A stretch of DNA of 64,000 nucleotides from Acidobacteriota bacterium (GTDB taxonomy: Bacteria; Acidobacteriota; Thermoanaerobaculia; Thermoanaerobaculales; Thermoanaerobaculaceae). The position numbers were made by a program, and so were the translations under genes. The stretch's first letter is position 1. Every line of letters begins with the position of its first letter. The DNA lies in the NCBI GenBank assembly GCA_016213675.1, contig JACQZW010000018.1:1-64000 (forward strand), written 5' to 3'. Under the pieces are notes generated by a model. That model was not told the DNA's origin and searched no databases. It saw nothing but the letters and a program-made list of their open reading frames with translations. This document shows positions 1 to 64,000 of the stretch, piece after piece.

Positions 1-1
1 C

Positions 2-205
2 CTCCCCCAACTCCGCCGCGACGTCGCCCTCTTCCCGACCATCCTGCTCGATCAGCTCGGCCCGCTCCCCCAACTACTTGGCAACGTGCTTCCGATCAGC
101 GAGCACCGAACGGTGGTCCACGATGTCCCGGCTCATTACCGGCTCGAGGCCCTTGCGTCACGCGGTCGACTGGATTCATGCTGCCGCCGATGGACGCTCC
201 CGTGA
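2..205 (+). CDS. Partial hypothetical protein, C-terminal end only
   Basis: An open frame enters from the left edge of the window and ends at a TGA at 203-205. About 67 residues are visible, including the stretch FPTILLDQLGPLPQLLGN, which reads like ordinary protein rather than a shadow frame. The last 28 bases overlap the start of the ABC ATPase gene, so the two are probably co-transcribed and translationally coupled. I see no recognisable domain in the visible tail. It may be a further component of the exporter encoded just downstream, but that is only a guess from position. Confidence 0.5.
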   Translation, partial: LPQLRRDVALFPTILLDQLGPLPQLLGNVLPISEHRTVVHDVPAHYRLEALASRGRLDSCCRRWTLP

Positions 206-1134
206 CGCCGATTGCGGTGACCGAGCTGCGCAAGACGTACCGGGCGTGGCGCAAGTCGCGGCGCATCGAGGCCCTGGGTGGGATCAGCCTCGAGGTGCGC
301 GAGGGCGAGATCTTCGGGTTGCTCGGGCCGAACGGCGCGGGGAAGACGACGCTGGTGAAGGTCCTGCTGGGGATTTGCCATGCCACGTCGGGCGACGCTC
401 GGCTGATGGGCCGCCGGGTCGGCGACGCGCGGGCTCGCCGCGAGGTCGGCTATCTGCCGGAGAACCTGCGCCTGCCGGACTTCCTGAGCGCGGAGACCGC
501 GCTGCACTTCCTGGGGCGGCTCTCCGGGATGCCGTCGGAGGCGCGGCGCAAGGCGGTGCCCGTGCTCCTGGAGCGGGTCGGGCTGCTGGACCGCCGACGT
601 TCCAAGGTGCGCACGTTCTCCAAGGGCATGACGCAGCGGCTGGGCCTGGCGCAGGCGCTCCTGCACCGCCCGCGGCTGGTTGTGCTGGACGAGCCGACCG
701 ACGGGGTCGATCCGATCGGGCGCAAGGAGATCCGCGACGTCCTGTTCGAGCTGCGGGGGACGGGCACGACGATCTTCCTCAACTCCCACCTCTTGTCCGA
801 GGTGGAGCTGATCTGCGACCGCGTCGCGATCCTCGACCGGGGAAAGATCCTTCGTGTCGGCGGGGTGGAGGAGCTGACGCGGCGCACGGACCGCTGGCGC
901 ATCGCGGTCGAGGGTGACGCGGGCGCGGCGCTGGCGGCGCTGGACGGACAGCGTGAGCCGCAGGTGGTTCGCGGCGCGGTCGAGTTCTCGGCGCCGTCGG
1001 CGCTGGAGATGAACGCGGCGATCGATCGGTTGCGCGCGGCGGGCATCGTGATCCGCGAGGTGGCCCCGGTCTCGGCGTCGCTGGAGGAGGCGTTCCTGGA
1101 AATCGTGGAGCACGGGCGGGAGGGCGCGTCGTGA
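178..1134 (+). CDS. ABC transporter ATP-binding protein (ABC-2 exporter type)
   Basis: This is the ATPase subunit of a two-gene exporter, cytoplasmic and membrane-associated. Walker A is GLLGPNGAGKTT at about residues 47-58; a signature FSKGM followed by QRLGLAQAL, Walker B VVLDEPTDGVDP and the switch histidine in LNSHLLSEVE follow in the normal order. The FSKGM form is typical of the CcmA/NatA group of drug, antibiotic and polysaccharide ABC-2 exporters. At 318 residues it has a family-typical regulatory C-terminal extension of about 80 residues. ATG178 is taken as the start; ATG190, in the same frame, is equally plausible because the start overlaps the upstream gene. The permease follows with a 4-base GTGA overlap. 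The substrate cannot be read from sequence. Confidence 0.93.
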   Translation: MLPPMDAPVTPIAVTELRKTYRAWRKSRRIEALGGISLEVREGEIFGLLGPNGAGKTTLVKVLLGICHATSGDARLMGRRVGDARARREVGYLPENLRLPDFLSAETALHFLGRLSGMPSEARRKAVPVLLERVGLLDRRRSKVRTFSKGMTQRLGLAQALLHRPRLVVLDEPTDGVDPIGRKEIRDVLFELRGTGTTIFLNSHLLSEVELICDRVAILDRGKILRVGGVEELTRRTDRWRIAVEGDAGAALAALDGQREPQVVRGAVEFSAPSALEMNAAIDRLRAAGIVIREVAPVSASLEEAFLEIVEHGREGAS

Positions 1135-1949
1135 GCGGGTTCCTCTCCGTCGTGCGGCACACGCTGAGCGAGGCGCTGCACCGCAAGCTCCTGCTGGCGA
1201 TGCTCGCGATGATCGTCCTCGACCTGATCCTGACGGCGGCGCTGATCGGCTCCGCCTCCGGCTTCATCACCCTGGGCGGCTCGCTGATCAAGGCCTCGGG
1301 GGGCGGCGAGGGAACGATCCGCTCCATCTACGGCGGTCTGGCCGGGGTCTTCTACTACCCGGGGCTGCTGCTCATGTGCTGGGTCACGGCCAGCTTCTTC
1401 CCGCGGATGCAGGAGCGGGGCACGATCGACCTCCTGTTGTCCAAGCCGATCGGCCGGGTCGCGCTGTTCGCCGGGCGCTACGCCGGCTGCGCCGTCCTCG
1501 CGTTGCTCGTCGCCGCGGTGTTCTTCGGCGGGAACTTCCTGGTCCTGGGCTGGAAGACGGGGTTCTGGGAGCCGCGCTTCCTGCTCACGATCCCGGCCAC
1601 GGTGTCGGCCTACCTGGCGTTCCTGTCGATGATGGCGGTGATCTCCCTGGCGAGCCGAGCCACGGTGCTGGGGGCGCTGATGGTGACGCTCTACGTCATC
1701 ATGGTCGGTCCGCTGCTCTACTCGGCGCAGACCTGGATCGGCGAGACGCTGATGGGCGACTCGATCTGGGCGTCGCTCTTCGCCGTGCTGTACAACGTCC
1801 TGCCGCGCACAGCCGAGACCGGCTACACGCTGTTCCAGACGATCCGGCATGGGACCCTGGAGGACACCGCCGCGCTGTTCCAGGTCGCCGTCTCCGCCCT
1901 CGCCTGGTTCGCGCTGGGGGCCTGGTGGTTCCGCAGGAAGGACTACTGA
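1131..1949 (+). CDS. ABC-2 type transporter permease
   Basis: A 272-residue polytopic membrane protein and the partner of the preceding ATPase. It starts at GTG1131, overlapping the ATPase stop by four bases (GTGA), a classic coupling arrangement. The first hydrophobic segment, around residues 20-45, is followed by a soluble loop. At least five further membrane segments are visible, for example WVTASFFP, YAGCAVLALLVAAVFF and MMAVISLAS. The motif RGTIDLLLSKPIGR after the second helix is characteristic of ABC-2 permeases, where an intracellular loop contacts the ATPase. The gene ends close to a convergently oriented RNA ligase gene. The 119-base gap between them is a G-rich, purine-biased tract with no clear terminator. 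Confidence 0.85.
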   Translation: MSGFLSVVRHTLSEALHRKLLLAMLAMIVLDLILTAALIGSASGFITLGGSLIKASGGGEGTIRSIYGGLAGVFYYPGLLLMCWVTASFFPRMQERGTIDLLLSKPIGRVALFAGRYAGCAVLALLVAAVFFGGNFLVLGWKTGFWEPRFLLTIPATVSAYLAFLSMMAVISLASRATVLGALMVTLYVIMVGPLLYSAQTWIGETLMGDSIWASLFAVLYNVLPRTAETGYTLFQTIRHGTLEDTAALFQVAVSALAWFALGAWWFRRKDY

Positions 1950-2068
1950 GCTGCGAGTCCTGCGGCTTGGGACGGCGCGTCAGCCTTTCCGGACCGGGCG
2001 AGGAGAGGTGGGGAGGTCGGCGGGAGAGGTGGGGAGGGGGCGGGGGCAAGAGCCCTGGAGACCGCGCG

Positions 2069-3094
2069 CTAGGAATCCGTGTAGTCGGTGTGGCCGCCCA
2101 GGAGGTACTTGTCGCCCTTGTACTTGAGGACGACGCGGCGGACGCCGCCGCCGAATTCCTGGAAGCGCTCCGCGACGGGGCGGAGCACGACGCCCTCGCG
2201 GTAGCGGTCGCCTCCGACGGACGACGGCGCATCGGCTTCGCGACGGATCGCGTCGAGCGAGAACGGGCCGCGGTAGACGACGGGCACCGTCGCGATGCCG
2301 TGGCGCTCGCAGGCGGCGTGGAAGTCGTCGTAGCCGAGGTACTTGCCATCGACGGCGAGGTCGAAGGCCAGGAAGTCGATGCGGTTCTTGCGGCCGTAGT
2401 CGAAGTCCTGCACCTTGGTCCCGAACACCTCGCCGAAGAGGATCACGCGGCGGGCGGCCGAGCCGTACGACTCCAGCAGCGCCTTCACCGGCTCCATCGA
2501 GAGCAGGGGGAACCAGTAGAGGTTGACCGTCGTGGCGTCCGGGGGCGGGCGTTTGCGGCGCAGGGCGTGGGATCCGGCCATGAATTCCCCCTCGACCAGG
2601 CCGACGCGGCAGTTCGTGCCGTCGATTTTCTCGGTGACGACGACTTCCTCGCCGGGCCGGAAGGCGTCGGGGAAGTTCCGCAGGTCCTCCATATCGGTGT
2701 AGCGGTGGAACAGCGGATGGTCCACTTCGGCGTCGCCGGCCCCGGGACGGATCGGCGGCTCGTACTTCGTGGCCCGGTAGTGCTCGGCGACGTTCGTCCC
2801 CTCGGCCCAGGAGTCGTCGTCGGGCTTGACGACGAGTCCGAACGACGACTCGCCGCGCAGGGAGGCGCCTTTGACGCGCCCCTTGGCCAGGTACTTCGTG
2901 GCGTTGAAGCGGTCGGAGACGTCGGGGGGCAGGATCGAGTCCGGTGGGAAGTAGACGACCTTCTCGCCGTCCCGGAACTGGCCTTTGCCCACGACGACCT
3001 GCCATCCGAGCACCTCGGCGATCTCGAGCCGATCGGCGTTCGGGTGCGGCCGGATCTTCGAGATGCGGGTCACGGAGACGATCAAGCTGCTCAT
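2069..3094 (-). CDS. RNA ligase, Rnl5 / DRB0094 (DraRnl) type
   Basis: A 341-residue ATP-dependent RNA ligase. The nucleotidyltransferase motifs are readable in order: motif I KIDGT with the adenylated lysine at residue 156, motif III FGEVFG at about 220, motif IV REGVVLRP at about 299 and motif V LKYKGDKY at about 323. The N-terminal 60 residues (KIRPHPNADRLEIAEVLGW) form an OB-fold-like module resembling tRNA-binding domains, which is the hallmark of the Deinococcus radiodurans DraRnl (Rnl5) family. That family is known to seal nicks in duplexes where the 3'-OH strand is RNA. A longer reading frame exists, but ATG3094 is preceded by GGGAGGGA at good spacing and starts the conserved domain directly. 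The gene stands alone, with no 3'-end healing enzyme beside it. Confidence 0.92.
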   Translation of the reverse strand: MSSLIVSVTRISKIRPHPNADRLEIAEVLGWQVVVGKGQFRDGEKVVYFPPDSILPPDVSDRFNATKYLAKGRVKGASLRGESSFGLVVKPDDDSWAEGTNVAEHYRATKYEPPIRPGAGDAEVDHPLFHRYTDMEDLRNFPDAFRPGEEVVVTEKIDGTNCRVGLVEGEFMAGSHALRRKRPPPDATTVNLYWFPLLSMEPVKALLESYGSAARRVILFGEVFGTKVQDFDYGRKNRIDFLAFDLAVDGKYLGYDDFHAACERHGIATVPVVYRGPFSLDAIRREADAPSSVGGDRYREGVVLRPVAERFQEFGGGVRRVVLKYKGDKYLLGGHTDYTDS

Positions 3095-3183
3095 GACATT
3101 CCCTCCCGGCGCCAGTGGCGCGGCCCAAGGTAGCGCATGCGGCTGGCCGGCGCTACCGCGCACTCTCGACCGGAGCACGCCGG

Positions 3184-3212
3184 TTGCCGCCGAACCTCGT
3201 CTCGGCTAGCTT
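3184..3212 (+). promoter_or_regulatory. Candidate promoter of the WD40 lipoprotein gene
   Basis: TTGCCG at 3184-3189 and TAGCTT at 3207-3212 are separated by exactly 17 bases. The -10 element ends only 8 bases before ATG3221. Transcription starting at the usual distance would give a leaderless or nearly leaderless message, consistent with the absence of a properly spaced ribosome binding site there. Confidence 0.45.
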
Positions 3213-3220
3213 TGCCGAGG

Positions 3221-5299
3221 ATGGTGTCAGGGCTGCCGCGGACCGGCACGGCGACCGGGCGGGGTCTCGCATGGATGCTGGCGTTCGTCGCATCCGGCCC
3301 GTTGGCGCCAGCGTGCGGCCGCGGACAAGCTCGGCCGACGGACGGCGACGCGACGGCGCGCAGCTTCGTCCCGCCGCGGCTGGACGCCGCGCGGGACGAT
3401 CTGCCGTGCGGCGCGCTGCGGTGGCTGGGTGCGACGCCGATGCGGCACGAGGGGATCGGCGCCCTGGTGTTCGCACCCGACGGGCGGCGGTTCGCGACGG
3501 TGGGGAGCGACGGCAGGGTGCGCGTGTGGGCAACCGGGACTGGGCAGGCGGAGGTCGCTATTCCGCACGGAGAAGGGTCGGCAGGCGTTACGCCCATCAC
3601 CTGGTCGCCGGATGGCCGTCTCCTCGCGGTGGGGCGAGCCGACGGCTACGTCAATCTGTGGGACTCGAGGACGGGAGAGCGGGTGCTCGAGTTCCGGGCG
3701 TACGAGCACTGGATGGGGCCGTTGGCCTTCTCGCCCGATGGCCGTCTCCTGGCCACTTCGGCGGCCGATGGGCCCTTGATCCGGGTCTGGGCCGCGTCTT
3801 CCGGCGATCCGGTCCGCGACGTCCGGCTCGATGGCGAATCCACGCCGTTTGAGTGGGATCGGCCCGAACCGGCGAAAGCAATCGCGTTCACGCGCGACAA
3901 CCGGAGCCTTCGGGCGATGGACGCCTACGGCTTCGTGCGGAGCTGGGATCTGTCCACTGGTGCCGAGGCCCCCGTCGAGAAACGAATGGGGGACGACCCT
4001 GTGGCGTCGGCGGTCTTCGCCCGCGACGGCGCGATCGTCGCCTGGCAGAGTCGGGCGCACTCGATCTGCGTGCGCGATCTCGAGGCCGGGCGGACGCTGC
4101 TATGCGCCGTGCGACAGGAGCTGCGGGACAGCACGTGCGGGTTCTACCATCCCGGGAACTTCGTCGTGTCTTCGGACGGACGCGCCGTCGCGGAGATCCG
4201 CGACCGGCTGCGCCTCTGGTCCGCCGTCACCGGCAGGATGGTTTTCGAGGTGGGCGGTCGCGAAACGTTGGCGTGCGCCGCGCTTTCCCCGGACGGCAGC
4301 CTGTTGGCCAGCGGCTCGAAGGTCGGGCGAATCCGGCTGTGGGATGCCACGACCGGCGAAGAGCTATTGCGCAGCGACGAAGGCCTCGAGCTCGTGGCCT
4401 CGCGGTTGGCCTGGTCGTCGGCCGGCGACGACCTCCTGGCCATCGACGTCGACGGTTCTGCCGCGGTGATCCACGCCGCGACGACGGCGGCACCGGTGAT
4501 TCGCGGAGTCAACCTGGACCCGGGGGAACGCGTGCTCGACTTCTCCGCCGACGGCCGCCTCGTGGCCGTCGTGAACCGCGATCTCCCGCTGGGGATCCGA
4601 CCACCCGAATCGGACGACGCCGTTCGCGTGCTGGCCCCCGACCGTTCCATCGTGACGGCCTCGTGCGCGGCCTTCACGCCGAACGGCGAGTTCCTTGCAT
4701 CGGCGCACGGCCCGGGCCCTGGAACCCCGAAGCCGGTCATTCGATTGTGGGACGTGGCGACCGGGGCAGTGGCGGTCGAGGTGACGAGCGACGCGTACGC
4801 CATCGAGCGGCTCGTCTTCTCCCCCGACGGACGGCGGCTGGCGTCGATCGGCAGAGGCGGCGAGCTGGAGCTATGGACGGCAAGCGGCCTTCTGCCCATC
4901 CGGACGGGCCGGCCGGCCGGCGAGCGGATCCGGGGAATCGCCTTCTCTCCTGGCGACGGGTCCGTCGTGTCGTGGGGCGGGGCACGCGGCTTTGCCGCAT
5001 GGGACCCGAACACCGGTAGCGTCGTGTCCGAAGGCGCCACGGGGGGCCCCACGGCAGCGGCCGCCGCGTATTCCCGGGACGGGCGGTGGCTGGCGATCGC
5101 GTGGGCGAGCGACCGGCTGGAGCTGTTCGATTCGACGATGACCGAGTCCGTTGCGGAGTTCGCAACCGGCCAGCCGGCCGTAACCTCCTTGGCCTTCTCC
5201 GGCGACGCGATGACGCTGGCGTCGGCCGGAAGCGACGGGACGGTCCTGCTGTGGGACCTGACGCGATTCGGACCGCGCGTCGTCGAGCCGCTCAACTGA
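3221..5299 (+). CDS. WD40-repeat lipoprotein
   Basis: About 692 residues. The N-terminus has a basic patch, a hydrophobic stretch and a lipobox-like LAPAC, so it is probably exported and lipidated. The rest is WD40 blades. Repeats such as FAPDGRRFATVGSDGRVRVW, FSPDGRLLATSAAD and LSPDGSLLASGSKVGRIRLW recur through the protein, with at least eight clear copies, enough for one or two beta-propellers. The frame is open upstream to 3137. ATG3221 is chosen because it gives a sensible signal peptide and lies just after a candidate promoter; ATG3275 is an alternative. Such proteins are interaction scaffolds, and I cannot name a partner. It converges with the next gene only 9 bases away. Confidence 0.85.
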   Translation: MVSGLPRTGTATGRGLAWMLAFVASGPLAPACGRGQARPTDGDATARSFVPPRLDAARDDLPCGALRWLGATPMRHEGIGALVFAPDGRRFATVGSDGRVRVWATGTGQAEVAIPHGEGSAGVTPITWSPDGRLLAVGRADGYVNLWDSRTGERVLEFRAYEHWMGPLAFSPDGRLLATSAADGPLIRVWAASSGDPVRDVRLDGESTPFEWDRPEPAKAIAFTRDNRSLRAMDAYGFVRSWDLSTGAEAPVEKRMGDDPVASAVFARDGAIVAWQSRAHSICVRDLEAGRTLLCAVRQELRDSTCGFYHPGNFVVSSDGRAVAEIRDRLRLWSAVTGRMVFEVGGRETLACAALSPDGSLLASGSKVGRIRLWDATTGEELLRSDEGLELVASRLAWSSAGDDLLAIDVDGSAAVIHAATTAAPVIRGVNLDPGERVLDFSADGRLVAVVNRDLPLGIRPPESDDAVRVLAPDRSIVTASCAAFTPNGEFLASAHGPGPGTPKPVIRLWDVATGAVAVEVTSDAYAIERLVFSPDGRRLASIGRGGELELWTASGLLPIRTGRPAGERIRGIAFSPGDGSVVSWGGARGFAAWDPNTGSVVSEGATGGPTAAAAAYSRDGRWLAIAWASDRLELFDSTMTESVAEFATGQPAVTSLAFSGDAMTLASAGSDGTVLLWDLTRFGPRVVEPLN

Positions 5300-5308
5300 A
5301 TGCCACGG

Positions 5309-6454
5309 CTACAGCGGCACTTCGGGGACGCAGGGCGAGGTGCCCGCACCGACAACGCGAATGGGGGCCTCGGGAACGAGCACGACGAGGTCGCGGTCGG
5401 GCGAGTCGCTGGCGTCGTGGTCCAGGCGCGTGACGCGACTGACCCGGGCCCGGGGGGAGAGGAGGCAGGCTTCGCCGCAGGAGCGCGCGAGGCAGTCCAG
5501 CGCCTCGGCGGACATCCCGCCGCCGCACTCGTCGGTCACGTCGCCGGTCTCGAGCGCGCAGTCGAGCTGTGTCGAGCAGACCGGGTCGGCGCGGCAGGAG
5601 TCCCACACACCGGGGCACGAGGTGTCGAAGCACGCCTCACAGCCGGCCGGCGGGGCCTCGGTAAAGAGGTACGCGTCGCCGCCGAAGAACGCGAAAGCCG
5701 CCGCGCTCGTCTGCGCGAACCCGTCCAGGCTCAACATGTCCAGCACCGTCGCATCGGACTTGTCCAGGTCGAGCACCTTGGCCGGCAGGGCGCCGCCGAA
5801 GCCGAACAGGCGGCCGCTCCGCGTGCCCGCCAGCTCGCCGCCGTCGAAGTCGAGCGGCCCGAGGCGGCGCAGCTCCATCGTGTCCGGATCCAGGACGCCG
5901 AGCGCGCCGAGGCCCGGGCCTTCGCGGAACGGGCCCGAGCCCGAGTACGAGAAGGCGTAGAGGTGGGTGCAGGCGTTTCCCGGCCCGTCGCCGGTGAAGG
6001 CCATGCCGAACAGGCCGAAGACGGAGCCCGGGCGGTAGCCGGAGTCGACGCAACCGCCGGGCTCGTTGACGTCGAGCGTGTAGATGCGGCGCGAAGTGAC
6101 GTCCAGGATCCACGCCGTCCCGCGCTCATCGACGGCCATCGAGAACGGTTGGACGCCCCCGCCGCAGATCATCGACGCGACCAGCGCGAACGCGTTGGCG
6201 GCGGGCTCGTAGTTCCACAGCTCGCCGTCGTCCGAGACGACGAAGATCCGATCGTTGTGCAGGCCGGGCGAGCACGCGCAGACGGCGGAGGCGTCGTCGG
6301 CGACAATGTCGCCCGTGAGATCCGCGAGGCCGTCGACGAGCGCTTCGCCGTCCCCGCCGTCACTTGGCTCGCCCGGCGGATTGGAGCATGCGACGGTGAG
6401 GGCCGCCGGGAGGAGCAGGGCGAGGGTAAAGGAGCAGTAACGTGTCGCGAGCAT
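5309..6454 (-). CDS. Putative lipoprotein with propeller-like N-part and Cys-rich C-part
   Basis: A 381-residue exported protein. The signal peptide MLATRYCSFTLALLLPAAL is followed by the lipobox LTVAC. Short segments such as DRIFVVSDDGELWNYEP and RGTAWILDVTSRRIYTLDV have the alternating pattern of beta-propeller blades. Between about residues 265 and 340 there is a cluster of cysteines (CEACFDTSC, CRADPVC, CLARSCGEAC) suggesting a small disulfide-bonded module. ATG6454 is preceded by GGAGGATCG. It lies 15 bases downstream of the Rpn-like gene on the same strand, so the two may share a transcript, though their functions look unrelated. No named family was recognised. Confidence 0.7.
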   Translation of the reverse strand: MLATRYCSFTLALLLPAALTVACSNPPGEPSDGGDGEALVDGLADLTGDIVADDASAVCACSPGLHNDRIFVVSDDGELWNYEPAANAFALVASMICGGGVQPFSMAVDERGTAWILDVTSRRIYTLDVNEPGGCVDSGYRPGSVFGLFGMAFTGDGPGNACTHLYAFSYSGSGPFREGPGLGALGVLDPDTMELRRLGPLDFDGGELAGTRSGRLFGFGGALPAKVLDLDKSDATVLDMLSLDGFAQTSAAAFAFFGGDAYLFTEAPPAGCEACFDTSCPGVWDSCRADPVCSTQLDCALETGDVTDECGGGMSAEALDCLARSCGEACLLSPRARVSRVTRLDHDASDSPDRDLVVLVPEAPIRVVGAGTSPCVPEVPL

Positions 6455-6469
6455 CGATCCTCCGCCAGG

Positions 6470-7369
6470 CTAGCCCGCCAACTCCTCCGTTGGCCGCACC
6501 AGGACGGCTCGACGAAGCAGCCGATCCAACTCGTCAGGGTCGCGGCATGCGCGCACCCGCGCGGCCAAGGCTTCGGGCACCGTGAGACCGCGCGCCGCCA
6601 GCACCGCGAAAATCGCCTCGGCCTTCCCCTCGGTACGACCTTGGTCGACCAACCTCCGGAAAAGCTCGCTCTGGTACTCGTGGTTCGTGCTCATCCATTC
6701 CTCCAACGCCAGCCGGCCGGCCATGGAGAGCAGGCTGAGCATGAGGTCGATGTGAGTATAGCGCTCCGGCGGCCGCTGAGACAGGACCGCCTCGGTCGCC
6801 ACCTTGCAGATCGCCGGCCCCTCCGGATCCCTCGCGTGCGCCAGCGCGCTGAGCACGGCCAGTTCCGGAGCCGCACGCGCCGCCTGTTGATCCGTGACCA
6901 GCGGAATGTTCTTCGGCCCCACCACGATCGGTTGGAGCCGCATCCCGCCCATCTCGATCGTCTGTGCACACCAGCCCGCGACCACGTCATCGACCGCCAC
7001 GACCAGGAGCCAGACCGGGCAGCGGAGGCGGCCCCACAGCGCCGCGACGTATTGGGGCCAGGATCGGTGCTTGTCCTTGTCCGTGGCGAGCTGCACCTCC
7101 ACCACGATCGCCAGCTCGGTGCACGGCGCACCGACTTCGACGACGAGATCGGCCCGGTACTCGGCCGGCCGGAGCTGGGCGAAAGTCTGGCCAACGGCGT
7201 GGGCCGTGGCTGCGGCTTCGGGGGCGATCGGCAGGCCCCCGGCGCGACCGGGCAGTTCGGCGCCCCAGCCTGCCCTGAGCCCTGAGCGAGCGAAGCGAGT
7301 CGAAGGGTCGAAGGGAGCAGGTTTGCCCCGCAGGAGGTCGAGAACCTGCTCGTGCAGAGCTGACGGCAT
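6470..7369 (-). CDS. Rpn / PD-(D/E)XK-like protein of unknown function
   Basis: About 299 residues, beginning MPSALHEQVLDLL. This start matches a family common in actinobacteria and myxobacteria, although the frame extends upstream to 7555. The core carries ADLVVEV followed by AIVVEVQ, the D...ExQ pattern of PD-(D/E)XK nuclease folds as in the Rpn (recombination-promoting nuclease) group. Later segments WPQYVAALWGRLRCPVWLLVV and PELAVLSALAHA are also family features. Residues about 19-33 (FDPSTRFARSGLRAG) are encoded by a REP-like dispersed repeat, so this copy may have a disrupted N-terminus. The C-terminal 60 residues (QGRTEGKAEAIFAVLAARGL) resemble the tail of Rpn/DUF4351-type proteins. 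Nuclease activity is inferred only. Confidence 0.72.
   Translation of the reverse strand: MPSALHEQVLDLLRGKPAPFDPSTRFARSGLRAGWGAELPGRAGGLPIAPEAAATAHAVGQTFAQLRPAEYRADLVVEVGAPCTELAIVVEVQLATDKDKHRSWPQYVAALWGRLRCPVWLLVVAVDDVVAGWCAQTIEMGGMRLQPIVVGPKNIPLVTDQQAARAAPELAVLSALAHARDPEGPAICKVATEAVLSQRPPERYTHIDLMLSLLSMAGRLALEEWMSTNHEYQSELFRRLVDQGRTEGKAEAIFAVLAARGLTVPEALAARVRACRDPDELDRLLRRAVLVRPTEELAG
7272..7315. repeat. REP-like dispersed repeat inside the Rpn-like gene
   Basis: The segment reads CCCTGAGC, then CCTGAGCGAGCGAAGCGAG, then TCGAAGGG twice. This CCTGAGCG...CGAAGGG pattern is a widespread short interspersed motif in bacterial genomes. Related sequence occurs in this window at 46074-46109 and, more weakly, at 35091-35139. 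Here it lies in frame within coding sequence, encoding about residues 19-33 of the Rpn-like protein. Confidence 0.6.
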
Positions 7370-7384
7370 CGATCCACGGGAAGA

Positions 7385-7523
7385 GCACGACGCGTGCCAG
7401 CGGCCGGTGCGCGAAATCACGGCGTTCTGTACGCCCCCGAGTGGCGGTCCGCCGGCGGGGTGGCGGCGGCCGCCGGCGGAGCGCGTGCAGAGTCCCGTGA
7501 TTTCGCGGCCTGGCGCGTGGTGC
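7385..7523. repeat. Large imperfect palindrome upstream of the RAYT transposase
   Basis: The outer arms contain a perfect 12-base match, GCGAAATCACGG at 7411-7422 and its complement at 7495-7506, and similarity continues outward (around GACGCGTGCCAG and CTGGCGCGT) to about 7385 and 7523. A second perfect inverted repeat, TCCGCCGGCGG at 7448-7458 against 7470-7480, forms an inner hairpin. The whole unit sits between the divergently transcribed Rpn-like gene and the RAYT gene. It could be the RAYT's own REP-type substrate or a two-way regulatory structure. Confidence 0.65.
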
Positions 7524-7566
7524 GTCCAGGCACGCCGGGTGCATCGCTGGCCCATGGAGGCCGCCG

Positions 7567-8472
7567 TTGTCCCTGCCGCGCCAGATCCTCCCCGGTTCGA
7601 CCTACCTGATCAGCCGCAGGACCCTCGAACGCATGTTCCTGCTACGTCCCGACGACTTCGTCACCCGGGTCTTCCTGTTCTGCCTCGCCTGTGCCGCCGC
7701 GCAGACCGGCGTTCTGGTCCACGGCTTCGTCTGCCTGAGCAACCACTACCACCTGGTCGTGACCGATCCGTCCGGCGTCCTGCCCGTGTTCATGGAGCGC
7801 TTCAACACGCTCGTGGCGCGGGCGCTCAACGCCTACCGTGGCCACTGGGAGTGTTTCTTCTCGCCCGGGAGCTACAGTGCGGTGCGGCTGGAGACCGCGG
7901 ACGATGTCCTCGACAAGTTGATCTACGTACTGGCGAATCCGGTCTCCGCGGGGCTGGTCGACCATGCCAAGGACTGGGCAGGGGCGATCAGCGCGCGGTG
8001 GGCGTTCGGGGAGACCCGCGAGTTCGTGCGACCCACGGAGTGTTTCTTCGACCCTGACGGTTGCCCGCCGGGGAAGGTGCGGCTCACGTTGGCGCCGTTG
8101 GCGGGCTTCGAGGACCTTCCGGCCGGGCGGCTCGACGATGTGGTGCGCGAGCGACTGATCGCTCGCGAGACCGAGGTGCGCGCCGAGTTCCGGGAGGCCG
8201 GCCGCTCGTTCCTCGGGATGGACGGCGTGATGCGCGTCGACCCGACCGACCGGCCGGGCACGCACGAGCCGCGCCGGGGAATCAACCCGCGAGTAGCCGG
8301 CAAGGACGCCGACGTGCGCGTCGGCGCCATTCGCCGCTGGCTGGCATTCCTCGAGGAGTATCGGCAAGCGTGGCTGCGCTGGCTGGACGGTGACCACGGC
8401 GCGGTATTCCCCTTCGGCACCTGGCTGATGTCCGTCCGACATCACGCGGCATGCCGGGCCGCCCCGAGTTGA
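7567..8472 (+). CDS. REP-associated tyrosine transposase (RAYT, Y1_Tnp/HUH family)
   Basis: A 301-residue single-strand DNA transposase/endonuclease relative of IS200/IS605 TnpA. The HUH metal-binding motif is H60-Y-H62 within CLSNHYHLVV. The catalytic tyrosine is probably Y120 in LIYVLANP, the conserved Y..NP context of RAYTs. The N-terminus RQILPGSTYLISRR is also typical. It starts at TTG7567 behind GGAGG at 7556-7560. The C-terminal half (after about residue 170) is a longer extension seen in part of the family. A large palindrome lies immediately upstream, as expected for a RAYT that recognises REP-type hairpins. It is probably a domesticated single-copy gene: no second terminal repeat or target duplication was found. 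Confidence 0.88.
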   Translation: MSLPRQILPGSTYLISRRTLERMFLLRPDDFVTRVFLFCLACAAAQTGVLVHGFVCLSNHYHLVVTDPSGVLPVFMERFNTLVARALNAYRGHWECFFSPGSYSAVRLETADDVLDKLIYVLANPVSAGLVDHAKDWAGAISARWAFGETREFVRPTECFFDPDGCPPGKVRLTLAPLAGFEDLPAGRLDDVVRERLIARETEVRAEFREAGRSFLGMDGVMRVDPTDRPGTHEPRRGINPRVAGKDADVRVGAIRRWLAFLEEYRQAWLRWLDGDHGAVFPFGTWLMSVRHHAACRAAPS

Positions 8473-8653
8473 CCTCGACGGGGGCCCTGGTCCGGCCGCC
8501 GGCCCTCCGGCGTCGGCGGCGGTGTACCTGCCAACCTCCCAAGCCTGCCCGCAAGGCCGAATCGCGGGCCCATCCGTGTTGAGCAACTCACTCCCGGCCG
8601 GCGCCGCCGCCCGCGCCGAGCGGCTTCCGCCCCCACCGCGGGCATTTGCCTGG

Positions 8654-8692
8654 GTCCGGCCGGGCCCGGCCGGGCCGGGGTCCGGCCGGGCC
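8654..8692. repeat. GC-only palindromic direct repeat
   Basis: GTCCGGCCGGGCC occurs at 8654-8666 and again at 8680-8692, with CGGCCGGGCCGGG between. The unit is nearly self-complementary, so the tract can form nested hairpins. It lies in the 250-base gap between the convergent RAYT and FecR genes and may serve as a terminator-like or REP-type element. Confidence 0.45.
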
Positions 8693-8722
8693 GCAGGGGA
8701 GAGCCTCGACCCCTCCCTCCCT

Positions 8723-9973
8723 TCACGGCGCGGGCGGGCTCTCGAGGTAGGCTTGGCGGAGCCGGGTCATGGCTTCGCCGAGGGCGCGGAGGCGTTCGGC
8801 GCGGGTCCCGGCGCGGGCCGCCCACAGGTCGGCGCGTCCCGCGCGGAGGGCCTCGAGTGCCGCGACGTGGGGGTTGCCGGTCGCGCCGCTCCACACGTCG
8901 CGGGCGGCAGCCAGCTTCGCCCGGGGCTCGTCCGGGAGCGGCCGGCCGTCCGCGGCCAGCGCGTCGGACAACGCCTTGGCACGTGCCGTGATGTTGGCGC
9001 GCCGCTGCCGGATCTGCGCGGCCCAGAGGGGATGGGACTCGACCGAGAAGGCCGACGACCCCGGCTCCTCCGGCTTCGCGATATCGATCCCGTACGCGTT
9101 CAGGAACCGATCGGCCTGCCGCTCGTCCCACGCCGCCCACCGCGACAGCCACGCGGGCGCGACGTCCACGTCGCGGAGCAGCCCCGGCGCGGGGATCTCG
9201 AGCGCCCGCGGCGTCGATCCCGCTCCGGCGACCTCGCGCTGTTCCGGCCCCGACTGCACCAGGACGCTGCCGCCCAGCACGAGCACGCGGGTCGCCCCCG
9301 TTCCGCCATCGACCTCGACCGCGAAGTCCGCCGCCTGCGCCTCGACGACCCCCACGGGCGTCGCCACGCGGAAGACGGAACCCGGCTCCGACGACGCCGC
9401 GACGATCGCGCGCACGTTCCCGTCGAAGACCGTAAGCTCAACCTGCCGCAGGCCGCCCCGCACGACGACCGCCCGGAGGAACAGCTCGAGCAGCTCGTCC
9501 AGCCGGAGCGCCGAGCCGTCCGGCAGGTCGAGCTCGGCCTGGCCCCACGATTCGAGCGTCAGGAGGGAGCCCGGCAGGACCGCGTCGCCTTCGGCGGCGA
9601 CCTTCGTGCCGCCGGTGTCGGTGACCGTAACGGGTGTATCGGCGAAGGCGAGCCAAGGGTCGGTCCCTTCCGGCACCTTGTCCTCGGGCGGCTCGATCAC
9701 CGCGATCGGAACCGTTTCCACGACGGCCTCGGCGGGACCGGCCTCGGCGACGGGTGGCGCGGCTGCGACCTCGACGACGGTCGAGGCCGCGTCGGCGCGG
9801 CGCGCCGGTGCGCTCGTCGCGCTGCTGCGGCACGCCCCGGCGGTGGCGAGCACCGCCAGCGCGGTCAAGCCTGGAAGCCAGGCCGGTCCGGATGCCCGGA
9901 ATCTCTGTTCATCTGTGTTCATCTGTGGTTCCCTCTTCCCTCCGGATCCGGCCGAAGCGGGGGCATCCGTCAT
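8723..9973 (-). CDS. FecR-domain lipoprotein
   Basis: About 416 residues from ATG9973, which overlaps the upstream gene's stop by four bases (ATGA). A signal sequence WLPGLTALAVLATAGAC ends in a lipobox cysteine. Residues about 110-270 fit a FecR domain: VTVTDTGGTKVAAEGDAVLPGSLLTLESWGQAELDLPDGSALRLDE followed by FDGNVRAIVAASSEPGSVFRVATPVGVVEAQAADFAVEV in segments. In myxobacteria such domains occur in envelope proteins without a TonB receptor. The C-terminal third is helical and Ala/Arg-rich. A dispersed repeat encodes MNTDE near the N-terminus. ATG9922, inside that repeat and behind GAGGG, gives a more conventional signal peptide and is a real alternative start. Confidence 0.78.
   Translation of the reverse strand: MTDAPASAGSGGKREPQMNTDEQRFRASGPAWLPGLTALAVLATAGACRSSATSAPARRADAASTVVEVAAAPPVAEAGPAEAVVETVPIAVIEPPEDKVPEGTDPWLAFADTPVTVTDTGGTKVAAEGDAVLPGSLLTLESWGQAELDLPDGSALRLDELLELFLRAVVVRGGLRQVELTVFDGNVRAIVAASSEPGSVFRVATPVGVVEAQAADFAVEVDGGTGATRVLVLGGSVLVQSGPEQREVAGAGSTPRALEIPAPGLLRDVDVAPAWLSRWAAWDERQADRFLNAYGIDIAKPEEPGSSAFSVESHPLWAAQIRQRRANITARAKALSDALAADGRPLPDEPRAKLAAARDVWSGATGNPHVAALEALRAGRADLWAARAGTRAERLRALGEAMTRLRQAYLESPPAP
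9905..9930. repeat. ACAGATGAAC-type dispersed repeat in the FecR gene
   Basis: On the minus strand the sequence is AACCACAGATGAACACAG followed by ATGAACAG. The same family, with G for A, appears at 22910-22943 and 22967-23000. Here it lies within the FecR lipoprotein frame and offers an alternative ATG start at 9922. Confidence 0.6.
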
Positions 9974-11022
9974 GGCGCGGCCCCCTGTCCCGAGACGATG
10001 TAGCGCTCGTCGCGGCACGGCGCGTCGCAGCCTTCGCCCGTGCGCTCGCATCCCTGCCGGTAGCTTTCCAGCAGTGACGGGCGGACGGTGGACCGACCTT
10101 CGCATAGCGCGGAGAGGAACGCACCGTGGGCGTTCTCGCGGCAGTCCATGTGGCGGAAGGCGAGTCCGAGGTGGAAGTAGCCGGAGGCGATCATGGCGGG
10201 GACGTTGTATTTCCGTCCCTGGCGCACGGCCTCTTCGGCCCAGCAGGCGGCAGCGGCGGGGTCGCTGTCGATGAGCTCGCGGGCGCGGTCGGCGACGGCC
10301 CAGCCGCCGGCATCGGGCGTGCACGGTGCCGGCTTGCAGCTCGCCGCCGCCGGCGCGGAGGGGACGGCCGCGATGCGCAGCACGGCGTCCGGAATGCGCG
10401 GTACGGCCGGTGCCACGCCGCCGTCGGTCGAACCCGGGGGTGGTGTCCCGGGAGGGGGGACCGCGACGCCGATGCGTCCCATCGGCAGGACGGTGACGGG
10501 CGCACCGCCGTCGGCGGACGGGAAGACGCCGACGTTCAGCGGCGCGCCGCCCGCGGCGTCGAGCCCGCCGGCGGCGGGCGGCGGAGGCAGGCCGCCGTCC
10601 GCGGCCGGGAGCGCTCCCGGGGGTGCCGGCAGACCTGGGAGGGTGGCGGGCGGAACGAGTCGCCCTTCGGGTCCGCCGCCGCGCTCCGCCGCGCCGGCCT
10701 CGGGCGGTGCGGCGCCGGGCGGCGTGTCGCCGGAGCCGCCGCCGTACGCGAGGAAGAGGCCGAACCCGGCGACGAGGGCTGCGGCGGCGCCCAGGGCAAC
10801 GACGTAGGTCTTCGCCCGACCGGTGGTCTGCTGTTCGGCCGCCTCGCGGCGCAGGCGCGGGAGGCCGCCGGCGAGCTGTCGCAGGTGGGGCGGGGTGTCC
10901 AGGCGCACGCGTCGGACGGTGAAGTCGGGGTCGGCGCCGTGGCGCACGTGGCGCACGCGGGCGCCGCAACGCGCGCACGGCGCTCCGTCCGCGATCTCGC
11001 TGCCGCACCGCGGGCACTGCAT
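9970..11022 (-). CDS. Zinc-ribbon single-pass membrane protein
   Basis: About 350 residues. It opens with a zinc ribbon, CPRCG then CARCG, in the first 20 residues. A basic region follows, then one membrane helix (TYVVALGAAAALVAGFGLFLAY, about residues 76-98). The next 150 residues are a low-complexity Pro/Ala/Gly linker. The C-terminal domain (about residues 235-350) is compact, with several cysteines (CKPAPC, CWAEEAV, CRENAHGAF, CERTGEGCDAPC) and helix pairs resembling a short TPR-like unit. The frame is open to 11112, but ATG11022 starts the ribbon exactly and has GGAG upstream. The stop overlaps the FecR start (ATGA), so the two form an operon. Function unknown; the layout suggests envelope sensing or scaffolding. 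Confidence 0.75.
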   Translation of the reverse strand: MQCPRCGSEIADGAPCARCGARVRHVRHGADPDFTVRRVRLDTPPHLRQLAGGLPRLRREAAEQQTTGRAKTYVVALGAAAALVAGFGLFLAYGGGSGDTPPGAAPPEAGAAERGGGPEGRLVPPATLPGLPAPPGALPAADGGLPPPPAAGGLDAAGGAPLNVGVFPSADGGAPVTVLPMGRIGVAVPPPGTPPPGSTDGGVAPAVPRIPDAVLRIAAVPSAPAAASCKPAPCTPDAGGWAVADRARELIDSDPAAAACWAEEAVRQGRKYNVPAMIASGYFHLGLAFRHMDCRENAHGAFLSALCEGRSTVRPSLLESYRQGCERTGEGCDAPCRDERYIVSGQGAAP

Positions 11023-11114
11023 CCCCGTCTCCGCACCGCGCTCCCGGCGTCCGGTCCGCGCCGGCTCCGCGATGGCCGGGTACACGTTAGGCGGGCGGGA
11101 GGCGGGACGCAACT

Positions 11115-11139
11115 GGGGGTTAGGGGTGGGACGATTGGG
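11115..11139 (+). promoter_or_regulatory. G-quadruplex-forming motif in a divergent promoter region
   Basis: Four G-runs (5, 4, 3 and 3) at 11115-11119, 11123-11126, 11128-11130 and 11137-11139 are separated by loops of 3, 1 and 6 bases, fitting the canonical quadruplex pattern. The surrounding 100 bases are strongly G+T-biased on this strand. It lies between the divergent zinc-ribbon and ATPase/YD genes. Confidence 0.4.
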
Positions 11140-11224
11140 TCGTTGTTGGTGGGTTGTCCGGGACGAGTTTGCGGTTGGTCGTTTGGAACGAGTCGTTGGT
11201 CCGGGGGTGTGGAGCCGAGGCTTC

Positions 11225-11243
11225 GGCCGGGAGCTTCCCGGCC
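11225..11243 (+). promoter_or_regulatory. Perfect hairpin in the leader of the ATPase/YD-repeat gene
   Basis: GGCCGGGA (11225-11232) and TCCCGGCC (11236-11243) form an 8-base-pair stem with a 3-base loop, 51 bases before the GTG start at 11295. There is no U-run after it, so it is more likely an mRNA structure or protein site than a terminator. Confidence 0.35.
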
Positions 11244-11294
11244 GTTGTCCCGGACGGCTGCGCTGGGCTAGGATCGGGCGCTTTGGGAGGATCG

Positions 11295-14200
11295 GTGGAC
11301 GACTTCCGGCCCATCCAGCCGAACCCGTACATCGTCGGCAATCCGATTCGCGACCGGACCATGTTCTTCGGGCGCCAGGAGGAGCTGCGTTTCCTCCACG
11401 ATCGGCTCGACACGAGTGGTCGTGAGATCGTGGTCCTGTGCGGCGGGCGGCGTTCCGGCAAGACGTCCATCCTGCTGCAGGTGCTGGAGGGCCGGCTGGG
11501 CGAACGCTTCCTGCCGGTGCTGGTCGACATGCAGCAGCTTGCCGAGCTGCGTTGCGATGCGGATTTGTGGGCGGCGGTGGCGCGGCGGATCACGGAGCGG
11601 ATGGCGGAGAAGGGGATGGACGTCGGGGGTCTGGAGCCTCCGGCGGGGGGCTGCACCGAGCCGCACGCGAGGTTCCGGCGGTTCCTGGAGGCGGTGGCGA
11701 AGCGGCTGGGCACGCGCAAGCCGCTCATCCTGGTGGACGAGTACGAGTTGATCGAGGAGCACATCCACCACGGAACGCTGACCACCGACGTGACGCTGGT
11801 CATGGCCGCGCTGCTCGATTCCGCCCTGCCGCTCTCGTTCCTCTTCACCGGCTCGCGTCGCGTGCAGGAGCGCGACCCGGCGGTCTGGAGCCGGCTGATG
11901 GGCAAGGCGATCCACCGCCGCATCAGCTTCCTGGGGCTGGGGGATGCCGAGCGGCTGATCCGGGAGCCTGTGCGGGGGCGGATGGAGTACACGGACGACG
12001 CGGTGCGTGTGATCCTGCGTCTCACGGCGGGCCATCCGTTCTACACGCAGGTGTTGTGCCAGTCGCTGGTCGATCGGATGAACGAGCGCCGGACGTCGCT
12101 GGTGGAGGTGGAGGACGTCGACGCGGTGGCGGAGGGGCTGGCGGACAGTCCGTTGCCGCAGATGGTGTACTGGTGGAAGAGCATGCCGCTGCTTTCGCGC
12201 GTCGTCGGCTCGCTCCTGGCGGCCGCGGCCCGGGAGCCGCAGACGTACGTCGCGGCGGGGGCGATCGAGGCGGACCTGGCGTCGCATCGGCGCGAGTACG
12301 GGTTCGACGCCCGGCGGGCCTCGATCCGGGGCGCGCTGGAGAAGATGGTCGAGGAGGAGGATCTCGAGCCGGGCGACCCGCGCGACACGTATCGCTACCG
12401 CATGGACATCATCCGGCGCTGGCTGCGGGTCGAGCATCCGGTCTGGGAGGTGATCCGCGACTTGCGGACGCCGGGCACGGACCTGGATGGCATGCGGCCG
12501 GCCCGGGCGGGTGGTGCCGCGCGGTGGCTGTGGGCGGCGCTCCTGCTCCTGCTCGCCGCCGGCGCGGCCGCGTCGTACCTCGTCCTGCGTGGCGGGGCGG
12601 CGTCGGGACCTGCCGAGCGCGCGGGCGACGGCGGTTCGGCGCGGGTGGCGACGGACACGGGCGGGTCCGTGGTCCCGGCGGGTGAGGACGTCGCCGCGGT
12701 GGCGGCGCCGGACGCGGTGCCGGGCGAGGACGCGCCGTCTCCGCCGGAGGAGGTGCGCTACGCGCGGCATTTCGTGCTGCGGCAGCAGGTCCCGACGCCG
12801 CTGGGCGAGGTGGCCGCGGACGACCTGGGGGGTCGGCCCGCGTACTTCGTCTTCACCTACCGTGCCGGACGCCTCGTGCGCCTGGAGCACCGCAACGCGT
12901 CGCGCTTCCCGACCGCGCTTCCGGATGACGACGACCAGTGGTGGGGGCGGGCGACGACCTTCGTCCCGGAGTATCGCGAGAACGGCACCGTGGAGCGTCT
13001 GACGGCGCTGCGCTGCGGCGGGGAGAAGGTGGAGTGCGTGCCGCTGGCGGTGCTCCAGATCGGTCGCGATCTGCGCACGCGGCGTGTCGTGGTTCCGGGC
13101 CACGAGGAGCTGGTGACCTGGAACGGGGACCGCATCTCGATCCAGTCGTACGACCTGGACGAGCGGGGGTACGGCGACCGGACGCGGTATCTGAACGCGT
13201 TGGGCAAGCCCCAGCCGGACCGCTACGGCCGCGTGGCCGTCACGCGCAAGCACGACGCGGACGGCTGGGTCGTCGAGGAGCGGGAGGAGATCCTCGGCCC
13301 GGCGGCGAGGGACGGCGACGGCGACGGGGGCGGGGCGGCGAAGAAGTCGACGCGCGTGCTCCGACGCACGTTCGACGCCCGGCACAACGAGGTGGAGCTG
13401 GCGCTGTTCGACGGGGGCCGGCAGCCGGTGCGGTTTCCCGAGGAGTCGGCGTGGCCTGGGGTGCACCGCGTGGTGCGGGAGTGGGACGACCGGGATCGGG
13501 CGACGGTGGAGCGGTACTGGGGTCCGGCGGGGGAGCCCGCGCCGCTGTTCGGCTGTCATGCCTTGCGCTACGAGTACGACGCGGCCGGGAACATGGTCCG
13601 GGACGAGTGCCTTGGTCCGGACGGCTTGCCCGGTCCGGACGACGACGAGGTGATGCGGACCGAGTGGGAGTACGACGCGCGCGGACTGCCGGCGGTGGAG
13701 CGGGCGCTGGGGCGCGGCGACCTGCCGGTACGCGAGACGGTCCGCCGCACCTGGGACGATGCCGGGAACAAGATCCTCGAGCGGTGGGTGGACGAGACGA
13801 TCCGCGACGAGAAGGGGCAGCCGGTCGTCGTGCGCGCCCGCTCCTACGAGTACGACCGGCGCGGTCTTCTCGCCGCGCAGCACAGTCTCGACGCGGACGG
13901 CCGGCCGGTTGCGCCGGCCGGCTTCGCGGTGATCCGCTGGGAGTACGACCTGCACGGGCAGATGACCCGGAAGTGGTACGAGGGCCTGGACGGCAAGCCG
14001 GCGACGACGACGGGCGACGAGTTCCGCGGGGTGTCGTCGGTGACGTTCGAGTACGACGACTACGGCTTCCCGATCGCGCGGCGGTTCGCCGACGTCCGCG
14101 GCCGGCCGGTGAACAGTCCCTACGAGGCCGCCGAGATCCGCTGGGAGGTCGATGCGATGGGGCGGATCACGGAGGAGCGCGAGAAACCGGCGCCGCACGA

Positions 14201-15476
14201 TCCGCCCCTGCCCGACACCCAGTGGCCGGACTCGACGCGGCGCACGCGGCGCTACGACGCGGACGGCAACATCGTCGAGGAGCGGGCGTTCGACGCGCGG
14301 GGGCGTCCGGTGCCGGCGGCGACGGGCGAGTTCGTCGTCCGTCGCGAGTTCGACCACCTGAACCAGCCCACCGCGGAGTGGTACCTGGACGCCGACGAGC
14401 GGCCGATGGTGGGCGGCGCGGACCAGGTCGCCCGGCTCACCCGCGCCTTCGCGGTCCTGGGACAGGGCGAGGCCTGCTGGACGGACGACGCGGGGAAGGT
14501 CCGGTGCACGGATCCGCAGACGACGGGCGAGGGGCCGTGGCGGGGGCGGGTGATCGAGACGCGGTACTTCGACGGGACGGGCGAGCCGACGTGGTCCGCG
14601 GCGCACGGCCGCGGCATCGTCCGCGTCGTCTCGGTCAAGGACGCCGACGACCACGTGCTGGAGCTGCGGTACTTCGGGGCGGACGAGCGGCCGGCGACGA
14701 ACCGGCTCGGAGTGCACTCGATCCGCACGCGCTGGAGCCCCGACGGGCCGATCGAGGAGGTGTACCTGGGCGCCGACGGCCTGCCGGTCGAGGCCGAGAT
14801 CGACGCCGGCCTGCGCTGCGCCCGGCGGACGTGGACCTACGACGACCGCGGCCACGCGATCGAGTACCGGACGCTCGGGGCAGACGGCACGCCGCGTGTC
14901 GATGGCCTGGGCATCGCGGCGCGGATCCGCCGCTACGACGGCGAGAATCCGGTCGAGGAGCAGTTCCTCGACGCGGCGGGGGCGCTCCACGGGGGGCTCG
15001 AGGGAATCGCGCGGGCGGTGTGGGAGCACGACGCGGCCGGGCATCCGACGCGGGAGGCGTTCTACGACGCCGGCGGGCTGCCGATCGTGCCTTTCGAGTG
15101 GGTTTCGGACCTGGCGGCGCGGTACGACGAGTTCGGCCGGGTGGTGCACTTCGAGCTGGCGCCGCCGCTGCCGTTCGGCGACGCGGGAGACATGCTGGCC
15201 TTGGTCGAGGTAAACTACCAGGGAGCCACGGCGCTGGCGGTCCCGCGTGGACCCGGCGGGCAGCACATCATCCTGGGGGGGGTCGTGGCCTTGCGCTACC
15301 CGAAGGCGGAGTGGGGGGACCGTACGGGCTGCGTCGGCGTGGACGGCGAGCGGGTGGCGTGCGCGGAGGGAACCGAGGTCCTGCTGCGGTTCCTGACGGC
15401 GGCTCGCCAGGTGGCTTGTTCCGGCGGGGCGGCGGGGGCGGGTGACGGGCGATGCGAGTGGATCTGGTCGCCGTGA
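11295..15476 (+). CDS. STAND-like AAA ATPase fused to a membrane helix and YD/RHS-like repeats
   Basis: A 1393-residue protein. Residues 20-380 form a P-loop ATPase: FFGRQEELRFLHDRL, Walker A CGGRRSGKTSILLQV at about 49-63, and Walker B PLILVDEYELIEE at about 143-155, then a winged-helix-like region (GHPFYTQVLCQSLVDRMN). This is the AAA_16/Orc1-like layout of STAND regulators. One membrane helix (LWAALLLLLAAGAAASYLVL) lies near residue 410. The remaining 950 residues contain repeats of the form YEYDAAGNMVRDECLGPDG, RRYDADGNIVEERAFDARGR and VWEHDAAGHPTREAFYDAGG, close to RHS/YD repeats. GTG11295 is chosen because GGGAGG is directly upstream and homology begins there. The cytoplasmic ATPase plus probably extracytoplasmic YD repeats suggest a transmembrane sensor or a motor-coupled surface protein. 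No partner kinase, toxin or immunity gene is adjacent. Confidence 0.8.
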   Translation: MDDFRPIQPNPYIVGNPIRDRTMFFGRQEELRFLHDRLDTSGREIVVLCGGRRSGKTSILLQVLEGRLGERFLPVLVDMQQLAELRCDADLWAAVARRITERMAEKGMDVGGLEPPAGGCTEPHARFRRFLEAVAKRLGTRKPLILVDEYELIEEHIHHGTLTTDVTLVMAALLDSALPLSFLFTGSRRVQERDPAVWSRLMGKAIHRRISFLGLGDAERLIREPVRGRMEYTDDAVRVILRLTAGHPFYTQVLCQSLVDRMNERRTSLVEVEDVDAVAEGLADSPLPQMVYWWKSMPLLSRVVGSLLAAAAREPQTYVAAGAIEADLASHRREYGFDARRASIRGALEKMVEEEDLEPGDPRDTYRYRMDIIRRWLRVEHPVWEVIRDLRTPGTDLDGMRPARAGGAARWLWAALLLLLAAGAAASYLVLRGGAASGPAERAGDGGSARVATDTGGSVVPAGEDVAAVAAPDAVPGEDAPSPPEEVRYARHFVLRQQVPTPLGEVAADDLGGRPAYFVFTYRAGRLVRLEHRNASRFPTALPDDDDQWWGRATTFVPEYRENGTVERLTALRCGGEKVECVPLAVLQIGRDLRTRRVVVPGHEELVTWNGDRISIQSYDLDERGYGDRTRYLNALGKPQPDRYGRVAVTRKHDADGWVVEEREEILGPAARDGDGDGGGAAKKSTRVLRRTFDARHNEVELALFDGGRQPVRFPEESAWPGVHRVVREWDDRDRATVERYWGPAGEPAPLFGCHALRYEYDAAGNMVRDECLGPDGLPGPDDDEVMRTEWEYDARGLPAVERALGRGDLPVRETVRRTWDDAGNKILERWVDETIRDEKGQPVVVRARSYEYDRRGLLAAQHSLDADGRPVAPAGFAVIRWEYDLHGQMTRKWYEGLDGKPATTTGDEFRGVSSVTFEYDDYGFPIARRFADVRGRPVNSPYEAAEIRWEVDAMGRITEEREKPAPHDPPLPDTQWPDSTRRTRRYDADGNIVEERAFDARGRPVPAATGEFVVRREFDHLNQPTAEWYLDADERPMVGGADQVARLTRAFAVLGQGEACWTDDAGKVRCTDPQTTGEGPWRGRVIETRYFDGTGEPTWSAAHGRGIVRVVSVKDADDHVLELRYFGADERPATNRLGVHSIRTRWSPDGPIEEVYLGADGLPVEAEIDAGLRCARRTWTYDDRGHAIEYRTLGADGTPRVDGLGIAARIRRYDGENPVEEQFLDAAGALHGGLEGIARAVWEHDAAGHPTREAFYDAGGLPIVPFEWVSDLAARYDEFGRVVHFELAPPLPFGDAGDMLALVEVNYQGATALAVPRGPGGQHIILGGVVALRYPKAEWGDRTGCVGVDGERVACAEGTEVLLRFLTAARQVACSGGAAGAGDGRCEWIWSP

Positions 15477-15591
15477 CGAAATCCGGGCCGCGACCGTCTA
15501 AGTCCGGCTCGTGTCCTGCGGTCTGGGCCGCGATCCTCGCCGGCTCGGGCACAGACCCCAGGGATGACGGGTCTGGAGAGGAGGCGCAATC

Positions 15592-18060
15592 TTGACGCGC
15601 ACCGGCGGGAGTTGGGTCATCGTGTGCTCGGCGCTGCTCGCGCCCGCGGGGCTCGAAGCGCAGGACTATGGCGACTATTCGGGCGGCTCGTACGGCGGCT
15701 ACGATCCCAGCGCCTACGGCTACGGCTACGGCTACGGGGGGGACGCGGGGGACACGGGGGACACCGGCGGGACGGAGCCCTCGACGTGGGAGACCGGGAC
15801 GGGGGCCGTGGAGCCGGGGACGACGGGGTTCCTGGCGACGGCGTTCGCGGCGGCGGCTCCGGGCGAGGCGACGGCCGGAACGCAGGTCCGGCTGGCCGAT
15901 GCGGTGTACTGCGACGGGGTGCGCTACTCCCTGGAGGAGGAGCGCGAGGACACCGGGCCGGCGCGGCTGGCGCGGCTGCACGAGCTGACGCGGACGATCA
16001 ACGTCGTCGGCCGCGCGTTGGACCCCGACCGGTGCGGCGAGGCGGCGGAGGGCGAGTGCATCGGGTTGCGCAAGGCGGTCGAGCGGTCGCAGTACCGGGC
16101 GCTGGAGCTGTTCCAGGGCGCGTCCGACCTCGAAGCGTGCATGATCGATCCCATCCGGATGTGGAACGAGCAGGAAGGGATCTGCCAGGAGATGCGGCAG
16201 AACATCTCCGACCTGCGGAAGCTGGACCGGGAGGCGCTGGCGCGGGCGGAGTACGTGCTGGCGCTGCGCCTGTGCGACGGCGCGATGGGTCTGGATGCGA
16301 ACGTGCGGGCGGCCTGCACCAGCCTGGCGACGGCCATCGCGCCCCACGCGCCGCCCAGCGGCGCCCGCCCGTCGTTCTGGCTCGAGGCGCCGATGCCGCG
16401 CGAGGTCCAGGAGGCGATCCGGCAGGTGCGGCTGATCACGGGCGGCAACTTCGACGTCGAGGCCCTGAACAGCGACCTGGCGCGCGACTACCGGTGCGAG
16501 ACGCAGGGGCAGGACGGGAGCGACGGCACGTCGCCCACGGGCGTGCTGGTCGGCCTGTGCAAGGAGTACGCGCTCCTGCAGCGGGTCTCGGACTCCTGCC
16601 GCCAGGCGTCGGTGTACATCGACGAGCGGGGCGGCATCCACGCCTCGGGCGGCCTGTCCTCGGACGACGGCCGCACGGCCGCGACGCTGTGCGTGGACGT
16701 CTCGGATTTCGCGCCGGAGTATCCGTTCATGGTCACCGTGCGGCTGGATGACGAGAGCTCGCGCCCGATGCGCGTCTGGCCGGGCGAGCCGATCTTCATC
16801 GGGCAGTACCTGCCGGGGCCGGTCGATCCGGGCGACGTGATGGGGATCGAGGTTCGCGGGAAGGCGCGGGGCATCTCCCTGGCGGAGACGTTGCGGGTCA
16901 ACGGCGTGTCGTCCGACACGCCGGACGCGTGCCGCATCGCGCGGGCGTACGTTCCGGTGGTCGACCACGAGGTGCCGGTGGGGGGCGAGGGCCAGAAGGT
17001 CATCCCGATGTCGTTCCACACGGGGCGGCTGGGCGAGACGGGGATCGTGACGCAGGGCGACGCGCTGATGATCTGGGTACGCGACATCGAGCCGGCGGGG
17101 GCGGTGCGGGTCGAGTACCAGAGCGGCCAGAACCCGCAGTACGTCGGCTACGTGCCGCCGCCGCTCCTGGGCCAGTCGGCGGAGCTGTCGCAGGCCGAGC
17201 AGCAGCGGCAGGCGCGGGTGCCGCCGGGGGCGCACGTGCGGCCTTCCGAGGCGTCGGTCGATCAGCCGCTGGTCCCGCGCCGCGCCCGCTATCCCGGCTC
17301 CCGTGTGTTGCGCCTCGGGTATCCGTCGGGTTTCTTCGAGTACCCGGTCCGGGTGTGCACGTACGCCACGGATCGTCCCGACTGGGGCGCCGGGCGCACG
17401 GCGGCGGAGGGTCCGGGGATCGCGACCTGCGGCGACCCGCGTGCGACGACGGTCCTGTCCGAGTACATCTACGTCCACGGCGAGTACTACTTCGGCATCC
17501 GCGCGGCGCTGATGGGCTCGTGGTTCCCCGTGCAGCGGTTGATCCCGCGCCAGACGCCCGACGCGCTGCGCGCGGGCGGCAACGCCTGGCAGGTGGTCGC
17601 GGAGAGCGAGAACGTGTTCGAGTTCGACGTGCCGCTCCTGCTGGCGATCTACCCCTTCGGGCGCGATCCCTACGCGTTCGACTACCGCTTCTGGGACCTG
17701 GAGGGCGGCCACTACTGGAACGACGTCGCGATCCTGCTCGGGTTCAGCATGATCAGCATCCCCTGGGACCACATGTACGCGGGCCTTTCGCTCCCCGTGT
17801 ACAGCGGCGTTTCGCTGACGGTCCTGGCGCACTTCGAGAAGCGCTCGATCCCGATCGGCGTGCGCGCCGGGGACATCTTCGAGTTCACGGGGAGCGTCGA
17901 TCCCACGCTCGGTGAGGTCTTCGGCTCGGAGAGCCAGTTCATCACGGGGGTCGCCTTCGGCGTCTCGGTGGACTACGACCTGTTCGAGCGGGCGTTCCGG
18001 GCGATCTGGGCCAAGTTCGGCAACCTGCCGGTGATCCGCTCGACGCCCTACGGGGGCTAG
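15592..18060 (+). CDS. Exported protein with Gly/Tyr-rich N-terminus, function unknown
   Basis: An 822-residue protein starting at TTG15592 behind GAGAGGAGG. A signal peptide (WVIVCSALLAPAGLEAQ) is followed by a Gly/Tyr/Asp-rich stretch (YDPSAYGYGYGYGGDAG) and then a Thr/Gly linker. The middle (about residues 100-350) is helical with scattered cysteines. The C-terminal half is beta-rich, ending with segments such as YFGIRAALMGSWFPVQRL, LPLLLAIYPFGRDPYAFDYRFWDL and SLPVYSGVSLTVLAHFEKRSIPIGVRAG in pieces, which look like amphipathic strands of an outer-membrane protein. No named family was recognised. It begins the collinear gene set that runs to 25276; the lipoprotein gene follows 22 bases later. 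Confidence 0.72.
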   Translation: MTRTGGSWVIVCSALLAPAGLEAQDYGDYSGGSYGGYDPSAYGYGYGYGGDAGDTGDTGGTEPSTWETGTGAVEPGTTGFLATAFAAAAPGEATAGTQVRLADAVYCDGVRYSLEEEREDTGPARLARLHELTRTINVVGRALDPDRCGEAAEGECIGLRKAVERSQYRALELFQGASDLEACMIDPIRMWNEQEGICQEMRQNISDLRKLDREALARAEYVLALRLCDGAMGLDANVRAACTSLATAIAPHAPPSGARPSFWLEAPMPREVQEAIRQVRLITGGNFDVEALNSDLARDYRCETQGQDGSDGTSPTGVLVGLCKEYALLQRVSDSCRQASVYIDERGGIHASGGLSSDDGRTAATLCVDVSDFAPEYPFMVTVRLDDESSRPMRVWPGEPIFIGQYLPGPVDPGDVMGIEVRGKARGISLAETLRVNGVSSDTPDACRIARAYVPVVDHEVPVGGEGQKVIPMSFHTGRLGETGIVTQGDALMIWVRDIEPAGAVRVEYQSGQNPQYVGYVPPPLLGQSAELSQAEQQRQARVPPGAHVRPSEASVDQPLVPRRARYPGSRVLRLGYPSGFFEYPVRVCTYATDRPDWGAGRTAAEGPGIATCGDPRATTVLSEYIYVHGEYYFGIRAALMGSWFPVQRLIPRQTPDALRAGGNAWQVVAESENVFEFDVPLLLAIYPFGRDPYAFDYRFWDLEGGHYWNDVAILLGFSMISIPWDHMYAGLSLPVYSGVSLTVLAHFEKRSIPIGVRAGDIFEFTGSVDPTLGEVFGSESQFITGVAFGVSVDYDLFERAFRAIWAKFGNLPVIRSTPYGG

Positions 18061-18082
18061 GCCCGGCCGGGGAGGTGACGAG

Positions 18083-19639
18083 ATGACGGCACAGAACATT
18101 CGCCTCTGGCTCCTCGCCCCGCTCGCCGCGGCCGGCGCGGGCTGCGGCTCCGAGGCCAGTCTGCCGGGCGTGGGAGACACGCCCTACCGGATCGAGCTGT
18201 CGTTGCTGGATCCGTCGACCGGCGAGGTGCTGCGACCTCCCGCGGCGGGGGACGCGGCCCTCTGGCCGCTGGGCCTGCCGGACGGGCCGGTCCTGTCGGT
18301 GACGTACTGGGCCGTGCGCACGACCCCGCCCCTCTCGCTGATCGTGCGCGCGGTCGGTGCCGGTCTTGCGGGGGGCACGACCGTGGCGGGGACGGGTGGC
18401 GACGGGGGAGGCGGGGGCGATCCGTGCGCCGCGGACCCGTTCGCCTCCGGCTGTCCGTGCGACGTGGACGTCTGGGACCCCGCGTGCGTGTGCTACGACG
18501 ATCCCTGTCTCACGGGCTGCCCGGGCTGGTACGATCCGGACTCGTACTTCTGCGGCAAGGCGGGCGGGACGAGCGAGATCGTGGAGGCGACGGTGCCGCT
18601 GGAGATCATCGACACCGACCACCGGACGGTGAAGATCTCGGTCCTGCCGCCGGCGTCCGCCGGGCTGGCCCAGATCACCGTGGTCCTCGGCGGCGCGTCG
18701 GAGTCGATCCCCGTGGAGTTCACGGCGTCCGACGTCGCCATCCACGCTCCGGCGACGGGGGTCGCCGACGGGGCGACCGAGACGCCGTTGACGGTGACGG
18801 GTCTCGCGGGCCAGATCGTCGAGGTGGAGACGTCGCGCGGCACGTTCGTGGCCCCGGGCTTCACGGGGCACGCGTCGCTGCTCCTCGTGGCGGATGCCCC
18901 GGGTTCCATCGAGGGCACGGCGGTGGTCGGGCTGATCTCGGCCACGCGCGGGCCCGCGGTCGTTTCCGCGGGCGGCTCGGCCGCCGACTGGGTGCGCATC
19001 GACTTCGAGGACGTCCTGCTGGAATTCGGGACTCCGACGGCGATCGACTTCGTGCCGGGCAAGCTGGTGCACGAGATCTGCGTCGCGACCAACAGCGCGA
19101 AGGGCCAGATCCGGCTCCAGAACACCGCGACCGACGCCGTGCTGCTCGATACCGTCCCACAGCCGGTGCTCGCCGCCTCCGGCGCCCTTCCTTCGTCGTG
19201 CCCCGGCGGCAGCTTCGCCGGCTACGCCCTCTTCCGCTGGGCGGCCGGCGACACGACCGACGCCCTGACCGCGACATGGACCGGGCCGACGGCGGGCACG
19301 ACGGCGACCGCGTCGGCGCGGGTGGAGGGCGTCGCGTTCGCGGGCTACCGCGCGACCCTGGAGTCCACGCAGCTCGATTTCGGCGATCCGTACCTGCTGC
19401 TGTTGCAGGTGCGGCTGGAGTACCTGGCGGCCGGCGGGCTCTCGACCCGCCCCGCGGACGGCGTGGGGCTCACGTTCATCGTCGCTTCGACCTTCGGCGC
19501 GACGCCGCTCATGGCCGACGCGGAGACCAGCCCCGAGGGGACGGCGAACGCGGTCTACTCGGTCGTCGATGGCGACGTGCTGGAGGTCTTCGTCCAGCCC
19601 GAGGAGTGGTCCTCGATCGACCTGGGCTCGGCGCCGTAG
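18083..19639 (+). CDS. Large lipoprotein with beta-sandwich-like domains
   Basis: A 518-residue protein from ATG18083 behind GGAGGTGACGAG. The signal peptide LWLLAPLAAAGAGC ends in a lipobox. After a Gly-rich linker comes a short Cys-rich module (CAADPFASGCPCDVD, CVCYDDPCLTGCPG) that could be disulfide-bonded. The rest is Thr/Val/Gly-rich with alternating hydrophobic patterns (TVKISVLPPASAGLAQITVVLGG in parts), suggesting two or three Ig-like beta sandwiches. No enzymatic motif is visible. It lies 22 bases after the exported protein and 12 bases before the GAF gene, so it is probably in the same transcript. It is likely anchored to the inner or outer membrane and could be the envelope component of the cluster. 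Confidence 0.72.
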   Translation: MTAQNIRLWLLAPLAAAGAGCGSEASLPGVGDTPYRIELSLLDPSTGEVLRPPAAGDAALWPLGLPDGPVLSVTYWAVRTTPPLSLIVRAVGAGLAGGTTVAGTGGDGGGGGDPCAADPFASGCPCDVDVWDPACVCYDDPCLTGCPGWYDPDSYFCGKAGGTSEIVEATVPLEIIDTDHRTVKISVLPPASAGLAQITVVLGGASESIPVEFTASDVAIHAPATGVADGATETPLTVTGLAGQIVEVETSRGTFVAPGFTGHASLLLVADAPGSIEGTAVVGLISATRGPAVVSAGGSAADWVRIDFEDVLLEFGTPTAIDFVPGKLVHEICVATNSAKGQIRLQNTATDAVLLDTVPQPVLAASGALPSSCPGGSFAGYALFRWAAGDTTDALTATWTGPTAGTTATASARVEGVAFAGYRATLESTQLDFGDPYLLLLQVRLEYLAAGGLSTRPADGVGLTFIVASTFGATPLMADAETSPEGTANAVYSVVDGDVLEVFVQPEEWSSIDLGSAP

Positions 19640-19651
19640 ACGGGGACCGGC

Positions 19652-20443
19652 GTGCTGGGCCGACTTCCCGCGGACTTCGTCGAACGGCTGCGCGATCTGC
19701 TGTCGACCGTCGAGCTGTCGCGGCAGCTCCTGCGCGCGGATACGGACGATTCGCGGCTGGAGCGGCTGGTGGCGCTGGCGGCGCGCATCGCGGACGCCGA
19801 GTCCGGGGTGCTCTTGCTCGTGGACGAGGACCGCGGCGACCTGCGGGCGGCGGCGGCCGTCGGGCCGGGCGCGGAGGCGCTGCGCGGGACGCACCTGGCT
19901 CCCGGTTCGGACATCGCGGGGGCGGCGCTGGCGGCGGGCGAGCCGATGGCGGTGGCGGGCGAGGGCGAGGAGGGGATGGACACGCCGGTCGAGAGGCTGA
20001 TGGGCGTGCCGACGCGCAACCTGCTGGCGGTGCCGTTCGAGGTGCACGGGGCGCCGGCAGGCGTGTTGGAGCTGCGCAACACGCAGGCGGAGCGCGGCTT
20101 CGACCCGGAGACGATCGCGCGCGTGGCGGAGCTGGCGCGGATCGCGGCGGCCGCGGTCGAGGACTGGAGGGGCGACCGGTTCCTCTTCGCGCTGTTCGCG
20201 GCCGCGCTGCCGCGCGCGTTGGCCCCGGGGGACGACGCGGCGCGGACCGGCGTCTCCGACGAGCTGCGGCGGTGGCTGGAGGGGCTGCGCCAGACGCCGG
20301 CGTGGCGCGCGGCGCTGGAGACCGTGGAATCGATCCGCGAGATCCTGCGCACCGGCGACGACGGGGCACGGCTGGCGGCGGAGGTGTTGTCGGCCGTGGC
20401 GCGGCGCGAGCGCGCGCGGCGGCGGGACCTGGAGCTGCCGTGA
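19652..20443 (+). CDS. GAF-domain protein
   Basis: A 263-residue soluble protein starting at GTG19652. Residues about 35-170 fit a GAF domain: LERLVALAARIADAESG, VLLLVDEDRGDLRAAAAVG, then NLLAVPFEVHGAPAGVLEL and FDPETIARVAELARIAAAAVED. GAF domains bind small ligands such as cyclic nucleotides or respond to redox state; the bound ligand cannot be read here. The C-terminal 90 residues are helical and Arg-rich, with no kinase, cyclase or DNA-binding motif, so it probably works by binding a partner. The stop overlaps the protease start by four bases (GTGA). Tight coupling suggests that the two are made in similar amounts and may interact, the GAF unit gating the protease. Confidence 0.8.
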   Translation: MLGRLPADFVERLRDLLSTVELSRQLLRADTDDSRLERLVALAARIADAESGVLLLVDEDRGDLRAAAAVGPGAEALRGTHLAPGSDIAGAALAAGEPMAVAGEGEEGMDTPVERLMGVPTRNLLAVPFEVHGAPAGVLELRNTQAERGFDPETIARVAELARIAAAAVEDWRGDRFLFALFAAALPRALAPGDDAARTGVSDELRRWLEGLRQTPAWRAALETVESIREILRTGDDGARLAAEVLSAVARRERARRRDLELP

Positions 20444-21240
20444 CGGAAACCGGGCCGCTGCGCCTCTTCCTGGAATCGATCCCTCCCGAGCTGCTCGCGG
20501 CGCGGGGCGACGGCCGCGGGGTCCGGGTGGCGATCGTCGATTCGGGCGTCGACGCCGCACACCCGGCGCTGGCCGGGCGGGTCGAGCGCTCGGTCGCCGT
20601 GCAGCGCGAGGGCGCCGCCTGGAAGGTCGTCGACGTCGAGCCCGGCGATCCCGCGGGCCACGGCACGGCGTGCGCGGGGATCACCGTGCGCCTCGCGCCC
20701 GAGTGCCGCATCTGGAGCGTGCGCATCCTGGGCGAGGCGGCGCGCGGCCAGGGCTCGGCGCTGCTCGCCGCGCTCGACTGGGCCATCGCCTCCGGCGCCG
20801 ACGTGCTCAACGTCAGCCTGGGCACGCGGAGTCCCGAACTGGCCGAGCCGTTGCGGGCGCGGATCGACCGCGCGTACCGCGCGGGCGCCATCGTCGTCGC
20901 GGCCGCGAGCAACCTGCCCGACGTGCGCAGCTACCCCGCGATCTTCAGCTCGCTCATCGCGGTGGACAGCGCGGCGATCGAGGATCCCGAGAAATTCTAC
21001 TTCCGGTTCGGGCGCGAGAGCGAGATCGAGGCGCCCGGGATCTACGTTCGCGCGGCCTGGCCGGGCGGCGGCGAGAAGATCGTGACGGGCACCAGCTTCG
21101 CGTGCCCCCACGTGGCGGGCCACGCGGCGCGCCTGCTCTCGGCCAATCCCGGACTGCGGCCGTTCCACGTCAAGACCCTGCTCTACGCCATCGGCCTGGC
21201 GCACGCACGGCGCGACGGCCCCGCGCGGGAGGCGGCATGA
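20440..21240 (+). CDS. Cytoplasmic subtilisin-like serine protease (S8)
   Basis: A 266-residue subtilase. The catalytic triad is complete: D34 in AIVDSGVD, H74 in GHGTACAG and S219 in GTSFACPHVAG, with the oxyanion-hole asparagine at N158. There is no signal peptide or pro-domain, and at 266 residues it is a minimal catalytic domain, so it should act in the cytoplasm. Intracellular subtilases without pro-domains occur in cyanobactin-like and other peptide maturation clusters, where they cut a leader peptide before export. GTG20440 overlaps the GAF stop, and the TGA overlaps the ATG of the TPR gene. The gene order protease, TPR protein, ABC exporter, small protein fits processing and secretion of a peptide or small protein, but that is inference. 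Confidence 0.88.
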   Translation: MTETGPLRLFLESIPPELLAARGDGRGVRVAIVDSGVDAAHPALAGRVERSVAVQREGAAWKVVDVEPGDPAGHGTACAGITVRLAPECRIWSVRILGEAARGQGSALLAALDWAIASGADVLNVSLGTRSPELAEPLRARIDRAYRAGAIVVAAASNLPDVRSYPAIFSSLIAVDSAAIEDPEKFYFRFGRESEIEAPGIYVRAAWPGGGEKIVTGTSFACPHVAGHAARLLSANPGLRPFHVKTLLYAIGLAHARRDGPAREAA

Positions 21241-22943
21241 GCGACGAACGCGACGCGGCGACCGAGTTGGACGCGCTGGAGCGCGCCGGACGCCTGGCCG
21301 AGGCGGCGAGCAAGGCCCGCGAGCTGGCCGAACGCGCGCCGGAGCCCGCCGCGCGCGCGCTCGCGCTGGTCCGGGCGGCCGAGCTGCTCCTGGAGACGCA
21401 GGGGCCCCCGGCGGCCCGTCCACTCCTGGACGAGGCGCTGGCGGACGCGCGGCGCGCCGGAGACGGCGGGGCGGAGGCGCTGGCGCTGGCGGAGACGGCA
21501 CGGCTGGAGCTGTTCGGACGCGACACGGAGGCCCTGCACCGCGCCGAGAAGCTGCTCGACGAGGCGGCGGCCCGCGCCGGCCTCCCGGACCCGGGCCAGG
21601 GCCTGCCGGCGGCGGCCGCTTGCCGCATCGCCCACTACCGCGGCCTGCTCGCGTCGCGCCGGGGGGAGCCGGCCACGAGCGTAGCGCAGCTCCGGCGGGC
21701 CTACGCGCTGGCCGACGGCGACCCGGCACAACGCTCGCGCATCCTCAACTCCTGGGGACTCCAGCTCGAGGCGTGGGGCGACGCGGACGAGGCGCGCCGG
21801 CTGCTGGAGCGCTCGCTGGAGCTGAAGCTCGAGCTGCAGGACCTGTACGGCGCAGCCGCCACCTACGGCGCCCTGGCATTCCTGCACTCGCGCCTGGGCG
21901 CCCACGCCGAGGCTCGCGACGCGCTGGCACGCGATCTCGAGCTCTCCGAGCGCATCGGGGCGCTCGACGTGCTGCCGGGGCTCCACGCCCGGCTGGCCGG
22001 GGCGCTGGTCGGCTTGGGACGAATCGGCGGGGCGGAGCGCGAGGCGCGAACGGCGATCGAGCTGGCGGAGACGTCGTCGTCCGTTCCGGCGACCCGGGCG
22101 AGATGGTTCGCCTGGCGCGAGCTGGCCCGTGTGCGCCTCGCGCAGGGACTGCTGGATGAAGCCCGGGAAGCGGCACGCGAGCGCGCGCTGGCCGGGTTCG
22201 AGGCGTTGCGGGATCCGTACGGGTCCGCGCTGGCGCGGTTGACGCTGGCCGAGGTCGAGCTGCTGCGCGGGGAGGGGGACGTGCCGGGGGCGCTGGCCGC
22301 CGCGCAAGAGGCGCTCGACGGCGCGCGCGCGGTTTTCGCGCGATTGGGCGCGGTGCAGGAGACGGCCGAGGCGCTGCTCCTGCAGGCCCGGATCGAGCGG
22401 GCGCGGGGCGAGACCGACCGCGCGGCGGCGACCGCGGAGCACCGCGTGCTGCCGCTCGTCGAACGTCTGGCGCGGGCCACCCCGCACCTGCGACGCGCGG
22501 CGCTGGATCTCCTGGCCGCGACCAGGGCGGGGGCGGCCGACGAGCGGCTCGAGGTGCTCGCCGGGCTGCGACGGGTCGAGACGATGCTGGCCGATCGCGC
22601 GGGAGCGCCGGCGGCGTGGACGGCGGTGGCCGTCGCGGTCGGTACCGTTGAAAGTGCGGAGCGCGCGGCACGGGCGGCGGCGGCGGAGGGCGGGGTGCTG
22701 GCGTGGTTCCCGCCGAGGCGGGCGGTGGCCCTCTTCGCGGGTCCGGACGCGGCGGCGCGGGCCGAGGCGATGCGCGGACGGATGCCGGGGGTTGCGACCG
22801 CGGTGGTTTCGGGAGAAGCGACGGTCCGGGCCCTGTGGCCGGCGGGGCCGACGGCTGAGGGTCCCGCGGTCGACGAGGCCTTGCGCGGACTGCCGCGGGG
22901 GAGGAAGAGGAAACCACCGATGGACACCGATAGACACCGATAG
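21237..22943 (+). CDS. TPR-repeat protein coupled to the subtilase
   Basis: A 568-residue soluble protein from ATG21237, overlapping the protease stop (ATGA). Helical repeats fill residues about 20-430: AARPLLDEALADARRAGDG, AEARDALARDLELSERIG and AREAARERALAGFEALRDPYGSA are TPR- or MalT/CHAT-N-like units. The last 140 residues form a different, possibly nucleotidyl-cyclase-like or CHAT-remnant domain (AWTAVAVAVGTVESAERAARAA, VLAWFPPRRAVALFAGPDAA). That stretch resembles the class III cyclase opening pattern, but catalytic residues are not evident. The C-terminal 10 residues (KPPMDTDRHR) are encoded by a dispersed repeat, so the natural end may have been replaced. It probably acts as an adaptor between the protease and its substrate or exporter. 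Confidence 0.78.
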   Translation: MSDERDAATELDALERAGRLAEAASKARELAERAPEPAARALALVRAAELLLETQGPPAARPLLDEALADARRAGDGGAEALALAETARLELFGRDTEALHRAEKLLDEAAARAGLPDPGQGLPAAAACRIAHYRGLLASRRGEPATSVAQLRRAYALADGDPAQRSRILNSWGLQLEAWGDADEARRLLERSLELKLELQDLYGAAATYGALAFLHSRLGAHAEARDALARDLELSERIGALDVLPGLHARLAGALVGLGRIGGAEREARTAIELAETSSSVPATRARWFAWRELARVRLAQGLLDEAREAARERALAGFEALRDPYGSALARLTLAEVELLRGEGDVPGALAAAQEALDGARAVFARLGAVQETAEALLLQARIERARGETDRAAATAEHRVLPLVERLARATPHLRRAALDLLAATRAGAADERLEVLAGLRRVETMLADRAGAPAAWTAVAVAVGTVESAERAARAAAAEGGVLAWFPPRRAVALFAGPDAAARAEAMRGRMPGVATAVVSGEATVRALWPAGPTAEGPAVDEALRGLPRGRKRKPPMDTDRHR

Positions 22944-23000
22944 GGGGGAAGGGGAAGGGGAAGGGGGAAACCACAGATGGACACAGATGGACACAGATAG
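22910..23000. repeat. Two ACAGATGGAC-type repeat copies flanking a G-quadruplex tract
   Basis: The first copy (22910-22943, built of GGACACCGATAG-like units) runs into the stop codon of the TPR gene. The second (22967-23000, ACAGATGGAC units) lies just before the ABC transporter gene. Between them is a G-rich tract, 22943-22967, with four G-runs (6, 4, 4 and 5) separated by AA, an ideal quadruplex pattern. The family matches the element at 9905-9930. Confidence 0.65.
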
Positions 23001-23015
23001 TGGAGGAGGGGGCTC

Positions 23016-24827
23016 GTGAGTGGGGACGCCCGGCGGCGGCTGGTGCGGCTGCTGGTGCGGCGTCGGGCGGGTCTGTTTGTGGGGACGGCGATCCTGGCGA
23101 TTGTGGTGCCGGTGGTGGCCTCGACACCGGTGCGGGCGATTCCGGCGGTGGCAGCGGCGGTGACGGCGGACGACGGGGTCGGGCTTGGCGTGGTCGTTCC
23201 CTGGGGCGGTGGGGGAATGCTGAGCCTGGGCGCGTTGCTCGGGTTGCTCGTCGGCATCGGGCTCTTCGCGGCGGTGCTGTCGCTGCTGCAGGGGATGCTG
23301 GTGGCGCGGCTGAACGCGCGGCTGGCGGCGGACGTGCGCATCCGGCTGACCGAGCACCTCCTGCGCCAGCCGCCGTCGTATCACCAGCGCGTCGGGCCCG
23401 GGCCGCTGCTGGGCGCGCTGACGGCGGACGCCGAGATGATCGCCTTGCACCTGGGCAACCTCCTGCCCGCGGCGTTCGGCGTGGTCTCGGGGGCGATCGT
23501 GTGGTCGCTGACGCTGGGCGGAGGGTTGACGGGTGCGGGTGTGGCGACCGGCGCCGCGGCGCTCGTGGTCGGCGCGGTGTTCGTGGTGTTGGGGGTGACC
23601 AACGGGCTGGCGGCACGGCTCACGGGACGGCGGGCGGGCTCCAGCCAGGTGCAGGCGCAGCAGGCGCGCGACGCGGCGCTCGGGGCGATCACGGAGACGC
23701 TTGGCGCCGCGGACGAGATCCAGGCCAACGCGGCGGAGGAGGAGGAGACCGAGCGGCTGGCGACGAAGATTTCCGAGATGGCGGCGCGGCAGGAGCGCGT
23801 GGCGGCCTGGGGGACCCTGGGCGGCTCGCTGACGCAGGTCGTGGTGGTCGTGGCGGTCCCGGCGCTGGTCGTGACCGCCACGCTGCTGGACGCGCCGGCC
23901 GCGGCGCTGGCGGTCGTTTTGCCCAGCCTCACGTTCCTCCAGGCGGCGATCGGCTCCGCCACGGGACTGTGGACGCAGGTCCGGATGACGCGTCCGTCGC
24001 TGGATCGCGCGGCGGAGCTTCTGGCGGAGAAGCCGGGGATTGTCGATCCGGCGGGGGCGCGGCCGCTGCTCGAGGTCCGGGGGGCGCTGCGCTTCCGCGA
24101 GCTTCGTTTCGCCTATCCCGGAGCGGAGAAGGCGGTCTTGGACGGGGCCGATTTCGAGGTCGCGGCGGGGCGGACGGTGGCGATCGTGGGCGACGGCGGG
24201 TCGGGCAAGAGCACGCTGCTCAAGCTGCTCTTGCGCTTCCACGATCCCGACGCGGGCGCGGTGACGCTGGACGGCCGGGACGTGCGGGACGTGCCGCTGC
24301 GGGAGCTGCGCCGCCGAGTGGCGATGCTCGGCCAGCACTCGCGGCTGTTCGCGCGCTCGGTGCGGGAGAACCTGCGGATGGGTGCGGGGACGGTTTCGGA
24401 CGAGAAGCTCCGTGCCGCGTGCCGGACGGCCGCCGCGGAGCCGCTCTTGGCGAAGCTGGGCGGCGGTTTGGACGCGGCGGTGGACCCCGGCGCGGCGAAC
24501 CTGTCGGGCTCGGAGCGCCGGCGGCTGGCGCTGGCGCGGGTGCTGGCTCGCGATCCCGCGGTGCTGCTGCTCGACGAGCCCGAGGTCGGGCTGCCGCAGG
24601 CGATGGCGGAGCAGCTCCTCAAGGACGTGCGGGCGGCGGCGAGCGGACGCACGTGCCTGATGGTCACGCATCGGCCGGACTTGCTGGAAGCCGACGAGGT
24701 GGTGTTTCTTTCGGGGGGCCGGGTGGCCGCGCGCGGCACGCACGACGAGCTGGCGCGGACCTGCGAGCCCTACGGGAAGCTGCTCGCGCGGCGCCGCGAG
24801 GGCGCCGGAGAAGGCGGTGGAGCATGA
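23016..24827 (+). CDS. ABC transporter, fused membrane and ATPase domains (exporter half-transporter)
   Basis: A 603-residue half-transporter, active as a dimer in the inner membrane. Membrane helices occupy residues about 15-310 (for example LFVGTAILAIVVPVVAS and LGALLGLLVGIGLFAAVLSLL). The ATPase domain has Walker A GDGGSGKSTLLKL near residue 391, Q-loop MLGQHSR, signature LSGSERRRLALARVL near 495 (LSGSE instead of LSGGQ), Walker B VLLLDEPEVGL near 517 and the switch histidine in VTHRP. There is no N-terminal C39 peptidase domain, so any leader removal must be done elsewhere, perhaps by the subtilase upstream. GTG23016 follows a GGAGGAGGG site. The stop overlaps the ATG of the 150-residue gene, which makes that protein the obvious candidate cargo or partner. 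Confidence 0.92.
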   Translation: MSGDARRRLVRLLVRRRAGLFVGTAILAIVVPVVASTPVRAIPAVAAAVTADDGVGLGVVVPWGGGGMLSLGALLGLLVGIGLFAAVLSLLQGMLVARLNARLAADVRIRLTEHLLRQPPSYHQRVGPGPLLGALTADAEMIALHLGNLLPAAFGVVSGAIVWSLTLGGGLTGAGVATGAAALVVGAVFVVLGVTNGLAARLTGRRAGSSQVQAQQARDAALGAITETLGAADEIQANAAEEEETERLATKISEMAARQERVAAWGTLGGSLTQVVVVVAVPALVVTATLLDAPAAALAVVLPSLTFLQAAIGSATGLWTQVRMTRPSLDRAAELLAEKPGIVDPAGARPLLEVRGALRFRELRFAYPGAEKAVLDGADFEVAAGRTVAIVGDGGSGKSTLLKLLLRFHDPDAGAVTLDGRDVRDVPLRELRRRVAMLGQHSRLFARSVRENLRMGAGTVSDEKLRAACRTAAAEPLLAKLGGGLDAAVDPGAANLSGSERRRLALARVLARDPAVLLLDEPEVGLPQAMAEQLLKDVRAAASGRTCLMVTHRPDLLEADEVVFLSGGRVAARGTHDELARTCEPYGKLLARRREGAGEGGGA

Positions 24828-25276
24828 GCGAGACGAAGAAGGTTCTGGTCAACCATCCCGACGGGCGGATTTGCGAGGTGCCGGTCGACGTGCTCGACGG
24901 CTACGTCGTGCCGCCGGAGCGCGTGAAGGAGCTGGCGCGTGCGGCAGGCGGGAGGGTCGTCTCGGAGGGTCCGCCCGTTCCGGCCGAGGGGCCGGCGGGC
25001 GAGCACCCGGACCGGTCGCTGGTGCTTCCGGCGAGCGGGCAGAGCGTGGTGTTCAACTTCTACCTGGGCCCCCAGGCGAAGCTGGCGCTGCACGCCACGG
25101 GCCCGGGCGCCCCGGCCAAGGAGGGCGCGGACGTCGAGGGCTACCACATGGACATCGATGCGATGGGCTCGATGACGCTGCACACCGACTGGCGCGTCGG
25201 CCCGTACATCGACAAGTCCGGGCGCCCCGGCTTCGGCCCGCATTCGCACGATCCCGTGGCCGGCAACGCGCAGTAG
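24824..25276 (+). CDS. 150-residue protein, candidate substrate of the protease/exporter cluster
   Basis: A small acidic-to-neutral protein starting MSETKKVLVNHPDGRICEVP at ATG24824, overlapping the ABC transporter stop by four bases (ATGA). There is no signal peptide or membrane segment. Residues about 1-50 form a compact unit, residues 50-65 are a Pro/Gly-rich linker, and 67-150 are beta-like (VVFNFYLGPQAKLALHATG) ending in a His/Gly/Pro-rich tail (GYHMDIDAMG, DWRVGPYIDKSGRPG, FGPHSHDPV). It has only one cysteine, so lanthionine chemistry is unlikely. The position after a subtilase and an exporter lacking a peptidase domain suggests exported cargo, a precursor, or an exporter accessory. I do not recognise the family. 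Confidence 0.7.
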   Translation: MSETKKVLVNHPDGRICEVPVDVLDGYVVPPERVKELARAAGGRVVSEGPPVPAEGPAGEHPDRSLVLPASGQSVVFNFYLGPQAKLALHATGPGAPAKEGADVEGYHMDIDAMGSMTLHTDWRVGPYIDKSGRPGFGPHSHDPVAGNAQ

Positions 25277-25345
25277 GTCGGCGGTCGGCGGTCGGCGGTC
25301 GAGGGTCGGCGGGCGGCGGGGGCGCTCCGTGCGGCCCGCCGCTGA
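25277..25345. repeat. GTCGGCG tandem repeat and GC hairpin after the operon
   Basis: GGTCGGC units are repeated about four times from 25277, followed by CGGCGGGC and GCCCGCCG arms that can pair around a 19-base loop. The same unit, inverted, occurs at 46941-46966 right at another stop codon. It may act as a terminator-like or REP-type element at the end of the 15592-25276 gene set; no U-run follows. Confidence 0.5.
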
Positions 25346-25459
25346 CGGAAGATAGTCCTTGCGCGCGGCGTGTTCGTCCCGCAGACTTCCTTCAATCAGG
25401 GAATTCGCGCGCAGGGGAGTCGGGGTGACCTCCCGGAGCGCGGAGTCGGGGAGGACGCC

Positions 25460-28400
25460 ATGAACCGAGCTACGCTGCGGCTGGGGTTCCTCGCGGTGGC
25501 GATTGGCTGCGCCGATCGGCCAGCCGACTTTGCCCGGGGGGGGGGGGATACGGATCCGACCGTAGCCTCGCTGACGCTTGACCGTGCCGGGGGGACCTTC
25601 GTGCACGGCTCGGTCAGCCTCGTCGTCCCCGAGGGCGCGCTCTCCGGCCCGACAACCATCACGCTGAAGGAGGTCGAGGGGCCACCGCACGGGGCGGTCG
25701 GCTCCGCATGGGAGTTCGGACCGGACGGCCTCTTGTTCCGCATCCCGGCCACGCTCACCGTCGCCTACGATCCCGGCTCGCTTCCGCCCGGCATCGAGGC
25801 GTCGTCGCTTCGGCTGGCGGTGCGGGACGGTCCGCGGTGGCGCGCGCTCGAAAGACCGGGCCGCGAGGGCGCGGAGGAGCAAGTCGTGGGCACGGTGCTG
25901 CACTTCAGCACGTACGGGATCGTGCCGGATCCGCGGGAAACCGAGGGGACGGGAACGCGGTGGGAGGCGAACGGTGTCGTGGCCGAAACGTCGACCGACG
26001 CGTGGGGGAGGCTGTACGTCTCGCCGGCCGCGATCAGCATGTTCGTCCAGGCAGACGCGGCGGGCCCGATGACGCTGACGCTGTCCGGACTCCCGACGGA
26101 CGAGGCCAACCACCTTTATGTCGACGGCTACGGCACGCACGTCGTGGTGGCGCCCTCCGCCGGCGGCGTCGCGACAGTGGAACTCGACAGCGCGCGGCCG
26201 CACTTCCTCTGGGTCCAGCCGGGACCTGGGACCACGTTCCTCGGCGGCGCCGGGGACCAATGCCACCTGGTCGGAGTGCGCGCCGGCAACACGTGCACCC
26301 TGACACGGGACGTGGTCGGGGCGATCAGCATCGAGGCCGCCGGCCAGGAGCTGGATTGTGCGGGCCATCGCATCACGCAGGATCCGTTCAAGCCCGAATC
26401 GGGGATTGGCGTTCTGGTGAGCGCGTTCCAGCGGCCGATCTCTAACGTGGCGATCCGCAACTGTCGCATCGGGGCGCCGGGCTTGGGTTTCTTCCAGGCA
26501 GTGGACGTCGTCGGCGCGCCCGGGGTGGAAATCGCGGACTCGGTGTTCGAGGACAACATGCTGGGGATCTACCTGCAGGCGGCGAACGGCGCCCGGCTCC
26601 TGGGCAACCGCTTCGAGGGCGCCGGGAACTACGCCATCCAGGTGTATGAGGGTTCCACCGACGGCGTGATTTCGGACAACCGGGTGGAGTTCGCGGGCGG
26701 CATCGAGCCGGGCGCGATCGTGCTGAAGGGCGGAAAGCCCGGCTCGTCGACCAACTTCACCTCGCGGATCAGCGTTCGTGACAACCGCATCGTGGGTGGG
26801 ACGTTGGGAATAGGTTTGGTGGCGGCGAAGGACAACGAGCTGACGGGGAACGAGATCGACGGCGCCGCCCGCGCGCTGTGGCTCGGCCCCGACGGCTGGC
26901 CGAATCGCGTTTGGTGGAACAACATCCATGGCTCCGCGGAGTGGGCCGTCTGGGCCGACTTCGGGCCGGCGGAGCTGTCGGATGCGGGGCGCGGAAACTG
27001 GTGGGGCCATGGGTGCCCGGGCCCGTTGTTTTGGCCGGGAATCGATTCCTCGACCCTGAACGTCCGCGATAGCCACGCGTATGGAGGACGCGACGAATGG
27101 GCTGCGGGCGGCGGTCCGGGCTGCACGGGCGACCACGATGGCGACACGATGCCCGACGCATCGGACAACTGTCCCGACGTCCCGAACCCGGGGCAGGAGG
27201 ACGGAGACGGCATCGGAGAGGGCGATGCATGCGACGCGACGGCGCCGGCACCTCCGATCGTGAGTTCTCCTGCGCAGGGCGTCATCTTGACGACCTCAGA
27301 CGTCGTGGTGCGCGGGACCGCGGAGTCCGGCGCGATGGTGCGCATGTTCCTGGACGACACGTTGTTCGCGTCGGCAGCTGCGGAGGTGGACGGTCAGTTC
27401 ACGTCGACGTTCTGGGCACTTGCCGACGGAATCCACCGCCTACAGGCGGATGCCGCGGACGCGGCGGGCAACGTGTCCGGGACGTGCGACTTGGTGATCT
27501 TCACGGTCCACACGGTGCCCCCGTCTCCTCCTCTGATCCTGTCACCACGTCCACTCGAGCTGATCACCACATCGCAACTTGCGGTCGAAGGCGCCGCGAC
27601 CGCCGCCGCGGAGGTCAGGTTGTTGGTAGACGGGCTGGCCATGACCTCGGTTCCTGTCGAGGACACGAGGGGATGGTCCGCGGAGAGCGTCGGCCCGCTC
27701 ACCGCCGGAGTGCATTCCCTGGTGGCTCAGTCGGTTGACAGCTGGGGCTTGGTGTCGGCCCCGTCCGAGGAGATTCGGATTCTCGTGCAGCCTGTCGAGG
27801 GCGCGGCGCCCGTCGTCGGAGGTCGAGGGAAGTTGCGGCTCGTCGAGCTGCGGGACGATCCTGATCCCTTCATCGCGGGGGTCGAGAATGTCGAGTTTTC
27901 GCTCCGCGCTGAGTCGGACGCGGTGCACGCGTTGGGAGGCCGCTCCACGCGGAATCACGCGTTTACGCTCCGCGCACACTGGACGGTCGAGGATGCAAGA
28001 ACGGGCGCCGAACTCCGGACGATCAACGCAAGTGGAGCGGTGAACCCAACTCACGGGCGGGACGACTCCGTCGTCAGCGGCGAGGTCGTGACCGTGTGGG
28101 ACGGCCGGGACAGCGGCGGATCCTTGGTACCGCAGGCGAGGCAACTCGCTGTTCACGTCCGCGTAGAGTTGGTCCGGAGCTACATCGGTCATGGCACCGG
28201 ATCGCCGTGCAGCAGGGACGAGGAGGTCCGAACGGACGTTCCCGGGTGGCCATCATGCCTCGTCGACTCCGTCGAGCTGCGCATGGCGAGCACGACGATG
28301 GCGATTCCTGCTCCGTCCTTGCCCACGGCGTCGATTCGGATCGAGCGCGGCTGGACGCTTCGCGAGGCCGTGGCTGTTCGCTTCCTCGCCCAGGATCGGT

Positions 28401-29665
28401 ACGGCGTGGTCGGCGTGCTTCGGGGAAGCCCGGCCACCGGAGGGCCGGAGGCCCATCGCGTCGTCTTCTGGGTGATCGAAGGTGACAGTACGGCGAGCGC
28501 GTCGTACGGCCACGTCATCTCTGACCCTGCCGGAGTGGAGATCTGGCGGAACCTGGGAAGTGCCGCCGAACCGACGCGACACGAGATCCGAGGACTGCGG
28601 GCGGCACCGTCGCAGTCCGGCGACGGTTGCGCGATTCTGGCGTGGCGCTACGAGGTCAACCCGCCCGAGTCCTGCGACGACACCCCGTCGGGTCGGCGGT
28701 GTGTCGTCGAGCGGATCGGCAGCGGCGCGATCTGTCCTGATGGCACCATCGCCTGGCCCGCCGGGAACGCGGACGTGACGTTCGGCAACCGTTGGGACGA
28801 CCCCCGCATCGAGCGGGTCTGGATCTACGGCCCTGCCATGGCTGCGCGGAACGGTGAGTTCGTCGTGGCTGCTTCGGCCGGTTCGAATGCCTTCTGGCGC
28901 GTCCGTCGAGTTGGGGATGGATCGAACCTCGGCGGGATCCAGAACTGCTGGCCCGACACCGTTGCCTGCGACGAAGGGCTGCCGGCAGGTCACCCCGTGC
29001 CGGAACTGCCTCAGTTGGTGTGGCATCCCGGCATGGGGCGGTACCTGCTGGGTGTCGTACTGCGTGACCCGCGAATCTCGATAGGGTGTGTCGTGGGCAC
29101 GCGAGTCGAGACCGACGGCACGCCGTTGGGGCCGTGTCTCGAGGGGGAGAGCCGACGATTCCACGGCGCCATCGCACTGCCCGACCTTCCCCATGAGATA
29201 TTCCTGTCGCATGCGGCGAATCCGCGCAATCCTGCCCAGAACATCGTCTTCGCGAGCGACCACCGAGTCGTCTGGCTGGACTGGACGGGGTCGGTGCTTC
29301 TGGATGCGGCCAATCCGCAGCTCGATGTGGGAATACGAGCCGTTTGCGAGGACTGGCGGATCGGTGCGGGGTCAACGGTCGCGCGGGCTTTCCGATGGAC
29401 AGCGGGCGTAATGAACCCGTACGATCCGTGGTGCACGACACCCTCGGCATGGGCTCGTTGTCTGGCTTCGATCGACTCGTTCCATGATCCCCTTGCCACC
29501 GAGGAGTTGGTGTACCGCGCAACGCCGGCCCCGGCCGCACACGGCCGGCGATTCGATTGGTTCCTTGCCGACGATTGCGCGTCGGCGGGCACCTTCGACG
29601 ATCCTGAGATGATGTTGATCGACCCGGGCTACCGCGGCATCGTGGTCTACATGGTGGGGTACTAG
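25460..29665 (+). CDS. Giant surface lipoprotein: ZU5-like, beta-helix, calcium-binding and Ig-like domains
   Basis: A 1401-residue protein from ATG25460 behind GGGGAGGACGCC. The short signal LGFLAVAIGC ends in a lipobox. Residues about 35-165 resemble a ZU5 domain (GGTFVHGSVSLVVPEGALSG). Residues 280-520 are a right-handed beta-helix of the NosD/PbH1 kind (LDCAGHRITQD, NVAIRNCRIG, GIYLQAANGARLLGNRFEGAG). A thrombospondin-3-type Asp-rich segment (GDHDGDTMPDASDNCPDVPN) near 555-590 probably binds calcium. Two Ig-like modules (ILTTSDVVVRGTAESGAMVRM and a similar one) follow. The last 550 residues show no known domain. Base composition is lower in GC than the flanking genes, especially in the second half. 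It is likely a cell-surface adhesin or polysaccharide-binding protein. Confidence 0.82.
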   Translation: MNRATLRLGFLAVAIGCADRPADFARGGGDTDPTVASLTLDRAGGTFVHGSVSLVVPEGALSGPTTITLKEVEGPPHGAVGSAWEFGPDGLLFRIPATLTVAYDPGSLPPGIEASSLRLAVRDGPRWRALERPGREGAEEQVVGTVLHFSTYGIVPDPRETEGTGTRWEANGVVAETSTDAWGRLYVSPAAISMFVQADAAGPMTLTLSGLPTDEANHLYVDGYGTHVVVAPSAGGVATVELDSARPHFLWVQPGPGTTFLGGAGDQCHLVGVRAGNTCTLTRDVVGAISIEAAGQELDCAGHRITQDPFKPESGIGVLVSAFQRPISNVAIRNCRIGAPGLGFFQAVDVVGAPGVEIADSVFEDNMLGIYLQAANGARLLGNRFEGAGNYAIQVYEGSTDGVISDNRVEFAGGIEPGAIVLKGGKPGSSTNFTSRISVRDNRIVGGTLGIGLVAAKDNELTGNEIDGAARALWLGPDGWPNRVWWNNIHGSAEWAVWADFGPAELSDAGRGNWWGHGCPGPLFWPGIDSSTLNVRDSHAYGGRDEWAAGGGPGCTGDHDGDTMPDASDNCPDVPNPGQEDGDGIGEGDACDATAPAPPIVSSPAQGVILTTSDVVVRGTAESGAMVRMFLDDTLFASAAAEVDGQFTSTFWALADGIHRLQADAADAAGNVSGTCDLVIFTVHTVPPSPPLILSPRPLELITTSQLAVEGAATAAAEVRLLVDGLAMTSVPVEDTRGWSAESVGPLTAGVHSLVAQSVDSWGLVSAPSEEIRILVQPVEGAAPVVGGRGKLRLVELRDDPDPFIAGVENVEFSLRAESDAVHALGGRSTRNHAFTLRAHWTVEDARTGAELRTINASGAVNPTHGRDDSVVSGEVVTVWDGRDSGGSLVPQARQLAVHVRVELVRSYIGHGTGSPCSRDEEVRTDVPGWPSCLVDSVELRMASTTMAIPAPSLPTASIRIERGWTLREAVAVRFLAQDRYGVVGVLRGSPATGGPEAHRVVFWVIEGDSTASASYGHVISDPAGVEIWRNLGSAAEPTRHEIRGLRAAPSQSGDGCAILAWRYEVNPPESCDDTPSGRRCVVERIGSGAICPDGTIAWPAGNADVTFGNRWDDPRIERVWIYGPAMAARNGEFVVAASAGSNAFWRVRRVGDGSNLGGIQNCWPDTVACDEGLPAGHPVPELPQLVWHPGMGRYLLGVVLRDPRISIGCVVGTRVETDGTPLGPCLEGESRRFHGAIALPDLPHEIFLSHAANPRNPAQNIVFASDHRVVWLDWTGSVLLDAANPQLDVGIRAVCEDWRIGAGSTVARAFRWTAGVMNPYDPWCTTPSAWARCLASIDSFHDPLATEELVYRATPAPAAHGRRFDWFLADDCASAGTFDDPEMMLIDPGYRGIVVYMVGY

Positions 29666-29668
29666 TCG

Positions 29669-30769
29669 ATGCCATTCGCCCGTCGCCGGAAGGATCATCC
29701 CCGGCCTACGAGCCGCCGGCTCCCCGCGACCATCGTCTGCGTTGTGCTTGTGGGGCTAGTCGCCGTCCAATGCTACTCCTCGTCCGGAGAGGGCCGAGAC
29801 GTTCCGGCGGATCCGGGCGAGGAATTGGATCAACGGCACGACTGCGAGCCCGGATGCGAACCGTGGGCAGATTGCGGCGACGATGGATGTGGCGGGTCCT
29901 GTGGCAGATGCAGCGAGGGCGAGGCGTGCGGCACGGCTCGAGTATGCGTCCCCGCTCCATGCGCGCGGTCAGTCCTCGTCCCCGCCGGCGATTTCATGAT
30001 GGGATCAGATTCCCTGCGTCCGCCTGCCGTACCGCGATGGTCTCCGATGCACCGCGTGTCGCTGTCGTCCTTCCGCATCGCCGCTTGCGAGGTCACGAAT
30101 GCCGAGTACGCAGCGTGCGCAGCCGCTGGTGCCTGCACCGCACCGTACGAGACTCGTAGCCTCACTCGCGAGGACTACTTTGGAGCGGCCGACTACCGCC
30201 ACTTCCCCGTCATCTTCGTGGACTGGTACCAGTCCGATGCCTACTGTCGTTGGGTTCGCGGGCGACTTCCAAGCGAGGCCATGTGGGAGAAGGCGGCCCG
30301 CGGCGGTTGCGAGCTACGTGCTGGCTCCGACTGCACGACTGAAGACGCTGTCGACTGGCCCTGGGGCAGCGCCGATCCGACGTGTGACCACGCAAACGCC
30401 GCCGTCATCGTCGAGAGGGATGGCGGTCCGGAACGCTTGGCGTGCGTCGGGGATCCGACAGGCTCGGGCGACACGGATCGCGTGGGCCTGCGCCCAGCCG
30501 GCGCGTCGCTCTACGGGGCACTGGATCTGATCGGCAACGTCCGGGAGTGGAACTCCGATTGGTATACGGACGGAGACGACTACTGGGATCTCGGCGCCGA
30601 CCCGGACGGAGTGCGCGTGGACCCGGAAGGAACCGACAGCGGCGCGACGAAGGCGCAACGCGGCGATACCTTCGGTGGAACGGAACCACTCTGGACCCGA
30701 GACTTCTCGCCACCGGTGCTATTTCCGCAATCGGGCGGCGGCTTCCGATGCGCGTGGCAGGGCGAGTAG
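29669..30769 (+). CDS. Lipoprotein with formylglycine-generating-enzyme-like (SUMF1) domain
   Basis: A 366-residue protein starting 3 bases after the stop of the giant lipoprotein, so surely co-transcribed. A signal anchor (TIVCVVLVGLVAVQC) carries a lipobox cysteine; a Cys-rich Stig1/EGF-like segment (CEPWADCGDDGCGGSCGRC) follows. Residues about 105-360 are an FGE-sulfatase domain: VPAGDFMMGSDS, FRIAACEVTNAEYAAC, PVIFVDWYQSDAYCRWVRGRLPSEAMWEKAARGG (in pieces), NVREWNSDWY and GGGFRCAW. Many bacterial proteins with this fold are not sulfatase activators; no sulfatase is nearby, so a carbohydrate-binding or structural role is as likely. Like its neighbour it has lower GC than the rest of the window. 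Confidence 0.85.
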   Translation: MPFARRRKDHPRPTSRRLPATIVCVVLVGLVAVQCYSSSGEGRDVPADPGEELDQRHDCEPGCEPWADCGDDGCGGSCGRCSEGEACGTARVCVPAPCARSVLVPAGDFMMGSDSLRPPAVPRWSPMHRVSLSSFRIAACEVTNAEYAACAAAGACTAPYETRSLTREDYFGAADYRHFPVIFVDWYQSDAYCRWVRGRLPSEAMWEKAARGGCELRAGSDCTTEDAVDWPWGSADPTCDHANAAVIVERDGGPERLACVGDPTGSGDTDRVGLRPAGASLYGALDLIGNVREWNSDWYTDGDDYWDLGADPDGVRVDPEGTDSGATKAQRGDTFGGTEPLWTRDFSPPVLFPQSGGGFRCAWQGE

Positions 30770-30939
30770 GTAGGGATTCTCGCAGCCCGCAGCGGTCGAA
30801 GATGGGCAATCGTCCGGTCGGGGCACGGGGGACAGGGGGCGTGAAGACCGACCCCGCTCCTGCGGGTGGCACGAACTCGCAAGATGCGGGATCTGCAGCC
30901 AAGTCCGAATGAGGTCGCCTCGATGCAGCCCGCACCACC

Positions 30940-31389
30940 TCACCGCTCCTGCCGCCCATCACTGCTTGCTCGGTGCGGCACGGCGGCGGCCACCAGGTAG
31001 AAGACGACGTCCGGGTCATCGATGGGGACGTGCGAGAGCGCGGCACCCGCCACCGCGGAAGACCTGAGCTCCACGGGCTCGGCGGGGAGCGGCGCGAGGC
31101 CGGCGGCGATCAGCAGGGGGTTGTCGGACAGGGGGGCGGCGGCGACGACGACATCGTTCGGGCCTTCGACTGAAGGAGTTCGTACGGGGTCCGTCGCGCG
31201 GCGGTCCGGGCCGGTGGACGGCCAGAGCAGGATCGCGGCAACGGCTGCCGCTGCGGCGGCGACGGCGAGGCGCAGCGGCCAGACGGGCCGCGCGGGAGGG
31301 TCCTGCTCGCCGAGCCGGTGGCGAAGGCGCTCCAGCCCGCCGGGCGGCGGGTCCAGTCGTTCGAAGGCGGCGTTCCAACGGGGCTTCAT
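30940..31389 (-). CDS. Probable membrane anti-sigma factor
   Basis: A 149-residue protein whose ATG at 31389 overlaps the sigma-factor stop by four bases (ATGA). The first 35 residues (FERLDPPPGGLERLRHRL) are a soluble, helical cytoplasmic part. One membrane helix (LRLAVAAAAAAVAAILLW, about residues 39-56) follows, then an extracytoplasmic tail of about 90 residues. This topology and the coupling to an ECF sigma gene indicate an anti-sigma factor that holds the sigma factor at the membrane. The zinc-binding HxxxCxxC motif of ZAS-type anti-sigma factors is absent, so it is a non-ZAS type, or an envelope protein merely co-regulated. The 170-base gap beyond its stop holds a G-run-rich tract and no gene. 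Confidence 0.7.
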   Translation of the reverse strand: MKPRWNAAFERLDPPPGGLERLRHRLGEQDPPARPVWPLRLAVAAAAAAVAAILLWPSTGPDRRATDPVRTPSVEGPNDVVVAAAPLSDNPLLIAAGLAPLPAEPVELRSSAVAGAALSHVPIDDPDVVFYLVAAAVPHRASSDGRQER

Positions 31390-31961
31390 CGTTCATCTCC
31401 CAGGCGCTCGCGCAGGACGGCGAGGGCCTTGTTGCGGCGCGAGGCGACGGTGCCGGGCGGGATGCCGAGCGTCGCGGCGACCTGGTCGTAGGACAGCTCG
31501 GAGAACTCGCAGAGCATCACCACCCGCCGCAGACGGTCGGGCAGCGCTTCGACCGCGGCGCGGATCGCCGCATCCCGCGCACGATCGTCCGGCCCGGTCG
31601 CCGGCGCCTCGGCCTCGCCACCGCGCTCGAACAGGGCCTCCAGCGACAGCCAGCGCCGCAGGCGCTGCGCGCGCAGGCGGTTGGAAGCGAGGTTCAGCGC
31701 CGTGCGGTACAGCAGGGCCTCGACGGTCTCCATCCGCACGACGTCGCGCCGGCGCCAGACGCGGACGAAGGCGTCCTGCACGACCTCCTGCGCGTCGGCG
31801 CGGTTCCACAGCCAGCGGTAGACGACGTTGAACATGGGCTTCTCGAGGCGGGCGTAGAGGGACTCGAGGCGTGCGGCGTCGAGCGACGTCGTCTCGGCGG
31901 CGGGGGCGTCCGCGGCGGCGGCCGCGACGGAGCGATCGGGGATGGCGGCCTCGGCGAGCAT
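31386..31961 (-). CDS. ECF-family RNA polymerase sigma factor
   Basis: A 191-residue sigma-70 family protein. Region 2 covers about residues 32-95 (LEKPMFNVVYRWLWNRADAQEVVQDAFVRVWRR in pieces, with the DAQEVVQDAF core). Region 4 covers about 135-185 (ALPDRLRRVVMLCEFSELSYDQVAATLG in pieces, then PPGTVASRRNKALAVLRERL as the helix-turn-helix). Regions 1 and 3 are missing, as in all ECF factors. The Ala-rich N-terminal 30 residues are probably disordered. It is translated between a lipoprotein gene (9 bases upstream) and the presumptive anti-sigma gene (4-base overlap). The operon layout suggests an envelope-responsive regulator that also controls its own operon. Confidence 0.92.
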   Translation of the reverse strand: MLAEAAIPDRSVAAAAADAPAAETTSLDAARLESLYARLEKPMFNVVYRWLWNRADAQEVVQDAFVRVWRRRDVVRMETVEALLYRTALNLASNRLRAQRLRRWLSLEALFERGGEAEAPATGPDDRARDAAIRAAVEALPDRLRRVVMLCEFSELSYDQVAATLGIPPGTVASRRNKALAVLRERLGDER

Positions 31962-31970
31962 CCCGGCCCG

Positions 31971-32843
31971 TCAGTCGGCGGAGCCCATGATCTCGGCGCG
32001 GACCACGTAGTACAGCAGCGCGTCCTGGACGGGCTCGGGCGCGCCGGGGCCCACGTACGCGAGGGCGGCTTCGTGCTCGTCGTAGCCGACCTGGCCGAGG
32101 ACGACGAACTTGCCCGGCTCGAGCTGCACGCGGGTGCGGAGATTGCCGACGGCGCCGACGTTCAGGTCCGCGATGACGCGATCGCCGATGCGCGCGACGC
32201 GCTGCTCGATGTGCGCCTTGCGTCCCCCGACCTCGGCCCACTCGCCTTCCATGGACGCGAGGCGGACCTCGTCGACGAGCCGCAGGTCCAACGGCCCCTG
32301 GCTGCGCATGATCGCATCCATCGCCACGGCGCCCTCGCCCAGCCGTTCCATGCCGGAGGCCTGCGCGGCGGGCCGGCCGAGGACCAGCCAGTAGTGGAGC
32401 TGGATCGTCGCGGGAGGGGGCGGCGGCGGCGCGTCGGCCAGCGACTTCATCGTCTCGGAAACACCTTCCTGGATCGACTCGGGCGCGACGACGATCACGC
32501 GATCCCCCGGCGCGAGCGTCACGCGGCCGATCGGGTGCTCGCCTTCGACGAGCAGATCGCGGAGCAGCCCGACGACCCGTTCGCCCAGGCCGCGCGGAAG
32601 AGGATAGGTGGCGAGCACGGGCCGCCCGGGGTCGGCCGGACGCTCCGCGGCCCCTTCGGTGCGGTTGGCAGGGGCGCCCACGACATGCGTCTGCACCTTG
32701 GGCAGGGCCGGTGCGGACGCGGCAGGCGGCGGCGGCGCTTGCGGTCCGCTATCGGCGCCCCAGTCGCTGCTGCGACAAGATGCCGACAGCACGGGCAAGA
32801 GCAGGACCGACAGGAACGATGTGGTTCGCACGAGCTTGTTCAT
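31971..32843 (-). CDS. Lipoprotein of unknown function in the ECF operon
   Basis: A 290-residue lipoprotein. Although the frame is open to 33014, ATG32843 follows GGAGGAGACGAAG and starts a clean signal peptide (TTSFLSVLLLPVLSASC) with lipobox cysteine. A Pro/Ala-rich linker is followed by a folded domain (about residues 75-290) with segments RPVLATYPLPRGLGERVVGLLRDLL, VTLAPGDRVIVVAPESIQEGV and KFVVLGQVGYDE (in pieces). The ending has a faint resemblance to secretin-type domains (beta strands around VRLASMEGEWAEVGG), too weak to assign. It is the first gene of the sigma/anti-sigma operon and may be the envelope sensor or an effector of the regulon. Confidence 0.68.
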   Translation of the reverse strand: MNKLVRTTSFLSVLLLPVLSASCRSSDWGADSGPQAPPPPAASAPALPKVQTHVVGAPANRTEGAAERPADPGRPVLATYPLPRGLGERVVGLLRDLLVEGEHPIGRVTLAPGDRVIVVAPESIQEGVSETMKSLADAPPPPPPATIQLHYWLVLGRPAAQASGMERLGEGAVAMDAIMRSQGPLDLRLVDEVRLASMEGEWAEVGGRKAHIEQRVARIGDRVIADLNVGAVGNLRTRVQLEPGKFVVLGQVGYDEHEAALAYVGPGAPEPVQDALLYYVVRAEIMGSAD

Positions 32844-32899
32844 CTTCGTCTCCTCCGATCGTGGCGCCTTCGGGCGCGCTTCCGGCTTTCGTCCCCTAC

Positions 32900-32921
32900 T
32901 ACACGCGACCCACCCGATTCC
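32900..32921 (-). promoter_or_regulatory. Possible ECF-type promoter of the sigma operon
   Basis: On the minus strand GGAATC (32916-32921) is followed 10 bases later by CGTGTA (32900-32905), 57 bases before ATG32843. The GGAAT box resembles ECF -35 elements, but the spacing to CGTGTA is shorter than the usual 16-17. If the -10 is instead placed 16 bases away, it falls on GTAGTA. Autoregulation is plausible but unproven. Confidence 0.25.
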
Positions 32922-32963
32922 TTCACGGCTGCAGGCCGCGTGGAGTGAGGGAAGGGAAGTTCG

Positions 32964-33000
32964 CGCAAAGAACGCAAAGGGACGCAAAGGACGCAAAGAG
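32964..33000. repeat. ACGCAAAG tandem repeat
   Basis: Four CGCAAAG units at irregular 9-10 base spacing lie between the FHA gene stop and the ECF operon start. This is a recognisable dispersed element type (CGCAAAG/CGCAGAG) that recurs in degenerate form at 36281-36306. Confidence 0.6.
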
Positions 33001-33010
33001 GGAGGGAACT

Positions 33011-34288
33011 TCACCCGCCGTCAGCCAGCTCGGCGGGATCGGCCTTGTGGTTGGTGAGGGGGGAGGTGAAGGGGGCGGTGGGGGCGAGGCCGTCGGCGAG
33101 GAACAGCTCCTGGGCGCCGCACTCGGGGCAGCCCGCGACGCGGAAGCGGGTGCTGACGTTCACGAGGTCGTCGGTGCCGGGGAGGACGAGGTAGACGCCG
33201 GGGACGAGCGGCGAGGTGCGGCGCGCGGTCATGGGTCGCCGGAAGCCCCAGACCGGGTCGTGGACGATGACCTGGGTGTGGTACGAGCCGTCGGCGGCGA
33301 CGCGGCAGTTCGAGGCGGAGACGATGAGCGCGTCGCGGAAGGCGGGGTAGGTCTCGATGGCCTCGCGGAAGCGGCCGGCGAGGTCGGCGAACGGCCGCCG
33401 GTAGCTCGCGTCCCCTTGCGGTGCGCCGTGGCCGACGTTCTCGTTGCGCCAGCGGACGGCGAAGTTGAGGTGTTCCAGCAGGTCCTTGGGGTTGCCGGGA
33501 TGCCCGTCGGCGTCGCGCAGGAAGAGGCCGATCACGCTGCGCCCGCCCTGCGTCGCCTCGGTGCGGGTGACGGCGCCGCGCGCCGCCTGGACCCACTCGC
33601 CCATCGACAGCTTGGACTTGCCCAGGAGCGGCTGCGCGGACTGGCTGGGCGGAGCGGTGGCCAGATCGACGAAGGTGATGAGGCGCGCCAGATGCTCGAA
33701 CGCCGACACCAGGTGGCAGCAGCGGAGGAACTGCGAGTTCTCGGTCTGGGCCTGGCCGAGGAAGACCCACAACGGGACGAGGAAGCTCTCGCCGCCCTGT
33801 GCCGGGCTCGAGCCGAGCGGGAAGGTGCGGAGGAGGAAGCTCGAGCCGAGGACGGCGACGTCGCCGGGCCGCAGCGGGACGTCCTTGGCCGGCTCGATGG
33901 CGACGTTGTTGACGAAGGTGCCGTTGGTCGAGTTGAGGTCGCGGATCGCCAGCCCCGCCCGGCCGCGCGACCGGACCTCGGCATGGTTGCGCGAGACGCG
34001 GTCGGACTGGATGAGGATCTGGCAATCGGTGCCGCGGCCGAGGCCGACGACCCCGTCGGCGGGCACGACGACGCACTGGGCCTCGAGGGTCTCCAGGTCC
34101 ACGATCAGCAGGGCGGGCTGGAAGTAGAAGCGGCGCAGGGCGTCGAACTCCAGCGAGTGGCCGACGACGCCCAGGGCTCCTTCGCCCGAGCCCATGGCGC
34201 TGGCGGCGTCCAGGTAGCGGGTCTTGACGTCGCGACCGCTGGTGCTCTGGTCGTCCGCGCTGCCGACCTTGATGACGATCCGTCCCAT
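33011..34288 (-). CDS. FHA-domain protein
   Basis: A 425-residue soluble protein. The forkhead-associated domain occupies about residues 60-155, with the phosphothreonine-binding landmarks G84-R85 (LGRGTDC), S99-R100-N101-H102 (SRNHAEV) and LNSTNGTFVN at about 118-127. The remaining 270 residues are an unfamiliar domain containing GKSKLSMGEWVQAARGAVTR and CPECGAQELFLADG near the end, where the two cysteines alone are not a full zinc site. No kinase gene is adjacent, so its phosphorylated partner is encoded elsewhere. Myxobacteria often use such proteins in Ser/Thr kinase or type VI secretion circuits. The small 78-residue gene lies 49 bases upstream on the same strand. Confidence 0.85.
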   Translation of the reverse strand: MGRIVIKVGSADDQSTSGRDVKTRYLDAASAMGSGEGALGVVGHSLEFDALRRFYFQPALLIVDLETLEAQCVVVPADGVVGLGRGTDCQILIQSDRVSRNHAEVRSRGRAGLAIRDLNSTNGTFVNNVAIEPAKDVPLRPGDVAVLGSSFLLRTFPLGSSPAQGGESFLVPLWVFLGQAQTENSQFLRCCHLVSAFEHLARLITFVDLATAPPSQSAQPLLGKSKLSMGEWVQAARGAVTRTEATQGGRSVIGLFLRDADGHPGNPKDLLEHLNFAVRWRNENVGHGAPQGDASYRRPFADLAGRFREAIETYPAFRDALIVSASNCRVAADGSYHTQVIVHDPVWGFRRPMTARRTSPLVPGVYLVLPGTDDLVNVSTRFRVAGCPECGAQELFLADGLAPTAPFTSPLTNHKADPAELADGG

Positions 34289-34337
34289 CCCGGCGAGGTT
34301 ACCGCGCCGAGCCCGTTCGGCGCAACGCGCGCGCCCC

Positions 34338-34574
34338 CTACGGAGCCTCGATCCGCGTGGGGCGGTTCCATCGGCGCCAGGCGCGGCGGATGTAGGCGAA
34401 GCGCTCCCTCACGGTGGGGTAGCGACCGGTGAACCACCGGACCAGCGCCGTGGTTTCCTCCACCTCGTCCTCGCGGAGGGGCGCGCGGATCCGGCGCTCG
34501 AACTCGTCGGGCGCCAGGGGCGTGTCGACGGGTTCGGCCGTTCCCGTTGCGGAACGTTGGTTCGTCGGGCTCAC
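34338..34574 (-). CDS. Small protein coupled to a nucleotidyltransferase
   Basis: A 78-residue protein starting at GTG34574, overlapping the nucleotidyltransferase stop by four bases (GTGA). It is helical and charged (FERRIRAPLREDEVEETTALV), with an Arg/Trp-rich end (FAYIRRAWRRWNRPTR). There is no signal peptide or known domain. The coupled nucleotidyltransferase plus small partner recalls two-gene toxin-antitoxin modules of the DUF6036/AbiEii sort, and that is my leading but unproven idea. Confidence 0.6.
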   Translation of the reverse strand: MSPTNQRSATGTAEPVDTPLAPDEFERRIRAPLREDEVEETTALVRWFTGRYPTVRERFAYIRRAWRRWNRPTRIEAP

Positions 34575-35053
34575 GAACCGCCTCCGGTGCGGGTCCGAAG
34601 CGCCTCGAGCAGCCGGATGTCCGCCACGTCCTTGTCGCGCATCGCCCAGCGTTTGGTCAGGATGAGGTCGTCCAGGCAGGGCACGGCGATCGAGGTGGTC
34701 TCGTCGTAGCGGAGGAGCTTCCGTCGCACCCAGACGTCGGCGAAGGCGACGCGGACGCCGTCCACCGCCATTCCGCTGCGAGCGACGAGGACGTCGACGT
34801 GTTCGTCGTTCTCCAGCACGTACCGCCCGGTCCGGCGTGCCTCTTCGGGCGTGCGGGTCGCTCGCAGTCCCAGCGGCGCCAGGGCGGCATTCAGGGCGGC
34901 GGCGTCGTCTGCCTCGATCCACAGGTCGTAGTCCGCCGTGAGCACGGGAAGGCCGTAGGCGACCATCGCCCGTCGGCCGATCAGCAGGGCCCGCACGCCG
35001 CTCGCCGCGATCGCGCGGAAGAACTCGCCTTCGTCGAAGTCCCCGCCCTCCAT
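34571..35053 (-). CDS. Nucleotidyltransferase of the DUF6036 / AbiEii-like type
   Basis: A 160-residue protein from ATG35053. The fold signature is GRRAMVAYGLPVLTADYDLWI: a glycine-loop (G26-R27) followed by the D41-x-D43 metal-binding pair, as in minimal nucleotidyltransferases. The segment RKLLRYDETTSIAVPCLDDLILTKRWA, in pieces, with its conserved K and the final DKDVADIRLLEAL is also characteristic of this group. Related proteins act as toxins that modify tRNA (AbiEii, MenT) or as unassigned housekeeping enzymes. The 78-residue gene overlaps its stop, consistent with a toxin-antitoxin pair, though the order and partner type are atypical. A dispersed repeat lies just upstream of the start. 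Confidence 0.75.
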   Translation of the reverse strand: MEGGDFDEGEFFRAIAASGVRALLIGRRAMVAYGLPVLTADYDLWIEADDAAALNAALAPLGLRATRTPEEARRTGRYVLENDEHVDVLVARSGMAVDGVRVAFADVWVRRKLLRYDETTSIAVPCLDDLILTKRWAMRDKDVADIRLLEALRTRTGGGS

Positions 35054-35090
35054 GGTCGCGACTGTAGCCCGTCGGCCGTTGCGGGGGAAC

Positions 35091-35139
35091 ATCCTTCGAC
35101 TTCGTTCCGGGCGGGCGAATCGACTTCGCCCGGGGCAGG
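35091..35139. repeat. Degenerate REP-like sequence between divergent genes
   Basis: CCTTCGACTTCG and a second copy, CGACTTCGCCCGGGGCAGG, are arranged in tandem in the 150-base region between the nucleotidyltransferase and zinc-ribbon genes. It is related to the CCCTGAGCG...CGAAGGG element at 7272-7315 read on the other strand. Confidence 0.4.
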
Positions 35140-35203
35140 CGTTGCGTCGGGCGGTCCGGGGGGGAGCGCGTCGTGGTAGCATGCGCGCCCGAGGAGGGGT
35201 GCG

Positions 35204-36268
35204 GTGTCGATGGCGTGTCCCGGGTGCGGAGAGGAGCTGCCGGACGGCGCGCGTTTCTGCGGCGCCTGCGGGACGTCGCTGGCGGCGCCGACGCCGGGGA
35301 CGATCGTCTGTCCGCTTTGTCGCACGGAGATTCCGGCGGGGGCGCGCTTCTGCGGCGAGTGCGGCCAACCGCTCGGGTCGGGCGATTCGCTGAGCGGGCT
35401 GTCGAGCTTCTCGATGCCGGCCGGGATGCTGCGCGTGCCGCTGGTGCACGGGCCGTTCGCGGCCGCGCCGTCCTTGCCGCTTCCGTCGCAGCCGCCGCCC
35501 GCCGTCGCGCCGCTCGCGGCGCCCTCCTCCGTCGCCGCCGCGGACGCCGCGGAGCCGCCGGTGGCCGGATACACCGAGCTGGCGGCGCCGGAGGCCGAGG
35601 AGGAATCGGCCGAGGAAATCGAGCCGGAGCTGCTGGCCGACGGGGAGCCGGAGGTCGAGCCGGCCATCGAGCTGGACGTCGAGGTGGCGGAGGCGGACGG
35701 TCAGCTCGAGTTCGCCGGCGTCGACGAGCTGGTGCAGCGGGGGCACCTGGAGGAGGCGCTCGCGCGCCTGTCCGCGATGCCGGGCTTCGCCCCAAGGGAG
35801 CCGCCTTTCGGCCGGCGGCTGGAGACGCTCGCGCACGAGCTGGGGCGCGCGGCGGCGGCAAAGGGTCGTTCCGGAGAGTCCGCACCGGCCGCGCTGCGGG
35901 AGGAGTTGCGGCGACTGCTGCGGCTCGCTCGCGAGCGGGGATTCCGCGACGTCCTGCGGGCGGAGCTCGCCCCCGCGGCGGCGGAGGCCGACATCGCCCG
36001 CGTGCGCGAGCTGCTGGGCGAACGGCATCTGGAGGCGGCGGCGACGGTGGTGGAGAAGATCCTGGCTCTGGCCCCGCGCCTCACGGAATTCAGGGCGTTG
36101 CGGCACGAGGTGATCCAGGCGATCGTGGCCCAGGCGAACGCGGCGCAGCGGGCCGGCGACGCCGCCTGGAAGAAGGGCGATGCCGCCGGCGCGCGCGCGC
36201 GCTGGGCCGAGGCGTTGGAGCTGCTGGAGAACGACCGCGCGCTGCTGGCCCGGCTGGACCGCGCGTAA
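35204..36268 (+). CDS. Double zinc-ribbon protein with helical C-terminal domain
   Basis: A 354-residue protein. Two zinc ribbons lie in the first 60 residues: CPGCG...CGACG and CPLC...CGECG, four Cys pairs in all. A 100-residue Pro/Ala-rich then Glu-rich acidic linker follows. The C-terminal 170 residues are helical with repeats of TPR style (VDELVQRGHLEEALARLSAM, GERHLEAAATVVEKILALAP, GDAAGARARWAEALELLEND). No membrane helix is visible, so it is probably cytoplasmic. GTG35204 lies 4 bases after GAGGAGGGG and in-frame ATG35210 lies 10 bases after it; either could be the start. Its layout resembles the membrane-bound zinc-ribbon protein at 9970-11022, suggesting a local theme of ribbon-plus-TPR proteins. 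Confidence 0.75.
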   Translation: MSMACPGCGEELPDGARFCGACGTSLAAPTPGTIVCPLCRTEIPAGARFCGECGQPLGSGDSLSGLSSFSMPAGMLRVPLVHGPFAAAPSLPLPSQPPPAVAPLAAPSSVAAADAAEPPVAGYTELAAPEAEEESAEEIEPELLADGEPEVEPAIELDVEVAEADGQLEFAGVDELVQRGHLEEALARLSAMPGFAPREPPFGRRLETLAHELGRAAAAKGRSGESAPAALREELRRLLRLARERGFRDVLRAELAPAAAEADIARVRELLGERHLEAAATVVEKILALAPRLTEFRALRHEVIQAIVAQANAAQRAGDAAWKKGDAAGARARWAEALELLENDRALLARLDRA

Positions 36269-36280
36269 GGGACCGGATCT

Positions 36281-36380
36281 CGCGTAGAGGCGCAGAGACG
36301 CAACGGGGCTTTCCAGCCGGCCGGGCGCCTGCATCCACGGGTTGACAGATCGCGCGTTCCCGCGTAGAGGGCGCTCTGCG
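36281..36380. repeat. Degenerate CGCGTAGAG / CGCAGAG repeats
   Basis: CGCGTAGAG occurs at 36281-36289, followed by CGCAGAGACGCAAC, and again near 36361 (CGCGTAGAGG). They fill part of the 148-base gap between the zinc-ribbon gene and the small basic gene and are related to the CGCAAAG repeats at 32964-33000. Confidence 0.4.
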
Positions 36381-36416
36381 GCGTTTGCCGGGGGGCGGCG
36401 CCCGGGAGGATGTTCG

Positions 36417-36617
36417 ATGGCCAACACGAAGAAGCTGCCGCGCCAGGAGCGCAAGGCCAAGAAGCGCGTCGCACGCCGCACGCTCAAGGACAAGTGGGCC
36501 GCCCTGACGCGCAAGGAGCGCCAGGAGTTCGTCAAGGCCGAGAAGCCGCTCACGGTGTGGCTGCGCGAGAAGGCCGCCGAGAAGGCGAAGGCCGCCGAAG
36601 CGCCCGCCAAGACCTGA
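36417..36617 (+). CDS. Small very basic protein
   Basis: A 66-residue protein from ATG36417, which follows GGGAGGA at 7-base spacing; the frame is open upstream, but the ribosome binding site favours this start. About a third of the residues are Lys or Arg (KKLPRQERKAKKRVARR, TRKERQEFVK), with an Ala/Lys-rich end. It probably binds nucleic acid or an acidic surface, perhaps as a ribosome- or nucleoid-associated protein. It has no cysteines, so no zinc site, and I cannot assign a family. Confidence 0.68.
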   Translation: MANTKKLPRQERKAKKRVARRTLKDKWAALTRKERQEFVKAEKPLTVWLREKAAEKAKAAEAPAKT

Positions 36618-36649
36618 GCCCGGCCCTCCCCCGCCAGCAGGGACCGACC

Positions 36650-37390
36650 ATGATCCGAGCGTCCTGGAGCGCGCGCCGAGCGTTGTTCTCGCCGACCTGC
36701 CTGGCGGCGGCGCTGCTGCTTCCCGCGGCGGCGCCGGCCTGCCGGAAGTCGGCGGGCGGCACCGCCGAGGTCGCCGCATCGGCCGACGGCCGCGTGTCAT
36801 CGAGAATCGCCGACATCCACGGGGGCGACTCGGGGCCGGCGCCGACCTCCGACCACGAGGCCGGGGCGGATCCGGGGCCGGGCGGCTCCGCCGATGCCGG
36901 AGCGCCCGAGGCGATGCCGGGCGTGCCGCCGCCGGCACCCGGGGTGTTTCGCGGCGTGCGGCTGTTCTTCCCCGCGCTGCACCGGGCGACGGCGCCGTCC
37001 TGGCTGCCGCGCGGTCCGGACGGCGAGCGGTCCGAGCGGACCTGGGCCCCGGCGCCCGAGCTGCTGGGCGACGTGCTTGACGCGCGCCCCGGGCGACTGG
37101 ATGCCGATGGCGACGGGCGCGGCGCCGGGATTGCGGCCCGCCTGCGCTCCCAGGCGCGCGGCGACCCCGCGGACGCGGGCTGGGAACGCTATGCCGCGCA
37201 GGTCGTCGCACTCGACTTCGCGGGACGCCACCTGGTGTACGTCAACTTCGTCTGCGATCCGGAGCGGCACGCGGAGCGGCTGGCGATCGAACTGGTGGAA
37301 GTCGACGACGGCGGTGACTGCTACTTCCAGGTCTGGTTCGACCCCGCGGCCGGCGAGTTCCCGTGGGTGGCGATCAACGGCGAGGCGTGA
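36650..37390 (+). CDS. Lipoprotein of unknown function
   Basis: A 246-residue protein from ATG36650, 32 bases after the small basic gene. The signal peptide (LFSPTCLAAALLLPAAAPAC) ends in a lipobox. A disordered Gly/Ala/Asp-rich linker runs to about residue 95. The folded C-terminal 150 residues contain VFRGVRLFFPALHRATAPSW, YAAQVVALDFAGRHLVYVNF and FQVWFDPAAGEFPWVAINGEA (in pieces). The last part has the look of a secreted beta-rich domain that appears widely in myxobacteria and Planctomycetes. No enzymatic motif was seen. It converges with the ccmD/ccmC genes 8 bases away. Confidence 0.68.
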   Translation: MIRASWSARRALFSPTCLAAALLLPAAAPACRKSAGGTAEVAASADGRVSSRIADIHGGDSGPAPTSDHEAGADPGPGGSADAGAPEAMPGVPPPAPGVFRGVRLFFPALHRATAPSWLPRGPDGERSERTWAPAPELLGDVLDARPGRLDADGDGRGAGIAARLRSQARGDPADAGWERYAAQVVALDFAGRHLVYVNFVCDPERHAERLAIELVEVDDGGDCYFQVWFDPAAGEFPWVAINGEA

Positions 37391-37398
37391 GCCTGCAC

Positions 37399-37581
37399 TC
37401 AGGAGGCGGAGGGAGGGGTCGCGGACGGCGGGGGAGGAGCCGGGGCCGGCTCGTGCGCCGCGCGGAGCGCACGAATCTCGGCTTCGATCCTGGTCTGCCG
37501 CCGGGCGAGCAGCACGATGTAACCGGTCAGGACGACCCACACCACCGCATAGGCCAGAACGAGCAGCGTCTCGCCGGACAT
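37399..37581 (-). CDS. ccmD: CcmD-like small membrane protein
   Basis: A 60-residue protein whose ATG shares one base with the ccmC stop (TGATG), so it is translationally coupled. One membrane helix (LLVLAYAVVWVVLTGYIVLL) is followed by a basic, coiled segment (ARRQTRIEAEIRALRAAH) and a Pro-rich tail. Size, topology and position immediately after ccmC are those of CcmD, which in system I cytochrome c maturation helps release holo-CcmE from the CcmABC complex. CcmD proteins share little sequence, so the assignment rests mainly on context. Confidence 0.72.
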   Translation of the reverse strand: MSGETLLVLAYAVVWVVLTGYIVLLARRQTRIEAEIRALRAAHEPAPAPPPPSATPPSAS

Positions 37582-38339
37582 CAGCTCTCTCCCCCGGCGG
37601 CGCCGTCGGAACGCAAGGCGTCCGCGGCGACCAGCCGCGCAAGCTCGCGCCGCGAGACCTCGACCCGGTACCGCAGCGCCAGGAGAACGACCAGGAGGAT
37701 GGTGAACGCGCCGACGGCCACCCCGAGGGTCAGGCCCATTTCGGGGGTGATCCCGCCGCCGCCCTTGCCGATCACGGTCGGATGGTTGCCGCGCCACTTC
37801 TGCACGGCCAGGTGGATGATGGGGATGTCGAGCGCGCCGACGACGGCGAGCGCCGCGGCGAAGCGCGCCAGGCCGGGCGAACGCTCGGACGCCTTGCGCA
37901 GCACGCCGTAGGCCGCGAGGATCAGGAACAGCACGAGCGCCGAGGTCAGTCGCGGCTCCCAGGACCACCAGACCCCCCACGCCGTCCGCGCCCACATCGG
38001 CCCGGTGATCATCAGGAGGATGCCGAACAGGAGTCCGACCGACCCAGCGGCAGCGGCGAACGCGTCGGCGCCGTCCTTGCGCGTCACGAGGAAGACGACG
38101 CTCGAGATGGCGCACAGCCCCGTCGCGACGTACATCCCCCACGCCGCGGGGACATGGAAGTAGAAGATCTTCTGCGCCACACCCATCACGACCTCGACGG
38201 GCGCGTAGAAGAAGACGAGTCCGACGGACACGAGCACGGACGCACCCGCCAGCACCGCCAGCGCGACGAGCCACAGTCCCGACGACGTCCGCACCTGTTG
38301 CGTCAAGCCTGCCTCGATCACCCGACCCGGGTCGGGCAC
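37581..38339 (-). CDS. ccmC: Heme exporter protein CcmC
   Basis: A 252-residue protein with six membrane helices. It has the Trp-rich heme-handling loop WGVWWSWEPRLTS at about residues 121-133, and candidate axial histidines H62 (FYFHVPAAW) and the one in DIPIIHLAVQKWRGNHP near residue 176. CcmC places heme on CcmE in system I cytochrome c biogenesis. The start is GTG38339, preceded at 70 bases by a well-formed promoter. Only ccmC and ccmD are present; no ccmA, ccmB, ccmE or ccmF is visible on either side, so the other components must be elsewhere. Some bacteria use the CcmC-like protein with the system II proteins instead; that alternative cannot be excluded. Confidence 0.9.
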   Translation of the reverse strand: MPDPGRVIEAGLTQQVRTSSGLWLVALAVLAGASVLVSVGLVFFYAPVEVVMGVAQKIFYFHVPAAWGMYVATGLCAISSVVFLVTRKDGADAFAAAAGSVGLLFGILLMITGPMWARTAWGVWWSWEPRLTSALVLFLILAAYGVLRKASERSPGLARFAAALAVVGALDIPIIHLAVQKWRGNHPTVIGKGGGGITPEMGLTLGVAVGAFTILLVVLLALRYRVEVSRRELARLVAADALRSDGAAGGES

Positions 38340-38408
38340 CCCCCAGAGCGGAACAACGCGGGTCGCCGGACCTTCGCTCTCCGTGCGGCCCGACCCCGCG
38401 GCCGTGCT

Positions 38409-38437
38409 AACCTAGCGGCCGAAGTCCGGGGTGTCAA
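38409..38437 (-). promoter_or_regulatory. Sigma-70-type promoter for ccmC-ccmD
   Basis: On the minus strand TTGACA (38432-38437) and TAGGTT (38409-38414) are separated by exactly 17 bases, 70 bases upstream of the ccmC GTG. The -35 box is a perfect consensus match. The same TTGACA box followed by a TAG-type -10 occurs upstream of the Cys-rich lipoprotein gene at 44140-44169. Confidence 0.6.
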
Positions 38438-38487
38438 CGCGGCCGGGACCGCGGCGCGGCCCCGAGCGCGTAGGGCGAGCGGTGAAC

Positions 38488-39276
38488 ATGAAGCATGACG
38501 CAAGGAGATCCTGGCGACGCGGAAGGAACCGGAACGGACCGGTCGCGGCCCTGCTGGTGGAGTTCCTCGGCGTTGCTCTCGCGGCGTCCTGCCGTTCGTC
38601 CGGCGGAGGCGGGAAGACCTCGGGCGGCGCGGATGCCGTGCCGGTGACGGCCCGCGTGGGCGAGGACGCGAACGGCCCTGCGGCTGCGCCGCCGGCTGCA
38701 GGCGGGGGCGTGGCGCGCGAGGAATCGGCCCAGTACTTCCCGGAGCCGTACGACAACCTTTGGATCGGCGAGTCGCTGGCCGATTTCCGGGCCGACTACC
38801 CGGACGCGACCCCATACGCCTCGCCCGCCGACCCGGAGCGGCTGGAGTGGCAGGAGCTCAAGGCCCCGACCGGCCTGCTGGTCCGGCTGGGTTTCGCCGC
38901 CGGGCCGACGCCGGAGACGACGCGGCTGCGCAGCGTACAGTTCATGAGCCTGCTGCCCGCACCCGCATCGCCCGAGGCGTCTCCGACCGCGCACTCGATC
39001 GCCGCATGGAGCGCCTGGATGACGCACGCGTACCAGCCGCTCATGGAAGGCCTCAAGCGCAAGTACGGCGAGAGTGCCGACGTGTACTCGTGCGGCGGCG
39101 GCGCCAAGCACCCCATCGTCCGCATCGTCTGGCGGGGGAAGGCGATCGCCGTGACCCAGGCGTTCATGCTGCACGACAAGGGCTTGTCGTCCACGCTGAT
39201 GATCACGCCGCTGGATGTGGTCGAGCGCTACCTGCAGGCCACGCAGTGCCGCTGGGTGCAGGATCGCGTGATGTAA
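38488..39276 (+). CDS. Lipoprotein of unknown function
   Basis: A 262-residue protein from ATG38488; the frame is open to 38431, but this start gives a proper basic n-region (MKHDARRSWRRGRNRNG). The hydrophobic stretch AALLVEFLGVALAASC ends in a lipobox. After a Gly/Ala linker the folded part begins near residue 95 with YFPEPYDNLWIGESLADFRADYP. It includes LVRLGFAAGPTPETTRLRSVQF, AWMTHAYQPLMEGLKRKYGESA and VYSCGGGAKHPIVRIVWRGKAIAVTQAF (in pieces), giving an alpha/beta fold that I do not recognise. It diverges from ccmC and ends at a polypurine G-quadruplex tract. Confidence 0.7.
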   Translation: MKHDARRSWRRGRNRNGPVAALLVEFLGVALAASCRSSGGGGKTSGGADAVPVTARVGEDANGPAAAPPAAGGGVAREESAQYFPEPYDNLWIGESLADFRADYPDATPYASPADPERLEWQELKAPTGLLVRLGFAAGPTPETTRLRSVQFMSLLPAPASPEASPTAHSIAAWSAWMTHAYQPLMEGLKRKYGESADVYSCGGGAKHPIVRIVWRGKAIAVTQAFMLHDKGLSSTLMITPLDVVERYLQATQCRWVQDRVM

Positions 39277-39315
39277 GGAGAGGGGGGGAAGAGGGGGAGA
39301 GGGGGAGAGGGAAGT
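39275..39315 (+). repeat. Polypurine tract with G-quadruplex potential
   Basis: Some 40 consecutive purines follow the lipoprotein stop. G-runs of 7, 5, 5 and 3 at 39282-39288, 39293-39297, 39301-39305 and 39309-39311 are separated by AAGA or AGA loops. Lying between two convergent genes, it could stall RNA polymerase from either side. Confidence 0.5.
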
Positions 39316-39352
39316 TATTGGTCCCCGGGGGGGAGACGAGGCGGGGGGACGG

Positions 39353-39763
39353 CTAGCGGCGGTGGGAGGTCGTGCGGCCGCCGGGGACCGGGCGGGTGAG
39401 GGTCGTGTCGCCGTCGACGGTGATGTACGGCAGCAGACGCGTGAGCGTCGAGCGTCCGATGCCGCGGATCGCGAGCAGGTCCTCGGGGCGGCGGTAGGGG
39501 TGTTCCTCGCGACGCTCGATGATCGCCTGCGCGCGGGACGGGCCGACGCCGGGGAGGAGCTGGAGCTGGGCCGCGGTGGCGGTGTTGATGTTGACCACGC
39601 CGCTGGGGCTCTCGGCCGGCGTCTCGGTGGACGCCTCCTGCGCAGCCTCGGCGACGGGGGCGGCCGGAGGCAGGCCGGCTTCCTCCTGCGTGGCGGCCGC
39701 GGCGTGCGCGGCGAGTGCGAAGGCCAGGACGAAGGACGGGATCGCGATGCTCTGCTTCACCAT
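39353..39763 (-). CDS. Exported ComEA-like helix-hairpin-helix protein
   Basis: A 136-residue protein with a signal peptide (FVLAFALAAHAAAA) and a Glu/Ala/Pro linker. Residues about 56-118 hold a double helix-hairpin-helix (VNINTATAAQLQLLPGVGPS and PEDLLAIRGIGRSTLTRLLPY), the DNA-binding module of competence protein ComEA. ComEA binds incoming DNA in the periplasm; this protein is the short form seen in many Gram-negative bacteria, where roles vary. The short gene 3 bases upstream on the same strand is probably co-transcribed. No other competence genes are visible. The tail (PVPGGRTTSHRR) is basic. Confidence 0.85.
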   Translation of the reverse strand: MVKQSIAIPSFVLAFALAAHAAAATQEEAGLPPAAPVAEAAQEASTETPAESPSGVVNINTATAAQLQLLPGVGPSRAQAIIERREEHPYRRPEDLLAIRGIGRSTLTRLLPYITVDGDTTLTRPVPGGRTTSHRR

Positions 39764-39766
39764 GGG

Positions 39767-40063
39767 TCACCTCCGAGGGGTGCCGCGGGAGCCTTCGCGC
39801 CGCCGGGTGCGAAGGTCTCGCGCGCGCCGCTCGCGTGGGGCGAGGTCGGCGCCGGTCGGGTCCAAGCCCGCCCCGCGCGCCCGGCCGCGTCCGGAAATGG
39901 GTTCTGCCTGCAAGCGCACGCGGCCGTCGGCCGGGAGGTGGACGAGGTGGGCGACGAGCGAGCCGTCGTGCTGGAGCCAGGCGGTACCGACGCGGAGCCA
40001 GGCCGGCGAGTCGCCGTCCCCTGCCACGTTGAGGTAGATCGCCAGGCTCTCCGGTGCGCCCAT
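39767..40063 (-). CDS. Small conserved hypothetical protein
   Basis: A 98-residue protein. The core LAIYLNVAGDGDSPAWLRVGTAWLQHDGSLVAHL followed by PADGRVRLQ (written here as two pieces of one segment: LAIYLNVAGDGDS and WLRVGTAWLQHDGS) matches a small domain pattern WxxVGxAWxxxDGS...LPxxGRIxLR seen in many proteobacteria. The C-terminal 40 residues are Arg-rich and may be a frame accident or a nucleic-acid-binding tail. ATG40063 has GGAAGGGAACGAGG upstream and is preferred over a TTG at 40150. It is 3 bases from the HhH gene, so probably one transcript. The 279 bases upstream hold only Pro/Arg-coding noise and no clear gene. Confidence 0.5.
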   Translation of the reverse strand: MGAPESLAIYLNVAGDGDSPAWLRVGTAWLQHDGSLVAHLVHLPADGRVRLQAEPISGRGRARGAGLDPTGADLAPRERRARDLRTRRREGSRGTPRR

Positions 40064-40342
40064 GGCCTCGTTCCCTTCCGGCCGCCGTGCGTGCTTTCCG
40101 GCGGCGACCAACGCCTTTGCGACCTCCGGGCCGGGAAGGCGGGGCGCCAAGCGCTGGAAAGAACTGCGATCCGTACACGGTTCCGCCGGCGGACTGGCGG
40201 CGGCCGCCAGGCGCCGCGACGGCGGTGCGACGGCGGTTGACCGGCGTCGGCCAGCGGTGGCACGCTACGCGGTTGGCGGGATCGAGGCCCGCCGATTCCA
40301 GGGTCTAGGGTGTCGTGGGGAGAGGGGGGGCCGGAGGCTGCG

Positions 40343-41815
40343 ATGCCGCCATACTGGACCGTCGCTCCGTTCGCGCTCATGCTTCTGTCGATCGCGATCA
40401 TCCCGCTGTGGAAGGGGCACTGGTGGGAGAGCAACCTCCACAAGGGCTACGTCAGCATCGTGCTGGGCGGGGCGATCCTGGCGTACCTGCTGGCGGTGGC
40501 GCCCGAGGGCGCGCATCATCGATTGCTCGTCACGCTGCTGGACTACGTCGCTTTCATCGCGCTTCTGGGCTCGCTGTTCGTGATCTCGGGCGGCATCTAC
40601 CTTCGCGGGTCGCTCGCGGGCACGCCGGGAGTGAACGCGACGATCCTGCTCATCGGCGCGGTCCTGGCCAGCCTGATGGGCACGACGGGCGCGGCGATGC
40701 TGCTCATCCGGCCGGTCGTGCGGGCCAACGCGTGGCGCAAGAGCCAAGCGCACATCGTCGTCTTCTTCACCTTCCTCGTGGCGAACATCGGCGGATCGCT
40801 CACGCCGCTGGGCGACCCGCCGCTGTACCTCGGCTTCCTCAAGGGCGTGCCGTTCACGTGGACCCTCGCGTTGTGGCCGCAGTGGCTGTTCACGACGGGC
40901 CTCGTGCTGGCGATCTTCTTCGCCTTCGACACGTGGAAGTACAAGTCGGAGCTCAAGGCCGGCAGCAAGCCGCCGGAGGCCGGCAAGGAGCCGCTGGGCG
41001 TCGATGGCGGCCTCAACTTCCTCTGGCTGCTGCTGATCATCGCGGCGATCTTCGGCTCGGGCATGCTGGCCAAGTCGCACATGGTCCATGAGTGGGAGAA
41101 GAGCTCGCCGCTGCTGACCGAGGCGGGGTTGAAGATCGGGCAGGCGATCGCGATGCTCTTCGTGGCCGGCCTGTCGCTCTGGACCACGGCGAAGAAGGTG
41201 CGCGAGGCGAACTCGTTCAACTACGCGCCGATCATCGAGGTGGCGGTGCTGTTCATCGGCATCTTCATCACGATGATCCCCGCGCTGTGGATCCTCGACG
41301 AGCTGGGCCGCACCGGGAAGCTGGGCCTGGACCAGCCCTGGCAGTTCTTCTGGGCCTCCGGCGGACTCTCGAGCTTCCTCGACAACGCACCCACGTACCT
41401 GACGTTCTCCTCGGCGGCGAGCGGGCTGCATGACGGCTTCGTCAATTCGGCGCACGCCGTTGTCCGCACCGACCCCAACGTCCTCACCGGACTTCTCGAC
41501 TCGACCGGGCAGCTCGTCCCCATGGTCAAGGGCGCCGCCGGGGCGCTGGTGCCCCTGACCGACGGCGCCACCACGGCCGAGATCGTCCGCCAGGGGGCGC
41601 AGATCGCTCCCGGCGTGTTGTTCCTCAAGGCGATCTCGTGCGGCGCGGTGTTCATGGGCGCCAACACGTACATCGGCAACGGCCCCAACTTCATGGTCAA
41701 GACGATCGCCGAGCAGCAGGGCGTGAAGATGCCGTCGTTCTTCGGCTACATGGGCTACTCGATCGCGATCCTGATCCCGACCTTCGTGATCGTGACGCTG
41801 GTCTTCTTCCGCTAG
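40343..41815 (+). CDS. CitMHS-type ion transporter (putative Na+/H+ antiporter)
   Basis: A 490-residue protein with about 12 membrane helices. ATG40343 follows GGAGG. The segment LMGTTGAAMLLIRPVVRANAW, with FFTFLVANIGGSLTPLGDPPLYLGFLKGVPF in pieces, is strongly conserved in the CitMHS_2 group, annotated as citrate or sodium:proton antiporters (NhaD-like). A second helical-break signature ASGGLSSFLDNAPTYLTF and the third GANTYIGNGPNFMVK complete the two-fold arrangement of the ion-transporter superfamily, with conserved polar residues near the centre of each half. A sodium or proton-coupled role is likely; the true substrate is unknown. Its stop codon TAG overlaps the convergent gene's TAG within the palindrome CTAG. 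Confidence 0.87.
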   Translation: MPPYWTVAPFALMLLSIAIIPLWKGHWWESNLHKGYVSIVLGGAILAYLLAVAPEGAHHRLLVTLLDYVAFIALLGSLFVISGGIYLRGSLAGTPGVNATILLIGAVLASLMGTTGAAMLLIRPVVRANAWRKSQAHIVVFFTFLVANIGGSLTPLGDPPLYLGFLKGVPFTWTLALWPQWLFTTGLVLAIFFAFDTWKYKSELKAGSKPPEAGKEPLGVDGGLNFLWLLLIIAAIFGSGMLAKSHMVHEWEKSSPLLTEAGLKIGQAIAMLFVAGLSLWTTAKKVREANSFNYAPIIEVAVLFIGIFITMIPALWILDELGRTGKLGLDQPWQFFWASGGLSSFLDNAPTYLTFSSAASGLHDGFVNSAHAVVRTDPNVLTGLLDSTGQLVPMVKGAAGALVPLTDGATTAEIVRQGAQIAPGVLFLKAISCGAVFMGANTYIGNGPNFMVKTIAEQQGVKMPSFFGYMGYSIAILIPTFVIVTLVFFR

Positions 41816-42891
41816 AACGCGCCGAGGAATCCGACGCCGAACTCGTAGAGCCCCGCGACCGTCTCCCCGGCGATGAGCGAGAAGGCGGCCGGCGTCAGGA
41901 CCAGCGAGTAGCCGGGGGTGATGGTCCAGATGAAGTCCCCCGCGGCCCGCAGCAGGAAGTTGTCGTAGTAGTCGCCGGTCAGGACGCCGTAGTAGCCGAG
42001 CGTCACGTGCGGCGCGAGCTGCCAGGACTCGGAGAGCGGGAAGCGGTAGGTCGCGCCGACGCCGACGTCGAGCGCCAGGCCCAGGCCGTAGAGGATGTCG
42101 AATTCGATTCCGACGTCCAGCTCCGGCAGCGGGGCGTAGGCGAAGCCGACGCCGACGCGACCGCCGACGCTCGAGGCGGTGGGTCCGGCGGGCTCGCCCA
42201 GCAGGGCGTCGAAGGCCAGGAACAGGCGCACGTGCCACGGCCCCTCCGTCTCGAAGGGATACGGCTCGCGAGGCGGCGGCGGAGGCACCACCTCCACCGG
42301 GGGAGGCTCGACGGGCGGGGGAGGCTCGACGGGTGGAGGAGGCTCGACGGGCGGAGGAGGCTCGACGGGCGGGGGAGGCTCCACCGGCGGGGGCTCGGGG
42401 ACGGCGACCTCGAGCAGCGGGGCGCCGCCCTCGCGCATGACGCGCACGGCGTCGGCGAGGTTGGCGACGACGGTGAGGGGCAGGTTCACCTGTTCCGCCG
42501 GCAGCTCGCCCTCCCGCATCTCGATCGCCTCGCCGGGCAGGTACATCACGGTGAGCGAGATGAACGTCGGTTCCGCGGCGGCGGCGACGATCAGCTCGGC
42601 GCCGAGCGTCTGGCCGAGGCGGTTGGCCTCCTCGAGGGTGGTGATGCGGGTGAGGCCGGTCTGGGCGAGCGCGGTGGCGACGGCGGGGCCGGTCTGCATG
42701 AGGTAGCCCGAGGCGAGCAGCGCCTCGCGCAGCGCTTCCTCGACCGACGCCGCGAGCGCGGGATCGGACGATTGGACGGGCAGGACGGCGACGGTCTGGG
42801 CCGCGGCGGGGGCGGCGCCGAGGAGCACGGCGAGGGCGAGGGCCGCGGCGGCCGGCGCGGCGGGCCTACGGGCGAAGAACGCGTTGGGCAC
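41812..42891 (-). CDS. Exported protein: TolB-like N-domain, proline linker, beta-barrel C-domain
   Basis: A 359-residue protein starting at GTG42891, 7 bases after GGGAGGGAG. A longer frame begins at 42924, but that GTG lacks a site. The signal peptide (AAAALALAVLLGAAPAAAQ) is followed by a domain at about residues 35-150 (VAVLPVQSSDPALAASVEEALREALLASG, in pieces) similar to the TolB N-terminal or FlgT-like fold that occurs in many myxobacterial envelope proteins. A proline linker of five VEPPPP units follows, then about 150 residues of amphipathic strands (VRLFLAFDALLG, VGGRVGVGFAYAPL, PHVTLGYYGVLTG) ending in Phe (GVGFLGAF), the classic C-terminal signal of outer-membrane proteins. It is 20 bases downstream of the Cys-rich lipoprotein and co-transcribed. 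Confidence 0.75.
   Translation of the reverse strand: MPNAFFARRPAAPAAAALALAVLLGAAPAAAQTVAVLPVQSSDPALAASVEEALREALLASGYLMQTGPAVATALAQTGLTRITTLEEANRLGQTLGAELIVAAAAEPTFISLTVMYLPGEAIEMREGELPAEQVNLPLTVVANLADAVRVMREGGAPLLEVAVPEPPPVEPPPPVEPPPPVEPPPPVEPPPPVEPPPVEVVPPPPPREPYPFETEGPWHVRLFLAFDALLGEPAGPTASSVGGRVGVGFAYAPLPELDVGIEFDILYGLGLALDVGVGATYRFPLSESWQLAPHVTLGYYGVLTGDYYDNFLLRAAGDFIWTITPGYSLVLTPAAFSLIAGETVAGLYEFGVGFLGAF
42305..42394 (-). repeat. 18-base tandem repeat encoding VEPPPP
   Basis: Five copies of an 18-base unit (GGCTCGACGGGCGGGGGA with single changes) in the coding strand of the barrel protein specify five VEPPPP hexapeptides linking its two domains. Copy number may vary between strains without shifting the frame. 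Confidence 0.85.
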
Positions 42892-42911
42892 AGGCAACTC
42901 CCTCCCCCGCG

Positions 42912-44108
42912 CTACGGGGTGCACCGGAAGGTGCAGGGCGGCACGCCGGGCGAAACCGACTCGCAGATCTGGCCGGCCGCGGTGTCGCAGGGAACGCCGC
43001 AGGCCGTGCAGTTGGCCTCATCGACATGGGTGCAGGTCCCGCTGCAACAGCGTTCCGCCAGCCCCGGGTCGCCCATGCACAGGCCCGGGCCGCGCCGGCA
43101 TTGCGGGCTGGTGCCGCAGGTGCAGGCGCCCGCGGTGCAGGAGTCGGTGTAGAGCGGGTCGCACGCGTTGCCGCAGCCGCCGCAATTGAGGATGTCGTCG
43201 CTGATGTCGACGCAGTGGCGCACGCCCTCCCCGTCCGGGCAGCAGGCGCTGCCGGCTGCGCAGGGTCCGCCCGTGTCCCCGCAGACGCACTCGCCGCCCT
43301 GGCAGGCGTTGGTCACGAGCGGGTCGCAGACGACGCCACAGGCGCCGCAGTTGTCGCGGTCGGAGGCGACGGTCTTGCAGCCGGTCTCGCAGCAGAGCTG
43401 TTCGGTCCGGCAGCGGTCGGCCGAGCCGTGGCAGGAGCAGTGGATGCGCTCGGTCGTCGGATCCTGCACGCAGGAGTCGGCGCGGGGCGGATCGCCGTCC
43501 AGGCAGTCGTTGCCGCAGTAGCCGCAGTTGGCGGTGTCGCTCGTAACATCGATGCAGGTCTCCCCGCAGCACCGCTCGGGCAGCGTGCAGGGCGGCGCGC
43601 AGGCGGAGACGAGGCAGGTACCGGACTCGCAGATCTCGCCCGTATCGCAGACGTTGCCGCACCTGCCGCAGTTGTTGCGGTCGGTCTGCATGTCGACGCA
43701 GCTCACGCCGCAGCAGGTCGTGCCGCCGGAGCAGCCGCCGGGACAGGCTTCGCCGGAGCAGACGCCGGCGGTGCAGGCGACGCCGGAGGGGCAGACGATG
43801 CCGCAGCGGCCGCAGTTGTTGCGGTCGGTCTGGAGGCCGGCGCAGTCGCCGCCGCAGCACACGTCGCCGCGGCCGCAGGTCCTGCCGCCGCAAACGCAGA
43901 AGCCCGACTGGCAGGTGCCGGGGGTGCAGCTCAGGCCGCACTGGTAGCAGTTCTCCGGGTCGTTGAGCAGGTCGACGCAACGGTCGTCGCCGCAGATCAT
44001 CGGATCGGGGACGTCGCAGGAGTCGCCCGGATCCGTACAGCGCGCGGCGACCGCGGTGAGCACCGCGGCGGCGGCCCCGAACAAGAGAGCATGACGCGTC
44101 TTCACCAT
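42912..44108 (-). CDS. Cys-rich lipoprotein with Stig1-like repeats
   Basis: A 398-residue protein from ATG44108 behind GAGGTGCAGTC. The signal (LLFGAAAAVLTAVAARC) carries a lipobox cysteine. The mature protein contains about eight repeats of roughly 40 residues each with the core TDRNNCGRCGNVC followed by CCGxxC, for example CCGVSCVDMQTDRNNCGRCG. This resembles the plant stigma-specific Stig1 domain and related Cys-rich repeats that are expanded in myxobacteria. There are some 70 cysteines, probably all disulfide-bonded, giving a rigid rod on the cell surface. It shares an operon with the barrel protein. A TTGACA-18-TAGCTT promoter precedes it. Confidence 0.85.
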   Translation of the reverse strand: MVKTRHALLFGAAAAVLTAVAARCTDPGDSCDVPDPMICGDDRCVDLLNDPENCYQCGLSCTPGTCQSGFCVCGGRTCGRGDVCCGGDCAGLQTDRNNCGRCGIVCPSGVACTAGVCSGEACPGGCSGGTTCCGVSCVDMQTDRNNCGRCGNVCDTGEICESGTCLVSACAPPCTLPERCCGETCIDVTSDTANCGYCGNDCLDGDPPRADSCVQDPTTERIHCSCHGSADRCRTEQLCCETGCKTVASDRDNCGACGVVCDPLVTNACQGGECVCGDTGGPCAAGSACCPDGEGVRHCVDISDDILNCGGCGNACDPLYTDSCTAGACTCGTSPQCRRGPGLCMGDPGLAERCCSGTCTHVDEANCTACGVPCDTAAGQICESVSPGVPPCTFRCTP

Positions 44109-44139
44109 GACTGCACCTCGCGCGTTCCCCGCGACGATC

Positions 44140-44169
44140 AAGCTAGCATCCGGTTTCCGGGGGTGTCAA
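44140..44169 (-). promoter_or_regulatory. Promoter of the Cys-rich lipoprotein operon
   Basis: TTGACA (44164-44169) and TAGCTT (44140-44145) on the minus strand are 18 bases apart, 31 bases upstream of ATG44108. The -35 box is a perfect sigma-70 consensus; the -10 is of the TAG type also found before ccmC and the WD40 gene. Confidence 0.6.
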
Positions 44170-44196
44170 ACGCGCGGCGGGACTCGGAATTCGGCG

Positions 44197-45333
44197 CTAC
44201 TTGAGGAGCTGGCGCGAGATGACGAGCCGCTGCACCTCGCTCGTGCCCTCGTAGATCGTCGTCACCCGCACGTCGCGCAGGTGGCGCTCGATGGGGTACT
44301 CCTTCACGTAGCCGTACCCCCCGTGGATCTGGAAGCAGCGGGCGCAGATCGCGTTCGCCTTCTCGCTGCAGAAGACCTTGGCCATCGAGGCTTCCTTGGA
44401 GAACGGAAGGCCCTGTTCCTTGAGCCACGCGGCACGCAGGAGGAGCAGGTGCGCGGCCTCCCACTCCGTCGCGCAGTCGGCCAGCATCCACTGGATCGCC
44501 TGGAACTCGGCGATCGGCCGCCCGAACTGCTTGCGCTCCTTGGCGTACGCCGTCGCCTCCTCGATCGCGGAGCGGCTGATGCCGAGGCTCTGCGCGGCGA
44601 TCCCGAGCCGGCCGCCGTCGAGCGCCATCATCGCGATGCGGAAGCCGCGATTGAGCTCGCCGAGCAGGGCATCCGCCGGGATGCGGCAGTCCTCGAAGAT
44701 CAGCGACACTGTTTCCGACGCGCGCAGTCCGAGCTTGTCCTCGTGGCGGCCGATGGAGAACCCGGGCGTCCCCGGCTCGACGAGGAACGTGGAAATCCCG
44801 GCGGTCCCCTCGCCGCCCGTGCGCGCCCACAGGACGAACACGCCGGCGCGGGGTCCGGAGGTGATCCACGCCTTCTCGCCGTTCACCACCCAGTGATCGC
44901 CGTCCCGGCGGGCCGAGGTCTTCATCGACCCGGCGTCGCTTCCGGCACCGGCCTCGGACAGCGCGAACGACGCGCAGGCGAACCGGCCGCCGGTGATGGC
45001 CGGGATGTACTTCCGGCGCTGCGCGTCCGTCCCGAACTGCTGGATCACCTCGGCGACCATGTTCGTGACGCCCATCGTCACCGAGGTCGCGGCGCACCCG
45101 GCCGCGATCTCGAGGAGCGCCAGGACGTAGGCCACGGAGCCGGCCTGCGCGCCGCCGAACTCGTCGCGCACGTTCACCCCCATCAGGCCGAGCTCGGCCA
45201 GGCGCCGCACGAGCTCCGACGGGAAGCGCGCCTCGCGGTCGAGCGCCGCGGCCACGGGGAACACCTCGCGGCGGGCGAAGTCCCGCGCCATGTCGCGGAC
45301 CATGAGCTGCTCAGGTGTCGGATCCCAGTCCAT
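44197..45333 (-). CDS. Acyl-CoA dehydrogenase
   Basis: A 378-residue FAD-dependent dehydrogenase that introduces the alpha-beta double bond in acyl-CoA thioesters, as in beta-oxidation or butyryl-CoA metabolism. Family landmarks are FALSEAGAGSDAGSM (FAD-binding loop), WVVNGEKAWITSG, RKQFGRPIAEFQAIQWMLAD (in part), QIHGGYGYVKEYPIER and the catalytic base E362 in YEGTSEVQR. The E in this position marks short- and medium-chain members rather than isovaleryl-CoA type. It is the last enzyme in a minus-strand operon beginning at 49010. No electron-transfer flavoprotein genes are adjacent, so electron delivery is encoded elsewhere. Confidence 0.94.
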   Translation of the reverse strand: MDWDPTPEQLMVRDMARDFARREVFPVAAALDREARFPSELVRRLAELGLMGVNVRDEFGGAQAGSVAYVLALLEIAAGCAATSVTMGVTNMVAEVIQQFGTDAQRRKYIPAITGGRFACASFALSEAGAGSDAGSMKTSARRDGDHWVVNGEKAWITSGPRAGVFVLWARTGGEGTAGISTFLVEPGTPGFSIGRHEDKLGLRASETVSLIFEDCRIPADALLGELNRGFRIAMMALDGGRLGIAAQSLGISRSAIEEATAYAKERKQFGRPIAEFQAIQWMLADCATEWEAAHLLLLRAAWLKEQGLPFSKEASMAKVFCSEKANAICARCFQIHGGYGYVKEYPIERHLRDVRVTTIYEGTSEVQRLVISRQLLK

Positions 45334-45334
45334 C

Positions 45335-46147
45335 TCAGAACTCCAGGGTCACCTTGGCGCCGGCCGGACCCGGATCGTCCAGCACCCACGTCGCCGACGC
45401 CGCCACGATGCAGTCCGCCTGGTCCTGGTGGTCGGCGTCCGGGGGCGTCGCCCCGGCGGACTGCACGGTCCCGCCGGCCGCGACGTACAGCGTCAGCGTG
45501 TAGCCGCTCGACCCGTCGAGACAGGCGTCGAGCTCCATCTGGTGCGCGGCGACCGCCGCGGAGACCTGGTTCGGCGTCCACGTCGCGGGGTAGGACACGG
45601 CGCCGGGCGGCTCGAGGGCCAGCGGGACGACCGTTTCGCTCTCGCCCCCGGTGGGCCGCGGGAAGGTGGTCCGCCGGATCACCTCGAGCATGCACTGCTG
45701 GGCGGCATGATCGCCGAGCTGGGTGGTTTCGATGAAGGCCCACTTGACCGCGCCGTCGATGGCCACGCCGACGTGGAACTGCACGTCGCCGGCCAGGTAC
45801 GGCAGGCGTGCCAGCCCCTGCTGGTAGCAGCCCATCAAGCTGGGGGCGATGTTCTGGAACGTGTTCCGCACCTGCTGGCCGTCCAGCGACCCCATGGTAT
45901 CGACCATCACGCCGTCGTCGGGCCGGTCGCTCTCCATGGGAGCGGGAGGGCGCGGGGGAGGGGGAGGAGGAGCGGCGGGGGAGCAGGAGAGGAGGAGGGA
46001 GAGGGAGAGGGAGAGGGAGAGGGAGAGGGAGAGGGGGAGGAGGGGAGAGGAGGGCGCGGAGACCGGACTTACCGCTGAGGCCCTTCGACGCGCCTCAGGG
46101 CAGGCGCTGAGGGCGCTGAGAGGAACGCTGAGAGGGCGCATGGTCAT
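45335..46147 (-). CDS. AgmX/TonB-like lipoprotein with repeat-encoded signal peptide
   Basis: A 270-residue protein from ATG46147, overlapping the crotonase stop by four bases (ATGA). The N-terminal 55 residues form an unusually long signal region: a basic n-region partly encoded by a REP-like repeat (ALSACPEARRRAS), then the hydrophobic core PLSLSLSLSLSLSLLLSC, in which the LS pairs come from hexanucleotide repeats, ending in the lipobox cysteine C55. After a Pro linker there is a domain (about residues 90-190) with FQNIAPSLMGCYQQGLARLP, VQFHVGVAIDGAVKWAFIET and CMLEVIRRTTFPRPTGGESE (in pieces), matching the C-terminal domain of AgmX/PglI and related TonB-like gliding-motility proteins. It sits 1 base from the acyl-CoA dehydrogenase gene. 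Membership in a metabolic operon is unexpected. Confidence 0.72.
   Translation of the reverse strand: MTMRPLSVPLSALSACPEARRRASAVSPVSAPSSPLLPLSLSLSLSLSLSLLLSCSPAAPPPPPPRPPAPMESDRPDDGVMVDTMGSLDGQQVRNTFQNIAPSLMGCYQQGLARLPYLAGDVQFHVGVAIDGAVKWAFIETTQLGDHAAQQCMLEVIRRTTFPRPTGGESETVVPLALEPPGAVSYPATWTPNQVSAAVAAHQMELDACLDGSSGYTLTLYVAAGGTVQSAGATPPDADHQDQADCIVAASATWVLDDPGPAGAKVTLEF
45997..46032. repeat. Hexanucleotide microsatellite (GGGAGA)6
   Basis: Six perfect GGGAGA units with imperfect copies on both sides. On the coding (minus) strand they read CTCTCC and encode Leu-Ser pairs in the hydrophobic core of the lipoprotein signal peptide. Copy-number change would lengthen or shorten the core by two residues per unit without changing frame. 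Confidence 0.9.
46074..46109. repeat. REP-like dispersed repeat in the lipoprotein n-region
   Basis: CGCTGAGGCCCTTCGACG then CGCCTCAGGGCAGG can fold into an imperfect hairpin and belongs to the CCTGAG...CGAAGGG family seen at 7272-7315. Tandem CGCTGAG units continue to about 46133. It encodes residues about 8-25 of the AgmX-like lipoprotein. Confidence 0.55.
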
Positions 46148-46926
46148 TTTCCCTGGAAGGCGGGCTTGCGCTTTTCGAGGAACGCGCTCATGCCTTCCTT
46201 CTGGTCGGCGGTTCCGAAGAGCATCGCGAAGGCCTGTTTCTCGAGCTCGAGCGCGGAGGACAGGGTGAGGTCGTAGCCGTGGTTCATGGCGCGTTTGGCC
46301 TGGCCGACCGCGAGGGGGCCGGCGGCGGCCATGCGGCGGGCGAGGTCCTTGGCCTTGTCCAGCAGCGCGGCGGCGGGGAAGACGGCGCAGGCGAGGCCGA
46401 TGCGCAGGGCCTCCGCGGCATCGATCGTGTCGCCGGTGAAGACCAGCTCCTTGGCTTTCTGCAGGCCCACGAGCCGCGCGAGGCGCTGCGTTCCGCCGAA
46501 GCCGGGGATCACGCCCAGCTTGACCTCCGGCTGGCCGAACTTCGCGTGCTCGGCGGCGTAGATCACGTCGCAGGCGATCGCCAGCTCGGTGCCGCCGCCC
46601 AAGGCGAAGCCGTTGACGGCGGCGATGACCGGCTTGGGACAGTTGGCGATGGCGTCGCCGAGCCCGTGTCCCAGGTCGGCGAACGCCCGCCCTTCGGCCG
46701 TCGTCATCTTCGCCATCGCGCCGATGTCCGCACCGGCGACGAACGCCTTGGCGCCGGCCCCCGTGAGCACGATGGCGCCCACCCCGTCGTCGCAGGCCGC
46801 CTCGGACAGCGCTCCGAGCAGCTCGGCGAGCACCGTCTGGTTGAGCGCGTTGAGCTTGTCGGGGCGGTTGATCGTCAACACCGCCACCGGTCCGTCCTTC
46901 TCGACCAGGATTGTCTCGTAGGCCAT
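46144..46926 (-). CDS. Enoyl-CoA hydratase (crotonase)
   Basis: A 260-residue crotonase that hydrates the double bond of enoyl-CoA. Both catalytic glutamates are present: E114 in GGGTELAIACD and E134 in GQPEVKLGVIPGFGG; the oxyanion-hole glycines lie in AGADI and in GFALGGG. These are the residues of true hydratases, so it is unlikely to be an isomerase. Length is typical. It comes after the 3-hydroxyacyl-CoA dehydrogenase on the same transcript and before the lipoprotein gene, whose start overlaps its stop. A GCCGACC repeat lies in the 40 bases upstream of its ATG. Confidence 0.95.
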   Translation of the reverse strand: MAYETILVEKDGPVAVLTINRPDKLNALNQTVLAELLGALSEAACDDGVGAIVLTGAGAKAFVAGADIGAMAKMTTAEGRAFADLGHGLGDAIANCPKPVIAAVNGFALGGGTELAIACDVIYAAEHAKFGQPEVKLGVIPGFGGTQRLARLVGLQKAKELVFTGDTIDAAEALRIGLACAVFPAAALLDKAKDLARRMAAAGPLAVGQAKRAMNHGYDLTLSSALELEKQAFAMLFGTADQKEGMSAFLEKRKPAFQGK

Positions 46927-46940
46927 GGTACGCCCCTTTC

Positions 46941-46966
46941 GCCGACCGCCGACCGCCGGCCGCCGA
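46941..46966. repeat. GCCGACC tandem repeat between two operon genes
   Basis: Three GCCGACC or GCCGGCC units end exactly where the dehydrogenase stop codon (46967-46969) begins. It is the inverse of the GGTCGGC repeat at 25277-25320. Confidence 0.5.
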
Positions 46967-47818
46967 CTAGCTGTACTTGTAGAAGCCCCGGCCCGTCTTG
47001 CGTCCGAGCCACCCCGCCTCGACGTACTTCCGCAGCAGCGGGCACGGGCGGTACTTGCCGTCTCCCAGGCCCTTGTGCAGCACCTCGGCGATGGCCAGGC
47101 AGGTATCCAGGCCGATGAGGTCGGCCAGGGCGAGGGGCCCCATGGGGTGGTTGAGGCCGAGCTTGACGCCGTTGTCGATGTCCTCGGGGGTGCCGAGGCC
47201 CTCCATGAGCGTGTAGCAGGCCTCGTTGAGCATGGGCAGCAGGATGCGGTTGACGATGAAGCCCGGCGAGTCCTTGGACGTGACGCAGGTCTTGCCCATG
47301 CGCTCGGCCAGGCCCTTGGTCGCGGCGTAGGTCTCGTCGTCGGTCTGCATGGCGCGGATGAGCTCGACGAGCTTCATCACGGGGACCGGGTTCATGAAGT
47401 GCATCCCGATGACGTTCGCGGGGCGCTTCGTGGCGGCGGCGATCAGGGTGATGGAGATCGAGGAGGTGTTGGTGGCGAGGATGGCGCCGGGCGGGCAGGC
47501 ATCGTCCATGCCCTTGAACAGCTTGAGCTTGAGCTCGATGTTCTCCGTCGCGGCCTCGATCGCGATGTCGCAGTCGCGGAACGCCGCGACCGAGTCGGCG
47601 GGCTCGAGCAGCGCCAGCACGTCGTCGCGTCGTTTGCCGTCGATCTTGCCCTTTTCCACGGCCTTGCCGAGGATCTTGGCGATCGACGCCTTGCCCTTCT
47701 CGGCGATCTCGCGGTTGATGTCGGCCATCCGCACCTTGCAGCCCGCCTCGGCGGCGACCTGCGCGATGCCCGCGCCCATCTGGCCCGTGCCGAGCACTCC
47801 GACCGTCTTGAACTCCAT
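46967..47818 (-). CDS. 3-Hydroxyacyl-CoA (3-hydroxybutyryl-CoA) dehydrogenase
   Basis: A 283-residue NAD(P)-dependent single-function dehydrogenase. The Rossmann glycine motif is [11 protein letters not shown] near residue 7-17. Catalytic residues follow the family: S119 in ATNTSS, H140 in [11 protein letters not shown] and N190-region [12 protein letters not shown]. It interconverts 3-hydroxyacyl-CoA and 3-ketoacyl-CoA, here most likely C4. The length fits Hbd/PaaH/FadB2 proteins rather than the fused FadB. It lies between thiolase (4 bases upstream) and crotonase, so the three steps of thiolysis, reduction or oxidation and hydration are encoded together. Confidence 0.95.
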
Positions 47819-47822
47819 GGCT

Positions 47823-49010
47823 CTACCTCTCCACCGTCAGCGCCAGCGCCTCGCCGCCGCCGATGCACAGGGAAGCGCAGCCCTTCTTCGTGTTCCTGTC
47901 CTGCAGCAGGTGCAGCAGCGTGACCAGGATGCGGGCGCCGCTGGCGCCGATGGGGTGGCCGATGGAGGCGGCGCCGCCGCGGACGTTGACCTTGGCGTGG
48001 TCGAGCGCGAGGTCCTTCATCGCGGCCATGGTGACGACCGAGAAGGCCTCGTTGATTTCCCAGAGGTCGACGTCGGCGGGCTTCCAGCCGGACCGCGCCA
48101 GCGCCTTCTGCATCGCGGGGATGGGCGCCGTGGTGAACCACTCGGGCTCCTGCGCCGCGCCGCCGTAGGACACGACGCGCGCCAGGGGCGTCAGTCCGTG
48201 CTTTTTCACGGCGTCGGCCGAGGCGAGGACGAGGGCGGCGCCGCCGTCGTTGATGCTCGAGGCGTTGCCGGCGGTGATGGTGCCGCTTTTCGGATCGAAG
48301 GCGGGCTTGAGGGTACGGAGCTTCGCGGTGTCGCCGCGTCCCGGCTCCTCGTCGACGAGGAGCTGCTGCGGCCCCTTCTTCGACGGCAGCTCGACGGGGA
48401 CGATCTCGCGGACGAAGGCGCCGGTCTTGATCGCCTCGTTGGCGCGATCGTACGACGCGATCGCGAACTCGTCCTGCGCCTCGCGGGTGAAGCCGTACTT
48501 CGCCGCGCACAGCTCGGCGCAGAGGCCCATGTGCTTGTCGCCGTAGGGGTCCCACAGGCCGTCGTGGATCATGAGGTCGAGGACGCTGTCCTTGTCCTTG
48601 CCCATGCGGTAGCCCTGTCGCGCCTTGGGCAGCGCGTAGGGCGCCAGGGTCATGTTCTCCATGCCGCCCGCGACGACGACCTCGGCGTCGCCCAGGGCGA
48701 CGGCCTTGGCGCCGAGGACGACGGCCTGGAGGCCGGAGCCGCAGACCTTGCCGACGGTGGTGCAGGGGGTGTGCTTGCCGAGCCCGGCGTAGAGACAGGC
48801 CTGGCGAGCGGGCGCCTGGCCCATGCCGCCGGTCAGCACGCAGCCCATGTAGACCTCCTCGACGGCCGCGGGGTCGACCTTGGCGCGCTCGACGGCGCCC
48901 TTGATCGCCACCGCGCCCAGCCGCGAGGCCGGGGTGTCCTTGTACATCCCGAGGAAGCTTCCGACCGCCGTGCGGGCGGCCGAGACGATGAACACTTCGC
49001 GTCCTTGCAT
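47823..49010 (-). CDS. Acetyl-CoA C-acetyltransferase (thiolase)
   Basis: A 395-residue thiolase from ATG49010, behind AAGGAG at 8-base spacing; an upstream frame extension to 49079 is ignored. The nucleophile is C90 ([11 protein letters not shown]), with H352 (IGHPIGASG) and C382 (CIGGGEALA) completing the active site. N- and C-terminal halves are of normal size. Biosynthetic and degradative thiolases cannot be told apart with confidence, but the set thiolase, dehydrogenase, crotonase, acyl-CoA dehydrogenase is the standard C4 cycle of beta-oxidation or butyrate formation. It opens the operon; the 90 bases upstream hold no clear promoter. Confidence 0.95.
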
Positions 49011-49100
49011 GAGACGACTCCTTCTTCGCCCCCGGGGAACCGCGAGCAGCGCGCCGCGGGAGCACTTGGCGCCGCCCAAGGCGGCGCCGGCGTGGCTCCC

Positions 49101-52100
49101 CTACTTTACCTTCTCCTTCAAGGCCTTCAAGCCCTCGTGCTGCGGGCTGGCCTGGAGCCCGCGGTCGATCATCGAGAGGGCCTTGGGCTTCTCGCCCTTG
49201 GCGACGTGGAGCTCGGCCAGGTGGAAGTAGACGTCGGCCTTGTCGACACCCGACGAGGGCTCGATCTTCTGCAGCAGCAGCGGGCGGAGCTTCTGCCCGG
49301 CGCGCTCGCTGTCCCCTTCCTTCTTGTACAGCAGGCCCAGCCGGTAGGCGACGCGGACGTTCGTCACGTCCACCCGGGACGCCTCCTCCAGGCGCGACTT
49401 CGCGCCCGTCAGGTCGCCCTTGGCCTCGAGCGCCGCGGCCAGCCGCTCCAGGTAGACGGCGGCGTCCTTGCCCCTGCGCTTTCCGCCGCCGTCCTCGGCC
49501 GCGACGAGCTTCTCCAGGATCGGGATCGCCTCGTCGGTCCGCCCTGCCTTGGTCATGAGGTCGCACATGGCCATGAGCACGCCGCGGTCGTCCGGCGCCA
49601 GCGTGCTGGCCGCCTCGACGAGCTGCAGCGCCTTGGCCGCGTCGCCCAGCTTCTCCGTTTGCACCTGCGACAGGTCCAGCAGCGCCTTGAGCTTCTCCTT
49701 GTCGTCCGTCAGGAAGCGGATCCCGTACTCCGCGTACGCCGCGTACGTCGGCCACTCGCCGGCGGAGCGTGCCAGGGCGACGACGGCATCCACGGCGGCC
49801 TTGTTCTCCGGATGGGCCTGGACGGCCTGCTGGTAGTTGTAGAGGGCGCCCGGCACCTCCTTGAGCCGCTCCTCTTTCACCTTCCCCAGCCGCAGGAGCA
49901 CGTCGGACACGTCCGCCGGGGCTCCGCCGCCTGCGGCGGCCCGCTCCAGCACCTCGACGCACTTGGCCCAGTCGCCTTTGCGTTCGTGGATCCGCGCCAG
50001 CGCGCCGAGCGCCATGGTGTGGTTCGGCTCGCGCGCCAGCACTTTTTCGAAGTATTCGGCGGCGCCGTCGGGATCATCCATCTCCCGCTCTCGCACCTCG
50101 CCGATCTTCACCAGCAGGCGCAGCTCCTCGGCGGCGTCCCGACCCTCGGCTTCCTTGACCCAGGTCTCGAAGTACATCACCAGGTCGTCCCAGCGCTTGA
50201 GGGCGGCGAGCAGGCGTTCCACGCGCCCGCGGCCCTGCGCGCTGGCTTTCTCGACGTCGAGCATCTGGAGGGCGAAATCGAGCGCGTCCTGGGGGGCGTC
50301 GAGCTTCGTTTCGGCGAGGTCGGAGAGCCGCTCCAGCAGCGCCAGCCGCGACCCCGATTCCGTCGCGCGATCGAGCCGATCGCGCAGCAGATCGCGCAGG
50401 TCGTCCCACCGCTGGTGCCGGGAATAGAAGTCCTCCAGCGCCGTGACGGTCTCGGCGTCGTCGGGCTGGTAGTCGAGGATCTCCTTGAGGGCGGCGACGC
50501 CGTCGTCCTCGCGGCCCAGCGGTCCGAGGTACAGGCCGGCGAGGCGCTTGCGCAGGGCGGTGGCCTGGGCGGCGTCGACCGTGGCCGAGATCCGCCGCCC
50601 CAGCAGCTCGGCCAGCGTGGGCCATTCCTCGAGCCGCTCGCGCAGGGCGAGCACGGCATCGAGCGCCGCGAGGTCGGACTCGTCGGCCTCCAGGATGCGG
50701 TCGTAGGCGGAGGCCGCCCGTTTCGCATCCCCCAGCCGCTCGACGCACAACGCGGCGAGGGCCCGGTAGAGGCCCTTCTTGGCCTCCAGGTCGAAAACGA
50801 CCGCGGCGCGCTTCTCCACGACGTCGGCCAGCTCGGCGTGGCGCCCGAGCTGCCCGAGCAGGGTCTCCAGCTCGTGCAGGGCCTCCTCGTGCTCGGGCTC
50901 GAGCGCCAGGACGGCGCGCAGGAACTCGACGGCGCGTCCCGGGTCGCCCAGCCGGACGGACCAGCGCCCGCAGCGCAGGAGCAGCGTCACCTTGGCCGAC
51001 GGCTCGTCCAGTTTCTCCACGGTGCGGGCACCGAGCTCGACGAGCTGGGCGAACGCCCCGAGGACCTCGCCCAGCCGCTCGACGTCCTCGAGCAGCCCCG
51101 CCTCCTCCGGTCGGGTCTCGAAGGCCCGCGACAGGCAGAGGAAGCCGCGCGCGGGATCGTGGAGCTGGTCCTCGGCGATCTCGGCCATCTCGCGCAGCAT
51201 CGTGACGCGATCGCCCGCGTCGCGCATGCCCTGGACGCGCAGGTCCATCAGATCGAGCAGCTTGCGGCCCTCGTTCCGCGCCCGGTAGACGGGTCCGAGG
51301 ATCTCGAGCAGCGCGGGGACCTGATCGGCCTGGTTCCACAGCGCCTCGAGCGCCGTGGTCGCCTCGACGTCGTCGGGCGTACGCTCGAGCACGTTGCGCA
51401 TGGCCGAGATCGTCCCCGGGACGTCCTGGTAGCGTTCGAGGCGGATGCGTCCGACGCGCAGCTCGAGGCGGCTTTGCGTCGCGGGGTCGGGCGCGGCGCC
51501 CATCTTGCGTTCCAGCACCTCGAGCAACGCGTCCCAGCGTTCGAGCCTCGTGTACAGCCTGTCCAGCGCCTCGAGCGGTTCCGCCTCGGGGGCGCCGGCG
51601 TCGAGGGCCGCGCGGTAGGCGGCGACGGCGCGATCGACGTCGTCGATCTGCGCCTCGGCGATGTTGCCGGCCAGCAGCCACAGGGCGCCCGCGGACTGGG
51701 CGTCGGCGGTGGCCTTGGCCTTGACGCCGAGAGCCTCGCTCAGGTCCGCCCAGCGGTCGAGCTGGACCGCGAGGCGCTGTGCGGCCTCGATGGCCGCAGG
51801 CGAGGGCGCCTCCTCGCGGACCGCCCGCAGGTGGGCGGCGAAGGCGTCCGCGGGCCGGCCGAGCGCCCGCTCGAGCAGGTCGGCGATATTGCCCAGCTCC
51901 TCGACGCGGGCCACGGGGTCGGCGATCGCCTGCAGCCGCAGCTCGCGCAGGTCCAGCAGGTCCTGCCAGCGGCCGCGGTGGCGCAGCACCGGCTCCAGGA
52001 TGTCGAACACGCGCAGCCGGTGCTCCTCGTCCTTGCCGATCTCGTTGAGGGCGGCGATGGCCTCCTCGCTGTCGGGGGCGAGCGCAACGGCATGCTCGAA

Positions 52101-55100
52101 GTGCTCGATCGCGGACGGGACGTCCTCGGTCTCCTTGCGTGCGATCTGCCCCAGCCGCAGGCGCAGGGCGAGCCGTTCCGGATCCGAGGCGGCGGCGTCG
52201 AGCTTGTGCGCCAGCACCTCGGCCAGGTCGTACCAGGACTTCTCCCCGAGCAGCAGGGCGTCCAGCGCATCGAGCGCCTCGCGGTCCCCTGGGGACTCCT
52301 CGAGCAGCGAGCGGAAGGCGGTGATCGCGGCCGGGGCGTCGTGGAGGCGGTCCCGGCGGGTGCGGGCGATCTGCGCCAGGGCCTCGCGGCGCCCGGCCGG
52401 GTCGGACAGCACGGTCAGCTTGCGCTCGAGCAGCTCGACCAGCTCGGCATCCCGCTCGCGACGCTCCAGGAGCGCGGCGATGGCGTCGTAGAGCGCCAGA
52501 TCGGTCTCGTCCAGATCGAGGGCCTTGCGGTAGAAGGCGACGGCATCGTCCGGCTTGCCGAGCTGCTCCTCGCAGATCGAGCCCTGGCGGGTGCGGATCG
52601 CCTTCTGCTGGCCGGGCTCGCCGACCATGTCGGCGCGGAGGTCGAGCACCTCGATCAGCCGGCCCCACTCGGCCAGGAGCGTGAGCAGCGCATCCAGTCC
52701 GTCGATCGCCTCCAGATCCGCCGGCTCGAGCTTGAGCAGCCGCTCGTACGCGGACACGGCGCCGCGGAAGTCGCCGAGGCGCCGGTCGAGGGTGCGAGCG
52801 GCGAGGCGCAGGAGATCGGCCTTCATCCCGCCGTCGTCGAGCTTCTGGATCCCGGCCTCGATCGTCGAGACCAGCTCGGTCCACGTGCCCAGCGAGGTGG
52901 CGAGGCGCTGGATCTGCTCCAGCACCGCCTGGTCGCTCGGGTCCTCGGCGAACGCGGCGCCGTAGGCGCGGAACGCGCTGCGCTGGTCGCGGCCCTTGGC
53001 CTCGTAGAGGCGGGCGATCTCGAGCCAGCGCAGGATGCGCTCGGTCGTATCCTGCAACGCCTCCAGCTCGACCTGGTACACCTGGATCAGGCTCTCCCAG
53101 TCGTCGAGCTGCTGGTAGACGGGGATGAGCGACTGCGCGATGTGCACGCGCTGGTCGGGGTCGCTCATCAGGGACTCCATCGCCGAGATGGCCTCGCGGA
53201 ACGTGGGATCGGAGCGCAGGATCTCCTCGAGCGTGCCGACCGCGCGTTCGACGTCGGCGAGCTGCTCCTGGAAGAGCATGGCGAGGCGGTAGCGCAGTGC
53301 GTTCCGGCTCCGCTCGTCCGCCGCCTGCTCGACCTGCCGCACCAGGAGGTCGGCCAGGTCGGGCCAGCGCTTCTCGTAGTAGTAGAGGCGGTCGAGCGCG
53401 GCGATGGCGCGCGGGTCGGCAGGGTCGACGTCGAGGACCTCGGCGTAGACGTCGATCGCCTTGTTCCGCTGCTCCATCTTCTCCTCGAGGATGGCGGCCA
53501 TGCGGAAGAGGAGGTCTTTCTTCCCCGCGGGGTCGTACGTCGCGTCGGCCACCTGGCGGAGGAGCTCGATCAGCGCGGGCCAATCCTCGGTCGCGGCGAA
53601 GACGCGCTCCAGGGCTGCCATCGCCTGCGCATCGGCCTGGTCGTAGGCGTGGGCGCGGCGATAGGCGGCGCGGGCGCGCGGGAAGTCGCGCAGCTTCTCC
53701 TCGACCACCTCGCCCAGCCGGTAGGCCACGGCCGCCGTGGCCTGCGTGTCGACCTTCGCCTCGGCCAGGATCGCCTCGTACAGGTCGGCCAGCCGGCCCC
53801 ACGCCGACATGACGCCCGCGAGCCGTTCCACCAGCTCGCGGCTCTCGGCGTCCTCGACGTCCTCGCGGAACAGCCGCCCATAGACCACGAACGCCTGATC
53901 GAGGTTCTCGAGCTGCTCCTCGTAGAGCTGCCCGACGCGGCGCAGCACCTCCTTGCGCTCCTCCGGCGTCTCGAGCAGTTCGTGCTTGACGAGCAGCACC
54001 TCGACCAGCTTCTGCAGCTCCATCCGGCGCCGGTAGACGTCCTCGAGCACGTCCGCGGCCGCGCCGCGAACGTCGCCCTCGCGCAGCAGCCCTTCCAGGC
54101 GCGCGATGGTCGCGGCATGAGCGGGGTCGAGCTCCAGCGCCGCGCGGAAGTGGTCGAAGGCGCGAGGCGGGTCGCCGAGCTTCTCCAGGACGACGTCGGC
54201 CGCGCGGACGTGCAGCGCGATGGCGTCGGCGCCCGGCCATCCGAGCTGCCGCTCGACCAGGTCGACCAGCGGCGACCAGCGCTCGGCCTCGGCGTACAGC
54301 CGCTCCAGCGCCCGGGTCGCCGACTCGTTCCGGCTGTCCACCTCGAGCACCGCCTCGTAGCAGGCGACCGCGGAGGACCGGTCGGCGAGCTTGTCCTCGC
54401 ACAGCTCGCCCTGCCGCAGGAGCAGCGAGACCTTGTCCTGTGGGGCCTGCGCCAGCTCGGCCTTGCGCCGGAAGACCTCGAGCAGCTCGGTCCAGTGCTC
54501 GGTCGCGGCGTGGACCTGCTCCAGGGCGTCGAGCGCCGCGGCGTGGGACGGATCGTTGTCGAGCACCTTGGTGTAGTACTCGGTCGCGGTGTCGTACTGC
54601 CGTTCGTCCTTGGCCAGGTCGGCGACGCGACGGAAGACCTGCGTCTGCAACCCGACGTCCAGGATGTCGGGCGCCACCTCGCGCAACAGGGTGGCGAGCG
54701 CGGGCAGATCGGTCGTCGCCGCGGCCAGTCGCTCGACCTCGGCGACGCCCTGGGCCGCCTCGGGCGAGCCGGCCGTGAGCCGCAGGGCCCGGCCCGCATA
54801 GCCGAAGGCCATCCGGCTGTCCGACAGCCCCAGCTCGGCCACCTCCGCGGCCTGGCGCAACGCCGCGGTCCGGCGCACGTCGTCCTCGGCTTCCGCGATC
54901 TCGATGTCCAGCATGGCCACGAGGCGCGGGTACTGCCCTTCCTGCCGGTAGAGGGCGGAGAGGATGCGCGCCACGACGAGGCGGACGTCGGGCTCGTCGG
55001 CCAGCTTCTCCAGGGCGGTGCGCGCCACCTGTCCGGCGGGCTCCAGCTCGAGCGCCCGGCGATAGGAGTCGACGGCGTCGGGCAGGTCCTTGGTGCGCTC

Positions 55101-58100
55101 GCGCTGCACCTCGCCCATGCGACACAGCACGGCGACCCGCTCGGGCGCGTCGGTGGTGAGGTCGTGCAGGCGGCGGAGGGCGTCGAGCAGATCGGACCAT
55201 TGTCCGGAGGCCTCGAACAGCCGGATCAGCGCGCGCACGGCCTGCCCCTCCGCGGGGGCGTCGGACAGGATCCCCTGGTACGCCACGATCGCCTCGTCGC
55301 GATCCTTGAGCTTCTCCTCGAGGATCTCGGCGATGCGGTACGCGATCGCCCGCCGCTCGGCGGGCTCGGCGGCGAGTGTGGAGCGGCGGCGCAGGACGTC
55401 GACCAGCTCGGCCCACTTCCCCGTCTGGTGGAACAGCCGTTCGAGGGCGAGGAGGTTGACGGCGTCCTGGGGGGCGAGCTCGTCGATTTCCTGCACGGTG
55501 GCGAGGGCGTCGGCGGCGTTGCCGAGGAAGGACTCCTGGATTTCGGCGACGCGCCGCAGCAGCTCGACGCGCCGCTCGCCCGAATCCGCGAACCGGGCCT
55601 GGATGCGGAGCACCTCGACCAGATCGGCGTGCCGTTCGCGGGCCGCGAGGATGCGCTCCAGCCGAGTCGCGGCGGGCAGGGCGACGGCGGGGTCGTCGCG
55701 GTCGACGTCGAGCCACCGGCGGTAGGTTTTTTCGGCCTTCTCGACATCGCCGAGGGCGTCGTCATAGATCGCGGCCAGCCGGCCGAGGAGCTCGGCGCGG
55801 AGCGCGGAGTCGTCGCCGACCTTCTCGAGGACCTCCTCGAGGACGTCGGCGTGGAGGGCGTGCAGGCCCTGCGCGTCGGAGATCCGCGCCAGCTCGCGGC
55901 GCGGAGCCGGGTCGGCCGGGTCGGCTTCCACGGCCTGGGACCAGGCCTCGAAGGCGCCGTCGAGATCGGTCAGGGCGTCCTCGCGGATCTGGGCGATGCG
56001 CGTCCAGACCAGGACCTTGTCCGCGGCGGCGGCGGCGGCCTCGAGCTTCACCTGGAGCACGCGCACGAGGTCGGCGTAGCGGCCGGCCTTCTCGTACAGC
56101 GGCGAGAGGATGTCGGCGACGTCCTGGCGCAGCGACGGCGCCGCGAGGAGGCGCTCCAGCGCCTCGGTCAGACGCGGCTCCTCGCCGCGCTGCGCCAGAA
56201 GCTGCCGGTAGTCGTCGAGCGCGGCGGCCTGCTGTCCGAGCTTCTGCTCGCGGAGCTGCGCGATGCGCAGCCGACGATCGAACTCGCTCTCGAACTGCGC
56301 GACGCCCAGCGTCTGTTCGAGCAGCTCGCACAGCTCCTCCCACTTGCCGCCGGCCTCGAGCAGGCGCTCCAGCGCCTTGATCGCCAGCTCGTTCTCCGGC
56401 TGCACGTCGCGGAGCTCGCGGTACGTCGCGATCGCCTCGGCCGGCTTCTCGAGCATGTCCTCGAGCACGAAGGCGAGCTGCTGCAGCATCTCGACGCGCA
56501 CCTGGGCCTGCGTCGAGCGGTCGGCCCGCGCCCGGAGCACCTTGGACAGCTCCTCGTACCGCTCCTCCGACTTGAGCAGGGCGTCGAGCGCCGCGAATGA
56601 CGCGGCGTCGTCGGCGTCGTGCTGCAGGATGAAGCGATGGTACGGCTCGGCCCGCTTCCGCTCGGCCAGACCTTCGTCGCACAGCACCGCCAGGCGGCGG
56701 GCAAGGCGGAGCTGCGCTTCGTTGGTCAGGCGCTTCGATTCGTAGACCTCTTCCAGCCGCTTGGCCTGCGCGGGCCGGCGGTTGACCGCGCCGGCCAGGC
56801 GGTCGAGGTCGTCCCACAGCGGCTCCTCGTCGGGATACTCGGCGACCGCCTCGGCCACCGCCGCGAACGCCGCCTCCTGGTCGCCCAGCGCCTCGTCGTA
56901 GACGCGCACGAGACGCTTGAGCAGCTCCAGCCGGTCGGCGCCGGACGGCGTGCCCTCGGCGATGACCTGCAGCACCCAGGCGAGCTTGGGGAAGTTGTTC
57001 GACGCCAGGAACTGGGGCTCGAGGAACTTCGCGACCTCGAGGCGGTGCTTGGGCTTCCCGAGGTACACCTCCAGCGCGGCGATCGACTCGGCGTGGCCGG
57101 GCTCGCCGTCGAGCACCTCGCGGAACGACTCGATCGCCCGCTCCTCGTCCGCCAGGGGGCCGGCGTAGAGCTGGCCGAGGCGGAACGTCAGCGCGCGGCG
57201 CGCTTCGCCTTCGGTCTTCGAGCGCTTGCGGCGGAGGATCGCCGCGAGATCGCGCGAACGGTTCGTCGCGCCGTAGATCCGCTCCAGCGCGTCGAGCGCC
57301 GCGGGCTGGTCGGCATCGAGCTTGAGCACCTCGAGGTAGGTCTCGACCGCGTCGTCCGAGCGGTCCAGCCCCTCGTCCAGCAGCGCGGCCAGCTTGACCA
57401 GCCAGGCGAGCCGCTGGGCATCGTCCTTCGACTCCGCCAGCCGCTCGCGGTAGAACCCCGCCAAGAGCTCGAGCTTGCCGGACGACTGCAGCAGGGTCTC
57501 GAGGGACTGGACGGCCTCGACGGCCGCGGGCCTTTCGCGCAACAGCTTGCGGTACGTCTCGATCGCCGCGTCGATGTCGCCGAGCCGCGAGGCCTGCAGG
57601 CCGGCGATGCGGCGCCAGAGATCGACCTTCTCGTCGCCGCCGGCCTCCGGCAGGCGCGCTTCGAACAGCCGCAGCAGCTCCTCGAACGCCTTCAGCTCCT
57701 CGGCGTACAGCTCCAGCGCCGCGACCGCATCGCCGTCGGTGGGCGCCAGCGCGTAGCACTGGCGCGCCCACTCGAATGCCCGCGCCGGCTCGCGAATGCG
57801 CTCGGAGTACAGGTCCATGAGGCGGCGCCCCAGGGCCAGCTTCTCCTGGGCTCCGTCGGCCAGGCCGACCAGCACGGTCAGGACGCGGACCAGGGCCTTC
57901 CAGTCCTCCTGGCCCTCGTAGATCCGGGCGAGGGCGTCGGCCGCCTTGCGATTGCCGGCGTCGACCTCCAGCACGCGCTCGTACGCGCGGAACGCCCGCT
58001 CCGGCTGCCCGATCTTCTCTTCGTAGACCTGGGCCGCCTTGAGCGAGAGGCGGATGCGCAGCTCGCGGTCCTCGCTGCGGTCCGCGGCCACCCCCAGGCT

Positions 58101-60272
58101 CTCGACCAGCCCCTCCCAGTCGGACTGGGACTCGTAGAGCTTCTCCAGCTCGACGTAGTCGCCCGCGGCGAGGAACGAGTCCTTGAGCATTCGGGTGGCC
58201 TTGGCGTGCCCGGGCTGCAGCTTGAGGATCTGCTGGTAGGCATCGGCGGCCCGCTTGGGGTCGTGCAGGCGCTCCTGGAAGATCGAAGCGAGCTTGGTCC
58301 ACAGGTTGACGCGCGCCTTGTCGTCCGCCTCGGCGTCGATGCGGCTCTGGACGACCTTCGCCACCTCTTCGTAGTCCTTCGCCCGCTCCGCCAGCCGCTC
58401 GATCGTGTCGAACGCCTCGGTCCGCCCCGGCGCCAGCTCGCGGATCTCCCACCACATGCGGATCGCGTCCGCGCGCTTGTCCAGGCGCTCGCCCGCGAGC
58501 TGGGCCAGCTGGACGAGCTGCTCGACGCGCTTCTCGCCGGCCAGATCGGGCAGCTCCGCGAGCAGCAGCTCGTACAGCTCGCCGAACGCGCGACGCCGCG
58601 TGTAGATGTCCTTGAGCAGCGCGTTGGTCTCGGCATCGCGGGGATCGAGCTGCCGGACCATCTCGAGCGGCTTGACGGCGTTGTTGAGGTTGTTGAGCCG
58701 CTGGGTCCAGACGGAGGCGATCTCGCGGTACAGCGCGACCTTCGCCGGAACCTCCGCCACCGCCTCGGCGCGGCGCGAGAGCAGCGCGATGAGGTCGTTC
58801 CAGCGACCGGCCTGCGTGAAGACGTCGCGCAGGGCCGCGAAAGCGCCCTCGTGCAGCGGGTCCAGCTCCAGGACCTGCAGCCAGGTCTTGATGACCATCA
58901 TCTCCGAACGCAGCCGGTCGCGGTAGACGGCCACCATCTCCTCGAGCACGGCGGCGCGCGTGGCGCCCTCCGTGGCCGCCACTTCGCCCTTCAGCACATC
59001 GATCAGTGCGTTCCACTTCTCGGTCTTCTCGTACAGCCGCTTGAGCTGCGCCACCGCCTGCGCGTCCCCGGGACGCAGCTTGAGGATCCCCTTGTGCGCC
59101 TCGATCGCCCGCTCGTCGTTCTTGAGCTTCGACTCCGCCAGCTCGGCGACCTCCTTCAGGAAGCGCACGCGCTCGTCGTCGGTCTCCGCCGCACGCTGGG
59201 CCTCCAGCAGGATCTGCAGCAGGCGGGCGAAGTCCCCCAGCTCCTCGCAGTGCTGGCGGTAGAAGTTCAATGCCGCCGGATGCGCCGGGTGCGTCTTGCG
59301 GATGCGCCGGAAGTACTCCTCGGCCGCCGCCGAATTCTTGCGCATCTTCCAGTGCACCATCCCGATCTGGAACAGGAGCTCGAGCTCCGACTCGCCCTTG
59401 GGACGGGACCGCAGCGCGTCCTCGTAGAGCGCCACCAGGTGGTCGGAATCGCCGATGGCCGTGTAGTAGTCGACGAGGTACGAGAGGGCGGAGGCGTGGC
59501 CGGGAACGAAGTCGAGCACCTCCTGATACAGGCGCGCCGCCTTCTCCGGCTGTTCCAGCCGCGCGTACGCCTTGCCCGCCTCGGTCAAGAGCGCGACCTT
59601 CTCGTCGCGGGCCTTCGCCTCGCCCGCGAGCTGGACGAGCTGCGGGGCCAGGTCATCGAGGCGCTTGGCGCGCCCCATGACCCGGATCAGGAGCTGCACC
59701 GCGGCGTGGTTCGCGGGGTTGGCCCGCAGCGCGTTCTGCAAGTGCCCGACGACGACCGAGATGCGATCCTTCTGCTTGCCGCCGAAGGACTCGATCAGAC
59801 CCGCGATCCGCAGGTAGAGCTGGCTCTTGAGCGCCGGCTCCGATTCGCCCGCCGCTTCCTCCTCGAACCGCTCGACGATGCGCTTCCATTCGGAGGCCAG
59901 CTTCTCCAGCCGCTGCACGGCCTCCGACGCCACCGCGTGGTCCGGATCCAGCTCGAGCACCCTCCGGTACGTCGTCGCGGCATGCTTGACGTCGTACAGG
60001 GCCTCCTCCTCGATCCGCGCCACGCCGGCCAGCAGCTCCGCGCGCTTCTTGCCCTCTGCCAGCGGCAGCGCGACGTCCAGAAGCTGCATCGCCTCGGCCC
60101 ACCGACCGGCCTTGCCGAGATCGCCCGCCGCGCCTTCGAGCAAGGTCAGGCCGTCCACCTGGTCGCTCCCCCCGGGTCCCGCCTCCACCCACGACCGGAT
60201 CGCCGCCAGAGTCGACTCGTCGCCCGGCGTCTGCAACAGCGATCCAATGAGCTGGGAGAGTTGGGTCGACAT
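49101..60272 (-). CDS. Giant TPR-repeat protein (3723 residues)
   Basis: A single uninterrupted gene of 11.2 kb. ATG60272 follows a perfect AAGGAGGT site at 6-base spacing. After a short N-terminal segment, the entire protein is helical hairpins with a period of about 37-38 residues, of the type AIEAHKGILKLRPGDAQAVA, AYRRVLELDPDHAVA and ALERLYEATGRW; there may be on the order of one hundred. No signal peptide, membrane helix, catalytic domain or other module is visible. The periodic pairing of a TPR ending in LDP with a segment ending in E-x(2)-W-x(2)-L makes it look like a very long superhelical scaffold in the cytoplasm. Many neighbours are near-identical in pattern, so recombination and length changes are likely. 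A separate promoter lies upstream, and a TPR lipoprotein gene diverges from it. Confidence 0.9.
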   Translation of the reverse strand: MSTQLSQLIGSLLQTPGDESTLAAIRSWVEAGPGGSDQVDGLTLLEGAAGDLGKAGRWAEAMQLLDVALPLAEGKKRAELLAGVARIEEEALYDVKHAATTYRRVLELDPDHAVASEAVQRLEKLASEWKRIVERFEEEAAGESEPALKSQLYLRIAGLIESFGGKQKDRISVVVGHLQNALRANPANHAAVQLLIRVMGRAKRLDDLAPQLVQLAGEAKARDEKVALLTEAGKAYARLEQPEKAARLYQEVLDFVPGHASALSYLVDYYTAIGDSDHLVALYEDALRSRPKGESELELLFQIGMVHWKMRKNSAAAEEYFRRIRKTHPAHPAALNFYRQHCEELGDFARLLQILLEAQRAAETDDERVRFLKEVAELAESKLKNDERAIEAHKGILKLRPGDAQAVAQLKRLYEKTEKWNALIDVLKGEVAATEGATRAAVLEEMVAVYRDRLRSEMMVIKTWLQVLELDPLHEGAFAALRDVFTQAGRWNDLIALLSRRAEAVAEVPAKVALYREIASVWTQRLNNLNNAVKPLEMVRQLDPRDAETNALLKDIYTRRRAFGELYELLLAELPDLAGEKRVEQLVQLAQLAGERLDKRADAIRMWWEIRELAPGRTEAFDTIERLAERAKDYEEVAKVVQSRIDAEADDKARVNLWTKLASIFQERLHDPKRAADAYQQILKLQPGHAKATRMLKDSFLAAGDYVELEKLYESQSDWEGLVESLGVAADRSEDRELRIRLSLKAAQVYEEKIGQPERAFRAYERVLEVDAGNRKAADALARIYEGQEDWKALVRVLTVLVGLADGAQEKLALGRRLMDLYSERIREPARAFEWARQCYALAPTDGDAVAALELYAEELKAFEELLRLFEARLPEAGGDEKVDLWRRIAGLQASRLGDIDAAIETYRKLLRERPAAVEAVQSLETLLQSSGKLELLAGFYRERLAESKDDAQRLAWLVKLAALLDEGLDRSDDAVETYLEVLKLDADQPAALDALERIYGATNRSRDLAAILRRKRSKTEGEARRALTFRLGQLYAGPLADEERAIESFREVLDGEPGHAESIAALEVYLGKPKHRLEVAKFLEPQFLASNNFPKLAWVLQVIAEGTPSGADRLELLKRLVRVYDEALGDQEAAFAAVAEAVAEYPDEEPLWDDLDRLAGAVNRRPAQAKRLEEVYESKRLTNEAQLRLARRLAVLCDEGLAERKRAEPYHRFILQHDADDAASFAALDALLKSEERYEELSKVLRARADRSTQAQVRVEMLQQLAFVLEDMLEKPAEAIATYRELRDVQPENELAIKALERLLEAGGKWEELCELLEQTLGVAQFESEFDRRLRIAQLREQKLGQQAAALDDYRQLLAQRGEEPRLTEALERLLAAPSLRQDVADILSPLYEKAGRYADLVRVLQVKLEAAAAAADKVLVWTRIAQIREDALTDLDGAFEAWSQAVEADPADPAPRRELARISDAQGLHALHADVLEEVLEKVGDDSALRAELLGRLAAIYDDALGDVEKAEKTYRRWLDVDRDDPAVALPAATRLERILAARERHADLVEVLRIQARFADSGERRVELLRRVAEIQESFLGNAADALATVQEIDELAPQDAVNLLALERLFHQTGKWAELVDVLRRRSTLAAEPAERRAIAYRIAEILEEKLKDRDEAIVAYQGILSDAPAEGQAVRALIRLFEASGQWSDLLDALRRLHDLTTDAPERVAVLCRMGEVQRERTKDLPDAVDSYRRALELEPAGQVARTALEKLADEPDVRLVVARILSALYRQEGQYPRLVAMLDIEIAEAEDDVRRTAALRQAAEVAELGLSDSRMAFGYAGRALRLTAGSPEAAQGVAEVERLAAATTDLPALATLLREVAPDILDVGLQTQVFRRVADLAKDERQYDTATEYYTKVLDNDPSHAAALDALEQVHAATEHWTELLEVFRRKAELAQAPQDKVSLLLRQGELCEDKLADRSSAVACYEAVLEVDSRNESATRALERLYAEAERWSPLVDLVERQLGWPGADAIALHVRAADVVLEKLGDPPRAFDHFRAALELDPAHAATIARLEGLLREGDVRGAAADVLEDVYRRRMELQKLVEVLLVKHELLETPEERKEVLRRVGQLYEEQLENLDQAFVVYGRLFREDVEDAESRELVERLAGVMSAWGRLADLYEAILAEAKVDTQATAAVAYRLGEVVEEKLRDFPRARAAYRRAHAYDQADAQAMAALERVFAATEDWPALIELLRQVADATYDPAGKKDLLFRMAAILEEKMEQRNKAIDVYAEVLDVDPADPRAIAALDRLYYYEKRWPDLADLLVRQVEQAADERSRNALRYRLAMLFQEQLADVERAVGTLEEILRSDPTFREAISAMESLMSDPDQRVHIAQSLIPVYQQLDDWESLIQVYQVELEALQDTTERILRWLEIARLYEAKGRDQRSAFRAYGAAFAEDPSDQAVLEQIQRLATSLGTWTELVSTIEAGIQKLDDGGMKADLLRLAARTLDRRLGDFRGAVSAYERLLKLEPADLEAIDGLDALLTLLAEWGRLIEVLDLRADMVGEPGQQKAIRTRQGSICEEQLGKPDDAVAFYRKALDLDETDLALYDAIAALLERRERDAELVELLERKLTVLSDPAGRREALAQIARTRRDRLHDAPAAITAFRSLLEESPGDREALDALDALLLGEKSWYDLAEVLAHKLDAAASDPERLALRLRLGQIARKETEDVPSAIEHFEHAVALAPDSEEAIAALNEIGKDEEHRLRVFDILEPVLRHRGRWQDLLDLRELRLQAIADPVARVEELGNIADLLERALGRPADAFAAHLRAVREEAPSPAAIEAAQRLAVQLDRWADLSEALGVKAKATADAQSAGALWLLAGNIAEAQIDDVDRAVAAYRAALDAGAPEAEPLEALDRLYTRLERWDALLEVLERKMGAAPDPATQSRLELRVGRIRLERYQDVPGTISAMRNVLERTPDDVEATTALEALWNQADQVPALLEILGPVYRARNEGRKLLDLMDLRVQGMRDAGDRVTMLREMAEIAEDQLHDPARGFLCLSRAFETRPEEAGLLEDVERLGEVLGAFAQLVELGARTVEKLDEPSAKVTLLLRCGRWSVRLGDPGRAVEFLRAVLALEPEHEEALHELETLLGQLGRHAELADVVEKRAAVVFDLEAKKGLYRALAALCVERLGDAKRAASAYDRILEADESDLAALDAVLALRERLEEWPTLAELLGRRISATVDAAQATALRKRLAGLYLGPLGREDDGVAALKEILDYQPDDAETVTALEDFYSRHQRWDDLRDLLRDRLDRATESGSRLALLERLSDLAETKLDAPQDALDFALQMLDVEKASAQGRGRVERLLAALKRWDDLVMYFETWVKEAEGRDAAEELRLLVKIGEVREREMDDPDGAAEYFEKVLAREPNHTMALGALARIHERKGDWAKCVEVLERAAAGGGAPADVSDVLLRLGKVKEERLKEVPGALYNYQQAVQAHPENKAAVDAVVALARSAGEWPTYAAYAEYGIRFLTDDKEKLKALLDLSQVQTEKLGDAAKALQLVEAASTLAPDDRGVLMAMCDLMTKAGRTDEAIPILEKLVAAEDGGGKRRGKDAAVYLERLAAALEAKGDLTGAKSRLEEASRVDVTNVRVAYRLGLLYKKEGDSERAGQKLRPLLLQKIEPSSGVDKADVYFHLAELHVAKGEKPKALSMIDRGLQASPQHEGLKALKEKVK

Positions 60273-60359
60273 GGCGAAACCTCCTTGGCCATCCGCACTC
60301 GGCGAACTTCTACTTTTCCCTTCGGTTCCCCGGATCCCGACCCCTCGGCCGGGGGTCCG

Positions 60360-60388
60360 ATGATACGCAACCGATCCCCCTCCCGCAA
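60360..60388 (-). promoter_or_regulatory. Promoter of the giant TPR gene
   Basis: On the minus strand TTGCGG (60383-60388) and TATCAT (60360-60365) are exactly 17 bases apart, 88 bases upstream of ATG60272. The -10 differs from TATAAT at two positions. Nothing else in the region fits as well. Confidence 0.5.
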
Positions 60389-60410
60389 GTGCGATCAAGG
60401 GTTGAATTCG

Positions 60411-60436
60411 TCCTTGCGCCGGCGGTCGCGCAAGGA
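60411..60436. promoter_or_regulatory. Perfect dyad, candidate operator
   Basis: TCCTTGCGC (60411-60419) and GCGCAAGGA (60428-60436) are perfect inverted repeats around an 8-base spacer, centre to centre 17 bases, fitting a dimeric regulator on one face of the helix. It lies 32 bases before the TPR lipoprotein ATG and just upstream of the giant TPR promoter, so one protein could act on both genes. Confidence 0.5.
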
Positions 60437-60467
60437 TAAACGGGCTCCGGCATCGAAAGGAGCCGAA

Positions 60468-61652
60468 ATGAACCGCTATGTCGTTTTCTCGTTTGTTTTC
60501 GTGTCGATGGCGCTGGCTTGCGGACCTCGGACCGAACCGGAGACTCCCGCGTCCGACGCCCCCACGCTCCAGGAGGCCCGCGACACCGTCGCGGCCTGCC
60601 GCAGCGAACGCGTCGTCCCCGAGCGCTGGCAGCGGGCCGCCACCGCCTTCCGCAACGCCGCCGCCGACGGGAGCCTGCCCGAGGGTGCCGCACCCGAGGC
60701 GGATCTCGCCGCCGCGATGGTGTCCCTCCACGACGGCCGGGCCGCGGAGGCGCAGCTCGCCGCCGAGCGCGCGCTGTCCGCGCGCGCCAACTGGGATTGC
60801 GCGCTGGGCGCCCTGGGCGAGGCCCAGTTCACCCTGGGCGACGTCGACGCGGCACGCGAGACGCTGCTCCTGGCCCGGGCGGCCGCGCCCGACTGGTACC
60901 TCCCCCCGCTGCGCCTCGGCGTCATCGCCCGCTGGCACGGCTCGCCGACCGACGCACTCTCCCTGTTCCAGGAAGCCGCCCGCCTGGACCCGACCCGCGC
61001 CGACCCGCAGCTCGAGATCGGGCTGCTACAGGGAGAGTGGGGCCACGCCACGGACGCGGTCAGCGCGTTGCGCGCGGCCGCGGAGCTGGACCCCGCCTGG
61101 GCCAACGCCCACCTGGAGCTGAGCCGTGCGTTGCTGGCTTCCGGGGATGCCGCCGGCGCGCGGAGCGCCGCCGCGGAGGCGCTGCGGCGCCAGCCGGGCT
61201 GGGCCGACGCCCTGGAAGCGATTGCCCGCATCGACCTGTCGGAGAACAAGCTGGACGACGCCGCCGCGAAGTTCGGGGAGGCATTGGCCGCCGACCCGCG
61301 CTTCGCCGCGGCCGAGGCGGGCCTGGGCGAGGTGGAAGAGGCGCGAGGCAACGCCGGCGCGGCGGCCGAGCACTACCGCCGCGCCGCGGAGCTGAACCCC
61401 GCCGCGCCCGACGGCCTGGCCGGACAGGCGCGTCTCGCACGCGCGGCCGGCGACCTGCCCCGCGCCGAATCGCTGCAGCAACAGGCCGTGGCCCTGGTGC
61501 CCGGCAACGCCGCCGTGCGCCTCGAGCTGGCGCGCGTCCTGTTCCTCGAGGGCAAGACCGCCGAAGCAGCCGAGCAACTCGGCTTCATCCTCCAGCGCTA
61601 CCCCGGACACCCGGGGGCGGTCGAGCTGCAAGGATCGATCGGGGCGGAGTAG
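60468..61652 (+). CDS. TPR-repeat lipoprotein
   Basis: A 394-residue protein from ATG60468 behind AAAGGAG at 6-base spacing. A signal peptide (YVVFSFVFVSMALAC) ends in a lipobox. About nine TPR units follow: GDVDAARETLLLARAAAPDW, DALSLFQEAARLDP, ATDAVSALRAAAELDPAW, KLDDAAAKFGEALAADP and AAEHYRRAAELNP among them. It resembles PilF/NrfG-type TPR lipoproteins that assemble envelope machines, though it is longer than PilF and the actual client is unknown. It diverges from the giant TPR gene and shares the dyad-containing promoter region. It converges with the MlaC-like gene 5 bases away. Confidence 0.82.
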   Translation: MNRYVVFSFVFVSMALACGPRTEPETPASDAPTLQEARDTVAACRSERVVPERWQRAATAFRNAAADGSLPEGAAPEADLAAAMVSLHDGRAAEAQLAAERALSARANWDCALGALGEAQFTLGDVDAARETLLLARAAAPDWYLPPLRLGVIARWHGSPTDALSLFQEAARLDPTRADPQLEIGLLQGEWGHATDAVSALRAAAELDPAWANAHLELSRALLASGDAAGARSAAAEALRRQPGWADALEAIARIDLSENKLDDAAAKFGEALAADPRFAAAEAGLGEVEEARGNAGAAAEHYRRAAELNPAAPDGLAGQARLARAAGDLPRAESLQQQAVALVPGNAAVRLELARVLFLEGKTAEAAEQLGFILQRYPGHPGAVELQGSIGAE

Positions 61653-61657
61653 GGCCC

Positions 61658-62275
61658 CTACTCTTCGAGCTTGCGGCGCATGCGGCCGATGAGGTCGGCC
61701 CAGCCGGCGTCGAAGTCGGCGGCGGCGCCGATGATGTTGTTGAACTGGTCGCGGTAGGACTGCACGAGGCTGACGTCGTCGGTGGTCACGTCGATCATCT
61801 TCCAGATGCCGGCCACCAGGTGCATCTCGTAGTTGATCATCGTTTCGGCCCGGCGGTTGCGGCGGGTCTGGATCTTGCGTACGCGGGTCTGGACGATGAC
61901 GCTGCTGCGTGGGGTGATTTCCCAGCCGAGGAAATCGATGGCGATGTTGTCGAGGGTCTCCTTGAGGCCGTCACGGTAGCTCTGGGCCACGAGCTGCTTG
62001 AACAGGTCGAGGAACTCCGTCCGCTGGGGTTCGGTGAGCCGATCCCAGTGCGCGGACAAGGCGCCGCGCGCCAGGCCCTCGTAGTCGAGCAGCGAGTCGA
62101 CCAGCTCGGCCAGCTCGGCCGAGCTCTCATCCGTGCGCAGGAGCTCGCGCAGCCGGTCGTTGGCCTCCCGCACCCGCGTCTCGGCCTCGGAACCGTCGGC
62201 CAGGGCCGGCGCGGAAGCCAGGGAGAGCGCGAGCAGCAGGGGCAAGGAAAGGAAGCGGACGATGCGGTACTTCAT
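61658..62275 (-). CDS. MlaC-like phospholipid-binding periplasmic protein
   Basis: A 205-residue protein from ATG62275 behind GGGAGGTG; the frame is open further upstream. The signal peptide (FLSLPLLLALSLASAPALA) directs it to the periplasm. The mature part matches the Tol_Tol_Ttg2/MlaC family: DYEGLARGALSAHWDRLTEPQR then EFLDLFKQLVAQSYRDGL, VIVQTRVRKI and YEMHLVAGIWKMIDVTTDDVSLVQSYRDQFNNII (shown in pieces of a continuous segment). MlaC carries phospholipids between the outer-membrane MlaA complex and the inner-membrane MlaFEDB transporter. No other mla genes are visible. Some family members assist hopanoid or toluene-tolerance systems instead. Confidence 0.85.
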   Translation of the reverse strand: MKYRIVRFLSLPLLLALSLASAPALADGSEAETRVREANDRLRELLRTDESSAELAELVDSLLDYEGLARGALSAHWDRLTEPQRTEFLDLFKQLVAQSYRDGLKETLDNIAIDFLGWEITPRSSVIVQTRVRKIQTRRNRRAETMINYEMHLVAGIWKMIDVTTDDVSLVQSYRDQFNNIIGAAADFDAGWADLIGRMRRKLEE

Positions 62276-62345
62276 GCTCACCTCCCGCGGCGCGTCGGTG
62301 GCGCGGCAGCGGATGCGGTATCGACGTGCGTCACCGGGGGCGCAT

Positions 62346-63410
62346 TCAGGACCCGGCGTGGGGCGGGAGTCCCAGTCCTTCGACGAACTCCGTGGCATAG
62401 GCGCCGCCGTCGATCACCGGCCGGTCGTCGGCGTAGAGCGACATGCCGGTGCCGATGACGGAGACGCGGGTCTTGGAGGACCAGGCGGCGCCGGTCTCGC
62501 CGCCGAACGGATCGCCGAGCGCGAGATGGACGCCGGGGACGTTCTCGTCGAGCGTGTGCTGGCCGCTGATGAAGTCGACCCACGGGTTGGTTCCGACGCC
62601 GAACTCGCCGACGCGGTCGCCGTTCTCGTTGCTGCGCGCGAAGAGGAACAGCTCGCGCGCGAGCGTGGCGTTGGGCGAGCGGACGTCGCCGAGGCGCCCG
62701 GCGGAGAACTCGAGCGTCACGGGATACTGCTCGAGGTCGGGGTACTTGCCCTGGAACCAGTCGCCGATCGACTTGTCGGCGACGTAGACGCCGTCGATGG
62801 TCCCCGGGCAGGTATAGACCTGGCCCGAGGGCAGGTTCTGCCACTTGCCGGGCAGGATGAGACCGTTGGACTTGACCCAGCGGTACGAGGGCTCGAAGGT
62901 GGCCTCGAGGTCGGTGCCGGCGGGGGAGGTGACGCGAATGCGCGAGGCGGCGCGGAGGGCGGTCAGGACGCGGTCCTGGAGCTTGTCGACGCCGTTGTAG
63001 TCCGCCCGCATGCCGGCGCGGAAGGCGTCGGCGCTGACGGCGATGAGATGCGCGTGGCGCAGGGAGCGGCGCCCGACGATCTCGAGCAACGAGAGTCGGG
63101 CGCGCAGCTCGCCGGCCAGGGGAGTGACGATCAGCACCGTCACCGTCGACTGGTCCAGGGCGGCCAGGATCTCGTTGGGGAACTTCTGGAGCGGCCGCCG
63201 CCCCAGCCGCTCCAGGGCGAAGACGCTGGTCTTCGGCCCGACGACCTCGACCGCCGCCAGGATCGCCGCGGCGATGGAGTAGCCGGCCTCCTCGGTGACC
63301 ACGGTCACCACGTCGTCGGGCCGCACCGCCAGGCAGGTTTCCACAGCGGCTCGGCCCGCGTCGGCGAGGGTCGTATCGATCGCCTTCAGGATATCGTCGC
63401 GATCGGACAT
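62346..63410 (-). CDS. M29-like aminopeptidase
   Basis: A 354-residue protein from ATG63410, behind GGAGG at 8-base spacing; an upstream start at 63437 is less likely. The C-terminal half carries the metal-site patterns of aminopeptidase T/AmpS (M29): LEFSAGRLGD, GEFGVGTNPW, DENVPGVHLALGDPFGGETGA and RVSVIGTGMSLYAD, with the acidic and histidine residues in the expected places. The N-terminal half (VTEEAGYSIAAAILAAVEV) is the substrate-binding domain. M29 enzymes remove N-terminal amino acids using two zinc or cobalt ions. One of the usual histidines near the end is replaced, so substrate range may differ. It is 70 bases upstream of the mlaC-like gene. Confidence 0.78.
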   Translation of the reverse strand: MSDRDDILKAIDTTLADAGRAAVETCLAVRPDDVVTVVTEEAGYSIAAAILAAVEVVGPKTSVFALERLGRRPLQKFPNEILAALDQSTVTVLIVTPLAGELRARLSLLEIVGRRSLRHAHLIAVSADAFRAGMRADYNGVDKLQDRVLTALRAASRIRVTSPAGTDLEATFEPSYRWVKSNGLILPGKWQNLPSGQVYTCPGTIDGVYVADKSIGDWFQGKYPDLEQYPVTLEFSAGRLGDVRSPNATLARELFLFARSNENGDRVGEFGVGTNPWVDFISGQHTLDENVPGVHLALGDPFGGETGAAWSSKTRVSVIGTGMSLYADDRPVIDGGAYATEFVEGLGLPPHAGS

Positions 63411-63479
63411 GATGGGAGCCTCCCCCGGAATCGCCATGGACTATGCCACGGCCCCCCGACCCCTGCAAGCGGTGGCCGG

Positions 63480-63989
63480 TCACCCGCCCGAGGCACGCGC
63501 CGCCTCGTCCAGACGCGCCCGCAACACTCCGTAGCGGCGAAGCAGGTCCGAGTGCTCCATGCGGAACAGGTCCATCAGGCGACGGTGCTCCAGCGCCGCG
63601 GTCGCGCGCTCGACCATCGTGCGCACCTCCTTGACCAGCGGCCCCAGCTCGTCGAAGGGCCGGATCGTGCGCACCGCGTGCCCGCCCTCGAAGACCGTCG
63701 CCTCGCCGCCCGCCCCCGGTCCGCGATAGACGATCGCCAGCATGTCCGAGGCGCGCTCGTCCAGCGCCGCGATCAGGGTGGCGCCGGGCAGGTCGAACAG
63801 GTCGTCGCGCGTCACCAGCACGTCCGGAGGCGAGCCGGACAGCATGTCCAGCGCCGCCCCGCCGCTCGGCATCGGCAGCACCTCGAAGGCGAACGCCCCC
63901 CCGCGGGTCTCGGCCGACACCGCGGCGAGCGCCTGTTGCACGGGCGGCTCGTGGTCGACCACGGCGACCCGCACGCTGCTCTTCACCAT
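63480..63989 (-). CDS. Degenerate response-regulator receiver protein
   Basis: A 169-residue protein at the window edge. Residues 1-120 follow the receiver fold: AVVDHEPPVQQAL holds acidic D12 and E14, but the phosphoacceptor position in PDVLVTRDDLFDLPG is R61 instead of Asp, and the conserved Lys of the KP pair is R110. A pseudo-receiver is therefore likely, regulated by binding rather than phosphorylation. The last 45 residues form a coiled helix (RTMVERATAALEHRRLMDLF) that may dimerise or contact a histidine kinase. The start at ATG63989 has only a weak site, and the frame is open to the window edge, so the real start may lie beyond it. Confidence 0.68.
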   Translation of the reverse strand: MVKSSVRVAVVDHEPPVQQALAAVSAETRGGAFAFEVLPMPSGGAALDMLSGSPPDVLVTRDDLFDLPGATLIAALDERASDMLAIVYRGPGAGGEATVFEGGHAVRTIRPFDELGPLVKEVRTMVERATAALEHRRLMDLFRMEHSDLLRRYGVLRARLDEAARASGG

Positions 63990-64000
63990 CGCGGCCAGCC

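Follow-up and report, generated by a model that had tools for sequence, protein, structure and literature searches.

The question raised by this locus is what a cytoplasmic subtilase cuts, and what a neighbouring ABC exporter then carries, when both are encoded with GAF and TPR proteins and with a short protein of 150 residues. The window, that is the whole stretch of 64,000 nucleotides analysed here, contains seven collinear open frames in the open-frame listing, all on the plus strand and spanning 15592-25276. They had been noted in a preliminary description of this DNA, and the open frames and Pfam domains were found as given there. The three four-base overlaps it reported were read at the junctions: GTGA at 20440 (GAF and subtilase genes), ATGA at 21237 (subtilase and TPR genes) and ATGA at 24824 (ABC and small-protein genes). 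Operon status is deduced from these start-stop overlaps and the spacing. We consider it probable that the genes encode a leader-dependent processing and export system, in which the subtilase (S8) cuts the 150-residue precursor and the ABC exporter secretes its C-terminal domain. The features are as follows.

11154..15476, plus strand: AAA/STAND-like ATPase with YD (RHS-type) repeats (weak Pfam matches to ATPase_2/AAA_16 and RHS_repeat)
15592..18060, plus strand: OMP, an exported, outer-membrane-like protein of 822 aa (N-terminal signal judged by eye)
18083..19639, plus strand: putative lipoprotein, 518 aa (hydrophobic start ending in GAGC, judged by eye)
19652..20443, plus strand: GAF protein, partner of the subtilase (Pfam GAF_3, 1.5e-11, 45 bits)
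20440..21240, plus strand: cytoplasmic subtilase (S8), candidate leader peptidase (Pfam Peptidase_S8, 1.5e-31, 110 bits)
21237..22943, plus strand: TPR protein, candidate adaptor (Pfam TPR_12)
23016..24827, plus strand: ABC exporter half-transporter (Pfam ABC_membrane and ABC_tran; peptidase domain absent)
24824..25276, plus strand: candidate precursor, 150 aa (alignment of 24 homologues, conservation by region)
24842..24934, plus strand: leader segment VLVNHPDGRICEVPVDVLDGYVVPPERVKEL of the candidate precursor, common to the two phyla described below
25130..25273, plus strand: probable exported product, DVEGY site and C-terminal domain (alignment conservation; domain found in other proteins)

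The gene block and its relatives

The exporter shows ABC_membrane and ABC_tran alone in Pfam, in agreement with the earlier claim that it has no peptidase domain, and its Walker A, signature, Walker B and H-loop are all intact. No family match was found in Pfam for the OMP or the putative lipoprotein. The ATPase/YD gene is possibly the opening gene of the transcription unit; its counterparts in genomes G425 and G430 have identical place and orientation (63-64% identity). A reading of the block as a defence system was dropped because the PADLOC matches, generic models for subtilases and ATPases apart, included nothing relevant.

Among 11.3 million genome contigs scanned, a Myxococcales MAG (contig L003, genome G425) yielded a full homologue of the small protein, which there follows the ABC gene at a contig end. 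The genes for AAA/YD, OMP, lipoprotein, GAF and S8 lie at one end of another contig of this genome (L020); order is kept on both contigs, the TPR gene alone falls in the gap, and the block proteins are 48-81% identical to those of the window. G430 carries AAA/YD-OMP-lipoprotein-GAF-S8-TPR and the beginning of the ABC gene. This recurrence in G425 and G430 is more than chance. Orthologues of the OMP are 73% identical in both genomes and 40% in G495; the lipoprotein keeps its position in G425 and G430 (47-48%), the TPR protein is 66-67% identical in G430, and the exporter 76% in G425 and 40% in G495. Synteny between the window and G425 is lost past the small gene and found again at 33-43 kb of the window, which indicates that the small gene is the natural end of the unit.

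The window contig is thus syntenic with the Myxococcales MAG far outside the cluster, and its S8 nests among sequences of what we call Polyangia-like genomes ("Polyangia-like", "Sorangium-like" and "second phylum" are labels inferred from gene content and search groups). The contig may be a misbinned myxobacterial one, or the region may have been transferred; this uncertainty about the host leaves the analysis of the system unaffected. The window's bin has a contamination of 4.65% and belongs to a phylum other than that of G425's class, as judged from non-overlapping search groups.

The order ABC-GAF-S8(-TPR) is recurrent across the Polyangia-like class, where the TPR gene sits behind S8 and positional analogues of the OMP and lipoprotein come after the precursor. 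Homology of the window OMP to the Polyangia-like OMP was unsupported by hhalign and was not retained.

A candidate precursor with a conserved leader

The small protein consists of a leader (residues ~5-37), a variable linker (38-102), a D-V-E-G-Y site (103-107) and a C-terminal domain of 45 residues. Across the family the N-terminal leader is conserved with the pattern PDGR..VP..VL..Y, the site between linker and C-terminal domain reads D-V-x-G/A-Y/H, and the domain follows H..DW..G...D..G.....H.H. In an alignment of 24 members, the leader occupies ~26 gap-free columns, nine of them with at least 80% one residue; the linker spans 73 columns with 59% gaps overall, and one of these columns reaches this level, as do 20 of the 42 columns of the C-terminal domain. 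V104, H120, G126, D130, G133, H140, H142 and P144 are invariant, and the invariant histidines and aspartate of the domain at most hint at a metal site. Whether the last 60 residues are conserved or variable had been raised in the preliminary description; they are conserved, the last 45 being the most conserved part of the protein. The single cysteine claimed for the protein is position 17, within the leader, and the core in the window is cysteine-free. The small protein is best read as a leader-bearing substrate.

No convincing match to the small protein was obtained by sequence search in Pfam, NCBIfam, PADLOC, the phage families of PHROGs or PDB. AlphaFold2 with the 24 sequences predicted a beta-hairpin and two helices for residues 1-40 (pLDDT 77-86); confidence is confined to the leader region, and the C-terminal domain has no confident structure. 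With two sequences the prediction was of no use (pLDDT 32). A fold search with the predicted structure returned no significant match. No true homologue of the C-terminal motif was found in viral contigs, plasmids and phages, the lone viral match being in the wrong frame. The window's own genome encodes the small protein once, and no homologue was found in the other genomes of a 60-genome search of relatives; a DNA-pattern scan for the motif over 396 genomes of the bin's phylum found the window alone, with a pattern that was too strict.

A profile of the small protein detected a 98-residue protein immediately upstream of GAF-S8-ABC in G452 and a 96-residue protein adjoining ABC and GAF-S8 in G412. 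Wider profiles added four genomes: G495, whose homologue adjoins the ABC gene and keeps the order of the window, and G674, G639 and G713. Among the 318 Polyangia-like genomes, the precursor family is present in 27 (E about 1e-6 or better), of which 24 also have S8 (E below 1e-20); S8 alone was found in 22, the precursor alone in three and neither in 269. The co-occurrence has a Fisher p of about 1e-20, which is uncorrected for relatedness and rests on a count inflated by kin genomes. The weaker matches among the 22 genomes with S8 alone are probably other subtilases. The precursor gene lies adjacent or close to ABC and/or S8 genes in 13 genomes, that of the window included, and besides the window it adjoins the ABC gene in nine of them (G425, G495, G671, G412, G820, G830, G780, G781 and G756). 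In others on one contig, the distance between precursor and S8 is 15-16 kb (G718, G719) or 57-105 kb (three large Sorangium-like genomes). The homologues are therefore not found mostly away from proteases and exporters; of the idea that the small gene always stands beside a subtilase and an ABC exporter, the association with S8 holds and constant adjacency to the ABC gene does not.

The C-terminal domain is also present in other proteins. In a second protein of G495 and in a protein of G673 it is preceded by lipoprotein-type signals. A 952-residue protein of an archaeal MAG (L004), in which the 11.3-million-contig scan had located the C-terminal 30 residues of the small protein, has it after a transmembrane helix. 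Both kinds of element, signal and helix, were identified by eye; the three settings are independent evidence that the domain works outside the cytoplasm. G673 has no S8 match at 1e-20.

Seven genomes of G412's class, which we place in the second phylum, have precursors with the conserved leader and site in front of a short core, GGDVQAYSNQDICYAWECDGYGNCVYVWWYC or GEVQAYNDVCVCRQLLCNAYGCWWHYYYCYC. The cores are rich in Cys, Trp and Tyr and about 25 residues long, and their genes are adjacent to ABC and GAF-S8. One leader thus appears to serve different cargoes. Six loci besides G412 were read in detail: on contigs of sufficient length the precursor adjoins the ABC exporter and, in most cases, a TPR/thioredoxin (TlpA/ResA-like) protein as well, and a GAF or S8 gene lies on the contig of the precursor in G830 and G780. 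No modifying enzyme was recognised among the second-phylum neighbours scanned.

The GAF-subtilase pair

The window S8 possesses the catalytic residues D34, H74 and S219 and the oxyanion N158, all kept in 45 of 45 members of its clade. The Peptidase_S8 domain covers residues 25-248 of 266, which leaves no room for a pro-domain, and a sequence check found no hydrophobic segment in this protein or in the small protein. A full triad without signal or pro-domain, as first described, is thus borne out.

In NCBIfam the window S8 matches QhpE best, at 109.8 bits against a cut-off of 165. The QhpE family was searched over 396 genomes and the neighbourhoods were then examined: QhpE-like proteins beside ABC genes split from a group of ~265-residue subtilases, which are 46-49% identical to the window S8 and almost all lie behind a GAF gene. 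Further S8 homologues, 40-78% identical and often in the order ABC-GAF-S8-TPR, were found in the 318 genomes of G425's class, a set that includes Sorangium-like genomes of 13-16 Mb. In a quick tree of 94 subtilases with moderate branch support, the GAF-type proteins form a single clade of 45 rows (SH-aLRT 92), separate from QhpE (SH-aLRT 99) and from other subtilases (99), and the window S8 falls in its Polyangia-like part, together with the sequences of G425, G430 and G495. A GAF gene is immediately upstream of the clade S8 in 30 of 33 genomes, counting one locus per genome, and of none of the other subtilases at 62 loci; left out of the latter count are five rows with GAF, which are further copies of the loci in the window, G425 and G452. 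GAF and S8 form a conserved pair.

GAF-S8 is also present in about 20 second-phylum genomes without an adjacent ABC gene or a detected precursor, so the protease may have other substrates. Such pairs adjoin genes for M16 and S41 peptidases.

Proposed export route, alternatives and known systems

The 150-residue protein would be made in the cytoplasm with its N-terminal leader (~37 residues) and a spacer. The GAF-paired subtilase, aided by the GAF and TPR proteins, would recognise the leader and cut at or near the D-V-x-(G/A)-(Y/H) site, and the peptidase-less exporter would then move the ~45-residue C-terminal domain out of the cytoplasm. Cleavage at this site by S8 followed by ABC export is proposed by analogy with QhpE and QhpF. 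Since GAF is nearly always paired with S8, the GAF protein is the likeliest activator or gate of the protease, and the TPR protein is a plausible adaptor for leader or substrate. The C-terminal domain would act in the envelope. Its partners there would probably be two products of the operon, the lipoprotein and the OMP, which may receive or anchor it. The conserved GAF-S8 pair, the recurrence of ABC and TPR genes and the tracking of S8 by the small protein support the gene set as first proposed. The proposed route is also favoured by an S8 that lacks signal and pro-domain and stands beside an exporter with no peptidase domain. We count against this explanation the second-phylum genomes (about 20) that have GAF-S8 with no precursor detected and no adjacent ABC gene, the Polyangia-like genomes (22) that have S8 with no precursor detected, the gaps of 57-105 kb, and a product domain without confident structure or structural match.

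The loci in about 20 genomes where GAF-S8 stands beside M16 and S41 genes would also suit a general, ligand-controlled cytoplasmic protease similar to an intracellular-subtilisin-like regulator, with the small protein a mere neighbour secreted by the ABC exporter with or without its leader. We regard this as unlikely, since the precursor tracks S8 across the 318 genomes and its leader is conserved over two phyla despite the change of cargo. Moreover, the M16 neighbourhood of the second phylum also holds the precursor and an ABC gene at some loci, so the precursor-less ones may be reduced versions. A cytoplasmic adaptor or regulator of the exporter, with the large OMP, the lipoprotein or something else as the true cargo, is a very improbable role for the small protein. 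Its start-stop overlap with the ABC gene is typical of stoichiometric partners; however, the C-terminal domain occurs elsewhere behind lipoprotein-type signals and a membrane anchor, the OMP and lipoprotein carry N-terminal signals of their own, and the second-phylum cores have diversified as cargoes do.

The layout of leader, site and core, the Cys/Trp/Tyr-rich cores of the second phylum and the precedent of QhpD-QhpE-QhpF would also fit a classic RiPP pathway, in which an enzyme encoded elsewhere modifies the core before cleavage and export. Leader and site are conserved; the core varies between lineages, and within Polyangia-like genomes it is a conserved domain. We hold such a pathway to be improbable here: among the genes scanned near the window, Polyangia-like or second-phylum loci, none was recognised as a radical SAM, YcaO, Lan-type or any other modifying enzyme, a TlpA/ResA-like thioredoxin alone was seen near those of the second phylum, and the window core is cysteine-free and a conserved domain.

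Returning to leader-dependent processing and export, the preliminary description had drawn its parallel with cyanobactin and lanthipeptide-like pathways; QhpE/QhpF is functionally closer. In QHNDH biogenesis, QhpE strips the leader of QhpC in the cytoplasm and QhpF then exports the product (PMC7876137). The likeness lies in a cytoplasmic S8 beside an ABC exporter and a leader-bearing small protein (PMC7876137), and the window has such an S8, a peptidase-less exporter and a putative substrate in one inferred operon. In contrast to QhpE, the window S8 falls below the family cut-off and outside the QhpE clade, it has GAF and TPR partners, and its precursor matches no Pfam or NCBIfam model. The triad is present in the aligned QhpE-like sequences too, whereas the oxyanion Asn, kept by the GAF type, is missing from them at the aligned column. 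No QhpA/B/D/G, including the radical SAM QhpD and the monooxygenase QhpG, and no QhpC-like gamma subunit were found by Pfam/NCBIfam among the window genes scanned.

ElxP-type peptidases of class I lanthipeptides are cytoplasmic S8 proteins whose leader-cut motif begins with an acidic and an aliphatic residue (PMC10885120). The window S8 is likewise cytoplasmic and its candidate site starts in the same way, but the motif differs, there is no Ser/Thr/Cys core, the single Cys is in the leader, and no Lan synthetase was found among the window genes scanned. The cyanobactin subtilases PatA and PatG also act on a leader-bearing precursor, and TIGR03895 matches weakly, at 39 bits against a cut-off of 421; the window differs in having no heterocyclase, macrocyclase domain or repeated core cassettes. 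NHLP and double-glycine systems share the ABC-dependent export of leader-bearing small proteins, whereas the window exporter has no C39 domain, the leader has no double-glycine end, and the peptidase role is taken by the separate S8. Against the mycosin of type VII secretion the window S8 scores 104.5 bits versus a family cut-off of 278.75, and it has no hydrophobic segment, in contrast to the signal and membrane anchor of that family.

The logic of leader removal by a cytoplasmic subtilase followed by ABC export is already known; new are the leader and precursor family, the GAF and TPR partners and the range of cargoes. In the literature searched, with most subscription titles outside its scope, no published description was found of the motif, of GAF with subtilase and precursor, or of related gene sets, in line with the earlier view of an undescribed system. 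We see about an even chance that a GAF-controlled, multi-turnover subtilase and a peptidase-less ABC exporter make up an undescribed class of maturation and export that spans two or more phyla and serves various cargoes with one leader and without a dedicated modification enzyme. Its cargoes would be the 45-residue His-rich domain in Polyangia-like genomes and the ~25-residue Cys/Trp/Tyr-rich peptides in the second phylum. If true, small proteins and peptides would have a further, widespread route of secretion in Sorangium-like myxobacteria and the second phylum, bacteria known for secondary metabolism, and the QhpE/QhpF-like logic would have a second representative, in which the protease keeps its full catalytic machinery. 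Because no modifying enzyme was found nearby, such a system would escape genome-mining tools whose starting point is an enzyme of that kind. Its recognisable signature would be the GAF-S8 pair, the ABC exporter and the PDG..VP..L..Y leader, and the leader should let the cargoes be listed by sequence search.

Host affinity of the window contig

Synteny of the window at 10-25 kb and 33-43 kb with two contigs (L003 and L020) of a Myxococcales MAG, G425, makes the contig that carries it (C81 of genome G000) look myxobacterial. The bin G000, however, is placed in a phylum other than the myxobacterial one suggested by the contig, and misbinning or horizontal transfer are possible explanations of the mismatch. 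A segment of about 7.6 kb in the window has no counterpart at the corresponding place in G425:

25370-33010: beta-helix/Ig protein; FGE-sulfatase-like protein; sigma-factor-like gene

Genomic neighbours of the precursor

In Polyangia-like genomes (L201:9226-17374; L200:9859-18343), the precursor operon has two large Ser/Thr kinase genes next to it in divergent orientation, suggesting that the system is under kinase control. An additional precursor copy in G412 (L165:9229-9474), a genome of a second phylum, is neighboured by large WD40 genes, and its leader is broken by a stop codon immediately 5' of a possible GTG start.

C-terminal domain without the leader

The C-terminal motif of the window protein, VGSYVDRESGKPGFGPHSHDSQSGNAQ, was also found (L004:2901-2996) in a 952-aa archaeal MAG protein (L004:1401-4259), shortly behind its single membrane helix, at a site presumed to be extracellular. 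Two further proteins carry the C-terminal domain with a lipoprotein-type signal replacing the leader:

L204:7213-7527 (G495)
L196:787-1635 (G673)

Separately, a 99-aa PqqD-like gene (L096:79-378, G400; judged by eye) lies close to an unrelated subtilase, and this locus may be another peptide-maturation locus.
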